Origin: Vandiemenella viatica
Lineage: Eukaryota; Arthropoda; Insecta; Orthoptera; Morabidae
Assembly (NCBI GenBank): GCA_031002005.1
Contig: CM061919.1
Location: 34,189,088-34,253,087 of the forward strand
DNA length: 64,000 bases
Direction: 5' to 3'
The translations under genes were made by a program, and so were the position numbers. The stretch's first letter is position 1. Each line of letters begins with the position of its first letter. Below, one piece after another: positions 1-64,000 of this stretch. The notes beneath the pieces are model-generated. The model worked only from the letters and a program-made list of their open reading frames with translations. It did no database searches and had not been told where the DNA came from.

Positions 1-1340
1 ATAATGGTGGTTGGTACACTAGGCCCGAGCTTTAACTGATATTGTTACTAGAAAGCTGCAGCTCGTAGTCATTAATCCATAACAATCCCCAAATATACTG
101 ATTGGACCATGCGACCCGAACTGAAATATAAACAGAGACTTGGTGATAATTTAATCGTGGAACAGGAAGTAACCACACAATTTCGATGAAATTCAATAGA
201 CTGGTATCAAATCTGCGTTCTCTCAAGGATTCGAAGCCCTATACAGTTATTGGCGCCGAAGATTTAACATTACTATTTTATTAGGCCGGTTTAGAGCTTG
301 TGTTCCCGACACATTTGCTATTTCCATGTCTGGGATATGAAGCGGTGGTCCCCAGAACAAAGAGCTCTTGTATAGGGTTTGCGAAAAAACATATTTGTAA
401 AATTATAGAGCACCAAGGAGCAATAAGCTCCTGTACAAGTATTGTGGGCTGTCCATTATCCTTGTCGGGCTTTGAACCTGTGTGCCACAGCTATTGCGAA
501 TTGGCCTGTCCCTGTATCCGAGTAATGCGGCGATTTTGGTACCGTTTGCAAATTTGACACTGTACAGATGACTTGCGTGCAACGGGGGACTTGAAGCTCA
601 GGTTACAGCAGGCATTGCTAATTTTTATACGAACCTGGGAGTTAATTTGGTCTGATGTGAATTTGACTTGGAATTCGAACTCTATATCGCCCACTTGTCC
701 GGGGATCGAACAGAGGATTCCTTTCCCAAGTGCGTGTGTACCATTCCACATCATTTATACTGTAGAGAGCGGCAGTGGTGTTTATTAAGTGTGTGGGCGG
801 CCTTGAAGGGCTCATTTGGAGGAGGAAGGTTACCTTCAACTCCGGTTATGGCCAGCCGTGTGGAAAATCTAACTCGCACTGTGAGATTTTAATAAAATGA
901 CATGCATTAGTTCTTGCGGGGCAGTTAAAAGCCCGTTTAACGTCAGGCTGACAGCGCAAGCTACCTGCGGCGACACGGCTCCGCGGGCAGTTAGAGGCCG
1001 GCTGGTCTTACAGGTGGCGGTCGAAGTATGACCTTGAATCATGGGTAGAACATACATATAGATGCTACTGCACAAGATAGTTACCTTAAGATATGTAATA
1101 TGTTAGAGGGTACATTACAATATATGTTCCAACTAATTCTACGCAACACACACGTGTAACATCTGATTCGTTGGAATTTGGGCATTGAAATTACGATGGA
1201 GAAATTAATTGTTTCTCTGCTTTCGCACAGCATTAAAATGAAGACACTTTCTTTAGGAAGTTGTCTAATGGATTTGCTCGCTTACGGAATTAGTTGGCGG
1301 TTTAGGGATGTTGGGGATTCTACAATAACCGTGATGCCGC
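1..1340. other. No recognisable gene
   Basis: Only short unsupported open frames are present. A GC-richer island lies at about 905-1030 inside AT-rich DNA. I do not recognise any domain, splice-bounded exon or repeat end here. Confidence 0.5.
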
Positions 1341-1520
1341 AATTTGACGATGGATTCTTATGTAACTCGATGAGACCAATTGAAAGTAAAAAAGAGATAC
1401 TGTACCTCAAAACTGACGTGGTTAGGTTGAAATACGGCCTGTATCAGAATAAAAATTTCACCATAGCCGAATTTGGTAATGAATTCGTCTGTAACTCGAC
1501 GAGACCAATCGAAAATGAAG

Positions 1521-1556
<36 letters not shown>

Positions 1557-1627
1557 CCTTTAGTTCTCGAGATATTGTACCTCAAAAGTTAGGAAGTTTG
1601 AGATCCGGCCTGAACCAGACCAAAAAA
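1341..1627. repeat. Two tandem copies of a ~128 bp repeat
   Basis: Copy 1 starts at about 1341 and copy 2 at about 1469. Both carry a TGTAACTCGA block, a GAGACCAAT block and a TGTACCTCAAA block in the same order, followed by a related stretch that ends near CCGGCCTG or CGGCCTG. Copy 2 is stretched by an (AT)n run at 1521-1548. The in-frame reading through both copies is best explained by repetition, not by a gene. Confidence 0.6.
1521..1548. repeat. (AT)n microsatellite
   Basis: An uninterrupted AT dinucleotide run inside the second copy of the 128 bp repeat. Confidence 0.9.
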
Positions 1628-3169
1628 ATAAAAAATAAAAAAATCCGAAAAATCGAAACCTCTACACGGTGGAAATTCACTATAGGCGTTTTATTTTCTT
1701 CCTAGTTGTTGTTGTTAGGTTGAAATATGGCTTTCACTAGAACAAACGTCACAAAAATTACAAGGAACCATTGCTATAACTGTTTTGTTTAGTTCTATAA
1801 GAATTCATCAGAGTAATGATAGAACTGCCGCGACGTTTCTTCTATAGTTTGGATCTGTTAGTAAGCTAGCTTTCAATAATTTAAAACCCACCGAAACGAT
1901 ATCTTCTCCAAGAAATTCACATTTATCAAACTGCGTTTTAGGGGAATCCCGTTAACATGTCCTTTAGTAACGGCCCATTTATTTTATTGTTATCTTGGCA
2001 CACGTGGAATGTTATACTAAGCAGTCCATTCAAAATCATTGTCATTTATCGCGTGAAATGCCTCTCATAGGCATTATTTTATGAAGGACGACGTTTTTTC
2101 CTGTCTATCTTTGCTGAACACAGGGAAGTAAAGTGATTCACTTTCTCCAGGTTATCTTAACATCTCAGTTTTTAATACTGTTTGGAAATTGATATCACAA
2201 AGTTGAGAGATAATTTTTTGTCGTAGCATCCAGCATGTATCTGGTTGACATTGGACACTGTCTGTTTAGTTGTCTTATCAATTTTTATCAAGATTAAAAC
2301 ATTCAAATTGTTCAATAATCATGGCACATGACATATGACGGTATAGTAGTAACAGTCGCTATCAAAATACATTGCCACAGATGACAGATGTGACTAAATT
2401 TTGTCGTGTAAGAAAATTAAAACGTAATGCAAAACAACATGCAACTTATAATGTTTTGGTTATATGGCTTCTCGTCTCTGTCATTGGACACCACATATAA
2501 TATTAACTAACGTTCTCCTCCTTTTTCCTCGTCATAAAATCAACATACAACGTACGTACCTATAGCTACAGCTTCTCCTTCTTCTACATCACAGGATGCC
2601 ACCTATAAGTTACTAACTTAAATGAAATCCGTGCTTTTCTCAATTCACTTCATCTCAGTTTGGTTGTTTCACTCTTCTTTAATTAAACCCTGTTTCACAA
2701 ATTGATATATTGACGTTAAATTTTACTTTCATAACATTTAAATCTCCTTGTTCATTAATTTCAATAATCTCTTCTACTATTTTTTAAACCCCGCCATGAC
2801 AATGCCAGCGACGCCACCTTTTTTTTATTTTCAGCCTAAGTAACAAAGATACTGTCTCCACACTCACAGTTTACTGTTCAAAGACAACTCACATACACAC
2901 TGCTTTTGATATCCTAAATTCAATACTTTACAATAATTCTCGTCAAATTCGAATAAACGGCAAAAATATTACACATATAATTGCACAAACCATGGGGGAA
3001 AAAACCCAATAATCAGTAGTTTTTTTGAGTGTGAGGATACTGAGTTTTCTTAAAAACTGGATACTTGGAAATTTGAAATAACAGTTTCAAAAGAGAATAA
3101 ATTTCAAAATAAATTATGCAAATATTAAGTAATGTTTGTGCCAGGGGTTGCTGTGCTGACTGTTTGCAG
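1628..3169. other. AT-rich DNA upstream of the Toll exon
   Basis: No gene or repeat end is recognised. The last bases before 3170 form a plausible polypyrimidine and acceptor context (CTGACTGTTTGCAG), so at least the 3' part is probably intron of the receptor gene. Confidence 0.45.
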
Positions 3170-3465
3170 ATGGACGGCGCGAGAGTGGAGGGCGATTTGG
3201 AGTGCTGGCGACCGCAGGGCTTGCACGTGTGGAACTCCTCTGTGCTGGACCAGTGCGACGGCGTGAACACGGCACTGGCAGTTGGAGTGCCTCTGGGAGC
3301 CCTCGCCGGCATAGTCGGTCTAGTCGCTGCCGTCGCTTACAACTTCCGTTTCGAGATCACCTACCTGCGGCACATTCTGCGCGTGAAGATAGGCGCGGCA
3401 CGGAGGCCAGCTTCCAGCGTGCGGGGTGAACGAGTCTACACCTACGATGCCTTTGTCAGCTACAG
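3170..3465 (+). CDS. Toll-like receptor exon: juxtamembrane, transmembrane helix and start of TIR domain
   Basis: The exon is bounded by an acceptor ending TTTGCAG at 3169 and a donor CTACAG|GTCAGT at 3465/3466. It starts in phase 0 and ends after two bases of an Arg codon. Translation gives a Cys-containing juxtamembrane stretch, a hydrophobic helix of about 24 residues (starting TALAVGVPLGALAG), a basic cytoplasmic linker and then YDAFVSYR, which is box 1 of the TIR domain. In Toll receptors this part anchors the protein in the membrane and begins the cytoplasmic adaptor-binding TIR domain. The exon is clearly more GC-rich than its surroundings, as expected for conserved host coding DNA. 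Neither the leucine-rich ectodomain nor the rest of the TIR domain was found in the window, so the flanking exons lie outside it or behind long introns. A lone retained pseudo-exon is possible. The orthologue (which Toll) cannot be decided from this piece. Confidence 0.85.
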
Positions 3466-4280
3466 GTCAGTGGTTGGGCTTACTTCCTTCGTGGTAGTGG
3501 ATGCTGTGCACATCTGATTCGAGTAGCAAAGAGCTGGAAATGACTAGGCATACTAAACGGCGCAGCGAACTGTACAAATGATTAACATAGCGAACATGGG
3601 AAACGGAGTATCCTAGTGTTAATAGCTACTAACAGCTATCTACCTCTGCTGATTATCTAGTGCTGTATCACGCTTCATTGAGGTAGTTACTAGTTTAGAA
3701 AGGCTAAACGAGAATAATTAACAATAAATAATTACAATTCTCTTGTTAGTCATACAAAATCTAGCATGACCACCTGTTATAAATAGAGTTGCCATTTATA
3801 ACAGATAAATATTAAATATCAAGTACCATGCCAGTGCATACGAAAGTTTTAGGCTTACCACAATAAAGCTAAGTTTACAGGAAATGTCACTTGTAATTTG
3901 AAAAGTGGCTCAATGTGATCCGTGTATTTAACGTGAGTCCGGTGTAGCAAAGCCAAAGTAACATGTCTAGATTATGAGAGAATATCTCTCGTTACAGTAA
4001 AAAGTTTAATCTTTATACATAAACCCCGTGGCTTGGGGCCGACGTTACGTAGATAGCACGAATGAAGCCAATCGGGATGAGTTCCACGCTTAGTTCAGTT
4101 GGGGCCAACGACTGAAGCAAAAGCTCCAAGAATACGTGCCCAATAACATTAAACAAAGGGCTCTAGGCAAACATTAAGTCTTTCTACTTCATCAGAAGAC
4201 GAACATTTATGTCGCCGAAGTATTGCGTATAAATAATAGTATTACTCGATTCGTTTCCCGAGAAACTTTCATAATTACAC
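3466..4280. other. Probable intron or intergenic DNA after the Toll exon
   Basis: AT-rich, with no coding signal. The far end (from about 4010) may already be the 5' part of the Penelope-like element, but I cannot fix that boundary. Confidence 0.4.
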
Positions 4281-4885
4281 AACGCCGAGGAAATCGACCT
4301 CTATGGGGAGGATATTAATCGCCGTGTTAAGCGACTGAAGATTACGAAAAAAGAGATCCAGACTACTTAGTGCTCTCGCCTTGGACCAGAACATTGTACC
4401 TTCATTTGCCGAGATTCGTCACCCTATTGAGATTTTTTCGGCGAAGAAAACTCTGCGGAAATCGAGTTTTTCTCTTGTGAGGGAGAGGATTGAGTACGCA
4501 AGGCGTGAGTTAGACTGTTTCTCAACCTCTTCTTGGTTGCCGCATGTTTTTGTATAACAGTACTCACCGCTCTAGCTCACAGGGCGCGGGCAATATGCGA
4601 TGAGGACAGCTTACCCGGTGAGTTAGAACATTTACGTCATACCCTCAGACAAAATGGGTACAGTGAACATCAGATACAATTCTTTGAAGTAAAGCATAGA
4701 CCTAATATCCGCGATCACATAGAATTCTTGCTGTACTCTGACGTCACAACATCGATGGTTGGAATAGTTCTAGCTAGAAAGGGCATTGAGACCATTTTCC
4801 TACTTCTACAAAAACTGAGTAACATTTTGCTTTGTCAAAAGCATGACCTTGCCATTCGTACACCGTGTGAATGCGGAAAGAAGTA
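4281..4885 (+). pseudogene. Penelope-like element polyprotein remnant, left half
   Basis: From about 4370 the translation matches the N-terminal region of Penelope-like polyproteins (a segment with ALDQNIVPSFAEIR and RERIEYARRELD). It then jumps at about 4530 to the connector between reverse transcriptase and endonuclease (HRARAICDEDSLPGELEHLR, then LRQNGYSEHQI) and reaches the start of the GIY-YIG endonuclease at CECGKK. The reverse transcriptase core is missing, so the copy is internally deleted, and there are frame breaks near 4360 and 4530. It stops at 4885, where the Polinton-like element begins. The reading continues in frame at 13738 on the far side (see 13734-14042). This is a dead retroelement copy, older than the insertion that split it. 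Confidence 0.8.
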
Positions 4886-5596
4886 AGTAGTGTTAGAATG
4901 GACGTTTGAGATATGACCCCCGCGACCTCCACTCCCTTATTCAGAACGCTCTTGTGTGTGTGCCTGTTTTGCTGCAGTCTCAAGGTCAATCCCCTTCCCC
5001 CCCTCCGCCATCGCTCCTCTCTAACGGCCCATTACCTTAAAATTTAATTAAAATTTCTGACAGACGGATAATAAACGGCTTTTACCTGTCAGCCAGCCTA
5101 TTACCTGCGGGAATTGATGGTTGTCGTTTATGTAGCCCGCTGCCTTTAAATTAAAATTTATGACAGCCGGATGATAAAAGAGGCTATGGTAATTAGCCTT
5201 CTCCCGGCTTGCGGGTCCCCCGCAAGGCCACCCCTTCCACCAGAGTCAGGTGTATGCCGGCCGCTAAACAACCTGCCACTAACAGCAGTATAAAAGAAGC
5301 GGACTCAACAGAAACTAAGCCAGTTGTATCTGAACTTAAGCAGAGAGAATATCTTCGCAAAGCATTGAAGATTTGCTTTCCTTCGATGACGTGAATCAAC
5401 AAGGTAATTATGTTTTTCATTAATTGCTAGTTTCAGTTATTCAGATTTTCTATCTTACAAATTTATGCAGCCTTTTAAACTATGTTATCTTTTTAGGTTT
5501 ACTGTCTGAAGGAGCCACTACTGATGGAAGTCTGCTGATTTTCAGTTCCAATGAATGGATTTTGCAATTATGTGATAAATTCCACAGTGAGTTTTT

Positions 5597-6525
5597 AAAA
5601 AAAATTCCGATGACATATCAGATGACTTAGAAACTGCTAGGATCCAAATTGATTTGCTGAAGGGAATTGCGGATCAAACCGGTTGACAGATATCTTTTGA
5701 GAAAACGAAATTAATGACTAACATCAAAGATGCTCCACTGAAACTTCAAACCAAATACGGGGACATTAATCTAGTGGAATAATTTAAGTACCTTGGTGAG
5801 ATCATTATGAAAAACGGATTAGACAAAGAAGCTATTCGGAAAAGGATTCGCAAACAAGAAATAGCCTACCAATCTTCGCGAGTGGTCTACAATAAAAAAT
5901 GTCTCTCACAAAATACTAAAATACGTCGTTATGAAACAGTTCTGAAGCCAGTAGTTTTGTATTCAGCTGAAACCTTGTTCCTGAATACTGATAAAGGACT
6001 TCTGGGAAAACTGGAGAAAAAAGAGAGAAAAATTATTAGAGGAATTCTGGGTTCCGACTTTAAAATTGGCGTCCATCAAAAGAGATCCAACAAAGAAGTC
6101 TACCGCAAAATAGAGAAAATCACTGAAACAATCCGCAAAAGACGGGGTCGATTCTATGGCCACCTCAAACGGGTGGAGGAGAACAGACTAACAAAAAAAA
6201 AATTAATTTATTTGATTCCAGACCCAAAACTGTAATGCCCTGGTTCATAAATATTAAAGAAGATCTTCATTTGATGGGGCTAGAACCAGAAGATGATTTC
6301 AACAGAGATATATTTCGGAAGAAGTTAATGAGAAGTGGGACAAGCCGAGACGAACACTCCAACAGAAGACGCGGTACACTCTGGACAGAGGAGCGCAAAC
6401 AGGCGCATTCAAAACGAATGAAGGAGTTCTGGGTCCAAAGGAAGATGAAACTCGCTGCCAAAAGCACAAAGGCTTAAAGTGGTCCTAGTTGGCCTCAATG
6501 AATAAATATAAATATATATATAGTT
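5597..6525 (+). mobile_element. Non-LTR retrotransposon, 5'-truncated insertion
   Basis: Present only in the left arm of the Polinton-like element. The right arm runs from its AATTCC block to the GGCGTTTTAAC block with unrelated spacer. The insertion ends with a TAAATATAAATATATATATA-type tail at about 6500-6525. The size fits a 5'-truncated copy carrying only the end of the reverse transcriptase ORF. Confidence 0.75.
5615..6477 (+). pseudogene. Non-LTR reverse transcriptase, C-terminal part (broken)
   Basis: The translation shows the region after the catalytic palm: ISFEKTKLM, FKYLGEIIMKNG, KPVVLYSAETL, the ERKIIRGILG stretch and, at the end, WFINIKEDLHLMGLE with FNRDIFRKK. This order is typical of the thumb and C-terminal region of EN-RT type non-LTR retrotransposons. 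There are in-frame stops near 5684 and 5780, and a frameshift in the A-run at about 6190-6200 moves the last 80 codons into another frame. The YADD active site is not included because the copy is truncated. Confidence 0.8.
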
Positions 6526-7580
6526 GGCGTTTTAACCTATGTTATCTTCAAACATTTTTAATTTTACAGATATACAATCTGAAGGACTGGAGTTTGAGGG
6601 TCTACCCACTACTAGTACCTATGATGTAAGCATGCAATTGATTGGTGAGTCTCACTTTTATATATATATTCACATATTCCATGTAACTAGGATATGCTCA
6701 TTGGACTTTATCGTTTCAGGAATTTCTGCAGGCATGTCCGTGTACCTGCTCCACCCATGTGATTACCACCTGCAGGATGAAAGCTTGCGGGTTATGATGG
6801 TATACCCAGCGAAGAAATATTTGGTTTTGAGTACAGTATGATTTATATTCATTTATCAAAATCTATTTACTGTTTTAACTTGTGTGAAGAATTATTTGAT
6901 AGTGAATTCAGTAAGCTTTTAATTCTTTTTCATTTATTAAATGTAATTTTTAGACCTATATTACCTTTTTTAAAAAATTACCGTAGTGTCAGGAACATAA
7001 TATAACCAGTAAACGGAGGAGGATCAATCATGCAACCAAATGGTAAAATTCACTTCGTTATTTATTTATACATTCCATTTGTTTCTATCATTTCAGAGCC
7101 ATCCGAATGTATGCACCATACTGCTCAACCCATGCGTTTGCAATCTGCAGTGGGTAATGAGACTTTATCCAGTGTTGGCTTGGAACAGGAATTATTTGAT
7201 TGTGAGTACAATATATAATTTCTTCATTTAACAAATTCATGTCATCTTTAAACATATGATAGCTTCTTTTGTCATGTTTTAACCTATGTTTTGTTTTTAT
7301 ACATTTGGCAGGGCATGATGGTTTACCCAGTGCCAGTGTCTGTGACTGGGAACAAGATCTATTTGATATTGACTGCAATATGCCTTAAAAAAATCTCTTT
7401 TAACAAATCCAGATAATTTTTTAAATAGTTTTTCCACAGTATAAGCATCTTGATATGTCCAGTAAAAGGATGATGATTCAGTCCATGCATCGAAACGGTA
7501 AGCATCAATTTTTTTTATATTATTATATTCCATGTAACTAGATACCAGCTTTATTCTCATTAGTTTTTATCTTTTCAGAG

Positions 7581-8019
7581 TAGAGATGGGTCGTTCACGA
7601 TCGAATCAGTTCTTTAGAGCAATTCTTTTAAAAGAGCGAGTGAGCAGTAGCCCACTAAAAGTGAACGGTAGTTCTTCTAGGTGAGTCGGTCATAAGTCGG
7701 CTGATTCCGAAGATCAAGAAGAGTTTTTTCACGTGGGTTTTGTAGACTGTAGCGCTAAAAAAAAAGGGGGCTTCTAATTGCATCAAAGAATATTTAAGGG
7801 GGGTATTTCATCGAGTGAGGGTGTAACCGGATTCTGAGGGTTGAGACCTAAAAAAAAGGTCTACTAATTGCATCAAAGTCGATTTAAGTTGGGATATTTC
7901 ATTGAAAAGTGGGAGTGTAACCAGATTCTGAGGGGTGACCTAAAAAAAAAACCTTGTTCTTCTCGTGGAGTGATCAAATGAACACCGCTCTTTTTGGAGA
8001 GTCACTTTGCCCACCTCTA
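7581..8019. mobile_element. hAT-type MITE (439 bp)
   Basis: Terminal inverted repeats are TAGAGATGGG at the left and CCCACCTCTA at the right, flanked by a perfect 8-bp duplication TTTCAGAG at 7573-7580 and 8020-8027. The empty site survives in the right arm (reverse strand near 10975). Internally, a block of about 105 bp ending in GATTCTGAGG is present twice in tandem (about 7765-7850 and 7860-7945). No transposase is present. Confidence 0.9.
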
Positions 8020-8759
8020 TTTCAGAGTCGCCCGAGGGCATGAATGTACCTGCCGTCGTCGTGTTCGGGCCTGCTCTGCCTATGAGCAGACCGAGAGAAA
8101 TACAGGACTCAGCCAACAGGCGAAACCCAATACTCGTTCCTAGCAGGCAGGACTCAGGACTGGCAGGTCCTAGGAGGGAGAGTTCAGGAGTGGCAGGCCC
8201 TTGCAGGCTGCAGCAACCAAATAAAGTAGCATCATGTGCAGCAACGAGGGGTGAGTTTTCAGACGCAAAGCACTTAATACTTGAAGATAAGCAGAGTGCT
8301 TTTAAAAACAGAATCAATACCGGGACCATTCTCAATTCTTAAATTTTTTTTGTTACCATTAACTTCATTTTTTATTTTGGTTAATAAAAATCCGCGAAAA
8401 TGGTAGTAACCAGTCAACCCCGGCCGTAAATGTTCAGGTTGGGCTGGCTACAACCTTTGCTGTTCGGAAGGGTTTAAATTTCGTTTCCGAAAACTTGTAT
8501 TTTCTAACTAGAATGCGTGAAGTCACTACCAGCCCTCACCTGCCTGATTGGAGATCAGGATGAAATTGGAAGAGTTTCAGGAGAGATATTATGGCAAAGC
8601 CCTCGAAACATTAACATTGCGAGTCAGATGCATCGCTCATAAAATCTAAGCTCGCAATCTACCAGAGGGTAGATACTTTGACATGGTGCAACTGTACAGA
8701 TTGGTAACATCGAGTAAGTGATAAAATCGTCTGGCGCCTCGCGGTTGGCGTACCTATGG

Positions 8760-10665
8760 ACTCATTGACCTCCACGTATTCTGCGTTCGGAAAGGAGCAG
8801 CACGTCGATATCAGTCAGAAGGTCCAATTCAATCTGCGTGTTCTTTAACATGACCTGCCACGAAAGGCCTGGGGATATAAAGTAGTGGGCAGAGTCCACG
8901 TTGTATTTCCCCAAACATACACTCTTAATTTTTTGAAACAGATCTGCAAGTAATCGCACACTTTGTCTCCATGTACAGACTTGCATATTCGCCTAACGTA
9001 TTGATCTGGAACGTCTGCCACACTTGTGTCGCGTGTTCGTAATCGGCATCTGAAATTTCAGACTCCGACAATGAACTATAAAATTTGATTTTGGCGGCGT
9101 GGTCTCGTCGAGCTTCTCACACGGATCCATATATTCACAGGGGAAGACAACTTTCCGCTCAACTAGTTGAAACTTCTCGGGGTCGGCAATGTTCACGTCG
9201 CCGTCCTCAAGGTATCCAACCATTTTTTCTAATGGGGCCTGCATAAAACGGTAAGAGTCCAGAAACCTTAAAGTAACTGAAGTATGTACAATATTTTCTG
9301 AAAAACAAATCTAGCAATCGGTGTTTATGTGGAGAACATTCATCCCATCCCGTCGAGGTCGGATGATGACATAATTGTGAAATGTGTGTCATGCGCAGAA
9401 AGATTATGAAAGAAAATGGATATGTACTTTTTAGTCTTAAATTGCAAAGTGCAGTCAATGTGTACAGCTCCCTGAATTCACCTGTGATATGGCAATGATC
9501 GCGGAGTTTAACAGTCCCCGTTTCAATGTCTTACTCACAGATGTGGCATACTGTAGCATCAGCAAAATTTGCTTCTTGCTAATCTGTCATTACAAGGGGA
9601 ATAAACTCCTTGTAAATTTTATCAGCGTCCTCGGCAAGTTGGTCAAGATGTTCCACAAACCATTTGTCGGGGTTTGGACTGACAAGGAGTTGAAAGGTGA
9701 CAGATTAGGTACATTAGACAAACTACGTGGTATGATGAAATGGTTGAGTGAGAGGCGTTGGGTGAGCGACTGCATGAATCACAAGGTTCTAACAAACGTT
9801 CAAAATCCGTGTAAACGACGACGGGCACACGCTGTTGGTACGCAAAACCCTTAAACTTTAAAGTTTTATCGTCATCGAAGGTCATATCTACTCTAACTGG
9901 AACTGCCCTTGCGCAATCGATCTCTTGTCGGTACAGGAGATCTTTGCTGCCAAAATGCTGCAGAAATCTGTCGCATATGTGTATGGTACCATGATGGTTA
10001 CTTAATGAAGAATTAACTAGCCGCGACAAGTTGTGAATCCAACAGTATGCAGCAACATGTTAATGTGGTTATCGCGTTTGTCTGCAGTTAAATATAAGGG
10101 CGCGACAACTTCATTCCTACCTTTTACCGAAAACGATTACTGTAATGCCTGGATTTTGCCACTCAAATTTGGAAATATCTAAGAGTTTTACCTGAAACTC
10201 AGTACTTGTGAAAACTAATTCATGGCTTGCGAATGCCTCCCCATATGTACTAACTACAATTGCGTTATTATGCGCCTGTACTTGAGCTGTAACAAGAGTC
10301 CAAATAAAACATCAATAGTTTTCATTTTTCACGTTGACAACAGCCAGTTTTCTTTGGGTATCAAGTGGCAGAGCGACATGGGAGGACCGTCGATAGAAAA
10401 GTTGAAAATGAGGAATGTTAATGTTGAGGGACATTAATGTTTCGATGGTTTTGCCATAATATTTCTCTTGAAACTCTTCCAATTTCATCCTGAACTCCGA
10501 CTCCACGTAGATCTTATACCAATCAGGCAGGTGAGTGTTGGTAGTAACTTCACGCAATTTAGTTATAAAAAAGAAATTTGCGGAAACGAAATTTAAACCC
10601 TTCTGAACTGCAAAGAATGGGGTGGACTGGCTACTAACAATTTCGCGGGCTTTATTTGCCAAAAG
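8760..10665 (-). pseudogene. Polinton-type family-B DNA polymerase, N-terminal and exonuclease region (broken)
   Basis: Read on the minus strand in N-to-C order. 10662-10312 gives a segment with KGLNFVSANFFF and LPDWYKIYVESEF, then AVVNVKNEN. 10029 to about 9650 gives a zinc-finger-like CDRFLQHF...HEIDC block (first His/Cys positions partly changed) followed by VVYTDFERLLE, which fits the Exo I (DxE) motif. 9290-8993 gives RFLDSYRFMQAPLEKMVGYL and VVFPCEYMD. 8986-8762 gives SPGLSWQVMLK, LLTDIDVLLL and GIRGG. The order matches protein-primed PolB of Polintons. The protein ends just before the polymerase palm motifs, so it could not polymerise. Several frame changes and stops separate the blocks (for example near 9245, 9640 and 10050). 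Confidence 0.8.
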
Positions 10666-10739
10666 ATTTTAACATACATCAATGAAGTTAAGTGGTCCAA
10701 TAAATTTCCAAAATTTTGAATGATACCGGTATAGATTCA

Positions 10740-13173
10740 ATAGATTTTATTTTTAAAAGCACAGTTGAGTCTGAAAACACACCCCTCGTTGCTACTGTAT
10801 TTGGTTGCAGCTGCTTTCTAGGTCCTGCCACTCCTTAGTCCTGCCTGCTAGGGCCTGACAGACGTGAGTCCTGCCTGCTAGAAACGAGTTTTGGGTTTCG
10901 CCTTTTGGATGAGTCTGGTATTTCCGTCGTTCTACACATATGCGGAGCGGGCTCGAAAACGACGGGCGGCTCTGAAACGATAGAAACCAATGAGAATAAA
11001 GCTGGTATCTAGTTACATGGCATATAGTAATATAAAAAATTGATTCTTACCGTTCAAATGCATGGGCTGAATTCTCATCCTTTTACTGGACCTTTCATGA
11101 TCCTTATACCATGGAAAATCTTTATATATAAAAAAAATAGACTTGGTTTTTCCTATATTTCACTTTTCAGCCAACACTACCCCGCACAGTTCACTGGTCT
11201 TTGTTGTGGAAGTAGCATGGAGATTACCGTAGTGCACAACGTTGGCCGAATTTCGATAGCTGTGGTGTGGTAGATATGATGGTTAAAAGTCGTAGATGCA
11301 GGGAATTTTCGTATTTCGACCAAAGACATTTGTCTCCGTATATGTCACTCTGCTGCCACAACTATATAGCATAGACCAATGGTGTTTGTGTGTGGTAGTG
11401 GTATTGTGTCTCCTATCGTATACTATGTTGGTTAGATATCGGTAGCTATGGGCGTGTGGGAAATATGGTGGTTGAAAGTGGTCCACCTGCGGCATTTTCA
11501 TATTTCTACCTAAAACGAATGTGTCATGGTGTATCACTTTTCAGCCAAAACTATCAAGCGCAGATTACTGGTGTTTATGTGTGGCAGTAGCACAGAGTCA
11601 CTCGTTGATCACAACGTTGGCCGAATTTCGGTACCTGTGAGAATGTGGGAGATATGGTGGTTGAAATTGGTCGATCAAGGACATTTTCGTATTTGTACCA
11701 AAGACATGTGTGTCCGTATATTTTACTTTGCTGCCTGAACTACATAGCGCAGATGACTGGCGTTGGTGTGTAGTAATAGCATCGAGTCGCCCATCGTGCA
11801 CTATGGTTGTTAGGTATCGGTAGCTTTCAATCCAAATTCTTTACTACAAACACGAACGAAGTCGTGGGAACCAGCTAGTCTATTTAAAAAAAAAGATAAT
11901 CTAGGTTAAAACACTACATGTATTTGTTAAAAGAGATTTTTTTCTCTCTATAAAATAATTTTTGTTCCCTGTCAAAGACACTGGTGCTAGGTATATCATC
12001 ATGCTCTCCTAAATCTATGTAAAAAAAGGTTAAAACATGACAAAAAAGTAACATAAGTTAAAACGTGACACGAATTTGTTAAATGAAGAAATTGTAAAGC
12101 ATACTGTACTCACAATTAATAATTCCTGTTCCAAGCCAGCACTGGATTAAGTCTCATGATCCACTAACTTTGGTCCTGCAGATTGCACATGGGTTGAGCA
12201 TATCGTGTATACCTGAAGAAGGCCCTGAAATCATAGAAGAAAATGAGAATACAGCTGACATCTAGGTACGCGGAATGTATGAATAAATAAGAAAGAGGGA
12301 CTTACCGTTCGGTTGTATAGATTGAATCCTCCTCCGTTTGCTGGTTACATTAAGTTACGGACACTACAGTAAATCTAAAAAATAATGATAATAATATACG
12401 TAAAATTATTACATACATTTGTTAAATTATAAACAATTAAATGCATTCTTTATTCACTATCAAATAATTCATCACTCAAGTTAAAACAGTAAATGGATTT
12501 TGTTAAATGAAAAAAAATATATATAAACCATACTGTACTCACAGTCAAATATTTCTTCGCAGGGTAAACCATCATAACCCGCAAGCTTTCATCCTGCAGG
12601 TGGTAAACACATCGGTGGAGCAGGTACGGCCATGCTGGCAGAAAGTCCTGAAACGATAAAGTCCAATGAGCATATAGCTAGTATCCTAGTTACATGGAAT
12701 ATATGAATATATATATAAAAGTGAGACTCACCAATCAATTGCATGGTTACATCATAGGCACTAGTAGTGGATAAACCCTCAAACTCCAGTCCTTCAGATG
12801 GTATATCTGCAAAATTAAAAATGTTTGAAGGTAACATAAGTTAAAACGCCACATATATTAATTAATCTAAATTTCAACAGGACGGTTACAATTTTTCGCT
12901 GGTGGAGAATGTGCTACCCCACCCGAAAATAAAACTCTGGAATTTATCAAATAATTATCAATTCCATTCGTTGGAACTGAAAACCAGCAGAATTCCATCA
13001 GTAGTGGCTCCTTCCGACGGTAAACCTAATAAGATAGTGCAGTTTAAAAGGCTGCATATATTTGTTAAATATAAAGTCTGAATAATTGAAACTAATAAAG
13101 TATGAAAAACATAATTACCTTGTTGATTCATGTCATCGAAGGGAACCAAATCTTCAATGCTTTGCGAAGACAT
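10740..13173 (-). pseudogene. Spliced gene of the Polinton-like element, right-arm copy
   Basis: The minus-strand ATG at 13173 starts a first exon reading MSSQSIEDLVPFDDMNQQ, which ends with donor CAAG|GTAATT at 13120. The second exon begins at 13025 (GLPSEGATTDG), the third is 12806-12732 (DIPSEGLEFEGL, donor GTGAGTC), and the fourth, around 12655-12540, includes YDGLPCEEIFDCEY with an intact GTGAGT donor. Micro-exons with AACGGAGGAGGATT- or AAAAGGATGAGAATT-like sequence lie near 12345-12310 and 11085-11050. A block near 10970-10790 corresponds to the 8026-8250 exon of the left arm. The acidic, repeated exon products are not a family I recognise. Splicing phase between exons 1 and 2 is consistent in both arms, which supports a once-real spliced gene. 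Confidence 0.55.
11119..11878. mobile_element. Non-autonomous Helitron (760 bp) with internal tandem repeats
   Basis: Starts with TC (TCTTTATATATAAA) and ends with CTAG after a short GC-rich stem region (GAAGTCGTGGGAACCAGCTAG). It is inserted between A and T without target duplication. The matching intron of the left arm (near 7437) provides an empty site with GGAAAA joined to CTATTTAAA. Inside are about four diverged ~180 bp units, each with a GGCCGAATTTCG- or GTTAG-type block followed by TTTTCGTATTT and CCAAAGACA blocks. No Rep/helicase gene is present. Confidence 0.8.
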
Positions 13174-13733
13174 TGTCTCTGTGTAAGTCCAGTTATAACT
13201 AGCTTAGTTCCTGTTGAGACCGCTTCGTTTATACTGCTGATAGTAGCAGGCTGTTTAGCGGCTGGCAAATACCTGGCTCTGGTGGAGCAGGTGGCCTTGA
13301 TGGGGACCCGCACGCCGGGTGAAGGCTAATTAGCATAACCGGTTCCCAGGGCGGACTGCCAGCGATGGGGTGGGGGGTAAAGCAATCTACGCAGGTAGCC
13401 TCGTTTACCATCCGGATGGCAGTAATTTTAATTTAAAGCCAGCGGGGTGTAAGGCTTGCTACGTAAACAACAACCATTAATTCCCGCAAGTAATACGCCG
13501 CCTGAAAGGTAAAAGGCCCTTTATTATCCGGCTGACAGAAATTTTAATTAAGTTTTAGGATAATCTGCCATTAGAGCGGAGCGGTGGGGAAGATGGGAGG
13601 GAGTGACCGTGAGACTGCATCAGAACCGGCACACACACAAGTCTTATGGAATAGCGTTCTGAATATGGGAGGGGCGGAGACGGTGGCAGTTGGTGGTGGG
13701 GGTCATATTCCAAACGCCCAATCTATTACTACT

Positions 13734-14042
13734 GAAGTACATTGGCGAGACAGTAAGGAAAAGGACAAATCCGCGGTGGCGGAACATAGGTTTATTGGAA
13801 GCGTTTGAAATACGCCTCCTGTCTAATCTGGTTAACCGGGATTGTGGTTTCCAACTAAGTGATACGTAGATACCTTTTATTGAGGCTGCTCGTCAGCAAT
13901 GGCTTGTGTTTTGTGCTCCGCGGGTGTGTAATGAAGTCTGAGACGCTGCTAGCCAACGTAACGTCTGTCGTTGCCAGGCCAAGCGCTCTAGATAAACTTC
14001 AAATCTTAAGACTACACATGAAGATGGCGACGTAGTTTAGTC
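13734..14042 (+). pseudogene. Penelope-like element, right half: GIY-YIG endonuclease and 3' end
   Basis: Joining 4885 to 13740 (one GAAGTA copy removed) keeps the frame and reads from CGKK into YIGETVR, the second half of the GIY-YIG signature. It continues with EAFEIRLL, then VNRDCGFQLS, the usual C-terminus of Penelope endonucleases, ending at a stop near 13857. Part of the endonuclease between them is deleted. The 3' non-coding tail runs to about 14042 and contains a CATGAAGATGGCGAC block typical of Penelope 3' ends. Confidence 0.8.
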
Positions 14043-14087
14043 ACAGTTATTAACCGACTTCAAAAAACGGAGGTTCTCAATTCGTCT

Positions 14088-14123
<36 letters not shown>

Positions 14124-16080
14124 TATGTATGTTCAGCGATATCTTCGCCAATTTTGAACCGATTTAAATGAAATTTTTTCAGTGGCTACGGTATACCTGC
14201 AAAGTGGTCCCATATGAATTTTATTGAGAAAACACCCCTTCTACCCCCTTCCACCCCTTAATTTTTATACAAACCCACTTTTTTATCCGATTTCGATGAA
14301 ACTTTGGACATGTTTAGTCAAATATAAAGAGAAAAATACTGTAAAATTTTGGTTTGAAAAAATTGAAGCCTTCTCCTATCCACCCCCTAAATTTTTGCCA
14401 ATGTTCTCTATACAAAGCTACAGTCGACACCATTTAACTGGTCTCCATTAAAGTTGGCATATACATGTAATTTTTCATGGAGAAGGTTTCTGACGAAAAA
14501 AATTAATGAAATAAATAAATAAACCACCCCATGTCTCTCTTTACACCCTTAATTTTATAGAAATCTACATTTCTTAACTTATTTTTATTGAACTTTGCCC
14601 ATGTATAATTTAAAACAAAGAGAAAAATCCTGTTAACATTTGGTTTGCCAATGCTCAACCTCTTTCCCTTCTTCAACCCCCCTAAAGCTTTTGTCAATGT
14701 TCTTTATAAAAAGCTACAGTCGCGATCGTTTGACCAATTACCATGAAAGTTGGTGCTTATATGTATTTTTTCACGAAAAAGTTGTCTGACCAAAAGATCT
14801 AAAAACCACCACCTCTCCCCATTAAACGGCTTAATTTTTATACACAACCACAGTTTTTATCCGGTTTAGACAGAACTTAGCAATTTTTACTATAAAACAA
14901 AGAAAAAAATAATGCCAACTCTTGGTTTCCAAAAACTGAACTCCTCTTCCCGTTTCCACCCCCTTGATTTTTGTCAATTTCTTTTTAGAAAGCTACAGTC
15001 GACACCATTTGACCGATCTTTATGAAAGTTGGCGCATGTATATGTAATTTTTTATGAATAAGATTTCTGACAAAAAAAAAAAAACTACCCTGTACAAAAC
15101 CCACATTTTAATCCGATTCGGTGGAACTTCGCATGCGTATACTTTAAAACAAATAGAAAAAGAAAAATACTGTCCACATAACTTTCACAAATACACAAAC
15201 CCTATCTCCCTATCTACCCCTTTAATTACTGTCAATGTTCTTTATACAAAGCTACCGTTTCTTTCTGATTTTGAAGGAAGTATGCACATGTATACAGCAA
15301 AACAAACAGATAAATACTGTCTACATTTGGTTTCGAGAGTCCAAACTCCGCTCCTTCCTTTCCATCCTTTAATCAACAGTTTCTATCCGATTCTGAAAGA
15401 AATTTTCACATGTATACTTTAAAACATACGGAACAATTGTATTTAAATTAGGTTGCAGAAGCCCAACCCCTCTTCCCTTCTACCCCCACCTCTCCTAATT
15501 TCCAATGTTCTTTATAGTTCTTCACAGTTTTATCAGATTTTCATTGAACACTGCACATGCATACTTAAAAACAAAGAGAAACATAGTGTCTACATTCTGT
15601 TTACAAAACCCTACCTTACCCCATTTAATTTTTGCAAATGTTCTTTACACAAAGCTACAGATTTTATCTGGTTTCGGTGGAAATTTTCACATGTATACTT
15701 TAAAACAAAGAGAAAAATACTGCCCACACTAGCTTTACAAAAAACAAACTACTCTTCATCTCCACACCCCTTAATTGTTTTTTTATATATACCTACAGTT
15801 TTATCTGACATCAATAGAAATTTACACACATATACTTTAAATCAATCAGAAAAGTCAGTCTACATTTGGTGTACAAAAGCCCAATCACTCTTCCCCTTTA
15901 CCCTCACCCCTTTTAATTTCCAATGTTCTTTACAAAAATCCACAGTTTTAATCCCTTCAAAATCAATTAAGCTATTTTTAAGTCATGGCATAGTATTTAT
16001 AAAATAAATGTGTCATAATGTCTCAACATTTACTTGAGATTTCAACTTGGATCCCAAGCTTTCACGTTGTGAAAACCAAT
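14043..16080 (+). repeat. Dispersed element made of diverged tandem units
   Basis: A 34-base T run (14089-14122) is followed by many copies of a block with TACAAACCCAC or CTACAGT, TTTTATCCGATTTCGATGAA, ACATGTATACTTTAAAAC and GAGAAAAATACTG. Spacing is about 280 bp up to about 15250 and about 130-150 bp afterwards. The end (15930-16080) and parts of the array recur in inverse orientation at 38450-39445 and in one unit at 41311-41480. Long open frames here are side-effects of the repetition. The ACCGACTTCAAAAAACGGAGG start resembles ends of common insect repeats. The class is unclear. Confidence 0.7.
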
Positions 16081-16423
16081 TAAGAAACTATATTTTCTGT
16101 GTGATGCCGGAGGAAACAGATATTTTCCAGAGACAGATGTGGTATGTATTAATGCCCAGATGTTACATGTTTCGGTTATCGACCTGCATCTTCAACAGAT
16201 GTTATGATATGATCGAAACATAGCATGGACCAAAATGTAAACTGACATTCCTTATCAAAACACCCAAATCACCCCGTTCTGGAAGTTGTTGTGGAATATA
16301 AAGACAGAATTCTTCTTTGAAAGTAAGCGCTTTAATCTCTGAGCTACCAGGAAGTTCGCAAAATGGGAACGGCTGCGAAATATTTAAAATACAAAACAAA
16401 CTATAATACCACTAAAAATTTAA
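16081..16423. other. No gene; end of the dispersed repeat and spacer
   Basis: Contains a sequence (GATCGAAACATAGCATGG) like the 3' tails of Penelope-type or similar elements. I see no coding content. Confidence 0.35.
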
Positions 16424-17167
16424 AAATAAAATAATTGTTTAAAAAACATAAAAACCGCCTTCAAAAAATAAAAAAAAACACTAAAAATTTTAAAATAACT
16501 TTATACCTTGCTTAGGATAAAGTAAATCTAAACGGACAATATTTTACATTACTGTCATTGAAATTGTTACATTAATTAGTTATTTTTGGAGTCGGTGCCA
16601 GCAAAAGCAAGAAAATCAAAAAGATAAAAACAATAAGGAATAACAATAATTCATAAAAAATCATGTTACTGCTTACCTACAATTAATGCTAGAAACGTGT
16701 TTCAACAAAACTGAAACATACAGATGATACGCCGATATTATACTAACTGTAAATCGTTTACTGCATGATGCAGCCCACCAACTGACACTGTAGCGCCAGA
16801 GAAATGCCTGGCTGACCTATAAGGCCGAGCCACAGATTAAAATATTACTAATTTGTTTCCCTAAGCTGTCCCGCAATAACACTATCTGCCTCACGACATT
16901 CTGTAAAATATTGGGAATTTTTGTTCGTACTCTCCGTTTTGCCTCTAACACCAAAAGAAGTTCAATAATTCGATCTTCGCGATGTGACAGCTGGCACCGA
17001 CTCCAAAAATAACTAATTAATGTAACATTTTCAATGACAGTAATGTAAAATATTGTCCATTTAGATTTACTTTATCCTAAGCAAGGTATAAAGTTATTTT
17101 AAAATTTTTAGTGCTTTTTTATTTTTTGAAGGCGGTTTTTATGTTTTTTTAAACAATTATTTTATTT
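16424..17167. mobile_element. Foldback/MITE-like element with ~178 bp terminal inverted repeats
   Basis: 16424-16602 and 16990-17167 are inverse copies with few differences. Shared blocks are AAAACCGCCTTCAAAAAATA, ACTTTATACCTTGCTTAGG and GGAGTCGGTGCCAGC. The 387 bp centre has no ORF. I could not identify a clear target duplication, so the outer ends may be a few bases off. Confidence 0.8.
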
Positions 17168-18698
17168 GTGTATAAACAATAGTATATTCGGTTTGCTTCT
17201 CGTGAAACATTAATGGTAAAGTTGCAGTTTACTCACCAGATACTCCAGCGAAGTGCCTGTAAGCAACCAGAGACATTTGTTTTTATTATATTGTAAACAG
17301 TAAGAGTTATGCTACCACGAGCTAGCATTTCTAAGCGAAGTATTTCAATGTAATCGGACTAAATAATTAAAAAGAGAAATTAAAATACAAGATTATGTAC
17401 AATAGCGGGGGAAATAATTAGTAATTTACATTAGGTAGGGTTATGAATGTATTTGGTGAAAAATTTTGCGGGAATTTTTGTGCAGATCTAATTAAGAAGA
17501 GAACATTAAATTTAAAAACAATAATATAGAGAACTGCGGAGGAAATAATTAATAATTTTCATTGCAGTTATGAATGTATCTGGTGAAACTATTACTTTCG
17601 TTCCGAACGATAATAGTTTCTGAAATCAGTTAGTAATATGAGCATTTCAGAGCGGTGTATATGAATATAACTACACGCAATCAGTTTTCGGAAGTTTTCA
17701 ACAAATATAATTTAACAAGAAAAGTTTATAAACCGATGCATTCTGTAAATATATATATATATATATATTTGAAACGTTAATAAGTTCTTAGTCTTCGCAA
17801 TAGTACCTTAGAAACTCTATGCAGTATACTCTATTCATTGCACCTGGACTCAAATGAAACGTAACCACAGCACACAATATTGTCGATTCCCAATATTCAA
17901 ATCGTATCTATCTCCATTAATGTGGTCCAGGCTGCTTTACAACTTAAACCTAAACTGTTATTGACGAAATCATATTTTATAAATATGTCTTGAGTACAGC
18001 CTGTACACACACGATATGAGGAAGCGATACTACTATAAAAATAGCAATTTATCGTCTTTATTGTGGTCCATGGTTCACTACAACAACACGGTTACGCTCA
18101 ATAATTTTAGAATAACTACAATTTCCTTTCTGTGTATAATTTTTGGCTCTTAAAAGAGTCTTTTACCGCCAAAAATAACATTTTAGCTCCGAAACGAGTT
18201 GTTTTCGAACCTATGTATTTCACATTTGGGACACTCTCTATTCGACAATAAAATAGGTACGTTTTCTCAATATGTCCATTCTTCTTTCATTTTTCTAGCC
18301 ATTTCCAAATGCCATCAAGCTGTTTCAGTTTACTATTATTCATGACATCAGGATTGCACAAGCGAATGAACTCAAGGAACAAATCTTTTGGGCAGCCATT
18401 TCCAAAAAGAAAAACTGTGATTGGAAGTCATCTCTATATTTAAGCAGACTGCTCCAATGATTTCTCTTATATATCTCGGCCATTTTTCATTTTGTTCCCT
18501 ATCGGTTCTAGTAAGTTTATATAAATTTCGTAAAATTGGAGTCTAGACTGCCTGCTCCCTGCGGTATTTATCGGGTAATTATCTAAATAATTTTGCTTGT
18601 AGTGACGTATGTAATTATACAATAAGTAGGCCTACCTAAATTATAATATTCTACTTTTGTAAATTACTAAATAACCGTTATAAAAAAAGTATCTCCTA
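17168..18698. other. No gene recognised; AT-rich
   Basis: Contains an (AT)n run at about 17748-17770. I see no domain, SINE or transposon end before the mariner. Confidence 0.45.
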
Positions 18699-19991
18699 CG
18701 AGGGTGGTTTGAAAAGTTCTCGGAATCACCGCTAGATGTCAGTGCTAGAGCAACGAGGTTCCCGCGCAATAATCACACATCCTTTGTGAGTGAACACGTG
18801 GCGCGTCAGTGCTCTAGCTGCAGGAGTGTGGTAGTGACGACTCTTTGTTGTTGTCCCCGCGTAGTGATTTGTGACAATGGAAAAAACTGAGATTCGAGCA
18901 GTGATTAAATACTTTGTAAAGAAAGGTATGAAAGCAAACGAAATTCATGCCGACTTTCAGAACACACTAGGGGACTCTGCTCCTTCATTTTCAACTGTTG
19001 CCAAGTGGACCAGCGAGTTTAAATTTGGTCGGGAGAGCTTGGATGATGATCCACGTAGTGGAAGCCAAAAAGTGCTACGATCCCAGAATTTATCGAAAAA
19101 GTGCATAAAATGGTTATGGAGGATCGTCGACTGAAAGTGTGGGAGATTGCTGAAGCTGTAGGGATGTCTTCTGAACGGGTATATTATATTTTAACCGAAG
19201 AATTGTATATGAAAAAATTATCAGCAAGATGGGTGCCGCGGCTCTTGACACTGGGCGATAAACGCACCAGATTGGAAATGTCCTAACAAATTCTGGCCCG
19301 TTTTCAGAGCAACCAACAAGATTTTTTGCGCCGGTTTGTGACTACAGATGAAACTTGGGTCCACTACTATACCCCAGAGACAAAACAGCAGTCAAAACAG
19401 TGGAAACATGTTGATTCACCACCACCAAAGAAAGAAAAGGCAGTGCGTTCGGCCGGAAAGGACATGGCCTCAGTTTTCTGGGATGCAAAAGGCATTCTGC
19501 TGATACATTATGTTCATACAGGCCAAACAATCACGGCGCAATACTATGCAAACCTCCTTGACCAATTACAGGAAAGGATACGCGAAACAAAGCCAGGTTT
19601 GGCAAGGAAAAACGTCATCTTTCATCAGGACAACGCTCCGCCGCACAAAAGTGTTATTGCCATGGCAACACTTCATGAACTGAGGTACGAATTGTTGCCA
19701 CATCCACCTTATTCACCTGATTTGGCATCATCAGACTTTCATCTATTCCCCAAGCTGAAAAATTTCCTCGGTGGACGGAGATTTTCTACAAGGGAAGAAC
19801 TGACAGCCTAATTGGAGAGGTATTTTGCAGGCCTGGAGGAATCTCATTTTCGAGATGGGATCAAGGCATTGGAACATCGCTGGACCAAATGCCTTAGTCT
19901 ACAGGGAGACTATGTTGAAAAATAAAAGCAGTTCCATCGAGGTAAGATACTTAATTCTAATACATTCCGAGAACTTTTCAAACCACCCTCG
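18699..19991 (+). mobile_element. mariner transposon, complete ends
   Basis: 1293 bp, the usual mariner size. The inverted ends CGAGGGTGGTTTGAAAAGTT (left) and its complement (right, 19972-19991) match over about 27 bp through CTCGGAA. It is flanked by TA on both sides (18697-18698 and 19992-19993), the Tc1/mariner target duplication. A single transposase frame fills the interior. Confidence 0.95.
18877..19925 (+). pseudogene. mariner transposase, three disabling lesions
   Basis: Begins at ATG 18877 with an N-terminal helix-turn-helix (RAVIKYFVKKGMKANEI, then FSTVAKWTSEF). The second HTH follows (VWEIAEAVGMSSERVYYIL). The catalytic region shows TDETWVHYYTPE (first Asp), HQDNAPPH (second Asp) and SPDLASSDFHLFPKLK, giving the mariner DD34D arrangement with WVHYYTPE and YSPDLA signatures. 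It ends with HRWTKCLSLQGDYVEK and a stop at 19923. Lesions: a one-base deletion at about 19065 (frame change), a stop at 19284-19286, and a stop at 19809-19811. The sequence between lesions is well preserved, so the copy looks fairly young. Confidence 0.92.
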
Positions 19992-20067
19992 TATGTTTAC
20001 GATACAATACAAACAAATATTTATTTAATCACTTTTTGTTAAAAATTAACTACGATATTAATTACAA

Positions 20068-22184
20068 TTATTATTATTATTATTTTTTTTGGCCTTCGGT
20101 GAAGACGACCATATGGCCAGCATCAAATGTTTAAAGTTGTTTTACATACTTATCTTTGACATTTGCTAATAAATTATTTTCTGTACTTCTTATTACATTA
20201 CAAGTCTCATTGTATTGCATTTAACTTTTAAAATTGTTACATGTCAAATAGTTTTATCATACTCAACAAACTTGTTACTCATTTTTGTTCTTGGTAACTA
20301 GTATTACATGATAGAGTGATATTCTTAACCATTAAAACCTAATATCAGTTTCACTTAAGTAACGGGTTATTGCCCGTTAAACATCCTGTCACTCAGTTCT
20401 CAGCAGACCAGATATAGAAGAAGGCAGAGGTATTAAGCTTAACAATATTTTTACACATTTCGTTTTGTTGTCCCCTGTAACGGCCGCATCGGAGAATGAT
20501 GAGATTAATGTCTGCTACCTCATTTTGTTCTTCCGGGCAGAAAGGAGAATATAAATGTCCGATTTTGAATAGATGGCTAGAGTAGCACCTGTGTCCCTAT
20601 CTCATTCCAATGATTGATGTTTTGTGTCTTTTTCCCAATTTGGAGGATATGAACCAGGCTTTGGAATGAATGTGGGGTTGTATTTGAGAGTAATACATTC
20701 CTCTGCCGGTTTGCGAGCTAGCCCTCGAATCTGACCAGGCGCGAAAGGACTCTTTCTTGATAATTGATGTAAAGTCTGTATGAGGAAGCTGGATGTACTG
20801 TATCTCTCCATCTACTATACTTTCCTTAGCTAACTGGTCGACCGTTTCGTTGTGCTGAATACACGCATGTATCTTTATCCATAATAGGTGAATCTCTTTA
20901 CTCTCTGTGGAGGCTTAGTGGAGGTTTAGTATCTCTGATAAAGTATTGTTCAGAATGATCTGCCGTTTATGGTTTTCCAGTTTTTGAGACACACTTTTTG
21001 AATCCGATAGGATCAGAATTTTATCATGACGTTCATATCAGTATTTTATGGCCTCTCTGATTGCTAATGCCTCAGCCGTATATATAGTTGTTTCACATGG
21101 TAGGCGAACCTTCTTTGACTCCTGTGAGAATGGGCAGTAATAGACGTAGCCGACTCCATCTGAGGTTTTAGAGCCATCCGTGTAGATTTCTATAAAATCC
21201 GGCTAGGTTAGACTTAGAAAACTATCCGTCATGGAACTTGCTGAGTCACTTCCTATAATCCAATCTGGTAAGTTATATATATTTGATTTGAATCTGAGAA
21301 AATTATAATGAAATGAAAAGATGGGTATTATGTCATCTTGAATAAATAACGGTATCAGATGTTTTATTTTGTTAAGACTTTGCACTAACATAGGCTTTTT
21401 GGGACTGGTGAGAATACCTCTTCTGTCCAATGTTTTTGTGTATTCGATGACCCTCTGAATCACAGGATGGTTTGTGATGGACGCAAGTCTCATTAAATAT
21501 AGGTTGGATAGGAGCTGGCGGCGTTTATCTAGAGGCATTCCCCTCGCCTCTACTAGCAAGGCATTTGTTGGGGTGGATTTCATAGCTCCCAAGCAAAATC
21601 GGATAGCTCTGTGTTGTACTGTGTCCAGTTTGCATAAGGTAGTATTTCCATAAAAAAGAGCTTTCATAAACGAAGATAGGTCGAATGATTGCTCTATTGA
21701 AGTTGAGGAGGATGGCGCAATCGGCTCCCCACCAGATGCGCGTAACGGATCTTAAAGCATTCAAGTGGTATTCCGTTTTGGCTATAATGTTGTCTATGTG
21801 ACAGTTCTAAGTGATTTTACTATCCATATGTAAACCTAGATGTCTGACCGATGCTCGAACCGGGAAGATACGTAGGGCCTATATGGACCCAAGTGTATCT
21901 CCGTCTCTTGAATTTCTGGAGAAAATCACAACTGATGATTTCGACGGAGGCATGGTTAATCCTGGTTGTGGTAACCACTCGTGCAGCTTCTTGGCGGCTT
22001 CGTTCAATTTCCAGAAATTAATCCCCTGAGAGGGAGAAAAAGTTTATATGCATACATCATCTGAGAATTGCAGAACCTTTATTGTTGGGTTAAAAAAGTT
22101 TTCTAAATAAGCTGTAAAAATGGTAAACAGGATATGGCTAAGGATTGCCAGTTGTGGTAATCCCTTTGAAACGACGCGTTGTAC
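20068..22184 (-). mobile_element. I-like non-LTR retrotransposon, 3' part
   Basis: Minus-strand element. Its 3' end is a TAA-type simple repeat (ATT run on the plus strand, 20068-20084), as in I elements, preceded by a non-coding tail with a TGGTCGTCTTCACCGAAGGCC hairpin-like block. The 5' continuation was displaced to 35202-35435 by the 13 kb palindromic insertion. The flanking GTAC at 22181-22184 is one copy of that insertion's target duplication. Confidence 0.8.
20590..22180 (-). pseudogene. I-like reverse transcriptase and RNase H (broken)
   Basis: From 22180 downward: VVSKGLPQ and LSHILFTIFTA (RT motif B region), VLQFSDDVCI (FSDD in place of YADD), and LHMDSKIT and NALRSVTRIWWG (thumb). 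Then LDTVQHRAIRFCLGAM and EARGMPLDKRRQLLSNLYLMR, with the longest intact stretch at 21667-21203. The RNase H domain follows: IYTDGSK, TAEALAIREAIKY, ILILSDSKSV, and NETVDQLAKES near 20830. A short C-terminal region ends near 20600. Several stops and frame changes occur (near 21700-21830, 21185 and 20900). RT followed by RNase H plus the TAA tail places it in or near the I clade. Confidence 0.82.
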
Positions 22185-23469
22185 TACCATGCTCATATTA
22201 ATCCGAACGACCTGAATTGCACATCGCTACATTTCCTCCTGAGACTTATTCAACCCATTATACACATCTACGAAGACAGTACTATACCCTGGAGGTGGTA
22301 CAGTCTTACGACTATTAAAATTGAGCCACATCCACCTCCCATAAAACGAAATACATTTCCGCTTTTTTGTTTCATAAACCGAAATAGTGATTATATTTCG
22401 GCAATAAAAGAGTTATAGGAACATCGAATACGTTTCATTTACTGTTTTAAAGACATTTTACAGTTATTAAGTGTTCACACATAACACGAAAGTTACCAAT
22501 CTCAAACAAAATGCTGGTTTTTAGCAAGTACTGGATAACATCAAAATGCAGATTTTATACCCGTCTACAACAACTTAAAATAATTCGAAATTTACGTTAA
22601 TATTCAACGTTTGCTGTGTATTATAATTTTTGGAAACAGTACACACTTATCTAAGAGTTCAGTCAAATATATAACACGTAACAAGATTTCGGATTTAATA
22701 ATTTTGGCAGTGGTCTTGTAAGAATGCTTGCCTGTAAAAGTAATTCTTTTAGTTCTGTCGTTTCTCGAACATACTTAGCGTGGAACAATAGAAAAGAATC
22801 ATAACATTAATGTTCTGGCTGACGTGAGACACTGTCAACGCAGCATTCGTGAGTAGGATTTGAAAGACACTTTTCTATTAAATTTAACTTCACCGTAAAG
22901 GTTTCTGTCACTCAACATTCCCCATTTTTTCTAGTGCTCATAACAAAGTCGGGCGATTGATCATTGATGTAATACGTAATGATAACTGTTTAAAAATAAT
23001 CAAGGAACTAAATCAAACTAATGTGTCTATTGTGCGAAAAAGTTTTTTTTAGCTAATGTCCTTATTGTGCGACAACGATAATTTCTAGCCTGTGGTATTG
23101 GGAAGCAAATCAGAAATGAAATGGAAAGTGGCTGTTCTTACGAAAAAAATTCTCATCAAAGAAGAACATAAAATTCAAAGCTTCCGTATTTAAAAACATG
23201 CTGCTCCGACTAGTGATAGCTAATGATATAATTGATGCATAACCCAAACTGGGCATTATTCGTGGCATGGAGTTATCTTCCCTGTCCTATCGCGTTGACC
23301 GCTATCTCCGGGAGTCCGTAAAAAATTCGGTTTGCGGTAAGGGGCAAAATCGTTAACCGTAGCACAAAAAGAATATACGTTATTAAAGAAGTGCAGAAAT
23401 TTTAAAAGTTAATTCTGACGCATATCACCATTGATGAAAAGTTTCTTTAATTTTATTTCCTAGATTTAA

Positions 23470-24640
23470 AATTCCAAGAAATAAACAGTAAATTCCAGGA
23501 ACGAGGAAAGATAATGCCTGCCTCGTTATTAGTTTCTCCTACCTCAGCTTCCGTCTCTGGTAAGCCTGCCGCTATGGTGCTGTAATTGGCTCAGGTTCGG
23601 GGATGCTGATTGCTGATCCCGGAAGCTACGAGGTGCGATGTCTTGCGGTTCCACGGTTCGAGTCAGCCGAGGGCAAAAGTGGTTAAATGATGCGTTATGT
23701 TTTTCTTGGGTTACCCGTACACTGGGACAGTGAAAACATATTTTATACCTATTGGGAAGTTGAAATTACAAATTTCTGCCTGTATCTATTGTGAAATCGA
23801 AATTCGTTGTTATTCTTCAATAAAGTCACTATTATTTCAAAGGCACGGAAGAGGCTGTATTCTAAAAAGGTAACCGAATTCGGCGACGATATTTGAGAAA
23901 TGGCCGCCATTCCTCATTCCATTGAGTAATTTCGAGAATTTTTATTTAAACAGAATTTTTGATAGCCAGATCGTGAGTGTGAATTGACTACTGTCTAGTG
24001 CCACTGATGAAATTTACCCTTCACCCAATTCGTTCAGCTATTAATTAATGTAAAATTCCGGGAAATAAACAATAACTTTCAGGAACGAGGAAAGATAATG
24101 CCAAGGTGTTTATGCGTTGTAGCTACCTCATCTTATCTTCCGTCTCTGGTAAGCCTGACGCGATGGGACGGTAAGTGGCTCATATTCGCGGAAGCAGATC
24201 CCGGAAGCTAGTGCGTTGTCTCGTGGTTCCACGGTTCGAGTCGTGCCGCGGGAAAAAGTGGTTAAACGATGCGTTATGTTTTTCTTGTGTTACCCGTACA
24301 CTGAGACAGTAAAAACGTATTATACACCTATTTATACGTTAAAATTACAGATTTCTGCCTGTATCTATTGAGCAATCCAAATTCATCGTTATTTTTCTGT
24401 AAAGTCATTATTATTGCAAAGGCCTGGAATAAATTAGTTTTTTTTTTTTTTTTTTTTTGAAATGTAAACGAATTGGTCCACGGTCGTTGAGAAGTGGCAA
24501 TTCCCCATTCCTATGAGTATTTTCGGAATTTTGTTTTATTTAAACCGAAACTTTTTTGGCTGGAACGTGAATGTGACTTGACTACTGTCTAATGCCGCTG
24601 AAGAACTTTGCCTATTTGTTTGATGAACATTAAACACAAT
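23470..24640 (+). repeat. Two tandem copies of a ~580 bp unit (left arm)
   Basis: Copy 1 is about 23470-24045 and copy 2 about 24055-24640. Shared blocks in order: GGAACGAGGAAAGATAATGCC, TTCCGTCTCTGGTAAGCCTG, CGGTTCCACGGTTCGAGTC-like, GATGCGTTATGTTTTTCTTG, CCCGTACACTG, TTTCTGCCTGTATCTATTG. The GGTTCGAGTC block fits a pol III B box. Copy 2 holds an 18-base T run. Confidence 0.85.
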
Positions 24641-25939
24641 CAAAATTTAATTTAAAACTGCTGGTATCTGTATGTATTGACGTATTAACTCATTGTATGC
24701 TGAATTGACACTAAAGTAAATACAATCATGTTGTGGATACTGAAATTTGTAACAATCTAGTCTTAAAGTATAAATTGTTCGCGATCATTCATTTCGCCAA
24801 AGTGTAAAGTAAAAGGTTTGTTTCCTCAAAGTTGTGGAAAAATGATAGCCAGTATATAGACGTCATAACATCCACGAGGACTATGAGAAAGAAGAGTGGT
24901 TTTATAAATATCCTACGTTTCATTTATTCTAAACAAAAATCTATCAGTTTCTAAATTTTTTAAATTTTTTATCCCAAGATAAATATTATAACAGAAAGAA
25001 ATAGTGCCACTTATTTTTTCGTAATGTTTTGTTAATAGAAAACTTAAAAAATTACGTGTCAGCTGATAGATGACGATAGCACTATCAAGCACCACATTGT
25101 AATTAATTATAAGGATTTATAGTTTGTCTCAGTTACACTCGGCAAGTGATGTGTGGTAGGATCATCATGAGGAAATAGGGCTGTTTACACACAGCGTTGA
25201 ACGCGCAACCTTTCCGTGAACGGCTCGTATGGAATATCCATTCCCAGGATATTCCTACTTCTTAAAGAATGCATAATCATTAATTTTCTATATATACTTG
25301 TACAGTCTTTGCATTAAATGTGGACAGCGCTGTCATGTTCTATCAGTCTTTTTGCACAATCTGGCAGCAATCTCATCCCAGGAAAGAGTAAGGCAATGCT
25401 GGCTCCGCCTTTTGGCAATATCATTGGGGGATATTTCATTCAGAGCCATCTATATTTCAGATTATTCATTTCCGTAAGTCAATGCATGAAACAAAACTGG
25501 AATTAAGCTCCTCCCCACTGACGATTCATAATGGCGGGGTAGTTCATCAACCTTCCCCTACATTTCAATAACACTTTAAATAAATTCAGATCGTAAAACC
25601 TATCGCAAAAGTTGTAATTAACGGGAATGCATTAAAGCGAGGCAAAAAATAACCCCTAAGGCTCCGTTCTACTTTTTACTACAACTGAGAAGCGTAAAAC
25701 TTAAACGATCATTATTTACATACTGGTTTGGCTAATGCCTTCCGATAATATTTCGCTCATAATGTGGTCTGTGGACAAACCAGCGAATAACCATTTTCGA
25801 GAAGGTAGAATGTTTAGTACTACGAAACGACAGAAACAAGAGATTATTTCGAAAAAGATTGAATGAAACAGTCTTCCTAGACAGCATTGTTAACAAACTG
25901 ACGAGTAGGTATCAAGCTTGAACGGGGGGGGGGGGGTGT

Positions 25940-25998
25940 CCTGTGGTTAGCGTTGTGGTTTTCTGAACCTGCGGTTCAAGGTTCAAATCCACATATTT
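25940..25998 (+). repeat. tRNA-like segment in the left arm
   Basis: GTGGTTAGCG resembles a pol III A box and GGTTCAAATCC a B box, about 35 bases apart. A G run precedes it. It does not fold convincingly as a tRNA, so a tRNA-derived SINE remnant is more likely. Confidence 0.4.
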
Positions 25999-26893
25999 CA
26001 TATTTTTAAAATTTTTTCCCCTTTTATAAGTTCCGAACCTACACTATGCTTATGCATATTATATATTCTTGATTCCTTCCAAACTGCCTCAGGGAATAAG
26101 ATTCTTAACGAATCTCTTATAACCGAAAATATCAAATGATTTTTAACCAACTACAAACATGAAAGTAAACACTTTTGCGGCGGCAGCGCTGAGAGAAAGC
26201 TACTCTGGTTCCCAGCCACGCCGAAATCAGATCGTCTGTCCCATTTCCAACTGTACACGTTTATCGAAAATAATCATTTCACAGCAGAACGAATTTCACG
26301 TGTCAGAAACAATTAATTTATCGTTGGAATTATGTCTCTAATTTTAAGCCATGTCTATCATTAATTCTGTAGGTGGTCTATAATGATCATACACCGTCGT
26401 CAAGGAAAACAAAAATATAATGTAAAAACATGAAAGGAAATCGCATAGAAGCAAACATTAGTACTGTAACAAATTAAATGACCATTGTCACTCAAAAATT
26501 TAAAACCAGGTTATTATCGTAGGACTAGCATAAATTCTTTTATTGCTGGTATAAGTAAAGAAAGTTAATTGAGAATCGGGATTGAAGCAGTGAGTTCTAA
26601 AATTACTGCTTTACAGCGTAGCGACCTGATACCTGCGGGATTTAATAACTCATTACTTAATAAATCATATAATTTTTGTGTTATTCTTTGTTTGCGATTA
26701 CTTCAGTATAATAACACCACCATTTGGCGAAGAAAGATGTCGCCACTCGTGTGAGTGTTCTTTAGTCTCGTGTGTGAAGTGGAACGGTGACGTTTTGTCT
26801 CCCGTGATAGTCGAATCCAAAATAGACTAAGCCACAAAAATTCAAACAAACACAGCCTACCGGTAAAGAAAGTTCGACAGTGCCTTAGGACCG

Positions 26894-27145
26894 GAGGACC
26901 GAGCGTAGTGGATGAGCCTTAACGCTCTGGCCTCGCATTCGGGAGGAGGCGGGTTTGAATACCCGTCCGACTATTAGAGGCGGAAAAGGACTAGTGGCAA
27001 GGATTTCACCAATGGCCTTTAAGGAATCATTCCAGTATTCACATAGAGTGGTTTGGGGAAACCGTTGAAACCCCAAATCTGGATGGCCGGACTAGGATTC
27101 CAACCTGTGTCCTCCCGAATGAGAGGCCAGAGCGTCAAAGCGTCT
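26894..27145. repeat. Inverted pair of tRNA-derived SINE pieces (left arm)
   Basis: 26894-26966 carries the plus-strand SINE head (ACCGAGCGTAGTGGATGAG, then a GGGTTTGAATACC B-box-like block). 27020-27145 carries the same family on the minus strand (GGTTTGGGGAAACCGTTGAA and CTCCCGAATGAGAGGCCAGA). It is the same family as 58964-59222, and the pair is mirrored at about 29730-29981. Confidence 0.7.
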
Positions 27146-27765
27146 ACAAGAATGCGTGTGTCGAATGGTGATGAGGTAGAAAATTGTATAATTGTTCAGC
27201 CCTTTAAACGATGTATACATTGAAGAAAGTAAATTGAAACTTTGCTTGGGAGACCTTAGATTTTGGATTTCCCTCTTACAGTTAACATGGATTACCATTG
27301 TATTTTTAATTTCCAGCTGTGACTTGCAGTCTTAAGTTGGATAATAAAACTTCAGCCGAATTTGCTGCTCGTGATGAATTATTACGTGTATTATTTGCGT
27401 TATAAAGGTGTTCTTCTTAGCCGAAGGAAACAGGAAAGTTCACACTTATTTCCTCCTGCAACGCTGCCAATTCTACTTCCTCCAACGTTGTCACGATTTC
27501 TGACTTCTGGCAGTGCTCCGGAAATTCCTATACAAGGAATCGTGTCTCATAGCTAGGCGATATCATAAGAAGAGACACATTGCCCAAATGGAAAATTATT
27601 TTTCTTCCACGTCTCATATTTTTATTTAACTGATTTTTTTTCTGTTTTTAACAGTTTGATTCTTAATACAGATTATCAATAACTATTCATTCACGAGATT
27701 TTGTATCTATATATATCTTCACTTTGGTAATATAATGGACGAAGCACGTCTGTTTATAAAGGCGG

Positions 27766-27832
27766 AGTGGCTGAACGGTAATGCGCTAACCTGTGGAGCT
27801 GTTGATCCTTGGTTCGATCCCACTTGCGGTTG
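27766..27832 (+). repeat. tRNA-like segment with A and B boxes (left arm)
   Basis: TGGCTGAACGG fits the A box and GGTTCGATCCC the B box with near-normal spacing. The acceptor and anticodon stems do not pair well, so I do not call a tRNA gene. It is mirrored at about 29043-29109. Confidence 0.45.
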
Positions 27833-28342
27833 AATATTTTTTCATTCATTATTTCCTTTTCACTTGTTGCAAAATACATATCGTATGTATATACGTATAG
27901 AAAAACTTATTATATCTTACGGCAAATTGTTTAAAAATAAATTCTAATATCAAGCGCGAATACACTTGTCATCGGATGTCTCAGTCCACTAATGTAGCAG
28001 CATCTTTAGTTGTTTATCGTGAAGACAGATTCATTTAGCACTCCATATGAAAAACTTTTTGTTAGCAGTTTATAGGCCACATCGACGATAAAATGTGTGT
28101 ATTTGGAATTTAAAATACTGTTCAGCCAATATAATCTGACGAGTTTAGTGCATTTTAGTGCCGTAAAGGCAGAGAGTACATTTGGAGTTGTTCATGGGAA
28201 CCTGCAAGATTAATCACTGCTGTTTAATTTCTCGCTTGATCGGACAAAGAAGCTATTATTTTTAATTTTTTTTTAAATTTTGGATCTGTGTTTTCAATAC
28301 GTTGTGAGTTAGGAATTTTTTTTGCAAATGCCTCTTCAAGTA

Positions 28343-28532
28343 TCTAGAATTTTCTCAAACACGGCTAGTTCTTGGAGTCTGGCGCAAACACAGTAAACAT
28401 CTGTATCCAATGGTATCGCTGTGAAATTCTCCTTCTAAATGCCAATTTCATTTCTAAGGTAGATGTGAAACTACAAGGCTGTTGGTTGCACATAGCTGCT
28501 CTTTTTTTTAACGCTAATTATATGGTATTTCC
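28343..28532. other. Central spacer of the 13 kb palindrome
   Basis: Unpaired sequence between the arms, about 190 bp, with no ORF or recognisable motif. A short spacer between 6 kb arms would extrude easily as a hairpin. Confidence 0.8.
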
Positions 28533-29042
28533 CTGACGCCTTGGAGAGGCATTTACAAAAATTTCCTAACTCACAACATATTGAAATCACAGATCCAAAA
28601 TTAAAAAAATTAAAAATAATAGTTTCTTTGTCGGATCAAGCGAAAAATTAAACAGCAGTGATTAATCTTGCAGGTTCTCATGAACAACTCCAAATGTACT
28701 CCCTGCCTTTACGGCACTAAAATGCACTAAACTCGTCAGATTATATTGGCTGAACAGTATTTTAAATTCCAAATACACACATTTTATCGTCGATGTTGCC
28801 TATAAACTGCTAACAAAAAGTTTTTCATATGGAGTGCTAAATGAATCTGTCTTCACGATAAACAACTAAAGATGCTGCTACATTAGTGGACTGAGACATC
28901 CGATGACAAGTGTATTCGCGCTTGATATTAGAATTTATTTTTAAACAATTTGCCGTAAGATATAATAAGTTTTTCTATACGTATATACATACGATATGTA
29001 TTTTGCAACAAGTGAAAAGGAAATAATGAATGAAAAAATATT

Positions 29043-29109
29043 CAACCGCAAGTGGGATCGAACCAAGAATCAACAGCTCCACAGGTTAGCGCATTACCGT
29101 TCAGCCACT
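29043..29109 (-). repeat. tRNA-like segment (right-arm mirror)
   Basis: Inverse copy of 27766-27832 with one or two base changes. The B box complement GGGATCGAACC is at about 29053-29063. Confidence 0.45.
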
Positions 29110-29729
29110 CCGCCTTTATAAACAGACGTGCTTCGTCCATTATATTACCAAAGTGAAGATATATATAGATACAAAATCTCGTGAATGAATAGTTATTGAT
29201 AATCTGTATTAAGAATCAAACTGTTAAAAACAGAAAAAAAATCAGTGAAATAAAAATATGAGACGTGGAAGAAAAATAATTTTCCATTTGGGCAATGTGT
29301 CTCTTCTTATGATATCGCCTAGCTATGAGACACGATTCCTTGTATAGGAATTTCCGGAGCACTGCCAGAAGTCAGAAATCGTGACAACGTTGGAGGAAGT
29401 AGAATTGGCAGCGTTGCAGGAGGAAATAAGTGTGAACTTTCCTGTTTCCTTCGGCTAAGAAGAACACCTTTATAACGCAAATAATACACGTAATAATTCA
29501 TCACGAGCAGCAAATTCGGCTGAAGTTTTATTATCCAACTTAAGACTGCAAGTCACAGCTGGAAATTAAAAATACAATGGTAATCCATGTTAACTGTAAG
29601 AGGGAAATCCAAAATCTAAGGTCTCCCAAGCAAAGTTTCAATTTACTTTCTTCAATGTATACATCGTTTAAAGGGCTGAACAATTATACAATTTTCTACC
29701 TCATCACCATTCGACACACGCATTCTTGT

Positions 29730-29981
29730 AGACGCTTTGACGCTCTGGCCTCTCATTCGGGAGGACACAGGTTGGAATCCTAGTCCGGCCATCCAGATTT
29801 GGGGTTTCAACGGTTTCCCCAAACCACTCTATGTGAATACTGGAATGATTCCTTAAAGGCCATTGATGAAATCCTTGCCACTAGTCCTTTTCCGCCTCTA
29901 ATAGTCGGACGGGTATTCAAACCCGCCTCCTCCCGAATGCGAGGCCAGAGCGTTAAGGCTCATCCACTACGGCTCGGTCCT
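29730..29981. repeat. Inverted pair of SINE pieces (right-arm mirror)
   Basis: Mirror of 26894-27145 with a few substitutions. An open frame over this stretch reflects the repeat only. Confidence 0.65.
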
Positions 29982-30160
29982 CCGGTCCTAAGGCACTGTC
30001 GAACTTTCTTTACCGGTAGGCTGTGTTTGTTTGAATTTTTGCGGCTTAGTCTATTTTGGATTCGACTATCACGGGAGACGAAACGTCACCGTTCCACTTC
30101 ACACACGAGACTAAAGAACACTCACACGAGTGGCGACATCCTTCTTCGCCAAATGGTGGT

Positions 30161-30662
30161 ATCTATTTATGTTATTAAACAAACAAAGGAGATAGCATAC
30201 AAATCTCTTGTGCGTCCACATTTGGACTATTGTTGTGCCATCTGGGATCCGTTTCGTAAGGGGCTGATTGAGAGTACAGAGAAAGTACAGAGAAGAGCCG
30301 CTCGATTCGTGACCACTTGCTACAGTCCTTATGAAAGCGTCACAGAACTGATTAGTAGACTAGGCTGGGAGTCTCTGGTAGATAGACGACGCACGTTTCG
30401 TATAAACTTATTGATAAACATGCGTACTGCCCACTTTCACTTAAGAGTGTAGTGAAATACTTCGTCCACCAACCTATTTGAGTCGGAATGACAGGAAAGA
30501 TAAAATCAGAGAAATAAGGTGCCGCACTGATTCTTATATGAATTCTTTTTTTCCTCGTACCATTAGGGATTGGAATGCACAACAAAGAGATTAGGTTTGG
30601 TGCTGAGCACCCTCTGCCACCCACTGTTTTCTGATTTGCAGAGTATATATGTAGATGTAGAT
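30161..30662 (+). mobile_element. CR1-like non-LTR retrotransposon fragment, right arm only
   Basis: Absent from the left arm, where ACCACCATTTGG and ACTTCAGT are separated by only 8 bases. It encodes the C-terminal part of a reverse transcriptase: YKSLVRPHLDYCCAIWDP, VQRRAARFV and SVTELISRLGWESLVDRRR. A frame-shifted tail follows, reading SFF.RTIRDWN-like near 30540-30580. It ends in a GTAGATGTAGAT simple repeat, the usual tail of this insect family. It is 5'-truncated and inactive, and inserted after the palindrome formed. Confidence 0.85.
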
Positions 30663-31374
30663 ACTGAAGTAATCGCAAACAAAGAATAACACAAAAATTG
30701 TATGATTTATTAAGTAATGAGTTATTAAATCCCGCAGATATCAGGTCGCTACGCTGTAAAGCAGTAATTTTAGAACTCACTGCTTCAATCCCGATTCTCA
30801 ATTAACTTTCTTTACTTATACCAGCAATAAAAGAATTTATGCTAGTCCTACGATAATAACCTGGTTTTAAATTTTTGAGTGACAATGGTCATTTAATTTG
30901 TTACAGTACTAATGTTTGCTTCTATGCGATTTCCTTTCATGTTTTTACATTATATTTTTGTTTTCCTTGACGACGGTGTATGATCATTATAGACCACCTA
31001 CAGAATTAATGATAGACATGGCTTAAAATTAGAGACATAATTCCAACGATAAATTAATTGTTTCTGACACGTGAAATTCGTTCTGCTGTGAAATGATTAT
31101 TTTAGATAAACGTGTACAGTTGGAAATGGGACAGACGATCTGATTTCGGAGTGGCTGGGAACCAGAGTAGCTTTCTCTCAGCGCTGCCGCCGCAAAAGTG
31201 TTTACTTTCATGTTTGTAGTTGGTTAAAAATCATTTGATATTTTCGGTTATAAGAGATTCGTTAAGAATCTTATTCCCTGAGGCAGTTTGGAAGGAATCA
31301 AGAATATATATTATGCATAAGCATAGTGTAGGTTCGGAACTTATAAAAGGGGAAAAATTTTTAAAAATATGAAA

Positions 31375-31433
31375 TATGTGGATTTGAACCTTGAACCGCA
31401 GGTTCAGAAAACCACAACGCTAACCACAGGACA
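31375..31433 (-). repeat. tRNA-like segment (right-arm mirror)
   Basis: Inverse copy of 25940-25998, with GGATTTGAACC as the B box complement and an adjoining C run. Confidence 0.4.
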
Positions 31434-32734
31434 CCCCCCCCCCCCCGTTCAAGCTTGATACCTACTCGTCAGTTTGTTAACAATGCTGTCTAGGAAGACT
31501 GTTTCATTCAATCTTTTTCGAAATAATCTCTTGTTTCTGTCGTTTCGTAGTACTAAACATTCTACCTTCTCGAAAATGGTTATTCGCTGGTTTGTCCACA
31601 GACCACATTATGAGCGAAATATTATCGAAGGCATTAGCCAAACCAGTATGTAAATAATGATCGTTTAAGTTTTACGCTTCTCAGTTGTAGTAAAAAGTAG
31701 AACGGAGCCTTAGGGGTTATTTTTTGCCTCGCTTTAATGCATTCCCGTTAATTACAACTTTTGCGATAGGTTTTACGATCTGAATTTATTTAAAGTGTTA
31801 TTGAAATGTAGGGGAAGATTGATGAACTACCCCGCCATTATGAATCGTCAGTGGGGAGGAGCTTAATTCCAGTTTTGTTTCATGCATTGACTTACGGAAA
31901 TGAATAATCTGAAATATAGATGGCTCTGAATGAAATATCCCCCAATGATATTGCCAAAAGGCGGAGCCAGCATTGCCTTACTCTTTCCTGGGATGAGATT
32001 GCTGCCAGATTGTGCAAAAAGACTGATAGAACATGACAGCGCTGTCCACATTTAATGCAAATACTGTACAAGTATATATAGAAAATTAATGATTATGCAT
32101 TCTTTAAGAAGTAGGAATATCCTGGGAATGGATATTCCATACGAGCCGTTCACGGAAAGGTTGCGCGTTCAACGCTGTGTGTAAACAGCCCTATTTCCTC
32201 ATGATGATCCTACCACACATCACTTGCCGAGTGTAACTGAGACAAACTATAAATCCTTATAATTAATTACAATGTGGTGCTTGATAGTGCTATCGTCATC
32301 TATCAGCTGACACGTAATTTTTTAAAGTTTTCTATTAACAAAACATTACGAAAAAATAAGTGGCACTATTTCTTTCTGTTATAATATTTATCTTGGGATA
32401 AAAATTTTAAAAAATTTAGAAACTGATAGATTTTTGTTTAGAATAAATGAAACGTAGGATATTTATAAAACCACTCTTCTTTCTCATAGTCCTCGTGGAT
32501 GTTATGACGTCTATATACTGGCTATCATTTTTCCACAACTTTGAGGAAACAAACCTTTTACTTTACACTTTGGCGAAATGAATGATCGCGAACAATTTAT
32601 ACTTTAAGACTAGATTGTTACAAATTTCAGTATCCACAACATGATTGTATTTACTTTAGTGTCAATTCAGCATACAATGAGTTAATACGTCAATACATAC
32701 AGATACCAGCAGTTTTAAATTAAATTTTGATTGT

Positions 32735-33905
32735 GTTAATGTTCATCAAACAAATAGGCAAAGTTCTTCAGCGGCATTAGACAGTAGTCAAGTCACATTC
32801 ACGTTCCAGCCAAAAAAAAAAAAAAAAGTTTCGGTTTAAATAAAACAAAATTCCGAAAATACTCATAGGAATGGGGAATTGCCACTTCTCAACGACCGTG
32901 GACCAATTCGTTTACATTTCAAAAAAAAAAAAAAAAAAAAAAAAAAACTAATTTATTCCAGGCCTTTGCAATAATAATGACTTTACAGAAAAATAACGAT
33001 GAATTTGGATTGCTCAATAGATACAGGCAGAAATCTGTAATTTTAACGTATAAATAGGTGTATAATACGTTTTTACTGTCTCAGTGTACGGGTAACACAA
33101 GAAAAACATAACGCATCGTTTAACCACTTTTTCCCGCGGCACGACTCGAACCGTGGAACCACGAGACAACGCACTAGCTTCCGGGATCTGCTTCCGCGAA
33201 TATGAGCCACTTACCGTCCCATCGCGTCAGGCTTACCAGAGACGGAAGATAAGATGAGGTAGCTACAACGCATAAACACCTTGGCATTATCTTTCCTCGT
33301 TCCTGAAAGTTATTGTTTATTTCCCGGAATTTTACATTAATTAATAGCTGAACGAATTGGGTGAAGGGTAAATTTCATCAGTGGCACTAGACAGTAGTCA
33401 ATTCACACTCACGATCTGGCTATCAAAAATTCTGTTTAAATAAAAATTCTCGAAATTACTCAATGGAATGAGGAATGGCGGCCATTTCTCAAATATCGTC
33501 GCCGAATTCGGTTACCTTTTTAGAATACAGCCTCTTCCGTGCCTTTGAAATAATAGTGACTTTATTGAAGAATAACAACGAATTTCGATTTCACAATAGA
33601 TACAGGCAGAAATTTGTAATTTCAACTTCCCAATAGGTATAAAATATGTTTTCACTGTCCCAGTGTACGGGTAACCCAAGAAAAACATAACGCATCATTT
33701 AACCACTTTTGCCCTCGGCTGACTCGAACCGTGGAACCGCAAGACATCGCACCTCGTAGCTTCCGGGATCAGCAATCAGCATCCCCGAACCTGAGCCAAT
33801 TACAGCACCATAGCGGCAGGCTTACCAGAGACGGAAGCTGAGGTAGGAGAAACTAATAACGAGGCAGGCATTATCTTTCCTCGTTCCTGGAATTTACTGT
33901 TTATT
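32735..33905 (-). repeat. Two tandem ~580 bp units (right-arm mirror)
   Basis: Inverse copy of 23470-24640. The A run at about 32921-32946 is longer than the matching T run of the left arm. Confidence 0.85.
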
Positions 33906-35201
33906 TCTTGGAATTTTAAATCTAGGAAATAAAATTAAAGAAACTTTTCATCAATGGTGATATGCGTCAGAATTAACTTTTAAAATTTCTGCACTTCTTT
34001 AATAACGTATATTCTTTTTGTGCTACGGTTAACGATTTTGCCCCTTACCGCAAACCGAATTTTTTACGGACTCCCGGAGATAGCGGTCAACGCGATAGGA
34101 CAGGGAAGATAACTCCATGCCACGAATAATGCCCAGTTTGGGTTATGCATCAATTATATCATTAGCTATCACTAGTCGGAGCAGCATGTTTTTAAATACG
34201 GAAGCTTTGAATTTTATGTTCTTCTTTGATGAGAATTTTTTTCGTAAGAACAGCCACTTTCCATTTCATTTCTGATTTGCTTCCCAATACCACAGGCTAG
34301 AAATTATCGTTGTCGCACAATAAGGACATTAGCTAAAAAAAACTTTTTCGCACAATAGACACATTAGTTTGATTTAGTTCCTTGATTATTTTTAAACAGT
34401 TATCATTACGTATTACATCAATGATCAATCGCCCGACTTTGTTATGAGCACTAGAAAAAATGGGGAATGTTGAGTGACAGAAACCTTTACGGTGAAGTTA
34501 AATTTAATAGAAAAGTGTCTTTCAAATCCTACTCACGAATGCTGCGTTGACAGTGTCTCACGTCAGCCAGAACATTAATGTTATGATTCTTTTCTATTGT
34601 TCCACGCTAAGTATGTTCGAGAAACGACAGAACTAAAAGAATTACTTTTACAGGCAAGCATTCTTACAAGACCACTGCCAAAATTATTAAATCCGAAATC
34701 TTGTTACGTGTTATATATTTGACTGAACTCTTAGATAAGTGTGTACTGTTTCCAAAAATTATAATACACAGCAAACGTTGAATATTAACGTAAATTTCGA
34801 ATTATTTTAAGTTGTTGTAGACGGGTATAAAATCTGCATTTTGATGTTATCCAGTACTTGCTAAAAACCAGCATTTTGTTTGAGATTGGTAACTTTCGTG
34901 TTATGTGTGAACACTTAATAACTGTAAAATGTCTTTAAAACAGTAAATGAAACGTATTCGATGTTCCTATAACTCTTTTATTGCCGAAATATAATCACTA
35001 TTTCGGTTTATGAAACAAAAAAGCGGAAATGTATTTCGTTTTATGGGAGGTGGATGTGGCTCAATTTATAATAGTCGTAAGACTGTACCACCTCCAGGGT
35101 ATAGTACTGTCTTCGTAGATGTGTATAATGGGTTGAATAAGTCTCAGGAGGAAATGTAGCGATGTGCAATTCAGGTCGTTCGGATTAATATGAGCATGGT
35201 A

Positions 35202-35435
35202 GTACATAAAGAGAGTTGTCTTGCGGACGAACATAGACAGTCCTGCAAAGGAGTAGATTAGAAATTCCACGTAAATATCTATCCAGGATACGCAGTTTCC
35301 TGAGCTTCTCGATTAAAAATGTGATGGGGACGTTGTCGTACGCTCCTGTTATGTCCAGGAATAGGGCTGCCAGGTATTCTTTATTCATGTAGGACTGTTG
35401 TATGTCTAGTGTGAGGATACTGAGGTGCAGTAACA
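35202..35435 (-). pseudogene. I-like reverse transcriptase, upstream part cut off by the palindrome
   Basis: The minus strand reads LTLDIQQSYMNKEYLAALFL, with DITGAYDNVPITFL (RT motif A) following directly, then LLLCRTVYVRPQDNSLY at the junction with GTAC 35202-35205. The frame continues at 22184 with VQRVVSKGLPQ. The 5' end of this piece at about 35435 abuts a hAT-family fragment. The rest of the element (N-terminal RT, endonuclease, ORF1) is not in the window. Confidence 0.85.
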
Positions 35436-35562
35436 AAAAGTTATGAGATCTTGTTCTGAGCCATCCCTACATTTTATAGTGTGTACATCTCACTTTCTGA
35501 AACAGAATGGTTTCTATCTGATTTGCAGATCGTTTATTTAGATTAAAAATATCTTGTAACTT
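35436..35562 (+). repeat. Fragment of the hAT-like family seen at 43261 and 51324
   Basis: AAAAAGTTATGAGATCTTGT and TTCTGAGCCAT, then a CTCACTTT.TGAAA block and CGTTTATTTAGA, parallel 52180-52300 in the same orientation and 43640-43760 in inverse orientation. No transposon end is visible here. Confidence 0.65.
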
Positions 35563-35563
35563 G

Positions 35564-35566
<3 letters not shown>

Positions 35567-35612
<46 letters not shown>
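35567..35612. repeat. (AT)n microsatellite
   Basis: Uninterrupted AT run between the hAT fragment and the inverted repeat that follows. Confidence 0.9.
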
Positions 35613-35615
<3 letters not shown>

Positions 35616-35640
35616 ACAATTAAGTTTTCCCGGCGTATGG

Positions 35641-35852
35641 TAGACAGGAATTCTTCACGGGTCTTCTGCCGGATAAGATCTTCTAGACACGACGTTTCGG
35701 CAGTCACCTCCGCTGCCTTCATTCTGTGCCGAACCGTCGCGGCAGCTACTTCGCGATGACAGCTCACCAGATGAAGGCAGCGGAGGTGATTGCCGAAACG
35801 TCGTGTCTAGAAGATCTTATCCGGCAGAAGACCCGTGAAGAATTCCTGTCTA
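35641..35852. repeat. 82 bp inverted repeat around a 48 bp spacer
   Basis: 35641-35722 and 35771-35852 are near-perfect inverse copies, containing CTTCACGGGTCTTCTGCCGG and CGACGTTTCGGCA (or complements). The TGCCGAAACGTC block following ATGAAGGCAGC resembles the 3' tails of Penelope-like elements. An AT run follows on each outer side. Confidence 0.8.
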
Positions 35853-36023
35853 TATATATATATATATTAATAGCATTTGGCAACCTTATGCCATACAGCC
35901 AGCTCAAGTATGTGTTTATTTCATCCAGTGTTTCTCAGTTTTTCTACATGTATATATATCTTTCAAGTAATTTTAGACACACCACAGGACGGACACGAGA
36001 AGCACACAACACTTAATCACCCA

Positions 36024-36098
36024 TGCCCTCGGCCGGACTCGAACCGGCGACCTTCGGTACGTGGGGCCACTACTCTAGCCCCTACGCTACCGAGGCCG
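36024..36098 (-). repeat. tRNA-derived SINE head
   Basis: The minus strand reads a tRNA-like sequence starting GCCTCGGTAGCGTAGGGG (A-box region). It has a perfect T-arm, GCCGG-TTCGAGT-CCGGC, and a 3' end CCGAGGGCA pairing with the 5' GCCTCGG with one bulge. A body of about 100 bp follows toward 35960. The anticodon arm is weak, so a SINE is more likely than a tRNA gene. Confidence 0.6.
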
Positions 36099-36100
36099 GC

Positions 36101-36529
36101 TTCTTCTTATATAATAACCACATGTAGTGTTAAAGATATCACGTCCTACAAACTCAACTGAAATTAAATACTCCTCCGTGTGTACTAAAGAACTTCACTA
36201 TAGTCCGCCTACTTTCCAAATTTTGTACCTTATTATCCTTAAACTATTATTAGCACGCAGCCATGTTGCTAGCTGGCACCAAATAAAAAATATTTTTTGG
36301 CAAGCGGGGTGGATTTATGAGAGATTTTTGAAGGCGGCTTTTGCCCTTTGGTTCAATAACATTGTCTTAAATATTTAATGGCATTCCCGCAATAGCCATT
36401 CATTGATTCTGTGAACTGACATATTTACAAATGTTTTTTGCTCATACAAGTGAAAGACGACACAAGACCTACAATACACTTACTTTAACTCCCATGCCCC
36501 ATGCCGGAATCGCACCAGTGACCGACAGT
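36101..36529. other. No gene recognised
   Basis: AT-rich spacer between two SINE-like segments. A GACTCGAACC-like degenerate block near 36505 (GGAATCGCACCAGTGACC) may be another SINE remnant. Confidence 0.35.
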
Positions 36530-36725
36530 TCCGGTAAAGCTCCAGGACACGGATTCAAATCTGCGTCCATCCATCCGGATTTCGATCTTGCATGATTAAT
36601 GGAAATCATCCCGTGAGTGTCGAGATGGTTCCGTAAAAATCCCATGGCTGAGTTCCTTCCCGATTGATGCCCCCAGTCCTTTTTCTCCCTTTAATGATTT
36701 CGAAAGCGAACAGACCTAAGGAAAA
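36530..36725 (+). repeat. SINE copy (plus orientation, diverged)
   Basis: GGATTCAAATCTGCGTCCAT (B-box-like) is followed by GGATTTCGATCTTGCATGAT, a CATCCCGTGAGTGTCGAGATGG block and CTTCCCGATTGATGCCCCCA. This is the body of the same SINE family as 58964-59222 but older. Confidence 0.55.
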
Positions 36726-37195
36726 AACACCATACTGACGACTCTTCACATGTGGAAGAAGCACTCGAGTCCCTCCGCTACCGTAGTTTAATTAGATAAA
36801 TCCAACAAAGAGTAGGTCCAAAACGCACCTCAGAGATGAAATATTTTTATTTGTGAATTTTTTGTGTTGAAATCGTGGTGGCAAGTGCTTTTGTTTTAAT
36901 CCACATTGATATTGGCAATTTTTTTTTTTTAAGTTTTAATTTTTTTTCCTTTTGGCATTACAACACATACATCGAGGTAATTTGAAGCAAGAAAGGACTG
37001 GGGGAAAAACGGGGATGGATTCGGCCAAGGTCTTTTGAATTCACCTTCCAGGCATTCGCAAGCATTTAATGCAACAGTGAAAATAAGTAAAGAAAATCTT
37101 TGACATAATTTTTTTACCAATTTCATCATTTTTTTCATAACTGTGTCAGCGGCCATTAATTCGATAGCTAAGCGGTACTGTAATATAGGTTAGAA
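36726..37195. other. No gene; spacer, possible SINE remnant at 36990-37060
   Basis: GGGATGGATTCGGCCAAGG and ATTCACCTTCCAGGCATTCG near 37010-37055 resemble the SINE body on the minus strand. Otherwise AT-rich. The last eight bases are the hAT target duplication. Confidence 0.4.
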
Positions 37196-37834
37196 CAGTG
37201 GTCCCCAAAGTGGTCGATACCGACCCCTTGGGGTCGATATGAGATCTTCCTGAGTCGATTAATACAGGGGGTCGATTAATACTAAAGAGGATCAATTAAA
37301 CTGTACAGGAAAAAAATAGGAATGCTCTACTAAAAATCGGGTCAATAAGTAAACTTAAAGCTCATCCTCTCAATTCTCGTCTGTTTGCGAAGTCATGTGA
37401 AGTAAATGATGAAACTTTCAACAAATTACTTTTGCTCACTGAGGTAAGGTGGTTGTCAAGAGGTGATAGTTGCAGAGACTCATCTGAAGAGTGTCTTAGG
37501 AAGGTGGATTTATTGATAAGTGACAAGTTAAAACAGTGCAACAACCATCTGTTCTTTTTGGCAGGTCTTTATTTGAAATTTATTCCATCTATCCATAATT
37601 TTGTTCCTATTTTTTGAGATTATAATAATAGTGGAAAGTATCTCGTTTTTCTGTTAATTTTATTAAGTGGATTTTATAAATTATTTCGTTGAATTGTTAT
37701 GCAGGCCTCCTTATTGCTTAGCAACAGAATGCCAAAAATCATTTAATGTTTTTATTAAATACTTGTGGGGGTCGGTAAGAAGGCAAGGAGGGGGGGGGAA
37801 GGGGTCGACGGGGTAAAAAGTTTGGGGGCCCCCG
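37196..37834. mobile_element. hAT transposon remnant (639 bp) with 8-bp duplication
   Basis: Starts CAGTGGTCCCCAAAG and ends AGTTTGGGGGCCCCCG, imperfect inverted ends of hAT type. It is flanked by GGTTAGAA at 37188-37195 and 37835-37842, a perfect 8-bp duplication. The interior keeps a transposase remnant, so it is an internally deleted copy of an autonomous element. Confidence 0.9.
37364..37565 (+). pseudogene. hAT transposase remnant
   Basis: Reads HPLNSRLFAKSCEV, LLLLTEVRWLSRGDS, then EECLRKVDLLI. The TEVRWLSRG signature with a preceding HPLNSRLF is typical of ZBED/FAM200-like hAT transposases, in the stretch before the C-terminal dimerisation region. The BED finger, the catalytic DDE residues outside this stretch and the hAT dimer domain are missing. 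Confidence 0.75.
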
Positions 37835-38449
37835 GGTTAGAATAATGAGCTATGAGTCTGCTGCCATGAAATTACTTCTTATAAAAACAGTATTTGCATA
37901 AAGGATGTAGACGGTGCCATCTGTTTACAATTTGTTTAGCATTCACGACAGCTGTAGTTTGTTGTGAAATTCTTTAAAGCATGTAGAAGGCTACATCTAC
38001 TGACAATTTAACAAACATGAGAGGTGTTGGTCGGAGTTGCTTACATTATTTACGCAACCCTTATGCATGGTTGTTTAAATATGTAAAAGACTGGCAGACA
38101 TTCGCCATTTCGCGGTTTAATTGGAATTTATTTACCCATACACTATTTTTATATTCTCATTGGGAATCATGTGCACCAAGTTTCAAAAATTTGGCACCAG
38201 CCATTTCTAGAAGCAAACTAAAAATTCATATATCTGAACAATTCCCAGAACGGCGTGAATTAGATGATTTGATATAGAATGTCAATATTCTTACATCTTG
38301 GTTCTGGCTGCATTCCAATCTAATCATAACATTTATTAAAGTTGCTGCTCAGTAATAAAAACATGTACCACATGCGCATCAATAAATTTATGTCTGGAAA
38401 GTATATTTTAGTTCTGGCACCACATATAAAATATAGATTTTTAGTGAGT
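37835..38449. other. No gene recognised
   Basis: An 86-codon open frame at 38017-38277 has no motif I recognise and ends within repeat-like sequence similar to the region near 16270-16400. Confidence 0.4.
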
Positions 38450-39445
38450 TTTCACAACGTGAAAGCTTGGGTTCCAAGTTAAAATCTGACGTACATGTTG
38501 AGACATTAGAACTCATTTACTAATAAAATTTTGGCATAACTTAAAAACAGCTGGACTGATTTTGATTGGATAAAGAACATTGGAAATTAATAATATTTTC
38601 CCTTTGATTTAAAATATATTCGTGCAAAGTTTCATCGAAATCTGATTACAAGTGCAGGTTTGTATAAAAATTAAATGGTGTAAAAGGGGCAAAACATGTA
38701 TTTTTTTAATTTTTTTTTAGATATTCTGGGCACAAATTTTCTCCATGCAAAAATACATAAATGTGCCAACTTTTAATTTGATCCGTCAAAAGGTGAAGGC
38801 TGCAGCTTTCTTTAAAGAACATTAACAAAAAAAGTAAGGAGTGGAAAGCAGAGAAGAGTTTGGTTTTTATAAACTATGTTGACAATATATTTCTGTTTGC
38901 TTTAAAGTTCTTTATACTGTACGATCACCATGAATGTTGCAGATATATGTATAAAGAAGGTTTCTGATAAAAAAAATATATAAAAAACCATCTCCTCTTT
39001 CCCTTCCATACACTACTTAATGTTTATACAAACCCAATCTTTTTTACCAGATTTCTATGAAATATTATGATCGTTCAAATAGTGTCGACTATAGCATAAT
39101 GAACATTGATAATAATTAAGAGGGAGAAAATGGAGATAGGAGATGAGTTTTTGCAAGCCAAATGTAGATTTAAGATATACGTCTGAAATTTTTCATCGAA
39201 ATCGAATGAAAAATGTAGAGTTCCTATAAATATAAAGTGGTGTGAATGAAGCCAGTTTTTTTTTCCCTTGTAGGAAACCTTCTAAAAAAAAATTGCGTTG
39301 CAATCTACAGGGTGATGGGTCAAACGATGTCCGCTATAGCTTTGTGTGTAAAGAACATTAACAGAAAAGAGGTGGAAGAGGAGAGACTGGGTTTTTGCAA
39401 TTCCAAATATTGACAGTATTTTTCTCTTTGATTTAAAGTATATGC
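38450..39445 (-). repeat. Inverse-orientation copy of the 14-16 kb dispersed element
   Basis: TTTTCACAACGTGAAAGCTT at 38450 complements 16060-16075, and GAACATTGGAAATTA complements the ATTTCCAATGTTC block. Several units with TTTCATCGAAATC and AGTATTTTTCTC-like blocks follow. It is shorter and more diverged than the 14-16 kb copy. Confidence 0.7.
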
Positions 39446-39552
39446 ATGTAAAGTTTGCAACATCGCTTGCACGCTTCTTACAGATGGCCCTCTTCTGTAT
39501 CGAGAGTTACTAGCACTCTTCTCTTTACCAGAACAAAAACAATTTTTTCTTT

Positions 39553-39783
39553 TCTTATCTTATTTTTTTTTTTTTTTTTACCTATAGCTTCACGCCTCGT
39601 CGACGGCTAAGGTCATTAGCGGTGGGATTGGACTGGGGACAAGGAAAGGGAAAGAATTCGGCCATGGCCATTTTTGAAGGAAGCATTCCAGCATTCGCCT
39701 GGACTGATTTTGGGAAACCAATGGAAAACACAAATCTGGATGACCGAATGCGAGGCCAGAACGTTAACCCACCACGCTCGGTT
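39553..39783 (-). repeat. SINE (tRNA-derived), minus strand
   Basis: The T run at 39567-39580 corresponds to the poly-A tail. The body includes AATTCGGCCATGGCCATTTT and GCATTCGCCTGGACTGATTT. The tRNA-like head (GAATGCGAGGCCAGAACGTT...CACGCTCGGT) is at the right end but has lost much of its B box. Confidence 0.75.
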
Positions 39784-41310
39784 TGTCTTTTCTCAATACA
39801 GTTTTCTTTTTCAAACTTCAAATGAACGGTACTATTATTGTAACAAATAATAATAGTAATAATAATCCATTTTTGCGTATCTTGGCGTAAAGCAAATCAA
39901 AATATAAGTCTTCACGAAAGTTCTTTTACTATTAAGACTCTATATTCATATCCTTCCAAACTCTCACAGTACCCACTCATACAAGTAGAGGGCATCCTAT
40001 GCCATGCAGCAGCGGCTTTAATCATTGCCAGGCCTCAGGTGGCAGATCTTTGCGAGGCACTTGTCCTTTGTGCAAAGTATGTGAACCGAAAGTAGAGAAA
40101 TACAAAAGTTATAAATAAATAAATTTTAAGTTTTAAAATATTTTATTATAAGATTTATAAAAGTTAACAAAACATAAAGACGACAAATTATAACTGATGA
40201 TAAACTAAGGTATGTAAATGCCTTAAAGGTTTGCGCAGGGATTTAAAAATAATGTTTGCGGCGTTTCCTAAGACTAAAATCTTTAATTAAAGCACCAGCT
40301 TTCTTTTTATAGCTTGTTTCCTTTTGAACTACCCGACTCAAATTTTCCACCGGAATCACGATCACACGAACTCATTTCATAAATCTTGTTTTGCAAATAA
40401 AACTAACTCAGAAATAATAGTTTGTAGCCGTTTTTTAACAACTCACTCTTTACGTTAAGGAAGACTGAAGACAATAGGAATATGTCCGTTACATGGACGA
40501 GCTACGGATAAGTGTGAACACGAAACTGTCGCGTCGGTGCGGTGACGGTGAGGACCATTATCGGTCAAGTGTGACTCGAACTGACAACTGCTAGCAAAAT
40601 AAGCGTAACGTGACAAGAGTTGACTAACGAAATGAAACACGTGAATTCCCCGAGCGTAAATCGAAAACACGATGAAAGTAACAAAACCGAACATTCAACA
40701 TCTGATACGAAAGGCGCGAAATTCAAATAGTAATAATTTTTCAATCATATTTCACACTAAAATTACAAAAAATATTAATACTGATAAATTAATTAATTTT
40801 GATATCGTTAATCTTACTTTTATATGAATGTTATATTGAATAAATCTAAATGAGATATTTTGTATAGGCACTGTTAATATATATACCATGAATGTACCAA
40901 CTTTTGTTGCAACTATTAGCTAAGGATAAAATAAAGAGTTTTAAATATAAACTCTTTTATAGTCGGCTTACTGCACGAGGCCCCCGCAAGAGCGAGGCCC
41001 GGGGTGATTGTCTTGCTCGCCACCCCTTAAAGCCGTCTCTGGTGCTATGTCTGTACTGTTCGGAAAATTAAAATAAAAATATAGGCCACAGTATCGGCAA
41101 ACAAGATCTCGAGTCCATCGTTGAATTCAAATGAAATAAGTACCCAAAAACAACATAAAGCACAAAACAATCATAAATATACTAGAAAATATTTACAAAA
41201 ATGTGATGCTACACGAAGAGCAGATGTTTCATCGACTTCTTAAGGATTTAATTTGTATAACTCAAAAACATTCTGAGTTGCTAGGTGGGTTTAGGGTTCA
41301 TAGTCAATTC
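39784..41310. other. No gene; possible hAT-like remnant
   Basis: A CGGCTTTAA block near 40012 and its complement near 41027, each next to GC-rich sequence (GGCCTCAGGTGG; GGCCCGGGGTGATTGTC), may be the ends of a hAT-like element, but no matching 8-bp duplication was found. Otherwise AT-rich. Confidence 0.35.
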
Positions 41311-41480
41311 ATCTTTATATATAAAGATGAATGTTTGTTTGTTGGTTGGTTGGTTTGTTGGTTTGTTTGTTCTTCATACAAATCCACAGTTTTTATCCAT
41401 TCTCGATGAAACTTTGAACACTTATCCTTTGAAACAAGGAGAAAAATACTGTCTACATTTGGTTGAAAAATTATCTGTAT
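41311..41480 (+). repeat. Single unit of the 14-16 kb family with Helitron-like start
   Basis: TCTTTATATATAAAGATGAA at 41311 is followed by a TTTG/TTGG-rich run and one unit with ACAAATCCACAGTTTTTATC, CGATGAAACTTTGAACA and GAGAAAAATACTGTCTAC. The TCTTTATATATAAA start is the same as that of the Helitron at 11119, which suggests this repeat family may be mobilised by Helitrons. Confidence 0.5.
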
Positions 41481-43017
41481 AAATAACACATTTGCCTCAT
41501 AACTTCGAAATACGGCGATAGACTGACACGTTGGATGTGGACGACTCCGTAACGAGTTTCGAAGTAGTGGCCTGGCAGCTGAGTGGCTAAAGCGCTTGCT
41601 TACGAACGTCGTGATCTCCGGTTATTCTACTGCAGACAACAATGTTTAGTATAAATTTAAACTGCATTGTTTTATAAGATGGGAAGCTGCGGTAGATCCT
41701 GGCCACATATTGTTTTACAGGGTATGATTGTATGGGGCTTTTCTATGACGTTCCCTTTCTTTCGACAACCTTGCTATTGTTTATCTGCGATCTCTCAAAT
41801 TCTAGCAATAAACCCGTTTAAATGTCGCTTTTCATGCAAAGTCATAATTGCCGCCTTCTCAAGTCATTAAATGTCTAATTGTGGCTGATGTAACAATTCA
41901 CACTGATGCAGACCTAAGTTTGAATAGAAGTATTCGATGAGGAAGTATTCTGGTGCGAAACGATGCGAATTTCCTTCTATTGTAACTTCTGACTTCTGTT
42001 CCATCGTATACAAGATAAAACTACATCTTCCTTCATTATAGCCTAGACAAAAGCAATTTCAAAAATAAATTTTGTAACTGTTAAACTTTTGTCAGGAATA
42101 CTATTGGATTAGAATCGTTTACAAAATGATAACTGATTATCTCGTTTAGATGTGTGAATAAATTTTAAATACTATGTACTGTGAAGCGTTGCATATAAAT
42201 TCAACGAGAATCATTTCTGGCCACTGACCCAACCTAATAAACCATAATATTTTAAAGCCATCCAAAATAAATTTTCAGATATCGGTGAAATAATGAGATA
42301 CTGAGCTGTCGTTTTATGAACGTGGATTTAAAACCATGTCTTTCATCTAAGCTTCAAATAGCTGTCAATATATTTTTAGTTCATATAATTTCTGTACATT
42401 TCAAATTTTCATTTTGCAGTTATGGTGTAAGATGTTGATAGGATTTTGGAATTATAATTTCTCCTCTGCAAACTGCCTATCAGTTCTTCCTTTTACACAC
42501 ATTAACAATTTTCAATATTTAGGGCTAAAAGCCTTGATGCAGTCAAAGTAAGTAAATATAGGAGAGAATTGTGAACATAGAATACGAAACATATTGATCA
42601 ATGCTTTTACAGGAATCATCCTGGCATTAATCGTCAAAGATTTTGAGAAAAATGGAAAAACAAAATTTGATAGCCGACGGAAATTTGAAGAGACATGCTA
42701 ATTCTGTTCGCGATTGGGGCTACCATAGCATTTTGTACTAGGAAGAATGGTCTTGGAAAAAGAACGATCTCAACGTTACAGTTAGTGACGTTGGCTAATT
42801 CCATACGCAGTTGAGATTATAAAATTCTTATGTCTAACTTTTGAAATAAAAGGTTGATTGCTTTTCAAACTGGAATAAGTTGGATTGGTATAAGGGAAAT
42901 GACCTTTTCTTCGAAAAACTAACTAAGAGGTTACTTATATGCCTATAAAAATGAGTGGATAATGGTTGGATCAGGATTAATGAGACACAAAGTCTTTAAG
43001 ATCTGAAATCCTTAAGG
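41481..43017. other. No gene recognised
   Basis: A tRNA-like stretch near 41575-41635 (GAGTGGCTAAAGCGCTTGC) may be a SINE head. Nothing else is identified. Confidence 0.35.
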
Positions 43018-43110
43018 CAGTGGTTCTCAATTAGTGGTACGCGTATCCCCAGGATTACATGAGGCTGTTGCAAGGGGCAATCAGTAAGATACTTGCAAAA
43101 AAAATAACAC
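43018..43110 (+). mobile_element. Solo hAT end
   Basis: CAGTGGTTCTCAATTAGTGG is a typical hAT terminal sequence. Its partner end was not found, so the element is truncated. Confidence 0.5.
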
Positions 43111-43260
43111 AAAAAATTTGAAAACATTTCTACCACACAAAGACAATCAAACTATCTGTGTGTGAATTAAAATTCTGTAATGCTGTAACTGTGCGAAGTA
43201 CTGAAGTGGGACGAAAGGAACGGCACAGGCAGATGGGATTCACGAGGTAGAGACTGCAGT

Positions 43261-44956
43261 TAAGGATTGCAATCCCGCAGTGTTTTCAATCCTGCGGGAT
43301 TTGCGCCAATCCCGTGGGATCCCGCGAGATCCGTGCGGGATTGGTATAAACAGTTTTTAACGCATATATTTAAAACATAGTTACTTAAAACGTTAATAAA
43401 TTAAATAATAATAAATTAATAATTAATGTTTAATGTTAAATGATAAAAATTAACAGTTAACAATATTTTGATTGGCAAAATGACATTAAATCCTTTTAGC
43501 GTGTCTTAAGTGTATTTCGAGGTTTTACATTTTTGTTTTTAAATCTAAACCAATTTTTAAATAAATAATAAAAATGGAAAATATTGAGTCTTAGGTCATA
43601 TTATGTGCGTTACAATACATCACATAAGTTTAAAAATATGGTTCGTTAAATGTTCCTAAACACCGAGAAAAGCATTCAGTTTCCCAAAGTGAAGTGAATA
43701 TACTCTGTAAAGTGTAGACTTGGCTCATAACAAGATTTCATAACTTTTTGTCACTGCACAAGCACGAGACTTGGCCTTTTTTGCGTGATTCATTATTATA
43801 TCTCCTGATTCCTTGATTGATATTACAGTTGATTCAATGTTATTAAAAGAAACTACTAACCAACACGTAAACCGTCAAGTATTTCAGATTTACTTATGTG
43901 GCGTAACGACGTTTTACATTGGAAATTATTATTTTTTAGTAAGAAAGGAGACTTTCTCGGCGAATGATTGCAGTGAAGTCCTCATAGGTTGTATCTCCGA
44001 ATTTCATTGCAAACACACAAAACTACACACGTGAAGAAGACGGCGGAGGCAGCCGTCGAAGTATGGTGCTCCTACAACGCAATTCGTCGATACAGTCGTG
44101 AAAATTTCATTGTAACTTTTTTTACCTTTAGTCGAAACAATAACAAGGAGAAGAGGGATTAATCGAAAGCCTGATGCGGCACATGTAAACAGGTGGCTTT
44201 CGTCAAAGAAACGCATTGAGGCAGCGGCCAAAACAACAATAAGTCAAAGGATATACAATTTCCTTTTGATAGCTGTTAAATAAATAGGTACGCGATCGTT
44301 AAGATTACGATAACATTAGTTTCATATCAACGAATAATCAAATTTTCAGCCGCAAATTAGAAAATTGTCACAATTACATTATCTGCAAATACAGAAAATG
44401 GGAATAATGAAACCGTGAATAAAAAGCTGCAACCGTGTAGTTCAGATAACGTATGCGACACTTAAAAAATAATTATATAGTTAGAAAATACGCAACATAA
44501 CTCAAATTACAGAAATGTGTACTCTAAACAAACGTAAGTTTTGATGAATACGTAAAACTGTATTTATTTATATTAGCATAAAACCACAAAACGCCACCAG
44601 TTGCTTTAAGCAACTGGTGGCGTTTTGTGGTTTTATGCTAATATAAAACATTTTTACCGTTGCTGACACGCAGCTATGCTAAAGATTTTGTATTTATTTA
44701 CTTACGAATGACAAAGGTTGACAAAAACAAACGCTTGTTCACATGAGTCAAATGCCAACTGGAAGGGTACAGGCAAACAGTGCAAAATATCCGACAGAGA
44801 CCGAGTGGGGCAGCGAGTCACGCAGACTAACACGCGTTTCCGCCGGATTTTGCGGATTGCGGATCCGCTTAATTTTGTGCGGGATCCGCCAGACTGTATA
44901 ATGATGCGGGATCCCACGGGATTGCGAGATCCCGCTTTGCTGGATTGCAATCCCTA
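43261..44956 (+). mobile_element. hAT-like non-autonomous element, copy A
   Basis: Ends are TAAGGATTGCAATCC on the left and GGATTGCAATCCCTA on the right, imperfect inverted repeats. Next to each end lie clustered GCGGGATCCCGC-type palindromes, like the subterminal repeats of hAT elements. No transposase is present. The right flank ATTATGTC (44957-44964) is the complement of GACATAAT, while the left flank (ACTGCAGT) does not match it. It carries a 130 bp hairpin insertion that copy B lacks. Confidence 0.75.
44567..44647. repeat. Perfect 40 bp hairpin with 1-base loop, inserted in copy A
   Basis: Arms 44567-44606 and 44608-44647 are exact complements (centre T at 44607, core CCACCAGTTGCTT). 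The insertion (about 44571-44700) is bounded by TGTATTTATTTA on both sides (44559-44570 and 44689-44700) and is absent from copy B. Confidence 0.85.
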
Positions 44957-46279
44957 ATTATGTCACAAAGCTGAGACATTGCTCCTCATAATCGTACATA
45001 ATTTATCGATTTTGCCTCGAAAAACAAAAAACGAATTTTAGAAAAATTGATATATTTGAAGGGCCGAATTACGATAAATTACAATTCTTAAAATATAATG
45101 TTACCACGGCGGAGGCCTTATTCTTTAAATTGATACGTCATTTGTCTATTTCCGTTAGATATTAAGAGAGAAAAATCGCTCGTGACACAAAAATGTGTTA
45201 TAGAAAAATTTAAACTATTTTCCTCTAAGGGTTGAATTCCAAAAACATTCTTTCTTAAAATATGATATCACCAAAGTTGAGACATTACTCCTCACAACCC
45301 TACTTCATTTATCGATTTTGGCTAGATATCCAGGGAAATAAATGGCTGGAGATACAAAATACGCATTTTGGTGAAATAGATATTTTTGCGCTTCAAAGGT
45401 CGAAACATTCGTTTGTTAAAATGTAATGTTACCACTGCTGAGACGTTATTCTCTAATATGATTCGTGATTTATCTGTATCGGTTAGATATTAAGGGAGAT
45501 AAATCGCTCGTGACACAAAAATGCGTTATCTAGATATTTAAACTTTATCCATGTAAGGGTTGAAATTCAATAACTTCTTTCCTAAAATATGATTTCATCA
45601 AATCTGAGACAATATTCCTCATCATATGCCTTGATTTTTCAATTTTGGATGGATATCAGAGTGATGAGAGTTTCTACACACAAAAAAATCATTTTTAAAT
45701 CAATGACAGTTTTGCCTTTTATGGGTCGAATTACGAAAAATTCCTTTCTTAAATATAATTTTACTACGGCGGAGACTTTATTCTTTAATATGATATCCCA
45801 TTTTTCTATACCGGTTAGATATTACGGGAAATAAATCACTTGTGAAAAAAAAATGGGTTATAGAATACCAAAAACTCTTTCCTAAAATATGATTTCACCA
45901 AAGCTGAGACAATATTTCTCAAAGTCTGCCTTGATTTGTCACTTTTGGATAGATATACAGGGAGATAAGAGGTTCTAAACAAAAATAACGCATTTTAGAA
46001 AAAATAAGAATGTTTCCATTTAAGGATCGAATTACGAAAAATACCTTTCTCTAAAATTAATGTTACCACGGCAGAGGCCTTATTCTTTAATATGAAACCT
46101 CATGTGTCTATATCGGTTAGATATTAAGGGAGAAAAATAGCTCGTGACACAAAAATGCGTTATATAAAAATTAATACCTTTTCCCTTTAAGAGTTGAATT
46201 GCAAAATCAGTCTTTCTTAAAGTATAATATCACAAAGCTGAGACATTACTCCTCATAATCCTACCTCATTTATCGATTA
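44957..46279 (-). repeat. Dimeric ~330 bp satellite, reverse-oriented block
   Basis: About four units of the same satellite as 52723-57905, on the minus strand. Marker blocks ACCACGGCGGAGG-like recur near 45103, 45430, 45765 and 46065. It reaches copy A on the left and the Penelope pair on the right. Confidence 0.9.
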
Positions 46280-47099
46280 GGAACCATATGCTCGAGTGCC
46301 CTATGTGCCCATCATCCTGCAAAAACGAAGACCTGTTTCAAGCAACACACAATGCGATTGAGGTTGTGAAGTACTGGGCTAAGTGTGTTTAAAGTTGTTG
46401 ATTTTCATAATGTATTACACTGTGTAATATTTTGTCCATGGTGGACTTGTGGAATCAGCGACTGTGATATCAAATTTGGTTGATAATTGAATACAGCGAC
46501 CAGTCACAGTTTATGGTGTTGCTTTATTTTATTTTTCCATTACTGGTTTCAAGTATACATTGCTCATCATCAGATGGTTTTAAGAATACAGATGCGAATT
46601 GCAGGCGTGTTTTAGTGTCCTAGAATAACAAAAATATGATGATTGACGAAAGAATTTAAATCTGGAGTGATGATAGTAAAACTTGGTATATAACTTACAT
46701 TAGGTGTCTGCTGTTATCCGAAAACAAAGACTTGTATGTAACACAGTTGAGGAGGCACATTTTTGTGTAACACTATGCACTATCACCATTATATTGCACA
46801 AATATATGTGGAATAGACACGCTGCACACTTGCTACTGTATTTACAAACAAACATGACAGAGACGTTTATATACAAAGAAGTATTTACAAAGAGGTTTAT
46901 ACAGACAGTAATGTATAATTAATAAAAAATTAGATATGATAACAAAATTGAACTTAATTCTATAACTATATTGGTATAAACGGAATAATGAATAACAATC
47001 AAAATTATAAATAGTTGTTGAATTTAATATGCATATAGTAATATGTATTTCGGCATATGGGAGACATGTATTATTTAATGTGTTATTTATTAGCGAATA

Positions 47100-48985
47100 G
47101 GTCTATAAAATTGAACAGGAATGCTTTATTAGAAAGATCTTTTTGTTCATTTAAAAGGTGGGATGGCAATATCTTATCGTGAATGTATATTTCAAGTTCC
47201 TCAAGGATATCCATTTTCTTCCCTTTGTCTGCAATACGAATGATCTGTAGATTTTCTTCTATAGTGGGTGGGGAATAATTTCATTTAATATGTGGGCAGC
47301 AAAAGTGGACTTATCTGTGTTGCATAGTCTAATGGCATCAAGGTGTTCTTTTTAAAACGTATAGAAAAGTTTCTACCTGTTTGACCCACATACGTCTATG
47401 AGCATGTTGTGCATGTTATTTTATAAATGCCAGATTTATTATAGTATGAATTAGATATTTGAGTGTTGTGAATAAGTTTATTTTGGAGCTTGTTATCTGT
47501 GTTAAAGCTAATATTAACATTATTATTTCGAAATAGGTTTGCAATGTTGTAAGATATTTTACCTAAATAAGGGATATTGGAGTAAATTTGTTTTATATTT
47601 ATAGGTTGATATAGTTGGTAAAAAGGGGATTGCTAAGCTGTGTGTTGTGAATTTAGGAGGGCTTTTCTATTTTTAATTATGTGTGATAGGTTTTCAATTA
47701 AAGATGGCTTGAAACCATTGTTGTGAGCAATAGTTTTTATAATCTGCATTTCTTTAAGAAAATCAGTAGTGTCCATGGGTATTTCATATGCACGGTGTAT
47801 TACAGAGTTGAAAAATGACATTTTGTGTTGTGTGGGGTGGCAAGAGCTATTGTTAATGGTGACATCAGTGGTGATGGGCTTTCTATAAATCTTAAGTTAT
47901 GTTTATGTTCAAACTGAATAATTTTTAGGTCAAGAAAGTTAATGGAATCTTTCTCTTGGTGTTCTACAGTAAATGTTATGTTCTTATTCATATTGCTTAG
48001 ATCTTCAGCAAGGGCCTCAATCTCTTTTTCAGTACGATTAAATAGTAGAATTGTGTCATCAACATATCTTTTATAGTAGATGATTTTATGTGTTAGGTGT
48101 TTGTTATTATTGAAAAACATGTTTTCAAGATGGTTAATGTAGATGTCTGCTAGTAAGCCTGCAAGGTTGCTTCCCATTGCAAGTCCATCATCTTGCTTAT
48201 ATATTTTATTATTGAATATAAAGTAATTGTATGAGAGAACAAGAGAGAATAGCTCTATGAGCTCATATGTTTCAGGCAGGGATAATTTCTTGTGCTTTAT
48301 TAAGTTGTATTTTATAATTTAAACAGTGTCTATGATTGGAATATTTGTATAAAGATTAAAAATAACTAGGAAAGCTAGCCTGGCAGTGGTAGGTATGGTG
48401 ATGTTTTTAATATTCTGTATTAGCTGATGGCTTTTTTTCACTGTGTATGTATTTACAAATGTATAGTTATTTGAGAGGATTTCATTAGGTTTTTTACATA
48501 GTTTGGATGGTTGGCTGTTTTTAGAGTTCACAATAGGGTGGATAGGGTGATTGGCTTTATAAATTTTAGGTTGTGACCTCAATTTAGGTGGTGATTAAGC
48601 TAAGGAAAAAGAAAACTGCTTTAGGCAATATAATTACAAGGAAATGGAAAATGGCTCATAACTCACCAAAGTTGAAGGCAGTGACGAAAGAATAACATAT
48701 ATAACGAACACACAAACTCAATATTTCGGTTATTTAACCTAATTCATGATGAAGAAAATGAGTCATGAGGCTCGGGAGGTGTGCACACATCGAGGATTGC
48801 TTAGGTGGTGTGGGGTTCATGACAAGACACTTTTGCTTTTCTGTTTCATATAGGAGGAATGTACAACTTTTGGGTAGTTTTCTAATTTCACTTTGAAGTT
48901 TAGTGGTAGGATCTTTCTTAAGTTCTTTTATTCCATTGTTATTAAAGAATACAACTGTTTTACTAATATAGTCAGACTTGTACAT
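47100..48985 (-). pseudogene. Penelope-like reverse transcriptase, minus copy
   Basis: From 48985: an N-terminal stretch (KTVVFFNNNGIKELKKDPTT and KLQSEI), then PIVNSKNSQPSKLCKKP, RLAFLVIFNLYTNIP (motif A region; the Asp of the usual FLDI is V.I here), GLAMGSNLAGLLADIYINHL (motif B), RYVDDTILLF (motif C), NFLDLKI, and the C-terminal block ending at 47633. A GIY-YIG domain follows in other frames down to about 47370. Breaks near 48600 and 48315, then several before the endonuclease, make it inactive. Confidence 0.85.
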
Positions 48986-48995
48986 GACAACTGCA

Positions 48996-50060
48996 GACCC
49001 ACCACTACCAGGCTAGCTTTCCTAGATATTGTTAATCTTTATACAAATATTCCAATCATAGACACTGTTCAAATTATAAAATACAACTTAATAAAGCACA
49101 AGAAATTATCCCTTCCTGAAACATATGAGCTCATAGAGCTTTTCTCTCTTGTTCTCTCATACAATTACTTTATATTCAATAATAAAATATATAAGCAAGA
49201 TGATGGACTTGCAATGGGAAGCAACCATGCAGGCTTACTAGCAGACATCTACATTAACCATCTTGAAAACATGTTTCTCAAAAATAACAAACACCTAACA
49301 CATAAATTCATCTACTCTAAAAGATATGTTGATGACACAATTCTACTATTTAATGGTACTGAAAAAGAGATTGAGGCCCTTGCTGAAGATCTAAGCAATA
49401 AGCATAAGAACATAAAATTTACTGTAGAACACCAAGAGAAAAATTCCATTAACTTTCTTGACCTAAAAATTACTCAGTTTGAACATAAACATAAGTTTCA
49501 GATTTATAGAAAGCCCACCACCACTGATGTCACCATTAACAATAGCTCTTGCCACCCCACACAACACAAAATGTCATTTTTCAACTCTGTAATACACCGT
49601 GCATATGAAATACCCATGGACACTACTGATTTTCTTAAAGAAATGCAGATTATAAAAACTATTGCTCACAACAATGGTTTCAAGCCATCTTTAATTGAAA
49701 ACCTATCACACATAATTAAAAATAGAAAAGCCCTCCTAAATTCACAACACACAGCTTAGCAATCCCCTTTTTACCAACTATATCAACCTATAAATATAAA
49801 ACAAATTTACTCCAATATCCCTTATTTAGGTAAAATATCTTACAACATTGCAAACCTATTTCGAAATAATAATGTTAAAATTAGCTTTAACACAGATAAC
49901 AAGCTCCAAAATAAACTTATTCACAACACTCAAATATCTAATTCACACTATAATAAATCTGGCATTTATAAAATTACATGCACAACATGCTCACAGAACT
50001 TTGTGGGTCAAACAGGTAGAAACTTTTCTATACATTTTAAAAAGAACACCTTGATGCCAT
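48996..50060 (+). pseudogene. Penelope-like reverse transcriptase and GIY-YIG endonuclease, plus copy
   Basis: Open from the junction at about 48996 to 49759. It shows RLAFLDIVNLYTNIPI (motif A with Asp), DDGLAMGSNHAGLLADIYIN (motif B), RYVDDTILLF (YVDD active site), INFLDLKITQF, and KPTTTDVTINN with CHPTQHKMSFFNS, the Penelope-type thumb signatures. A stop at 49757-49759 and a frame change separate this from the endonuclease, which reads KSGIYKITC then FVGQTGRNFSIHF (GIY...VG signature) at about 49955-50040. The N-terminal region is missing. The catalytic core is the best preserved coding region of the Penelope pair. Confidence 0.88.
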
Positions 50061-51114
50061 TAGACTATGCAACACAGATAAGTCCACTTTTGCTGCCCAC
50101 ATATTAAATGAAATCATTCCCCACCCACTATAGAAGAAAACCTACAGATCATTCGTATTGCAGACAAAGGGAAGAAAATTGATATCCTTGAGGAACTTGA
50201 AAATATACATTCACGATAAGCTAATGCCATCCCACCTTTTAAATGAACAAAAAGATCTTTCTAATAAAGCATTCCTGTTCAATTTTATAGACCTATTACG
50301 CTAATAAATAACACATTAAATAATACATGTCTCCCATATGCCCAAATACATATTACTATATGCATATTAAATTCAACAACTATTTATAATTTTGATTGTT
50401 ATTCATTATTCCGTTTATACCAATATAGTTATAGAATTAAGTTCAATTTTGTTATCATATCTAATTTTTTATTAATTATACATTACTGTCTGTATAAACC
50501 TCTTTGTAAATACTTCTTTGTATATAAACGTCTCTGTCATGTTTGTTTGTAAATACAGTAGCAAGTGTGCAGCGTGTCTATTCCACATATATTTGTGCAA
50601 TATAATGGTGATAGTGCATAGTGTTACACAAAAATGTGCCTCCTCAACTGTGTTCCGTACAAGTCTTTGTTTTCGGATATCAGCAGACACCTAATGTAAG
50701 TTATATACCAAGTTTTACTATCATCACTCCAGATTTAAATTCTTTCGTCAATCATCATATTTTTGTTATTCTAGGACACTAAAACACGCCTGCAATTCGC
50801 ATCTGTATTGTTAAAACCATCTGATGATGAGCAATGTATACTTGAAACCAGTAATGGTAAAATAAAATAAAGCAACACCATAAACTGTGACTGGTCGCTG
50901 TATTCAATTATCAACCAAATTTGATATCACAGTCGCTGATTCCACAAGTCCACCATGGACAAAATATTACACAGTGTAATACATTATGAAAATCAACAAC
51001 TTTAAACACACTTAGCCCAATACATCGCAACCTCAATCACATTGTGTGTTGCTTGAAACAGGTCTTTGTTGTTGCAGGATGATGGGCACATAGGGCACTC
51101 GAGCATATGATTCA

Positions 51115-51323
51115 TAATCGATAAATGAGGTAGGATTATGAGGAGTAATGTCTCAGCTTTGTGATATTATACTTTAAGAAAGACTGATTTCGCAATTCAA
51201 CTCTTAAAGGGAAAAGGTATTAATTTTTATATAACGCATTTTTGTGTCACGAGCTATTTTTCTCCCTTAATATCTAACCGATATAGACACATGAGGTTTC
51301 ATATTAAAGAATAAGGCCTCCGC
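51115..51323 (+). repeat. Satellite fragment between Penelope pair and copy B
   Basis: Less than one satellite unit (from AATCGATAAATGAGG to AATAAGGCCTCCGC), an inverse match of 46070-46279. Confidence 0.9.
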
Positions 51324-52722
51324 TAGGGATTGCAATCCAGCAAAGCGGGATCCCGCATAATTAGACAGTCTGGCGGATCTCGCACAAAATTTAGCGGATC
51401 CGCAATCCGCAAAATTCGGCGGAAACGCGTGTCAGTCTGCGTGACTCGCTGTCCCACTCGGTCTCTGTCGGATAATTTGCACTGTTTGCCTTAACCCTTC
51501 CAGTTGGCATTTGACTCATGTGAACAAGCGTTTGTTTTTGTCAACCTTCGTCATTCCTAAGTAAATAAATACACTTTTACATATTCATCAAAACTTACGT
51601 TTGATTCGAGTACACATTTCTCTAATTTGAGTTATGGTGCGTATTTAGTACGATTTTCTAACTATATAATTATTTTGTAAGTGCCGCACACGTTATCTGA
51701 ACTACACGGTTACAGCTTTTTATTCACGGTTTCATTATTCCCATTTTCTGTATTTGCAGATAAAGTAATTGTGACAATTTCCTAATTTGCGGCTGAAAAT
51801 TTGTTTATTCGTTGATATGAAACTAATGTTATCGTAATTTTAACGATCGCGTACATATTTATTTAACAGCTATCAAAAGGAAATTGTATATCCTTTGACT
51901 TATTGTTGTTTTGGCCGCTGCCTCAATGCGTTTCTTTGACGAAAGACACCTGCTTACATGTGCCGCTCAGGCTTTCGATTAATCCCTCTTCTCCTTGTTA
52001 TTATTTCGACTAAAGGTAAAAAAAAGTTATAATGAAATTTTCACGGATGTATCGACGAATTGTGTTGTAGGAAGACCATACTTCGACGGCTGCCTCTGCC
52101 GTCTTCCTCACGTGTGTAATTTCGTGTGTTTGCAATAAAATCCGGATTAAAAAGCCAAGTCTCGTGCTTCTGCAGTGATAAAAAGTTATGAGATCTTGTT
52201 CTGAGCCATTCTACACTTTACAGAGTATATTCACTTCACTTTGTGAAATGGAATGCTTTTCTCGATGTTATGGAACGTTTATTTAGAATTTAAAAAAAAA
52301 AAACTCTGGTAACTTAGCCACTAAGCAAACCATATTTTTAAACTTATGTGATGTATTGTAAGGCACATAATATGACCTAAGACTCAATATTTTCCATTTT
52401 TATTATTTATTTAAAAATTGGTTTAGATTAAAAAACAAAAATGTAAAACCTCGAAATACACTAATGACACGCTAAAAAGTTTTAATGTCATTTTGCCAAT
52501 CAAAATATTGTTAACTGTTAATTTTTATCATTTAACATTAAAAATTATTTATTAATTTAGTTATTATTTAATTTATTAACGTTTTAAATAACTATGTTTT
52601 AAATATATGCGTTAAAAAACTATTTGTACCAATCCCGCACGGATCCCGCGGGATCTCGCAGACTGGCGCAAATCCCGCGCGGATCCCGCGGGATTGAAAA
52701 CACTGCGGGATTGCAATCCTTA
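51324..52722 (-). mobile_element. hAT-like non-autonomous element, copy B
   Basis: Inverse orientation relative to copy A: begins TAGGGATTGCAATCC and ends GGATTGCAATCCTTA. It has the same subterminal GCGGGATCC palindromes and AT-rich centre, but lacks the 130 bp hairpin insertion. The right flank is GACATAAT (52723-52730). The left flank (GCCTCCGC, satellite) does not match it. Confidence 0.75.
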
Positions 52723-55700
52723 GACATAATACTTTAAGAAAGAATGTTTCCGTAATTCAACCCATAATGGGAAAAAGTATAAATTTTTCTATAACGCATT
52801 TTTGTGTCACGAGCGATTTTTCTCCCGTAATATCTCCCGATATAGTTAAATGAGGTATCATATTAAATAAAAAGGTCTCCGCCGTGGAAACATTATATTT
52901 AAGAAAGGAATGTTTCGTAATTCGACCCTTAAAGGGAAAAAACGTTTGTTTTTTTTTCTAAAATGCGTTTTTTGTGTTTCGAGCTTATTATCTCCCTGGG
53001 TATCTATCCAAAATTGACAAATCAAGGATGATTACGAGGAATATTGTCTCAGCTTTGGTGGCATCATATTTTAGGAAAGAAGTTTTTGGAATTCAACCCT
53101 TAAAGGGAAAAAGTATAAATTTTTCTATAACGCATTTTTGTGTCAAGAACGATTTACCTCCCTAAATATCTAACCGATATAGATAAATTAGGTATCATAT
53201 TAAAGACTGAGGGCTCCGCCGTGGTAACATTATATTTTAACAAAGGAATATTTCGTAATTCGTCCCTTAAAGGGCAAAAAAGTCAATAATTATGAATTTT
53301 TTTTTTATTTTTTTTTTTTTATTTTTTTTTTTTTTGTTGTATCTGGAGGCATTTTTCTCCCTCGATATCTTGCCAAAATCGATAACTGAAGTAGGGTTAT
53401 GGGGAGTAATGTCTCAGCTTTGTGACATTTTAAGAAAGAATGTTTGTGGATTTCAACACTTAACGGGAAAAAGTATGATTTTTTCTGTAACGAATTTTTG
53501 TGTCAAGAGCGATTAAAATCCCTTAATATCTTACCGTTATAGATAAATTAGGTATCATATTAAAGACTTAGGGCTCCGCCGTGGTAAAATTATATTTTAA
53601 TAAAACAATATTTTGTAATTCGACCCTTAAGTGGCAAAAATTTAAATTTTTCCAAAATGCGTTTTTGGTATTTTGAGCCAATTATCTCTCTGGATATCTA
53701 ACCAAAATCGATAAATGATGTAGGATTATGAGGAGTAGTGTCTCAGCTTGGTGACATCGTATTTTAATAAGGATTGATTTGGAATTCAACCCTTGAAGGG
53801 AAAAAGTGTAAATTTTTCTATAACGCATTTTTGTGTCACGAACGATTTTTCTCCCGTAATATCTAACGTATATACTTAAATGAGGTATCATACTAAAGAA
53901 AGAGGTCTCCAACGTGGTAACATTATATTTAAGACCCGAAATTGTCGTAATTCGACCCTTAAAGGGCAAAAACGTCATTTTTTCTAAAATGCTTTTTTTT
54001 GCGTCTCACATCTCCCTGGGTATCTCTCCAAAATTGACATATCAAGGCAGATTATGAGGAAATTGTCTCGGCTTTGGTGACATCATATTTTAGGAAAGAA
54101 ATTTTTTGGATCAAACCTTAAAGGAAAAAAGCATAAATTTCTCCTTAACGCATTTTTGTTTCACGTGCGATTTCTCCCGTAATATCTAACCGATATAGAT
54201 AAATGAGATATAATATTAAAGAATTAGGTCTCCGCCATGGTAACATTATATTTAAGAAAGGAATGTTTCGTAATTCGACACTTTAAAGAGGAAAAAAGTC
54301 ATTTTTTTCCTAAAATGCGTTTTTTGTGTCTCGAGCATCTTATCTCCCAGGGTATCTTTCCAAAATTGACAAATCAAGGATAATTATTAGGAGTATTGTC
54401 TCAGCTATGGCGACATATTATTTTAGGAAAGAAGATTTTGGAATTTAACTCTTAAAGGGAAAAAGTATAAATATCTCTATAACGCATTTTTTTTGTAACG
54501 AGCGATTTATCTCCCTTAATATCCAAACAATATAGACACATGACGTATCAAATTAAAGAATAAGGCCTCCGCCGTGGTAACATTATATTTTAAGAAAGGA
54601 ATTTATCGTAATTCGGCCCTTCAAAGGTAAAAATATCAATTTTTCTAAATGCGTTTTTTGTTTTTCGAGCAATTTATCTCCCGGGATATCTAACCAAAAT
54701 CGATAAATGAGGTACGATTTTGAGAATTAATGTCTCAGCATTGTGACATCATTCCTTAATAAAGAATGTTTTTGTAATTATACCCTTAAAGGAAAGAGTA
54801 TAAATTTTTCTGTAACGCATTTCTGTGTCACGAGTGATTTATCTCCCGTAAAATCTAACCGATATAGATAAATTATATATCATATTAATGAATTAGGTAT
54901 CCGCCGTAGTAAAATTATTTTTAGAAAGTAATGTTCCGTAATTTGACCATTAAAGGCCAAAAATTTCATTTTTTCTAAATGCTCTTTGTGTCGCGAGCCT
55001 CTTATCTCCCTAGGTATCTATCCAAAATTGTCAAATAATGGATGATTATGAGGTATCGTGTTTCAACTTTGGTGGCATCATACTTTAGGAAAGAAATTTT
55101 TGGAATTCAACCCTTAAAGGGAAAAGTATAAATATTTCTATAACGCACTTTTGTTTCACGAGCGATTTAACTCCCGTTATATCTAACCGTTATAGATAAA
55201 TGAGATATCTTATTAAAGAATAAGGACTCCGGCCGTGGTAACATTATATTTAAGAATTGAATTTTTAATAATTCGAACCTTAAAGGGTAAAATGTTATTT
55301 TTTCTAAAGTGGGTTTTTTGTGTCTCAAGCCTCTCATCTCCCTGGGTATCTATCCAAAATAGACAAATCAAGGATTATTATCAGGAATATTGTCTGCGCT
55401 TTGGTGGCATCAATTTTTAGGAAATAAGTTTTTGGAATTCAACCTTTAAAGGGAAAAATTATAAATTTTTCTATAACGCATACCTAACCGATATAGATAA
55501 ATTAGGTATCATATTAAAGACTGAGGGCTCCACCGTGGTAACATTATATTTTAACAAAGGAATTATTCGTAATTCGAACCCTATAGGACAAAAATGGCAT
55601 TTTTGTAAAATGAGTTTTTTGTGACTAGAACCTCTCATCTCCCTGGATATCCATCCAAAATTTAAAAATCCAGTCAGATTATGAAGAACATTGTCTCAAG

Positions 55701-57905
55701 TTTGGTGACATCATATTTTAGGTAAGAGGTATTTCGAATTCAAGCCTTAAAGGGAAAAAGAATAATTTTTTTTCTATAACGCATTTTTGTGTCACGAACG
55801 ATATATATCCCGTAATATCTAACCGATATAGATAAATGAGGTATCATATTAAAGAAAAAGGTCTCCGGCATGGAAACATTATATTTAAGAAGGGAAATTT
55901 TTGTAATTCGACCCTTAAAAGGGCAAGAACGTCATTTTTTAAAATGCATTTTTTGTGTCTCGGGTCACTCATCTCCCAGGGTATCTCTCCAAAAATGAGA
56001 AATCAAGGATGATTATGATGAATATTGTCTCAGCTTTGATGGCAACATATTTTAGGAAAGATGTTTCTGGAATACAACCCTTACAGGAAAAAAGTATAAA
56101 ATTTTCTATAAATCATTATTGTATCACGAGTGATTTATCTCCCGTAATTTCTAACCGTTATAGATATATGAGATATCATATTATAGAATGAGGACTCCGC
56201 CGTGGTGACATTTTTTTAAGAAAGATATTATTCGTAATTCGACCCTTAAAGGGCAAAAATGTCATTTTTTGTAAAATGCGTTTTTTGTGTATAGAACCTC
56301 TCATCTCCCTGGATATCTATCCAAAATTAACAAATCAAGGCACATTATGAGGAATATTGTCTGAGGTTTGTTGACATCATATTTTAAGAGAGAAGTATTT
56401 GGTATTCAACCCTTAAAGGGAAAAAGTAAAAATTCTTCTATAACGCAATTTTGTGTCACGAACGACATATATCCCGTAATATCTAACCGATATAGATAAA
56501 TGAGGTATCATATTAAAGAAAAAGGTCTGGTAACATTATATTTAAAAAAAAATGTATGCTTCGTAATTCGACCTTTAAAGAGCAAAAATATCAATTTTAC
56601 TAAAATGCGTTTTTTGTATCTCCAGCTATTTATCTCCCTGGATACCTAACCAAATCGATAAATGATGTAGGATTATGAGGAGTAATGTCTCAGATTTGGT
56701 GACATCATATTTTAAGAAACAAATTTTTTGGAATTCAATAGTTAAAGGGAAAAAGAATAAATTTTTCTATAACGCATTTTAGTTTCCAGAGCGATTTATC
56801 TCCCGTACTATCTAACCGATATAGATAAATGAGATATATTAAAGAATTAGATCTCCGCCGTGGTAACATTATATTTAAGAAAGGAATGTTTCGTAATTAG
56901 AACCTTAAAGGGCAAAAATGTCAATTTTTCTGAAATGCGTGTTTTGTGTCTCGAGCCTCTTATCTCCCTGGATATCTATCCAAATTTGACAAATCAAGGA
57001 CGAATATGAGGAATATTTTCTTGGCTTTGGTGACATCATATTTTATGAATAAAGTTTTTGGAATTCAACCCTTAAAAGGAAAAAATATAAATGGTTCTAC
57101 AACGCATTTTTGTGTCACGGTATATTCATCTCCTCTGATGTTTAACCGATATTGATAAATGAGATAACAAATTAAAGAATAAAGTCTCCCCAGTGGTAAA
57201 ATTATATTTTAAGAAAGGAATTTTTGTAATTCGAACCATAAAGGTAAAAAGTCAATTTTTCTTAAATGCGTTTTTTTGTATCTCGAGCCATTTATCTCCC
57301 TTGACAATTAAACAAAATTGATAAGAGACAAATCATTTAAAAGATTGAGGTCTTGTTAATGTGTTCGGTTTCAGTTACCACATTTTAAGAATAAAATTTT
57401 TAACAATTCTAATCTTAGAGTGCAAAAGTATTAAAATTTATACAATGCACATTTCTGTCACCAGCTATTTATTCCCCTTGATACCTAACCGAAATCAATA
57501 AATGAGGAATCAATTTAAATATTAAACTATCATTTACGGTCTCATCATACTGTAAGAAAAAAGTTTCTCCAAATTCAACCCTTAAGGGGAAAAAATTATT
57601 TGTCTAAACTTTTTTTTACTTCGCTTGATAACTAACCGAAATCGATAAATGAGGTATCATTTTAAAGACCAAAGGGGCTGCTTTGGTCACACCATATTTT
57701 ATAAAAGGAATTTTTGAAATTCGACCATTAAAGGGCAAACGTATCAATATTATTTATACAACTTTTTTTTTAATTACACGCCATTTATCTTTTTCGATAC
57801 CTAACCGAAATCGATAAATGAGATATCGTTTTAAAAAGTAAGGTCTGCAGCTACGTAAAATCATAATTAAGAAAGAATTTTTCGGAATTTGGTGCTTAAA
57901 GTGGT
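52723..57905 (+). repeat. Dimeric ~330 bp satellite array
   Basis: About 15 units. A marker block CTCCGCCGTGGTAACATTAT recurs near 52879, 53215, 53575, 53910, 54232, 54567, 54900, 55230, 55530, 55866, 56193, 56853 and 57190, about 330 bp apart. Each unit is two related ~165 bp halves: one with AACCCTTAAAGGGAAAAAGT and TATAACGCATTTTTGTGTCA, the other with GACCCTTAAAGGGCAAAAA and AAAATGCGTTTTTTGTGTCT. The right end (from about 57300) is more diverged. Short open frames within it are repeat artefacts. Confidence 0.95.
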
Positions 57906-58963
57906 ATCGCGTATGAGACTGTTCAGAGCCAAGTCCCTATATTGCACCTGCGGATATCAAAGAGATGTCAATAAACTTTTTTATTCAATAAGTAGCTTTT
58001 CGAATAATTTTGTTTCCTGATACGGAAGCACTGTCGCTTTGCTATACAATTCCAATGTAAAAATTTTATTTGCACACAAACAAATATTTCAGAAATGTTG
58101 AGATGTTGTGTGCATTTTGTTCAGGTTGGTTTTATTCTGTTAAGGTCAGTGACAGTTTGTCATAAATACAGTGTGTTTTAAATTTTCCTAACTGTATCGT
58201 AATATGTTGCGAGTATTTTGATACTACACTAAAAAAAGATATTTGCTACAAAAGTATGGTTCTACTTTTCATTATATTACAAGCATTCAACTTCACTATT
58301 CATCGCATTTTATTCGCGAAATTTTCGCATGGATCGTCTAGTAATAAGCAGGGCTTATGTTTCTTCCCCGGAATTTCTTCGGCGAGGAGAAGAGGAAGCC
58401 ACCTTTCCTTGGGTGGAGAAGGGCATTCTGGTCTGGTACGCGGTCTGGGATATACGGTTCGACCCTGGAAGGAGTCGTACAGTGACCGTACTACGACCGC
58501 TGGCTGGTGATCCTCGTCGGCCAAGCAGGACGATCGTACCTGGCTGATCGTTGGATCGATGTCACACAGTGATAGGCCTGTGCGGCAATCATAATCAACG
58601 CTGTCTATGGGATGGTAATGTGCTCACGCCAGGTCATGCTTCGTTTGGTTCTTGAGACTGTGACAGACCCGTAATCGAACATGAGATAAATACCTCTGCT
58701 CATCAAGCAGTTGGCAAATTGGCAGAATATTGTGTGTTGTGGAGGAACCTTGCTTATCAGGAATTCCATAATGTTTTCTTGTATTAACGGCGCCCGAGAT
58801 TAATTTTCATGTTCATGTGCGTATTGTCTAATTGGTGATGTTTATTATCACAATATTTCATGCATATTTTTGATAACTTTAATATTTAATTTCAGTTAAT
58901 AATTCCTGAATCATAGCAACGTTGTTTGCCTTAGTTAATCGCCTAATTGTAACGTCCAGGCAT
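57906..58963. other. No gene recognised
   Basis: Sequence leaving the satellite, duplicated up to about 58000 at 63905-64000. A GC-richer stretch at 58330-58550 contains a GGTTCGACCCTGG block like a B box and two overlapping open frames of about 70 codons. I cannot assign either. Confidence 0.4.
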
Positions 58964-59222
58964 TGTGTTCGGTATTTTTTTTTTTTTTTTTTAACAGTTT
59001 AACGTCCCTTTTAACAACGTGGTCTTTAGAGACGGGAAAGGATGGGGGCAAGGAATGGGAAGGAATTCGGCCATGGCCTTTTGAAGGAAGCATCCCGGCA
59101 TTCGCCTGGAGTGATTTGGGGAAACCATGGAAAACCCAAATCTGGATGCCCGGACGGGGATTCGAACCGCCGTCCTCCCGAATGCGAGGCCAGAACGCTA
59201 TCCGTTACACCACCACGCTCGG
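58964..59222 (-). repeat. tRNA-derived SINE, best copy in the window
   Basis: On the minus strand the head is ACCGAGCGTGGTGGTGTAAC (A-box region, then GGATAGCG), with a B box GGTTCGAATCC at about 59160. The body includes the complements of GGTTTTCCATGGTTTCCCC and GGCCATGGCCGAATTCCTTC, and the T run at 58977-58993 is the tail. Related pieces occur at 26894, 29730, 36530 and 39553. Confidence 0.85.
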
Positions 59223-59374
59223 TGTGTTCGGTATTGAATTTCTAATAATGGTAATGGCAAATATGCCCGAAAGTGTAATTGTCAACATAAAAAAAAATTA
59301 ACAGTCAGTTTTCTTGTAATCTCGCAAATTTTGAGAGTCTCGACAGCATAAATAATCATAATTAAAAATTAAAA

Positions 59375-60610
59375 TAAATTCACAACTTCCCCACGGAATC
59401 CCCACTTACTACACGCTGCTCACATATATTTCTGATGTGGTTGCATATCAATCTTTCCATTAATTGAACTACCACTGATATTCAATTGATTGGCCTATAA
59501 TTTTCCGACTGTATTTCTCACCCCTCCTTTATGTACCGGCACTAGTATCGCCCTTTTCCAGTCGTCTGGTAAGCAGCAAGTACCCAGATTCAATTTAAAC
59601 AATATTTCAAAATAAGGTACAGTTTCACATCCCGCTATCCTTAAGACATCTGTAGTAATATTATCTACACCAGCTCCTTTATGGTTTTTTTTTCACTTTT
59701 CTTAGTTCCTTCATGATATACTCAGCATGAATTCCAAATTTTTGATTTACTCATTTTTAGTTTTATTGTTTAGCACATTATCCGATTTAGACCCTCTTAA
59801 TTCTAATTCACTGTCCCTAATGTTCTCACCAAACGTTTTTCAAATCCTCAGTAACTTCTTATCTATGAGCTTCTCAACACCCTCCCTTCCCCTCAGTTTT
59901 CTAACACAGTCATAGAAATTTCTCATTGCATTAGTCAATGGTCCCCCTGCACCGACAATACCCTTCATAAGCACATCTTTAGTCACCTGCTTAGCTATTA
60001 TTAAGTTCGTGGATAGTTCACTTGGAAAAGTTCTGTTCTCTTCTTACCAACCTCTTTAACCTCCGCACCCCTCTGTTATAGTACACATTTTCTCTACTTC
60101 TCTTTATTTTCTGTTGTGGAATAAATTTTTCTTATGCCTTTCTTATTTTCTCCTCGAACTCTTCCCACCTTAACTCTACTATACTTGTACCTTCCTTCCA
60201 TTTGCTGAAACGTTCTTTGAAATTTCTATTCAAGTTCGAAATTGTGCCTTTTCATAATTGTACCTATTTCCCCCCTCGATTTTAGCTGCTGGTTCATTGA
60301 ATCCTCTAATATCCGTCAGAACTGCTTCATGATCACTTATTCCTTCGGTTACTTGAAACGCCACAAAGTTATCATCGGGCTTTAATAGAAATAAATCAAA
60401 ATTTTTGTCCTCTAGCGTTCTACTTCACCAGATGTGTAAATCCTCCTTCCCTTATTAAGGTAGTTTCAAATCTCTGTTTCCATGTGTCATTAATCTTATT
60501 TCCTACCCAGTAAATTTAGATCTCCACCAAAAATGACCATTCTATTCTCACCTCTCAAATCGGAGTATGAATTTAATTTCCTTCCAGGAGCCTCATCTGT
60601 CATTATTCCA
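59375..60610 (-). pseudogene. Non-LTR retrotransposon: end of endonuclease and start of reverse transcriptase
   Basis: Minus strand from 60600: NRMVIFGGDLNLLGRK (apurinic-type endonuclease GDFN-like motif), then LEDKNFDLFLL and GISDHEAVL (SDH motif). A linker of basic residues follows, then LLPDDWKRAILVPVHKGG (start of RT) near 59570-59520, ending near 59375. Many stops and frame changes are present. Both ends are truncated. Confidence 0.7.
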
Positions 60611-60627
60611 CTGCAGTAAGCAGCCTT

Positions 60628-61175
60628 TTTTTATGCTGTCATCAGTCTTTCGACTGGCTTGATGCAATCCTCCATCCTTTCCTATTTTGTGCTAACCTCT
60701 CTACATATCCCTTACGACCCACGTCCTCAATTATCTGCTTCATATATTCTAATCTCTGTCTTCCTCTATAGTTCTTACTTTCGACTGTTCCCTGAACTAG
60801 CAATTAAACATCCAGCATGTCTCAAAATATGACCTACCAGCCTGTCTCTTCTTTCTGTAAGCTTCTTCCACAAACTTTTTTCCTCACCCATCATTTCCAA
60901 AACTCGTTTCATTTCTTACTTTGTCTGTCCACTTATTTATCAGCATTCTTCTGTAGTACCACATTTCATATGCTTCAATTTTCATTTTTTCCGGTATTCG
61001 TAAAGTCCATGTTTCGCTACCGAAAAGTGCTGTGATCCACACATAGAGTTTTATTTTTTGTTTCTAATTCATAAATCATTAATTGAAACTAAAAGATTTA
61101 TCTTTTTCATGAACGCTCTTTCTGCTAGTGCTATTCTGCTTTTACAATCATCCCTGCTTCGACCATCGGTTGCAT
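60628..61175 (-). pseudogene. Second non-LTR retrotransposon: C-terminal RT region and poly-A tail
   Basis: The minus strand reads SRIALAERAFMKK, then a WITALFGSETWTLRIPEK stretch, EAYEMWYYRRML, KWTDKVRNEMVLEMM, RLVGHILRHAG, a Y-rich RQRLEYMKQIIEDVGRK block and GWRIAS. This is the region after the RT palm of a family very common in insect genomes. The T run at 60628-60633 and the block ATGCTGTCATCAGTC mark its 3' end. Because this C-terminal part lies upstream (on the minus strand) of an endonuclease, it is a different copy from the neighbour. The left sequence end is the assembly gap. Confidence 0.8.
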
Positions 61176-62175
61176 NNNNNNNNNNNNNNNNNNNNNNNNN
61201 NNNNNNNNNNNNNNNNNNNNNNNNNNNNNNNNNNNNNNNNNNNNNNNNNNNNNNNNNNNNNNNNNNNNNNNNNNNNNNNNNNNNNNNNNNNNNNNNNNNN
61301 NNNNNNNNNNNNNNNNNNNNNNNNNNNNNNNNNNNNNNNNNNNNNNNNNNNNNNNNNNNNNNNNNNNNNNNNNNNNNNNNNNNNNNNNNNNNNNNNNNNN
61401 NNNNNNNNNNNNNNNNNNNNNNNNNNNNNNNNNNNNNNNNNNNNNNNNNNNNNNNNNNNNNNNNNNNNNNNNNNNNNNNNNNNNNNNNNNNNNNNNNNNN
61501 NNNNNNNNNNNNNNNNNNNNNNNNNNNNNNNNNNNNNNNNNNNNNNNNNNNNNNNNNNNNNNNNNNNNNNNNNNNNNNNNNNNNNNNNNNNNNNNNNNNN
61601 NNNNNNNNNNNNNNNNNNNNNNNNNNNNNNNNNNNNNNNNNNNNNNNNNNNNNNNNNNNNNNNNNNNNNNNNNNNNNNNNNNNNNNNNNNNNNNNNNNNN
61701 NNNNNNNNNNNNNNNNNNNNNNNNNNNNNNNNNNNNNNNNNNNNNNNNNNNNNNNNNNNNNNNNNNNNNNNNNNNNNNNNNNNNNNNNNNNNNNNNNNNN
61801 NNNNNNNNNNNNNNNNNNNNNNNNNNNNNNNNNNNNNNNNNNNNNNNNNNNNNNNNNNNNNNNNNNNNNNNNNNNNNNNNNNNNNNNNNNNNNNNNNNNN
61901 NNNNNNNNNNNNNNNNNNNNNNNNNNNNNNNNNNNNNNNNNNNNNNNNNNNNNNNNNNNNNNNNNNNNNNNNNNNNNNNNNNNNNNNNNNNNNNNNNNNN
62001 NNNNNNNNNNNNNNNNNNNNNNNNNNNNNNNNNNNNNNNNNNNNNNNNNNNNNNNNNNNNNNNNNNNNNNNNNNNNNNNNNNNNNNNNNNNNNNNNNNNN
62101 NNNNNNNNNNNNNNNNNNNNNNNNNNNNNNNNNNNNNNNNNNNNNNNNNNNNNNNNNNNNNNNNNNNNNNNNNNN
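61176..62175. other. Assembly gap of exactly 1000 N
   Basis: No sequence. The round size means the true length is unknown. Confidence 1.
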
Positions 62176-64000
62176 TTATAGAATGAGGACTCCGCCGTGG
62201 TGACATTTTTTTTTAGGAAAGATATTATTCGTAATTCGACCCTTAAAGGGCAAAAATGTCATTTTTTGTAAAATGCGTTTTTTGTGTATAGAACCTCTCA
62301 TCTCCCTGGATATCTATCCAAAATTAACAAATCAAGGCACATTATGAGGAATATTGTCTGAGGTTTGTTGACATCATATTTTAAGAGAGAAGTATTTGGT
62401 ATTCAACCCTTAAAGGGAAAAAGTAAAAATTCTTCTATAACGCAATTTTGTGTCACGAACGACATATATCCCGTAATATCTAACCGATATAGATAAATGA
62501 GGTATCATATTAAAGAAAAAGGTCTGGTAACATTATATTTAAAAAAAAATGTATGCTTCGTAATTCGACCTTTAAAGAGCAAAAATATCAATTTTACTAA
62601 AATGCGTTTTTTGTATCTCCAGCTATTTATCTCCCTGGATACCTAACCAAATCGATAAATGATGTAGGATTATGAGGAGTAATGTCTCAGATTTGGTGAC
62701 ATCATATTTTAAGAAACAAATTTTTTGGAATTCAATAGTTAAAGGGAAAAAGAATAAATTTTTCTATAACGCATTTTAGTTTCCAGAGCGATTTATCTCC
62801 CGTACTATCTAACCGATATAGATAAATGAGATATCATATTAAAGAATTAGATCTCCGCCGTGGTAACATTATATTTAAGAAAGGAATGTTTTCGTAATTA
62901 GAACCTTAAAGGGCAAAAATGTCAATTTTTCTGAAATGCGTGTTTTGTGTCTCGAGCCTCTTATCTCCTGGATATCTATCCAAATTTGACAAATCAAGGA
63001 CGAATATGAGGAATATTTTCTTGGCTTTGGTGACATCATATTTTATGAATAAAGTTTTTGGAATTCAACCCTTAAAAGGAAAAAATATAAATGGTTCTAC
63101 AACGCATTTTTGTGTCACGGTATATTCATCTCCTCTGATGTTTAACCGATATTGATAAATGAGATAACAAATTAAAGAATAAAGTCTCCCCAGTGGTAAA
63201 AATTATATTTTAAGAAAGGAATTTTTGTAATTCGAACCATAAAGGTAAAAAGTCAATTTTTCTTAAATGCGTTTTTTGTATCTCGAGCCATTTATCTCCC
63301 TTGACAATTAAACAAAATTGATAAGAGACAAATCATTTAAAAGATTGAGGTCTTGTTAATGTGTTCGGTTTCGTTACCACATTTTAAGAATAAAATTTTA
63401 ACAATTCTAATCTTAGAGTGCAAAAGTATTAAAATTTATACAATGCACATTTCTGTCACCAGCTATTTATTCCCCTTGATACCTAACCGAAATCAATAAA
63501 TGAGGAATCAATTTAAATATTAAACTATCATTTACGGTCTCATCATACTGTAAGAAAAAAGTTTCTCCAAATTCAACCCTTAAGGGGAAAAAAATTATTT
63601 GTCTAAACTTTTTTTTACTTCGCTTGATAACTAACCGAAATCGATAAATGAGGTATCATTTTTAAAGACCAAAGGGGCTGCTTTGGTCACACCATATTTT
63701 ATAAAAGGAATTTTTGAAATTCGACCATTAAAGGGCAAACGTATCAATATTATTTATACAACTTTTTTTTTTAATTACACGCCATTTATCTTTTTCGATA
63801 CCTAACCGAAATCGATAAATGAGATATCGTTTTAAAAAGTAAGGTCTGCAGCTACGTAAAATCATAAATTAAGAAAGAATTTTTCGGAATTTGGTGCTTA
63901 AAGTGGTATCGCGTATGAGACTGTTCAGAGCCAAGTCCCTATATTGCACCTGCGGATATCAAAGAGATGTCAATAAACTTTTTTTATTCAATAAGTAGCT
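62176..64000 (+). repeat. Near-identical repeat of 56171-58000 (satellite end and exit)
   Basis: Starts TTATAGAATGAGGACTCCGC, as at 56171, and follows it base for base with a few indels (mostly in homopolymers) past the satellite end into the unique-looking exit sequence (CGCGTATGAGACTGTTCAGA at 63910, as at 57909). Confidence 0.95.

Follow-up and report, generated by a model that had tools for sequence, protein, structure and literature searches.

Structure of the palindrome

The window, i.e., the whole 64,000-nucleotide stretch of Vandiemenella viatica DNA analyzed here, contains a very large palindrome, which raises the question of whether such a structure is a mobile element in its own right and, if so, of which kind. 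We favor, at a probability of about 83%, the reading that the palindrome is a large foldback-type DNA transposon, a non-autonomous copy of very recent origin that is served in trans by a putative transposase targeting GTAC. A first-pass annotation had described a near-perfect palindrome of 13,017 bp with GTAC on either side, and both arm alignments and terminus coordinates (22185 to 35201) bear this out. The same annotation placed arms of about 6.2 kb around a 190-bp spacer; the long arms stand, whereas the spacer measures 199 bp. The features of the locus are as follows.

21780 to 22180, minus strand: host LINE, downstream part of the reverse transcriptase region, broken by the insertion
22181 to 22184: left GTAC of the target-site duplication
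22185 to 28341, plus strand: left arm (arm a), opening with TACCATGCTCATATTAATCCGAACGACCTG and without the 493-bp LINE-like piece
23464 to 24429, plus strand: two diverged direct repeats in arm a (23464 to 23850 versus 24048 to 24429, 81% alike)
28342 to 28540, plus strand: central spacer, 199 bp, 97 to 98.5% identical in five other full copies
28541 to 35201, minus strand: right arm (arm b), reverse-complementary to the left arm, with one inserted piece in addition
30168 to 30660: LINE-like piece of about 493 bp, in arm b only, resembling a non-LTR retrotransposon's 3′ portion
32956 to 33918: arm-b mirror of the arm-a direct repeats
35202 to 35205: right GTAC of the target-site duplication
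35206 to 35466, minus strand: host LINE, upstream part of the reverse transcriptase region (Pfam RVT_1, E = 1.7e-4, under the curated cut-off)

The left and right arms are 98.5 to 99.4% identical (22180 to 26709 against 30661 to 35206, 99.36% over 4,548 columns; 26710 to 28340 against 28540 to 30167, 98.5%), with arm b differing from arm a by the piece of about 493 bp, short indels, and 27 substitutions. From position 22185 the left terminus reads TACCATGCTC, and its reverse complement terminates at 35201, such that the termini read TACC...GGTA. The reading frame of the 493-bp piece, which, judged by eye from a motif, looks like the 3′ portion of a non-LTR retrotransposon, had no Pfam match in six-frame scans and is therefore unusable as a positive control for the Pfam scans described below. 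Neither Rfam nor tRNA scanning of the window gave a match. A Toll-like reading frame is also present in the window.

A large and variable family

Six loci of the organism's 3.72-Gb genome, the window among them, carry this palindrome together with its spacer; the flanks differ from locus to locus, and GTAC lies on both sides at each. Across this genome, the family ends TACCATGCTCATATTAATCC were matched 1,688 times at up to two mismatches, compared with 20 times for a reversed control; exact 24-mer end matches numbered 1,076 versus 0 in the control. The family is large and variable. Other copies span 1.7 to 20 kb and have unequal arms or represent diverged subfamilies, with strongly unequal arms in 6 of 13 tabulated copies (E9, L031, L033, L035, L036, and L052). 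Long inverted ends make up most of the element in the six full copies and vary among derivatives, down to an inverted end of 163 bp in L031, and the terminal sequence is common to many shorter and diverged copies. At 7 of the 15 loci examined, a 1,000-N gap lies inside or beside the element. A 19-base end pattern was absent from viral contigs, a set that may omit the window's own genome.

Target site and empty site

When the flanks are joined with one GTAC, the host LINE reverse transcriptase region reads through in a single open frame (133 aa), in keeping with the earlier claim that removal of the insert and one GTAC restores the frame. A 7-bp join is likewise in frame (134 aa), so the duplication length cannot be fixed from the frame alone. 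In paralogous LINE copies, the empty site is exactly 4 bp in 8 of 10 read (GTCC in six, TTCC in two); the stretch at the insertion site is absent from the remaining two. GTAC itself was found at the empty site in none of the eight informative paralogues, and we infer a change of the host LINE to GTAC in the window copy. Because a 2-bp TA duplication within GTAC would leave an identical empty site, 4 bp is not proved, and the data support a duplication that either is GTAC or contains it.

A constant GTAC at other insertions, which the first-pass annotation had proposed as a check, was largely borne out. Exact GTAC preceded 90 of 94 ends (ends found by a GTAC-free query and common to both listings), the four exceptions being CCAC, GTTC, GTAG, and GTTC. 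It was also present on both sides of all 19 copies with both ends recovered, although for 17 of these the copy is either the window's own or was recovered via a query starting with GTAC. Beside GTAC, 45 of 46 flanks carry A or T at −6 (binomial p = 3e-8) and 39 of 46 carry G or T at −5 (p = 1e-6), both values being uncorrected for the inspection of ten flank positions. The target shown by these flanks is a longer palindrome, WKGTACMW. Exact ends preceded by GTTC number only four in the genome, and in the two cases followed downstream, 8 kb contained no partner end.

These data bear on two known types of element. In the first case, the palindrome would be of Tc1/mariner type, duplicating the 2 bp TA, with ends reading CTACCATG... 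and with TA strongly preferred where G precedes it and C follows. TA duplications are invariable in the Tc1/mariner group (PMC10741241, partial text), GTAC has TA at its center, and either reading gives an identical empty site. However, the exact GTAC at nearly all ends is stricter than the adjoining flank positions, and two of the four exceptions are GTTC, which lacks TA, although this second argument is weak because each exception is known from one end only. We regard a Tc1/mariner origin as improbable. In the second case, very unlikely in our judgment, the palindrome would be a P-superfamily element like Galileo (target GTANTAC), with ends reading CATGCTC... after GTACTAC. Galileo is likewise foldback-like, with long variable inverted ends and a GTAGTAC/GTANTAC target (PMC2775673 and PMC4168063, partial texts), the targets of the P element and 1360 start with GT and finish with AC (PMC3276498, partial text), and the 7-bp join also restores the frame. 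In contrast, all 19 two-ended copies carry GTACTAC on the left and GTAGTAC on the right, an inverted rather than a direct repeat, and the LINE paralogues, with 4 bp and not 7 in 8 of the 10 read, contradict a 7-bp duplication.

The palindrome moves as one unit

Seven arm-specific differences, none farther than 162 bp from the arm's inner end, agree in phase among the six full copies (at two of the seven positions, one or two arms have no letter, and agreement was counted where a letter is present). These phased differences beside the center indicate that the whole palindrome moves as one unit. Together with the six loci and the empty LINE site, they uphold the earlier description of a single transposed unit with a giant foldback structure.

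Divergence between arms was 4.7 to 7.4% over the last 215 bp by the center and at most 2% in 36 of the 42 other alignment-window-by-copy cells. Substitutions private to a copy yet present in both arms were found in E16 (28) and E14 (4) and in none of the other four copies (the window copy, E10, L023, and L028). Private substitutions in a single arm numbered 42 in E10, 24 in E14, 82 in E16, 14 in L023, and 69 in L028; the window copy has none in either arm, which points to a very recent copy. In the outermost kilobase, the arms of E10, E14, L023, and L028 differ by 0.9 to 1.3%, about equal to the between-copy figure of 1.34%. The LINE-like piece is confined to arm b in four of the six full copies and present in both arms in two. 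In end-to-end comparisons of 18 copies, a copy's own two ends were nearest to each other in 6, tied in 2, and not nearest in 10. Conversion between arms is demonstrated for some copies only; the low divergence outside the center could also mean that, at the time of palindrome formation, divergence was limited to the innermost 215 bp.

A hairpin replicative product had also been suggested, in which the palindrome is copied via a self-primed hairpin and not by cut and paste. Such copying would accommodate cases in which a copy's two arms resemble each other more than they resemble other copies (6 of the 18; E16). However, copies lie between GTACs with ends intact on both sides, and the differences beside the center, which hairpin copying of a single arm would erase, persist in all six full copies. 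Nothing was found that supports hairpin replication itself, and we give it a slim chance. An inverted dimer made at the window locus by aberrant transposition or template switch, and not mobile, would explain near-identical arms and a short spacer but is scarcely credible: spacer, arms, and arm-specific differences are common to six loci with unlike flanks, and the same center at all six excludes a local event. The earlier idea of an inverted dimer of a shorter element thus fails for this locus, whereas the family was likely founded by an inverted duplication. The gaps noted above imply that the assembler struggles with such palindromes, but an inverted chimera or collapsed repeat has a negligible chance of explaining why six complete palindromes show arm differences in phase, GTAC at each end, and unlike flanks, one of them being cleanly inserted into a LINE.

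Search for a gene or transposase

The first-pass annotation recognized no protein gene, and the Pfam scans agree. Six-frame scans of arm b and of the diverged interiors of L032 and L034 gave nothing credible (one sub-threshold match in L032, E = 0.019), and 10 arm open reading frames gave only two sub-threshold, chance-like matches. A codon-position and indel test of two L034 relatives detected no coding signal (lowest p = 0.045 of 18 windows). Open-frame lists were surveyed for the window, 15 loci (frames of at least 130 aa, judged among those listed), 8 short copies, four interiors, two GTTC-flanked copies, two more loci, and central slices of five long elements, with L051 and L052 left out; only retrotransposon or mariner-like fragments were recognized, by eye. 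A transposase was thus found neither in the arms nor in the diverged interiors by these Pfam and open-frame surveys, and relatives with a transposase between the arms, which had been suggested as a check, did not appear among the loci examined.

Comparison with known systems

Foldback elements are known; arms of 6.2 to 6.7 kb that fill the whole element, together with a GTAC target, are unusual, and no such GTAC-target giant palindromic family was found described in the open-licence literature searched. Kolobok strictly targets TTAA, a 4-bp palindrome, whereas the family here targets GTAC and is thereby set apart from Kolobok and piggyBac alike. PiggyBac also has a strict palindromic 4-bp target, TTAA (PMC5199201, partial text). 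Galileo (P superfamily, Drosophila) shares long, variable, extensible inverted ends that are conserved above the rest, a majority of copies without working transposase, and a palindromic target with GT...AC (PMC2775673 and PMC4168063, partial texts). It differs in duplicating 7 to 8 bp (GTANTAC), whereas the empty site here is 4 bp, and here the arms of full copies are practically the entire 13-kb element. Tetris/DAIBAM of D. virilis is similarly foldback and non-coding, with internal arm repeats and an autonomous partner not found, but has 8- to 10-bp duplications and was placed in Mutator by its authors (PMC4079207, partial text). Mutator membership, for which a 7- to 12-bp duplication is expected, was rejected on the 4-bp empty site, and Ginger membership, for which TG...CA termini are expected, was rejected on the termini (both PMC10741241, partial text). 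Sola, likened by description, has 4-bp duplications, inverted ends of up to 1.1 kb, and some elements of more than 15 kb (PMC10741241, partial text). The empty site here fits 4 bp, or 2 bp inside those, but Sola is defined by a DDD transposase, and the Pfam and open-frame surveys above found none.

Proposed mechanism and significance

Under the foldback transposon reading, a transposase encoded elsewhere in the genome would bind the conserved first 45 to 110 bp of the ends and would cut and paste the element with a 4-base staggered cut at GTAC. The family may have arisen once, when one arm was duplicated in inverted orientation around the spacer; arm-to-arm copying would have followed at times, more weakly right beside the center, and asymmetric deletions would have given rise to the shorter derivatives. 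We advance more tentatively, and consider rather unlikely, the further proposal that the putative transposase is of a new kind, as strict for GTAC as piggyBac is for TTAA, and that the kilobase palindrome is the ancestral, maintained form of several diverged subfamilies and not a decayed ordinary transposon.

Kilobase palindromes are usually regarded as too unstable for persistence. A 13-kb palindrome that is whole in at least six places documents how such structures are maintained and decay in nature, through phased differences near the center, traces of arm-to-arm copying, and unequal deletions. If the enzyme is found, its strict GTAC target would provide a new target rule for transposition tools. 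Elements of this kind may account for assembly gaps, as at the 7 gapped loci, and the family could cause inversions, as Galileo does, and could yield long hairpin RNA.

Structure of the palindrome

Self-comparison of the window identified positions 22180 to 35206 as an inverted repeat with the following features.

22181 to 22184 and 35202 to 35205: GTAC flanks at both element ends
22185 to 28341, plus strand: left arm (arm a)
28342 to 28540: spacer of 199 bp between the inner arm parts
28541 to 35201, minus strand: right arm (arm b)
30168 to 30660: LINE-like piece (about 493 bp), which this copy has only in arm b

Between the flanking GTACs the element measures 13,017 bp, the length given in the first-pass annotation. 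The arms are 99.36% identical over 4,548 aligned columns in their outer parts and 98.5% identical over 1,633 in their inner parts. Besides the LINE-like piece, arms a and b differ in poly-T length, small indels, and 27 substitutions; across the outermost 2.2 kb they are identical except for one indel. Insertion of the window copy is very recent, because it carries no private substitution.

Elsewhere in the window, a second, unrelated inverted duplication (46074 to 48397 and 48994 to 51320; 2.3 kb, 97.7%) carries reverse transcriptase sequence in both arms (Pfam RVT_1, E = 1e-7 and 4e-8) and looks Penelope-like by eye. Densely arrayed, diverged repeats (period, roughly 330 bp; identity, about 75 to 85%) occupy 52723 to 57324 and 62176 to 63324 and are also present inverted at 45012 to 46281; a run of 1,000 Ns lies at 61176 to 62175. 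A mariner-type transposase fragment is found at 19287 to 19808 (Pfam Transposase_1, E = 6e-23). At 3113 to 3514, an open frame resembles by eye a Toll/interleukin-1 receptor over its membrane and TIR region; Pfam gave no match at E 0.01, and the protein search gave no relative.

Insertion site and target

The insertion splits a LINE reverse transcriptase read in a minus-strand frame, the upstream half of which gives a weak Pfam RVT_1 match (E = 1.7e-4, below the cut-off). This frame, together with the flanking GTACs, had been taken as evidence for a GTAC target duplication. Joining the flanks with one GTAC does restore an open frame (133 aa), but a 7-bp join is also open (134 aa), so the frame does not fix the duplication length. 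Of 39 other LINE paralogues listed, we read the junction in 10 (82 to 86% identity with the query). Eight of these carry exactly 4 bp at that point (GTCC in six, TTCC in two), and the remaining two lack the junction stretch. This 4-bp empty site rules out a 7-bp duplication, and the single 4 bp in the paralogues versus GTAC twice at the window copy rules out a model with zero duplication. The target duplication is GTAC, or TA within GTAC. Since GTAC was read at the junction in none of the 10 paralogues, we infer that the host LINE copy had mutated to GTAC before insertion.

We searched the window's own genome (3.72 Gb, 8,965 contigs). The 20-base end GTACTACCATGCTCATATTA had 1,688 matches at up to 2 mismatches (reversed control, 20), and the 24-mer starting directly after GTAC had 1,076 exact matches (control, 0). 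Among the matches listed, in the stretch common to both end lists, exact GTAC precedes 90 of 94 ends, the four exceptions reading CCAC, GTTC, GTAG, and GTTC. GTAC lies on both sides in 19/19 copies with both ends in hand, a nonrandom sample: the window copy and those retrieved with GTAC-initial queries account for 17 of them. Among ten flank positions looked at, position −6 is A/T in 45 of 46 flanks and position −5 is G/T in 39 of 46; on these preferences, the target is the palindrome WKGTACMW. The element inserts with both ends intact into a palindromic target. For Drosophila TIR elements, target palindromes reaching past the duplication are reported to be a general feature (PMC3276498).

Spread of the whole palindrome

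Of 26 sequences examined for the spacer, six have it between two full arms, so that the whole palindrome is present at six loci: the window, E10 (L010 and L011), E14 (L014 and L015), E16 (L016, L017, and L018), L023 (completed by L054), and L028 (completed by L053). The spacer is partial or diverged in two others (L020 and L036) and has no match in the other 18. Full copies measure 12.9 to 13.5 kb, except for E16 (19.9 kb, with extra internal sequence); their flanks differ, and all six have GTAC at both ends. Taking the spacer as the guide to orientation, we found seven arm-specific differences, none farther than 162 bp from the arm's inner end; they are concordant in all six copies wherever a letter is present (one or two arms lack it at two of the seven). 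The common spacer, arms, and phased differences at six loci show that the palindrome predates the spread of these copies and spread whole.

Probable copying between arms

Four of the six copies (window, E10, E16, and L028) have the LINE-like piece in arm b only. Its presence in both arms of the other two, E14 and L023, is most simply accounted for if arm b sequence was copied to arm a. In every full copy, the arms differ by 4.7 to 7.4% in the last 215 bp beside the center; in the other seven arm windows the difference is at most 2% in 36 of 42 values (maximum, 4.2%), and the same arm differs across copies by 1.0 to 2.0% in every arm window. Alternatively, this step at the center may mean that only the innermost stretch was already diverged when the palindrome formed. 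Substitutions private to one copy and present in both arms number 28 in E16, 4 in E14, and 0 in the other four; those confined to one arm total 0 (window), 42 (E10), 24 (E14), 82 (E16), 14 (L023), and 69 (L028). Inter-arm conversion is thus likely to have acted in some copies rather than as constant correction of all, because the arms differ by 0.9 to 1.3% in the outermost kilobase of four copies, near the between-copy mean of 1.34%. Over the first 400 bases, compared across 18 copies, a copy's own two ends were mutually closest in 6, tied in 2, and not closest in 10; of these 10, 6 come from a nearly identical young group, and in 2, L031 and L052, the inverted ends fall short of 400 bp.

At arm coordinates 3144, 3388, 5959, and 6138 of the window copy (arm b numbering), its two arms carry different bases: arm b agrees with E14 and L023 (both arms of each), and arm a with E10, E16, and L028 (likewise both arms). 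This mosaic suggests exchange between copies.

Derivatives and subfamilies

Strongly unequal arms are found in 6 of 13 tabulated copies (E9 [L009], L031, L033, L035, L036, and L052), as would be expected if breakage near the palindrome center deletes asymmetrically. The names E12, L012, and L013 denote a single locus (E12 = L012 + L013). In L020, a 1,000-N gap separates a young-type arm from an opposite arm about 72 to 83% alike; the structure is that of a hybrid palindrome or else reflects a misjoin.

Diverged subfamilies are represented by L029/L032 and L034/L057. L029, L032, and L034 have in common with the window arm only the first ~300 bp (~79%) plus short dispersed matches, and their first 45 bases are nearly identical to the arm's. 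L057 matches L034 at 88 to 90% over most of its length; its outer arms (2.4 kb) are 97.6% alike, and further internal inverted stretches ~80%, so the long palindrome is probably old in L057 too.

Classification and proposed mechanism

Among the systems described in open-licence papers, Galileo comes closest in architecture and also in its target (GTANTAC), though its duplications are 7 to 8 bp; Tetris is likewise foldback, with duplications of 8 to 10 bp; and Sola elements, some of them large, duplicate 4 bp but are defined by their transposase. We therefore call the window element foldback-type, a structural name that assigns it to no superfamily.

No transposase was found: arm b and two subfamily interiors, scanned against Pfam in six frames, gave no credible match of any kind, and alignments of L034 relatives had no codon-position bias. 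In the mechanism we propose, a transposase acting in trans would bind the conserved ends and make a 4-base staggered cut, the arms would at times be copied onto each other, and short forms would arise by central deletions.
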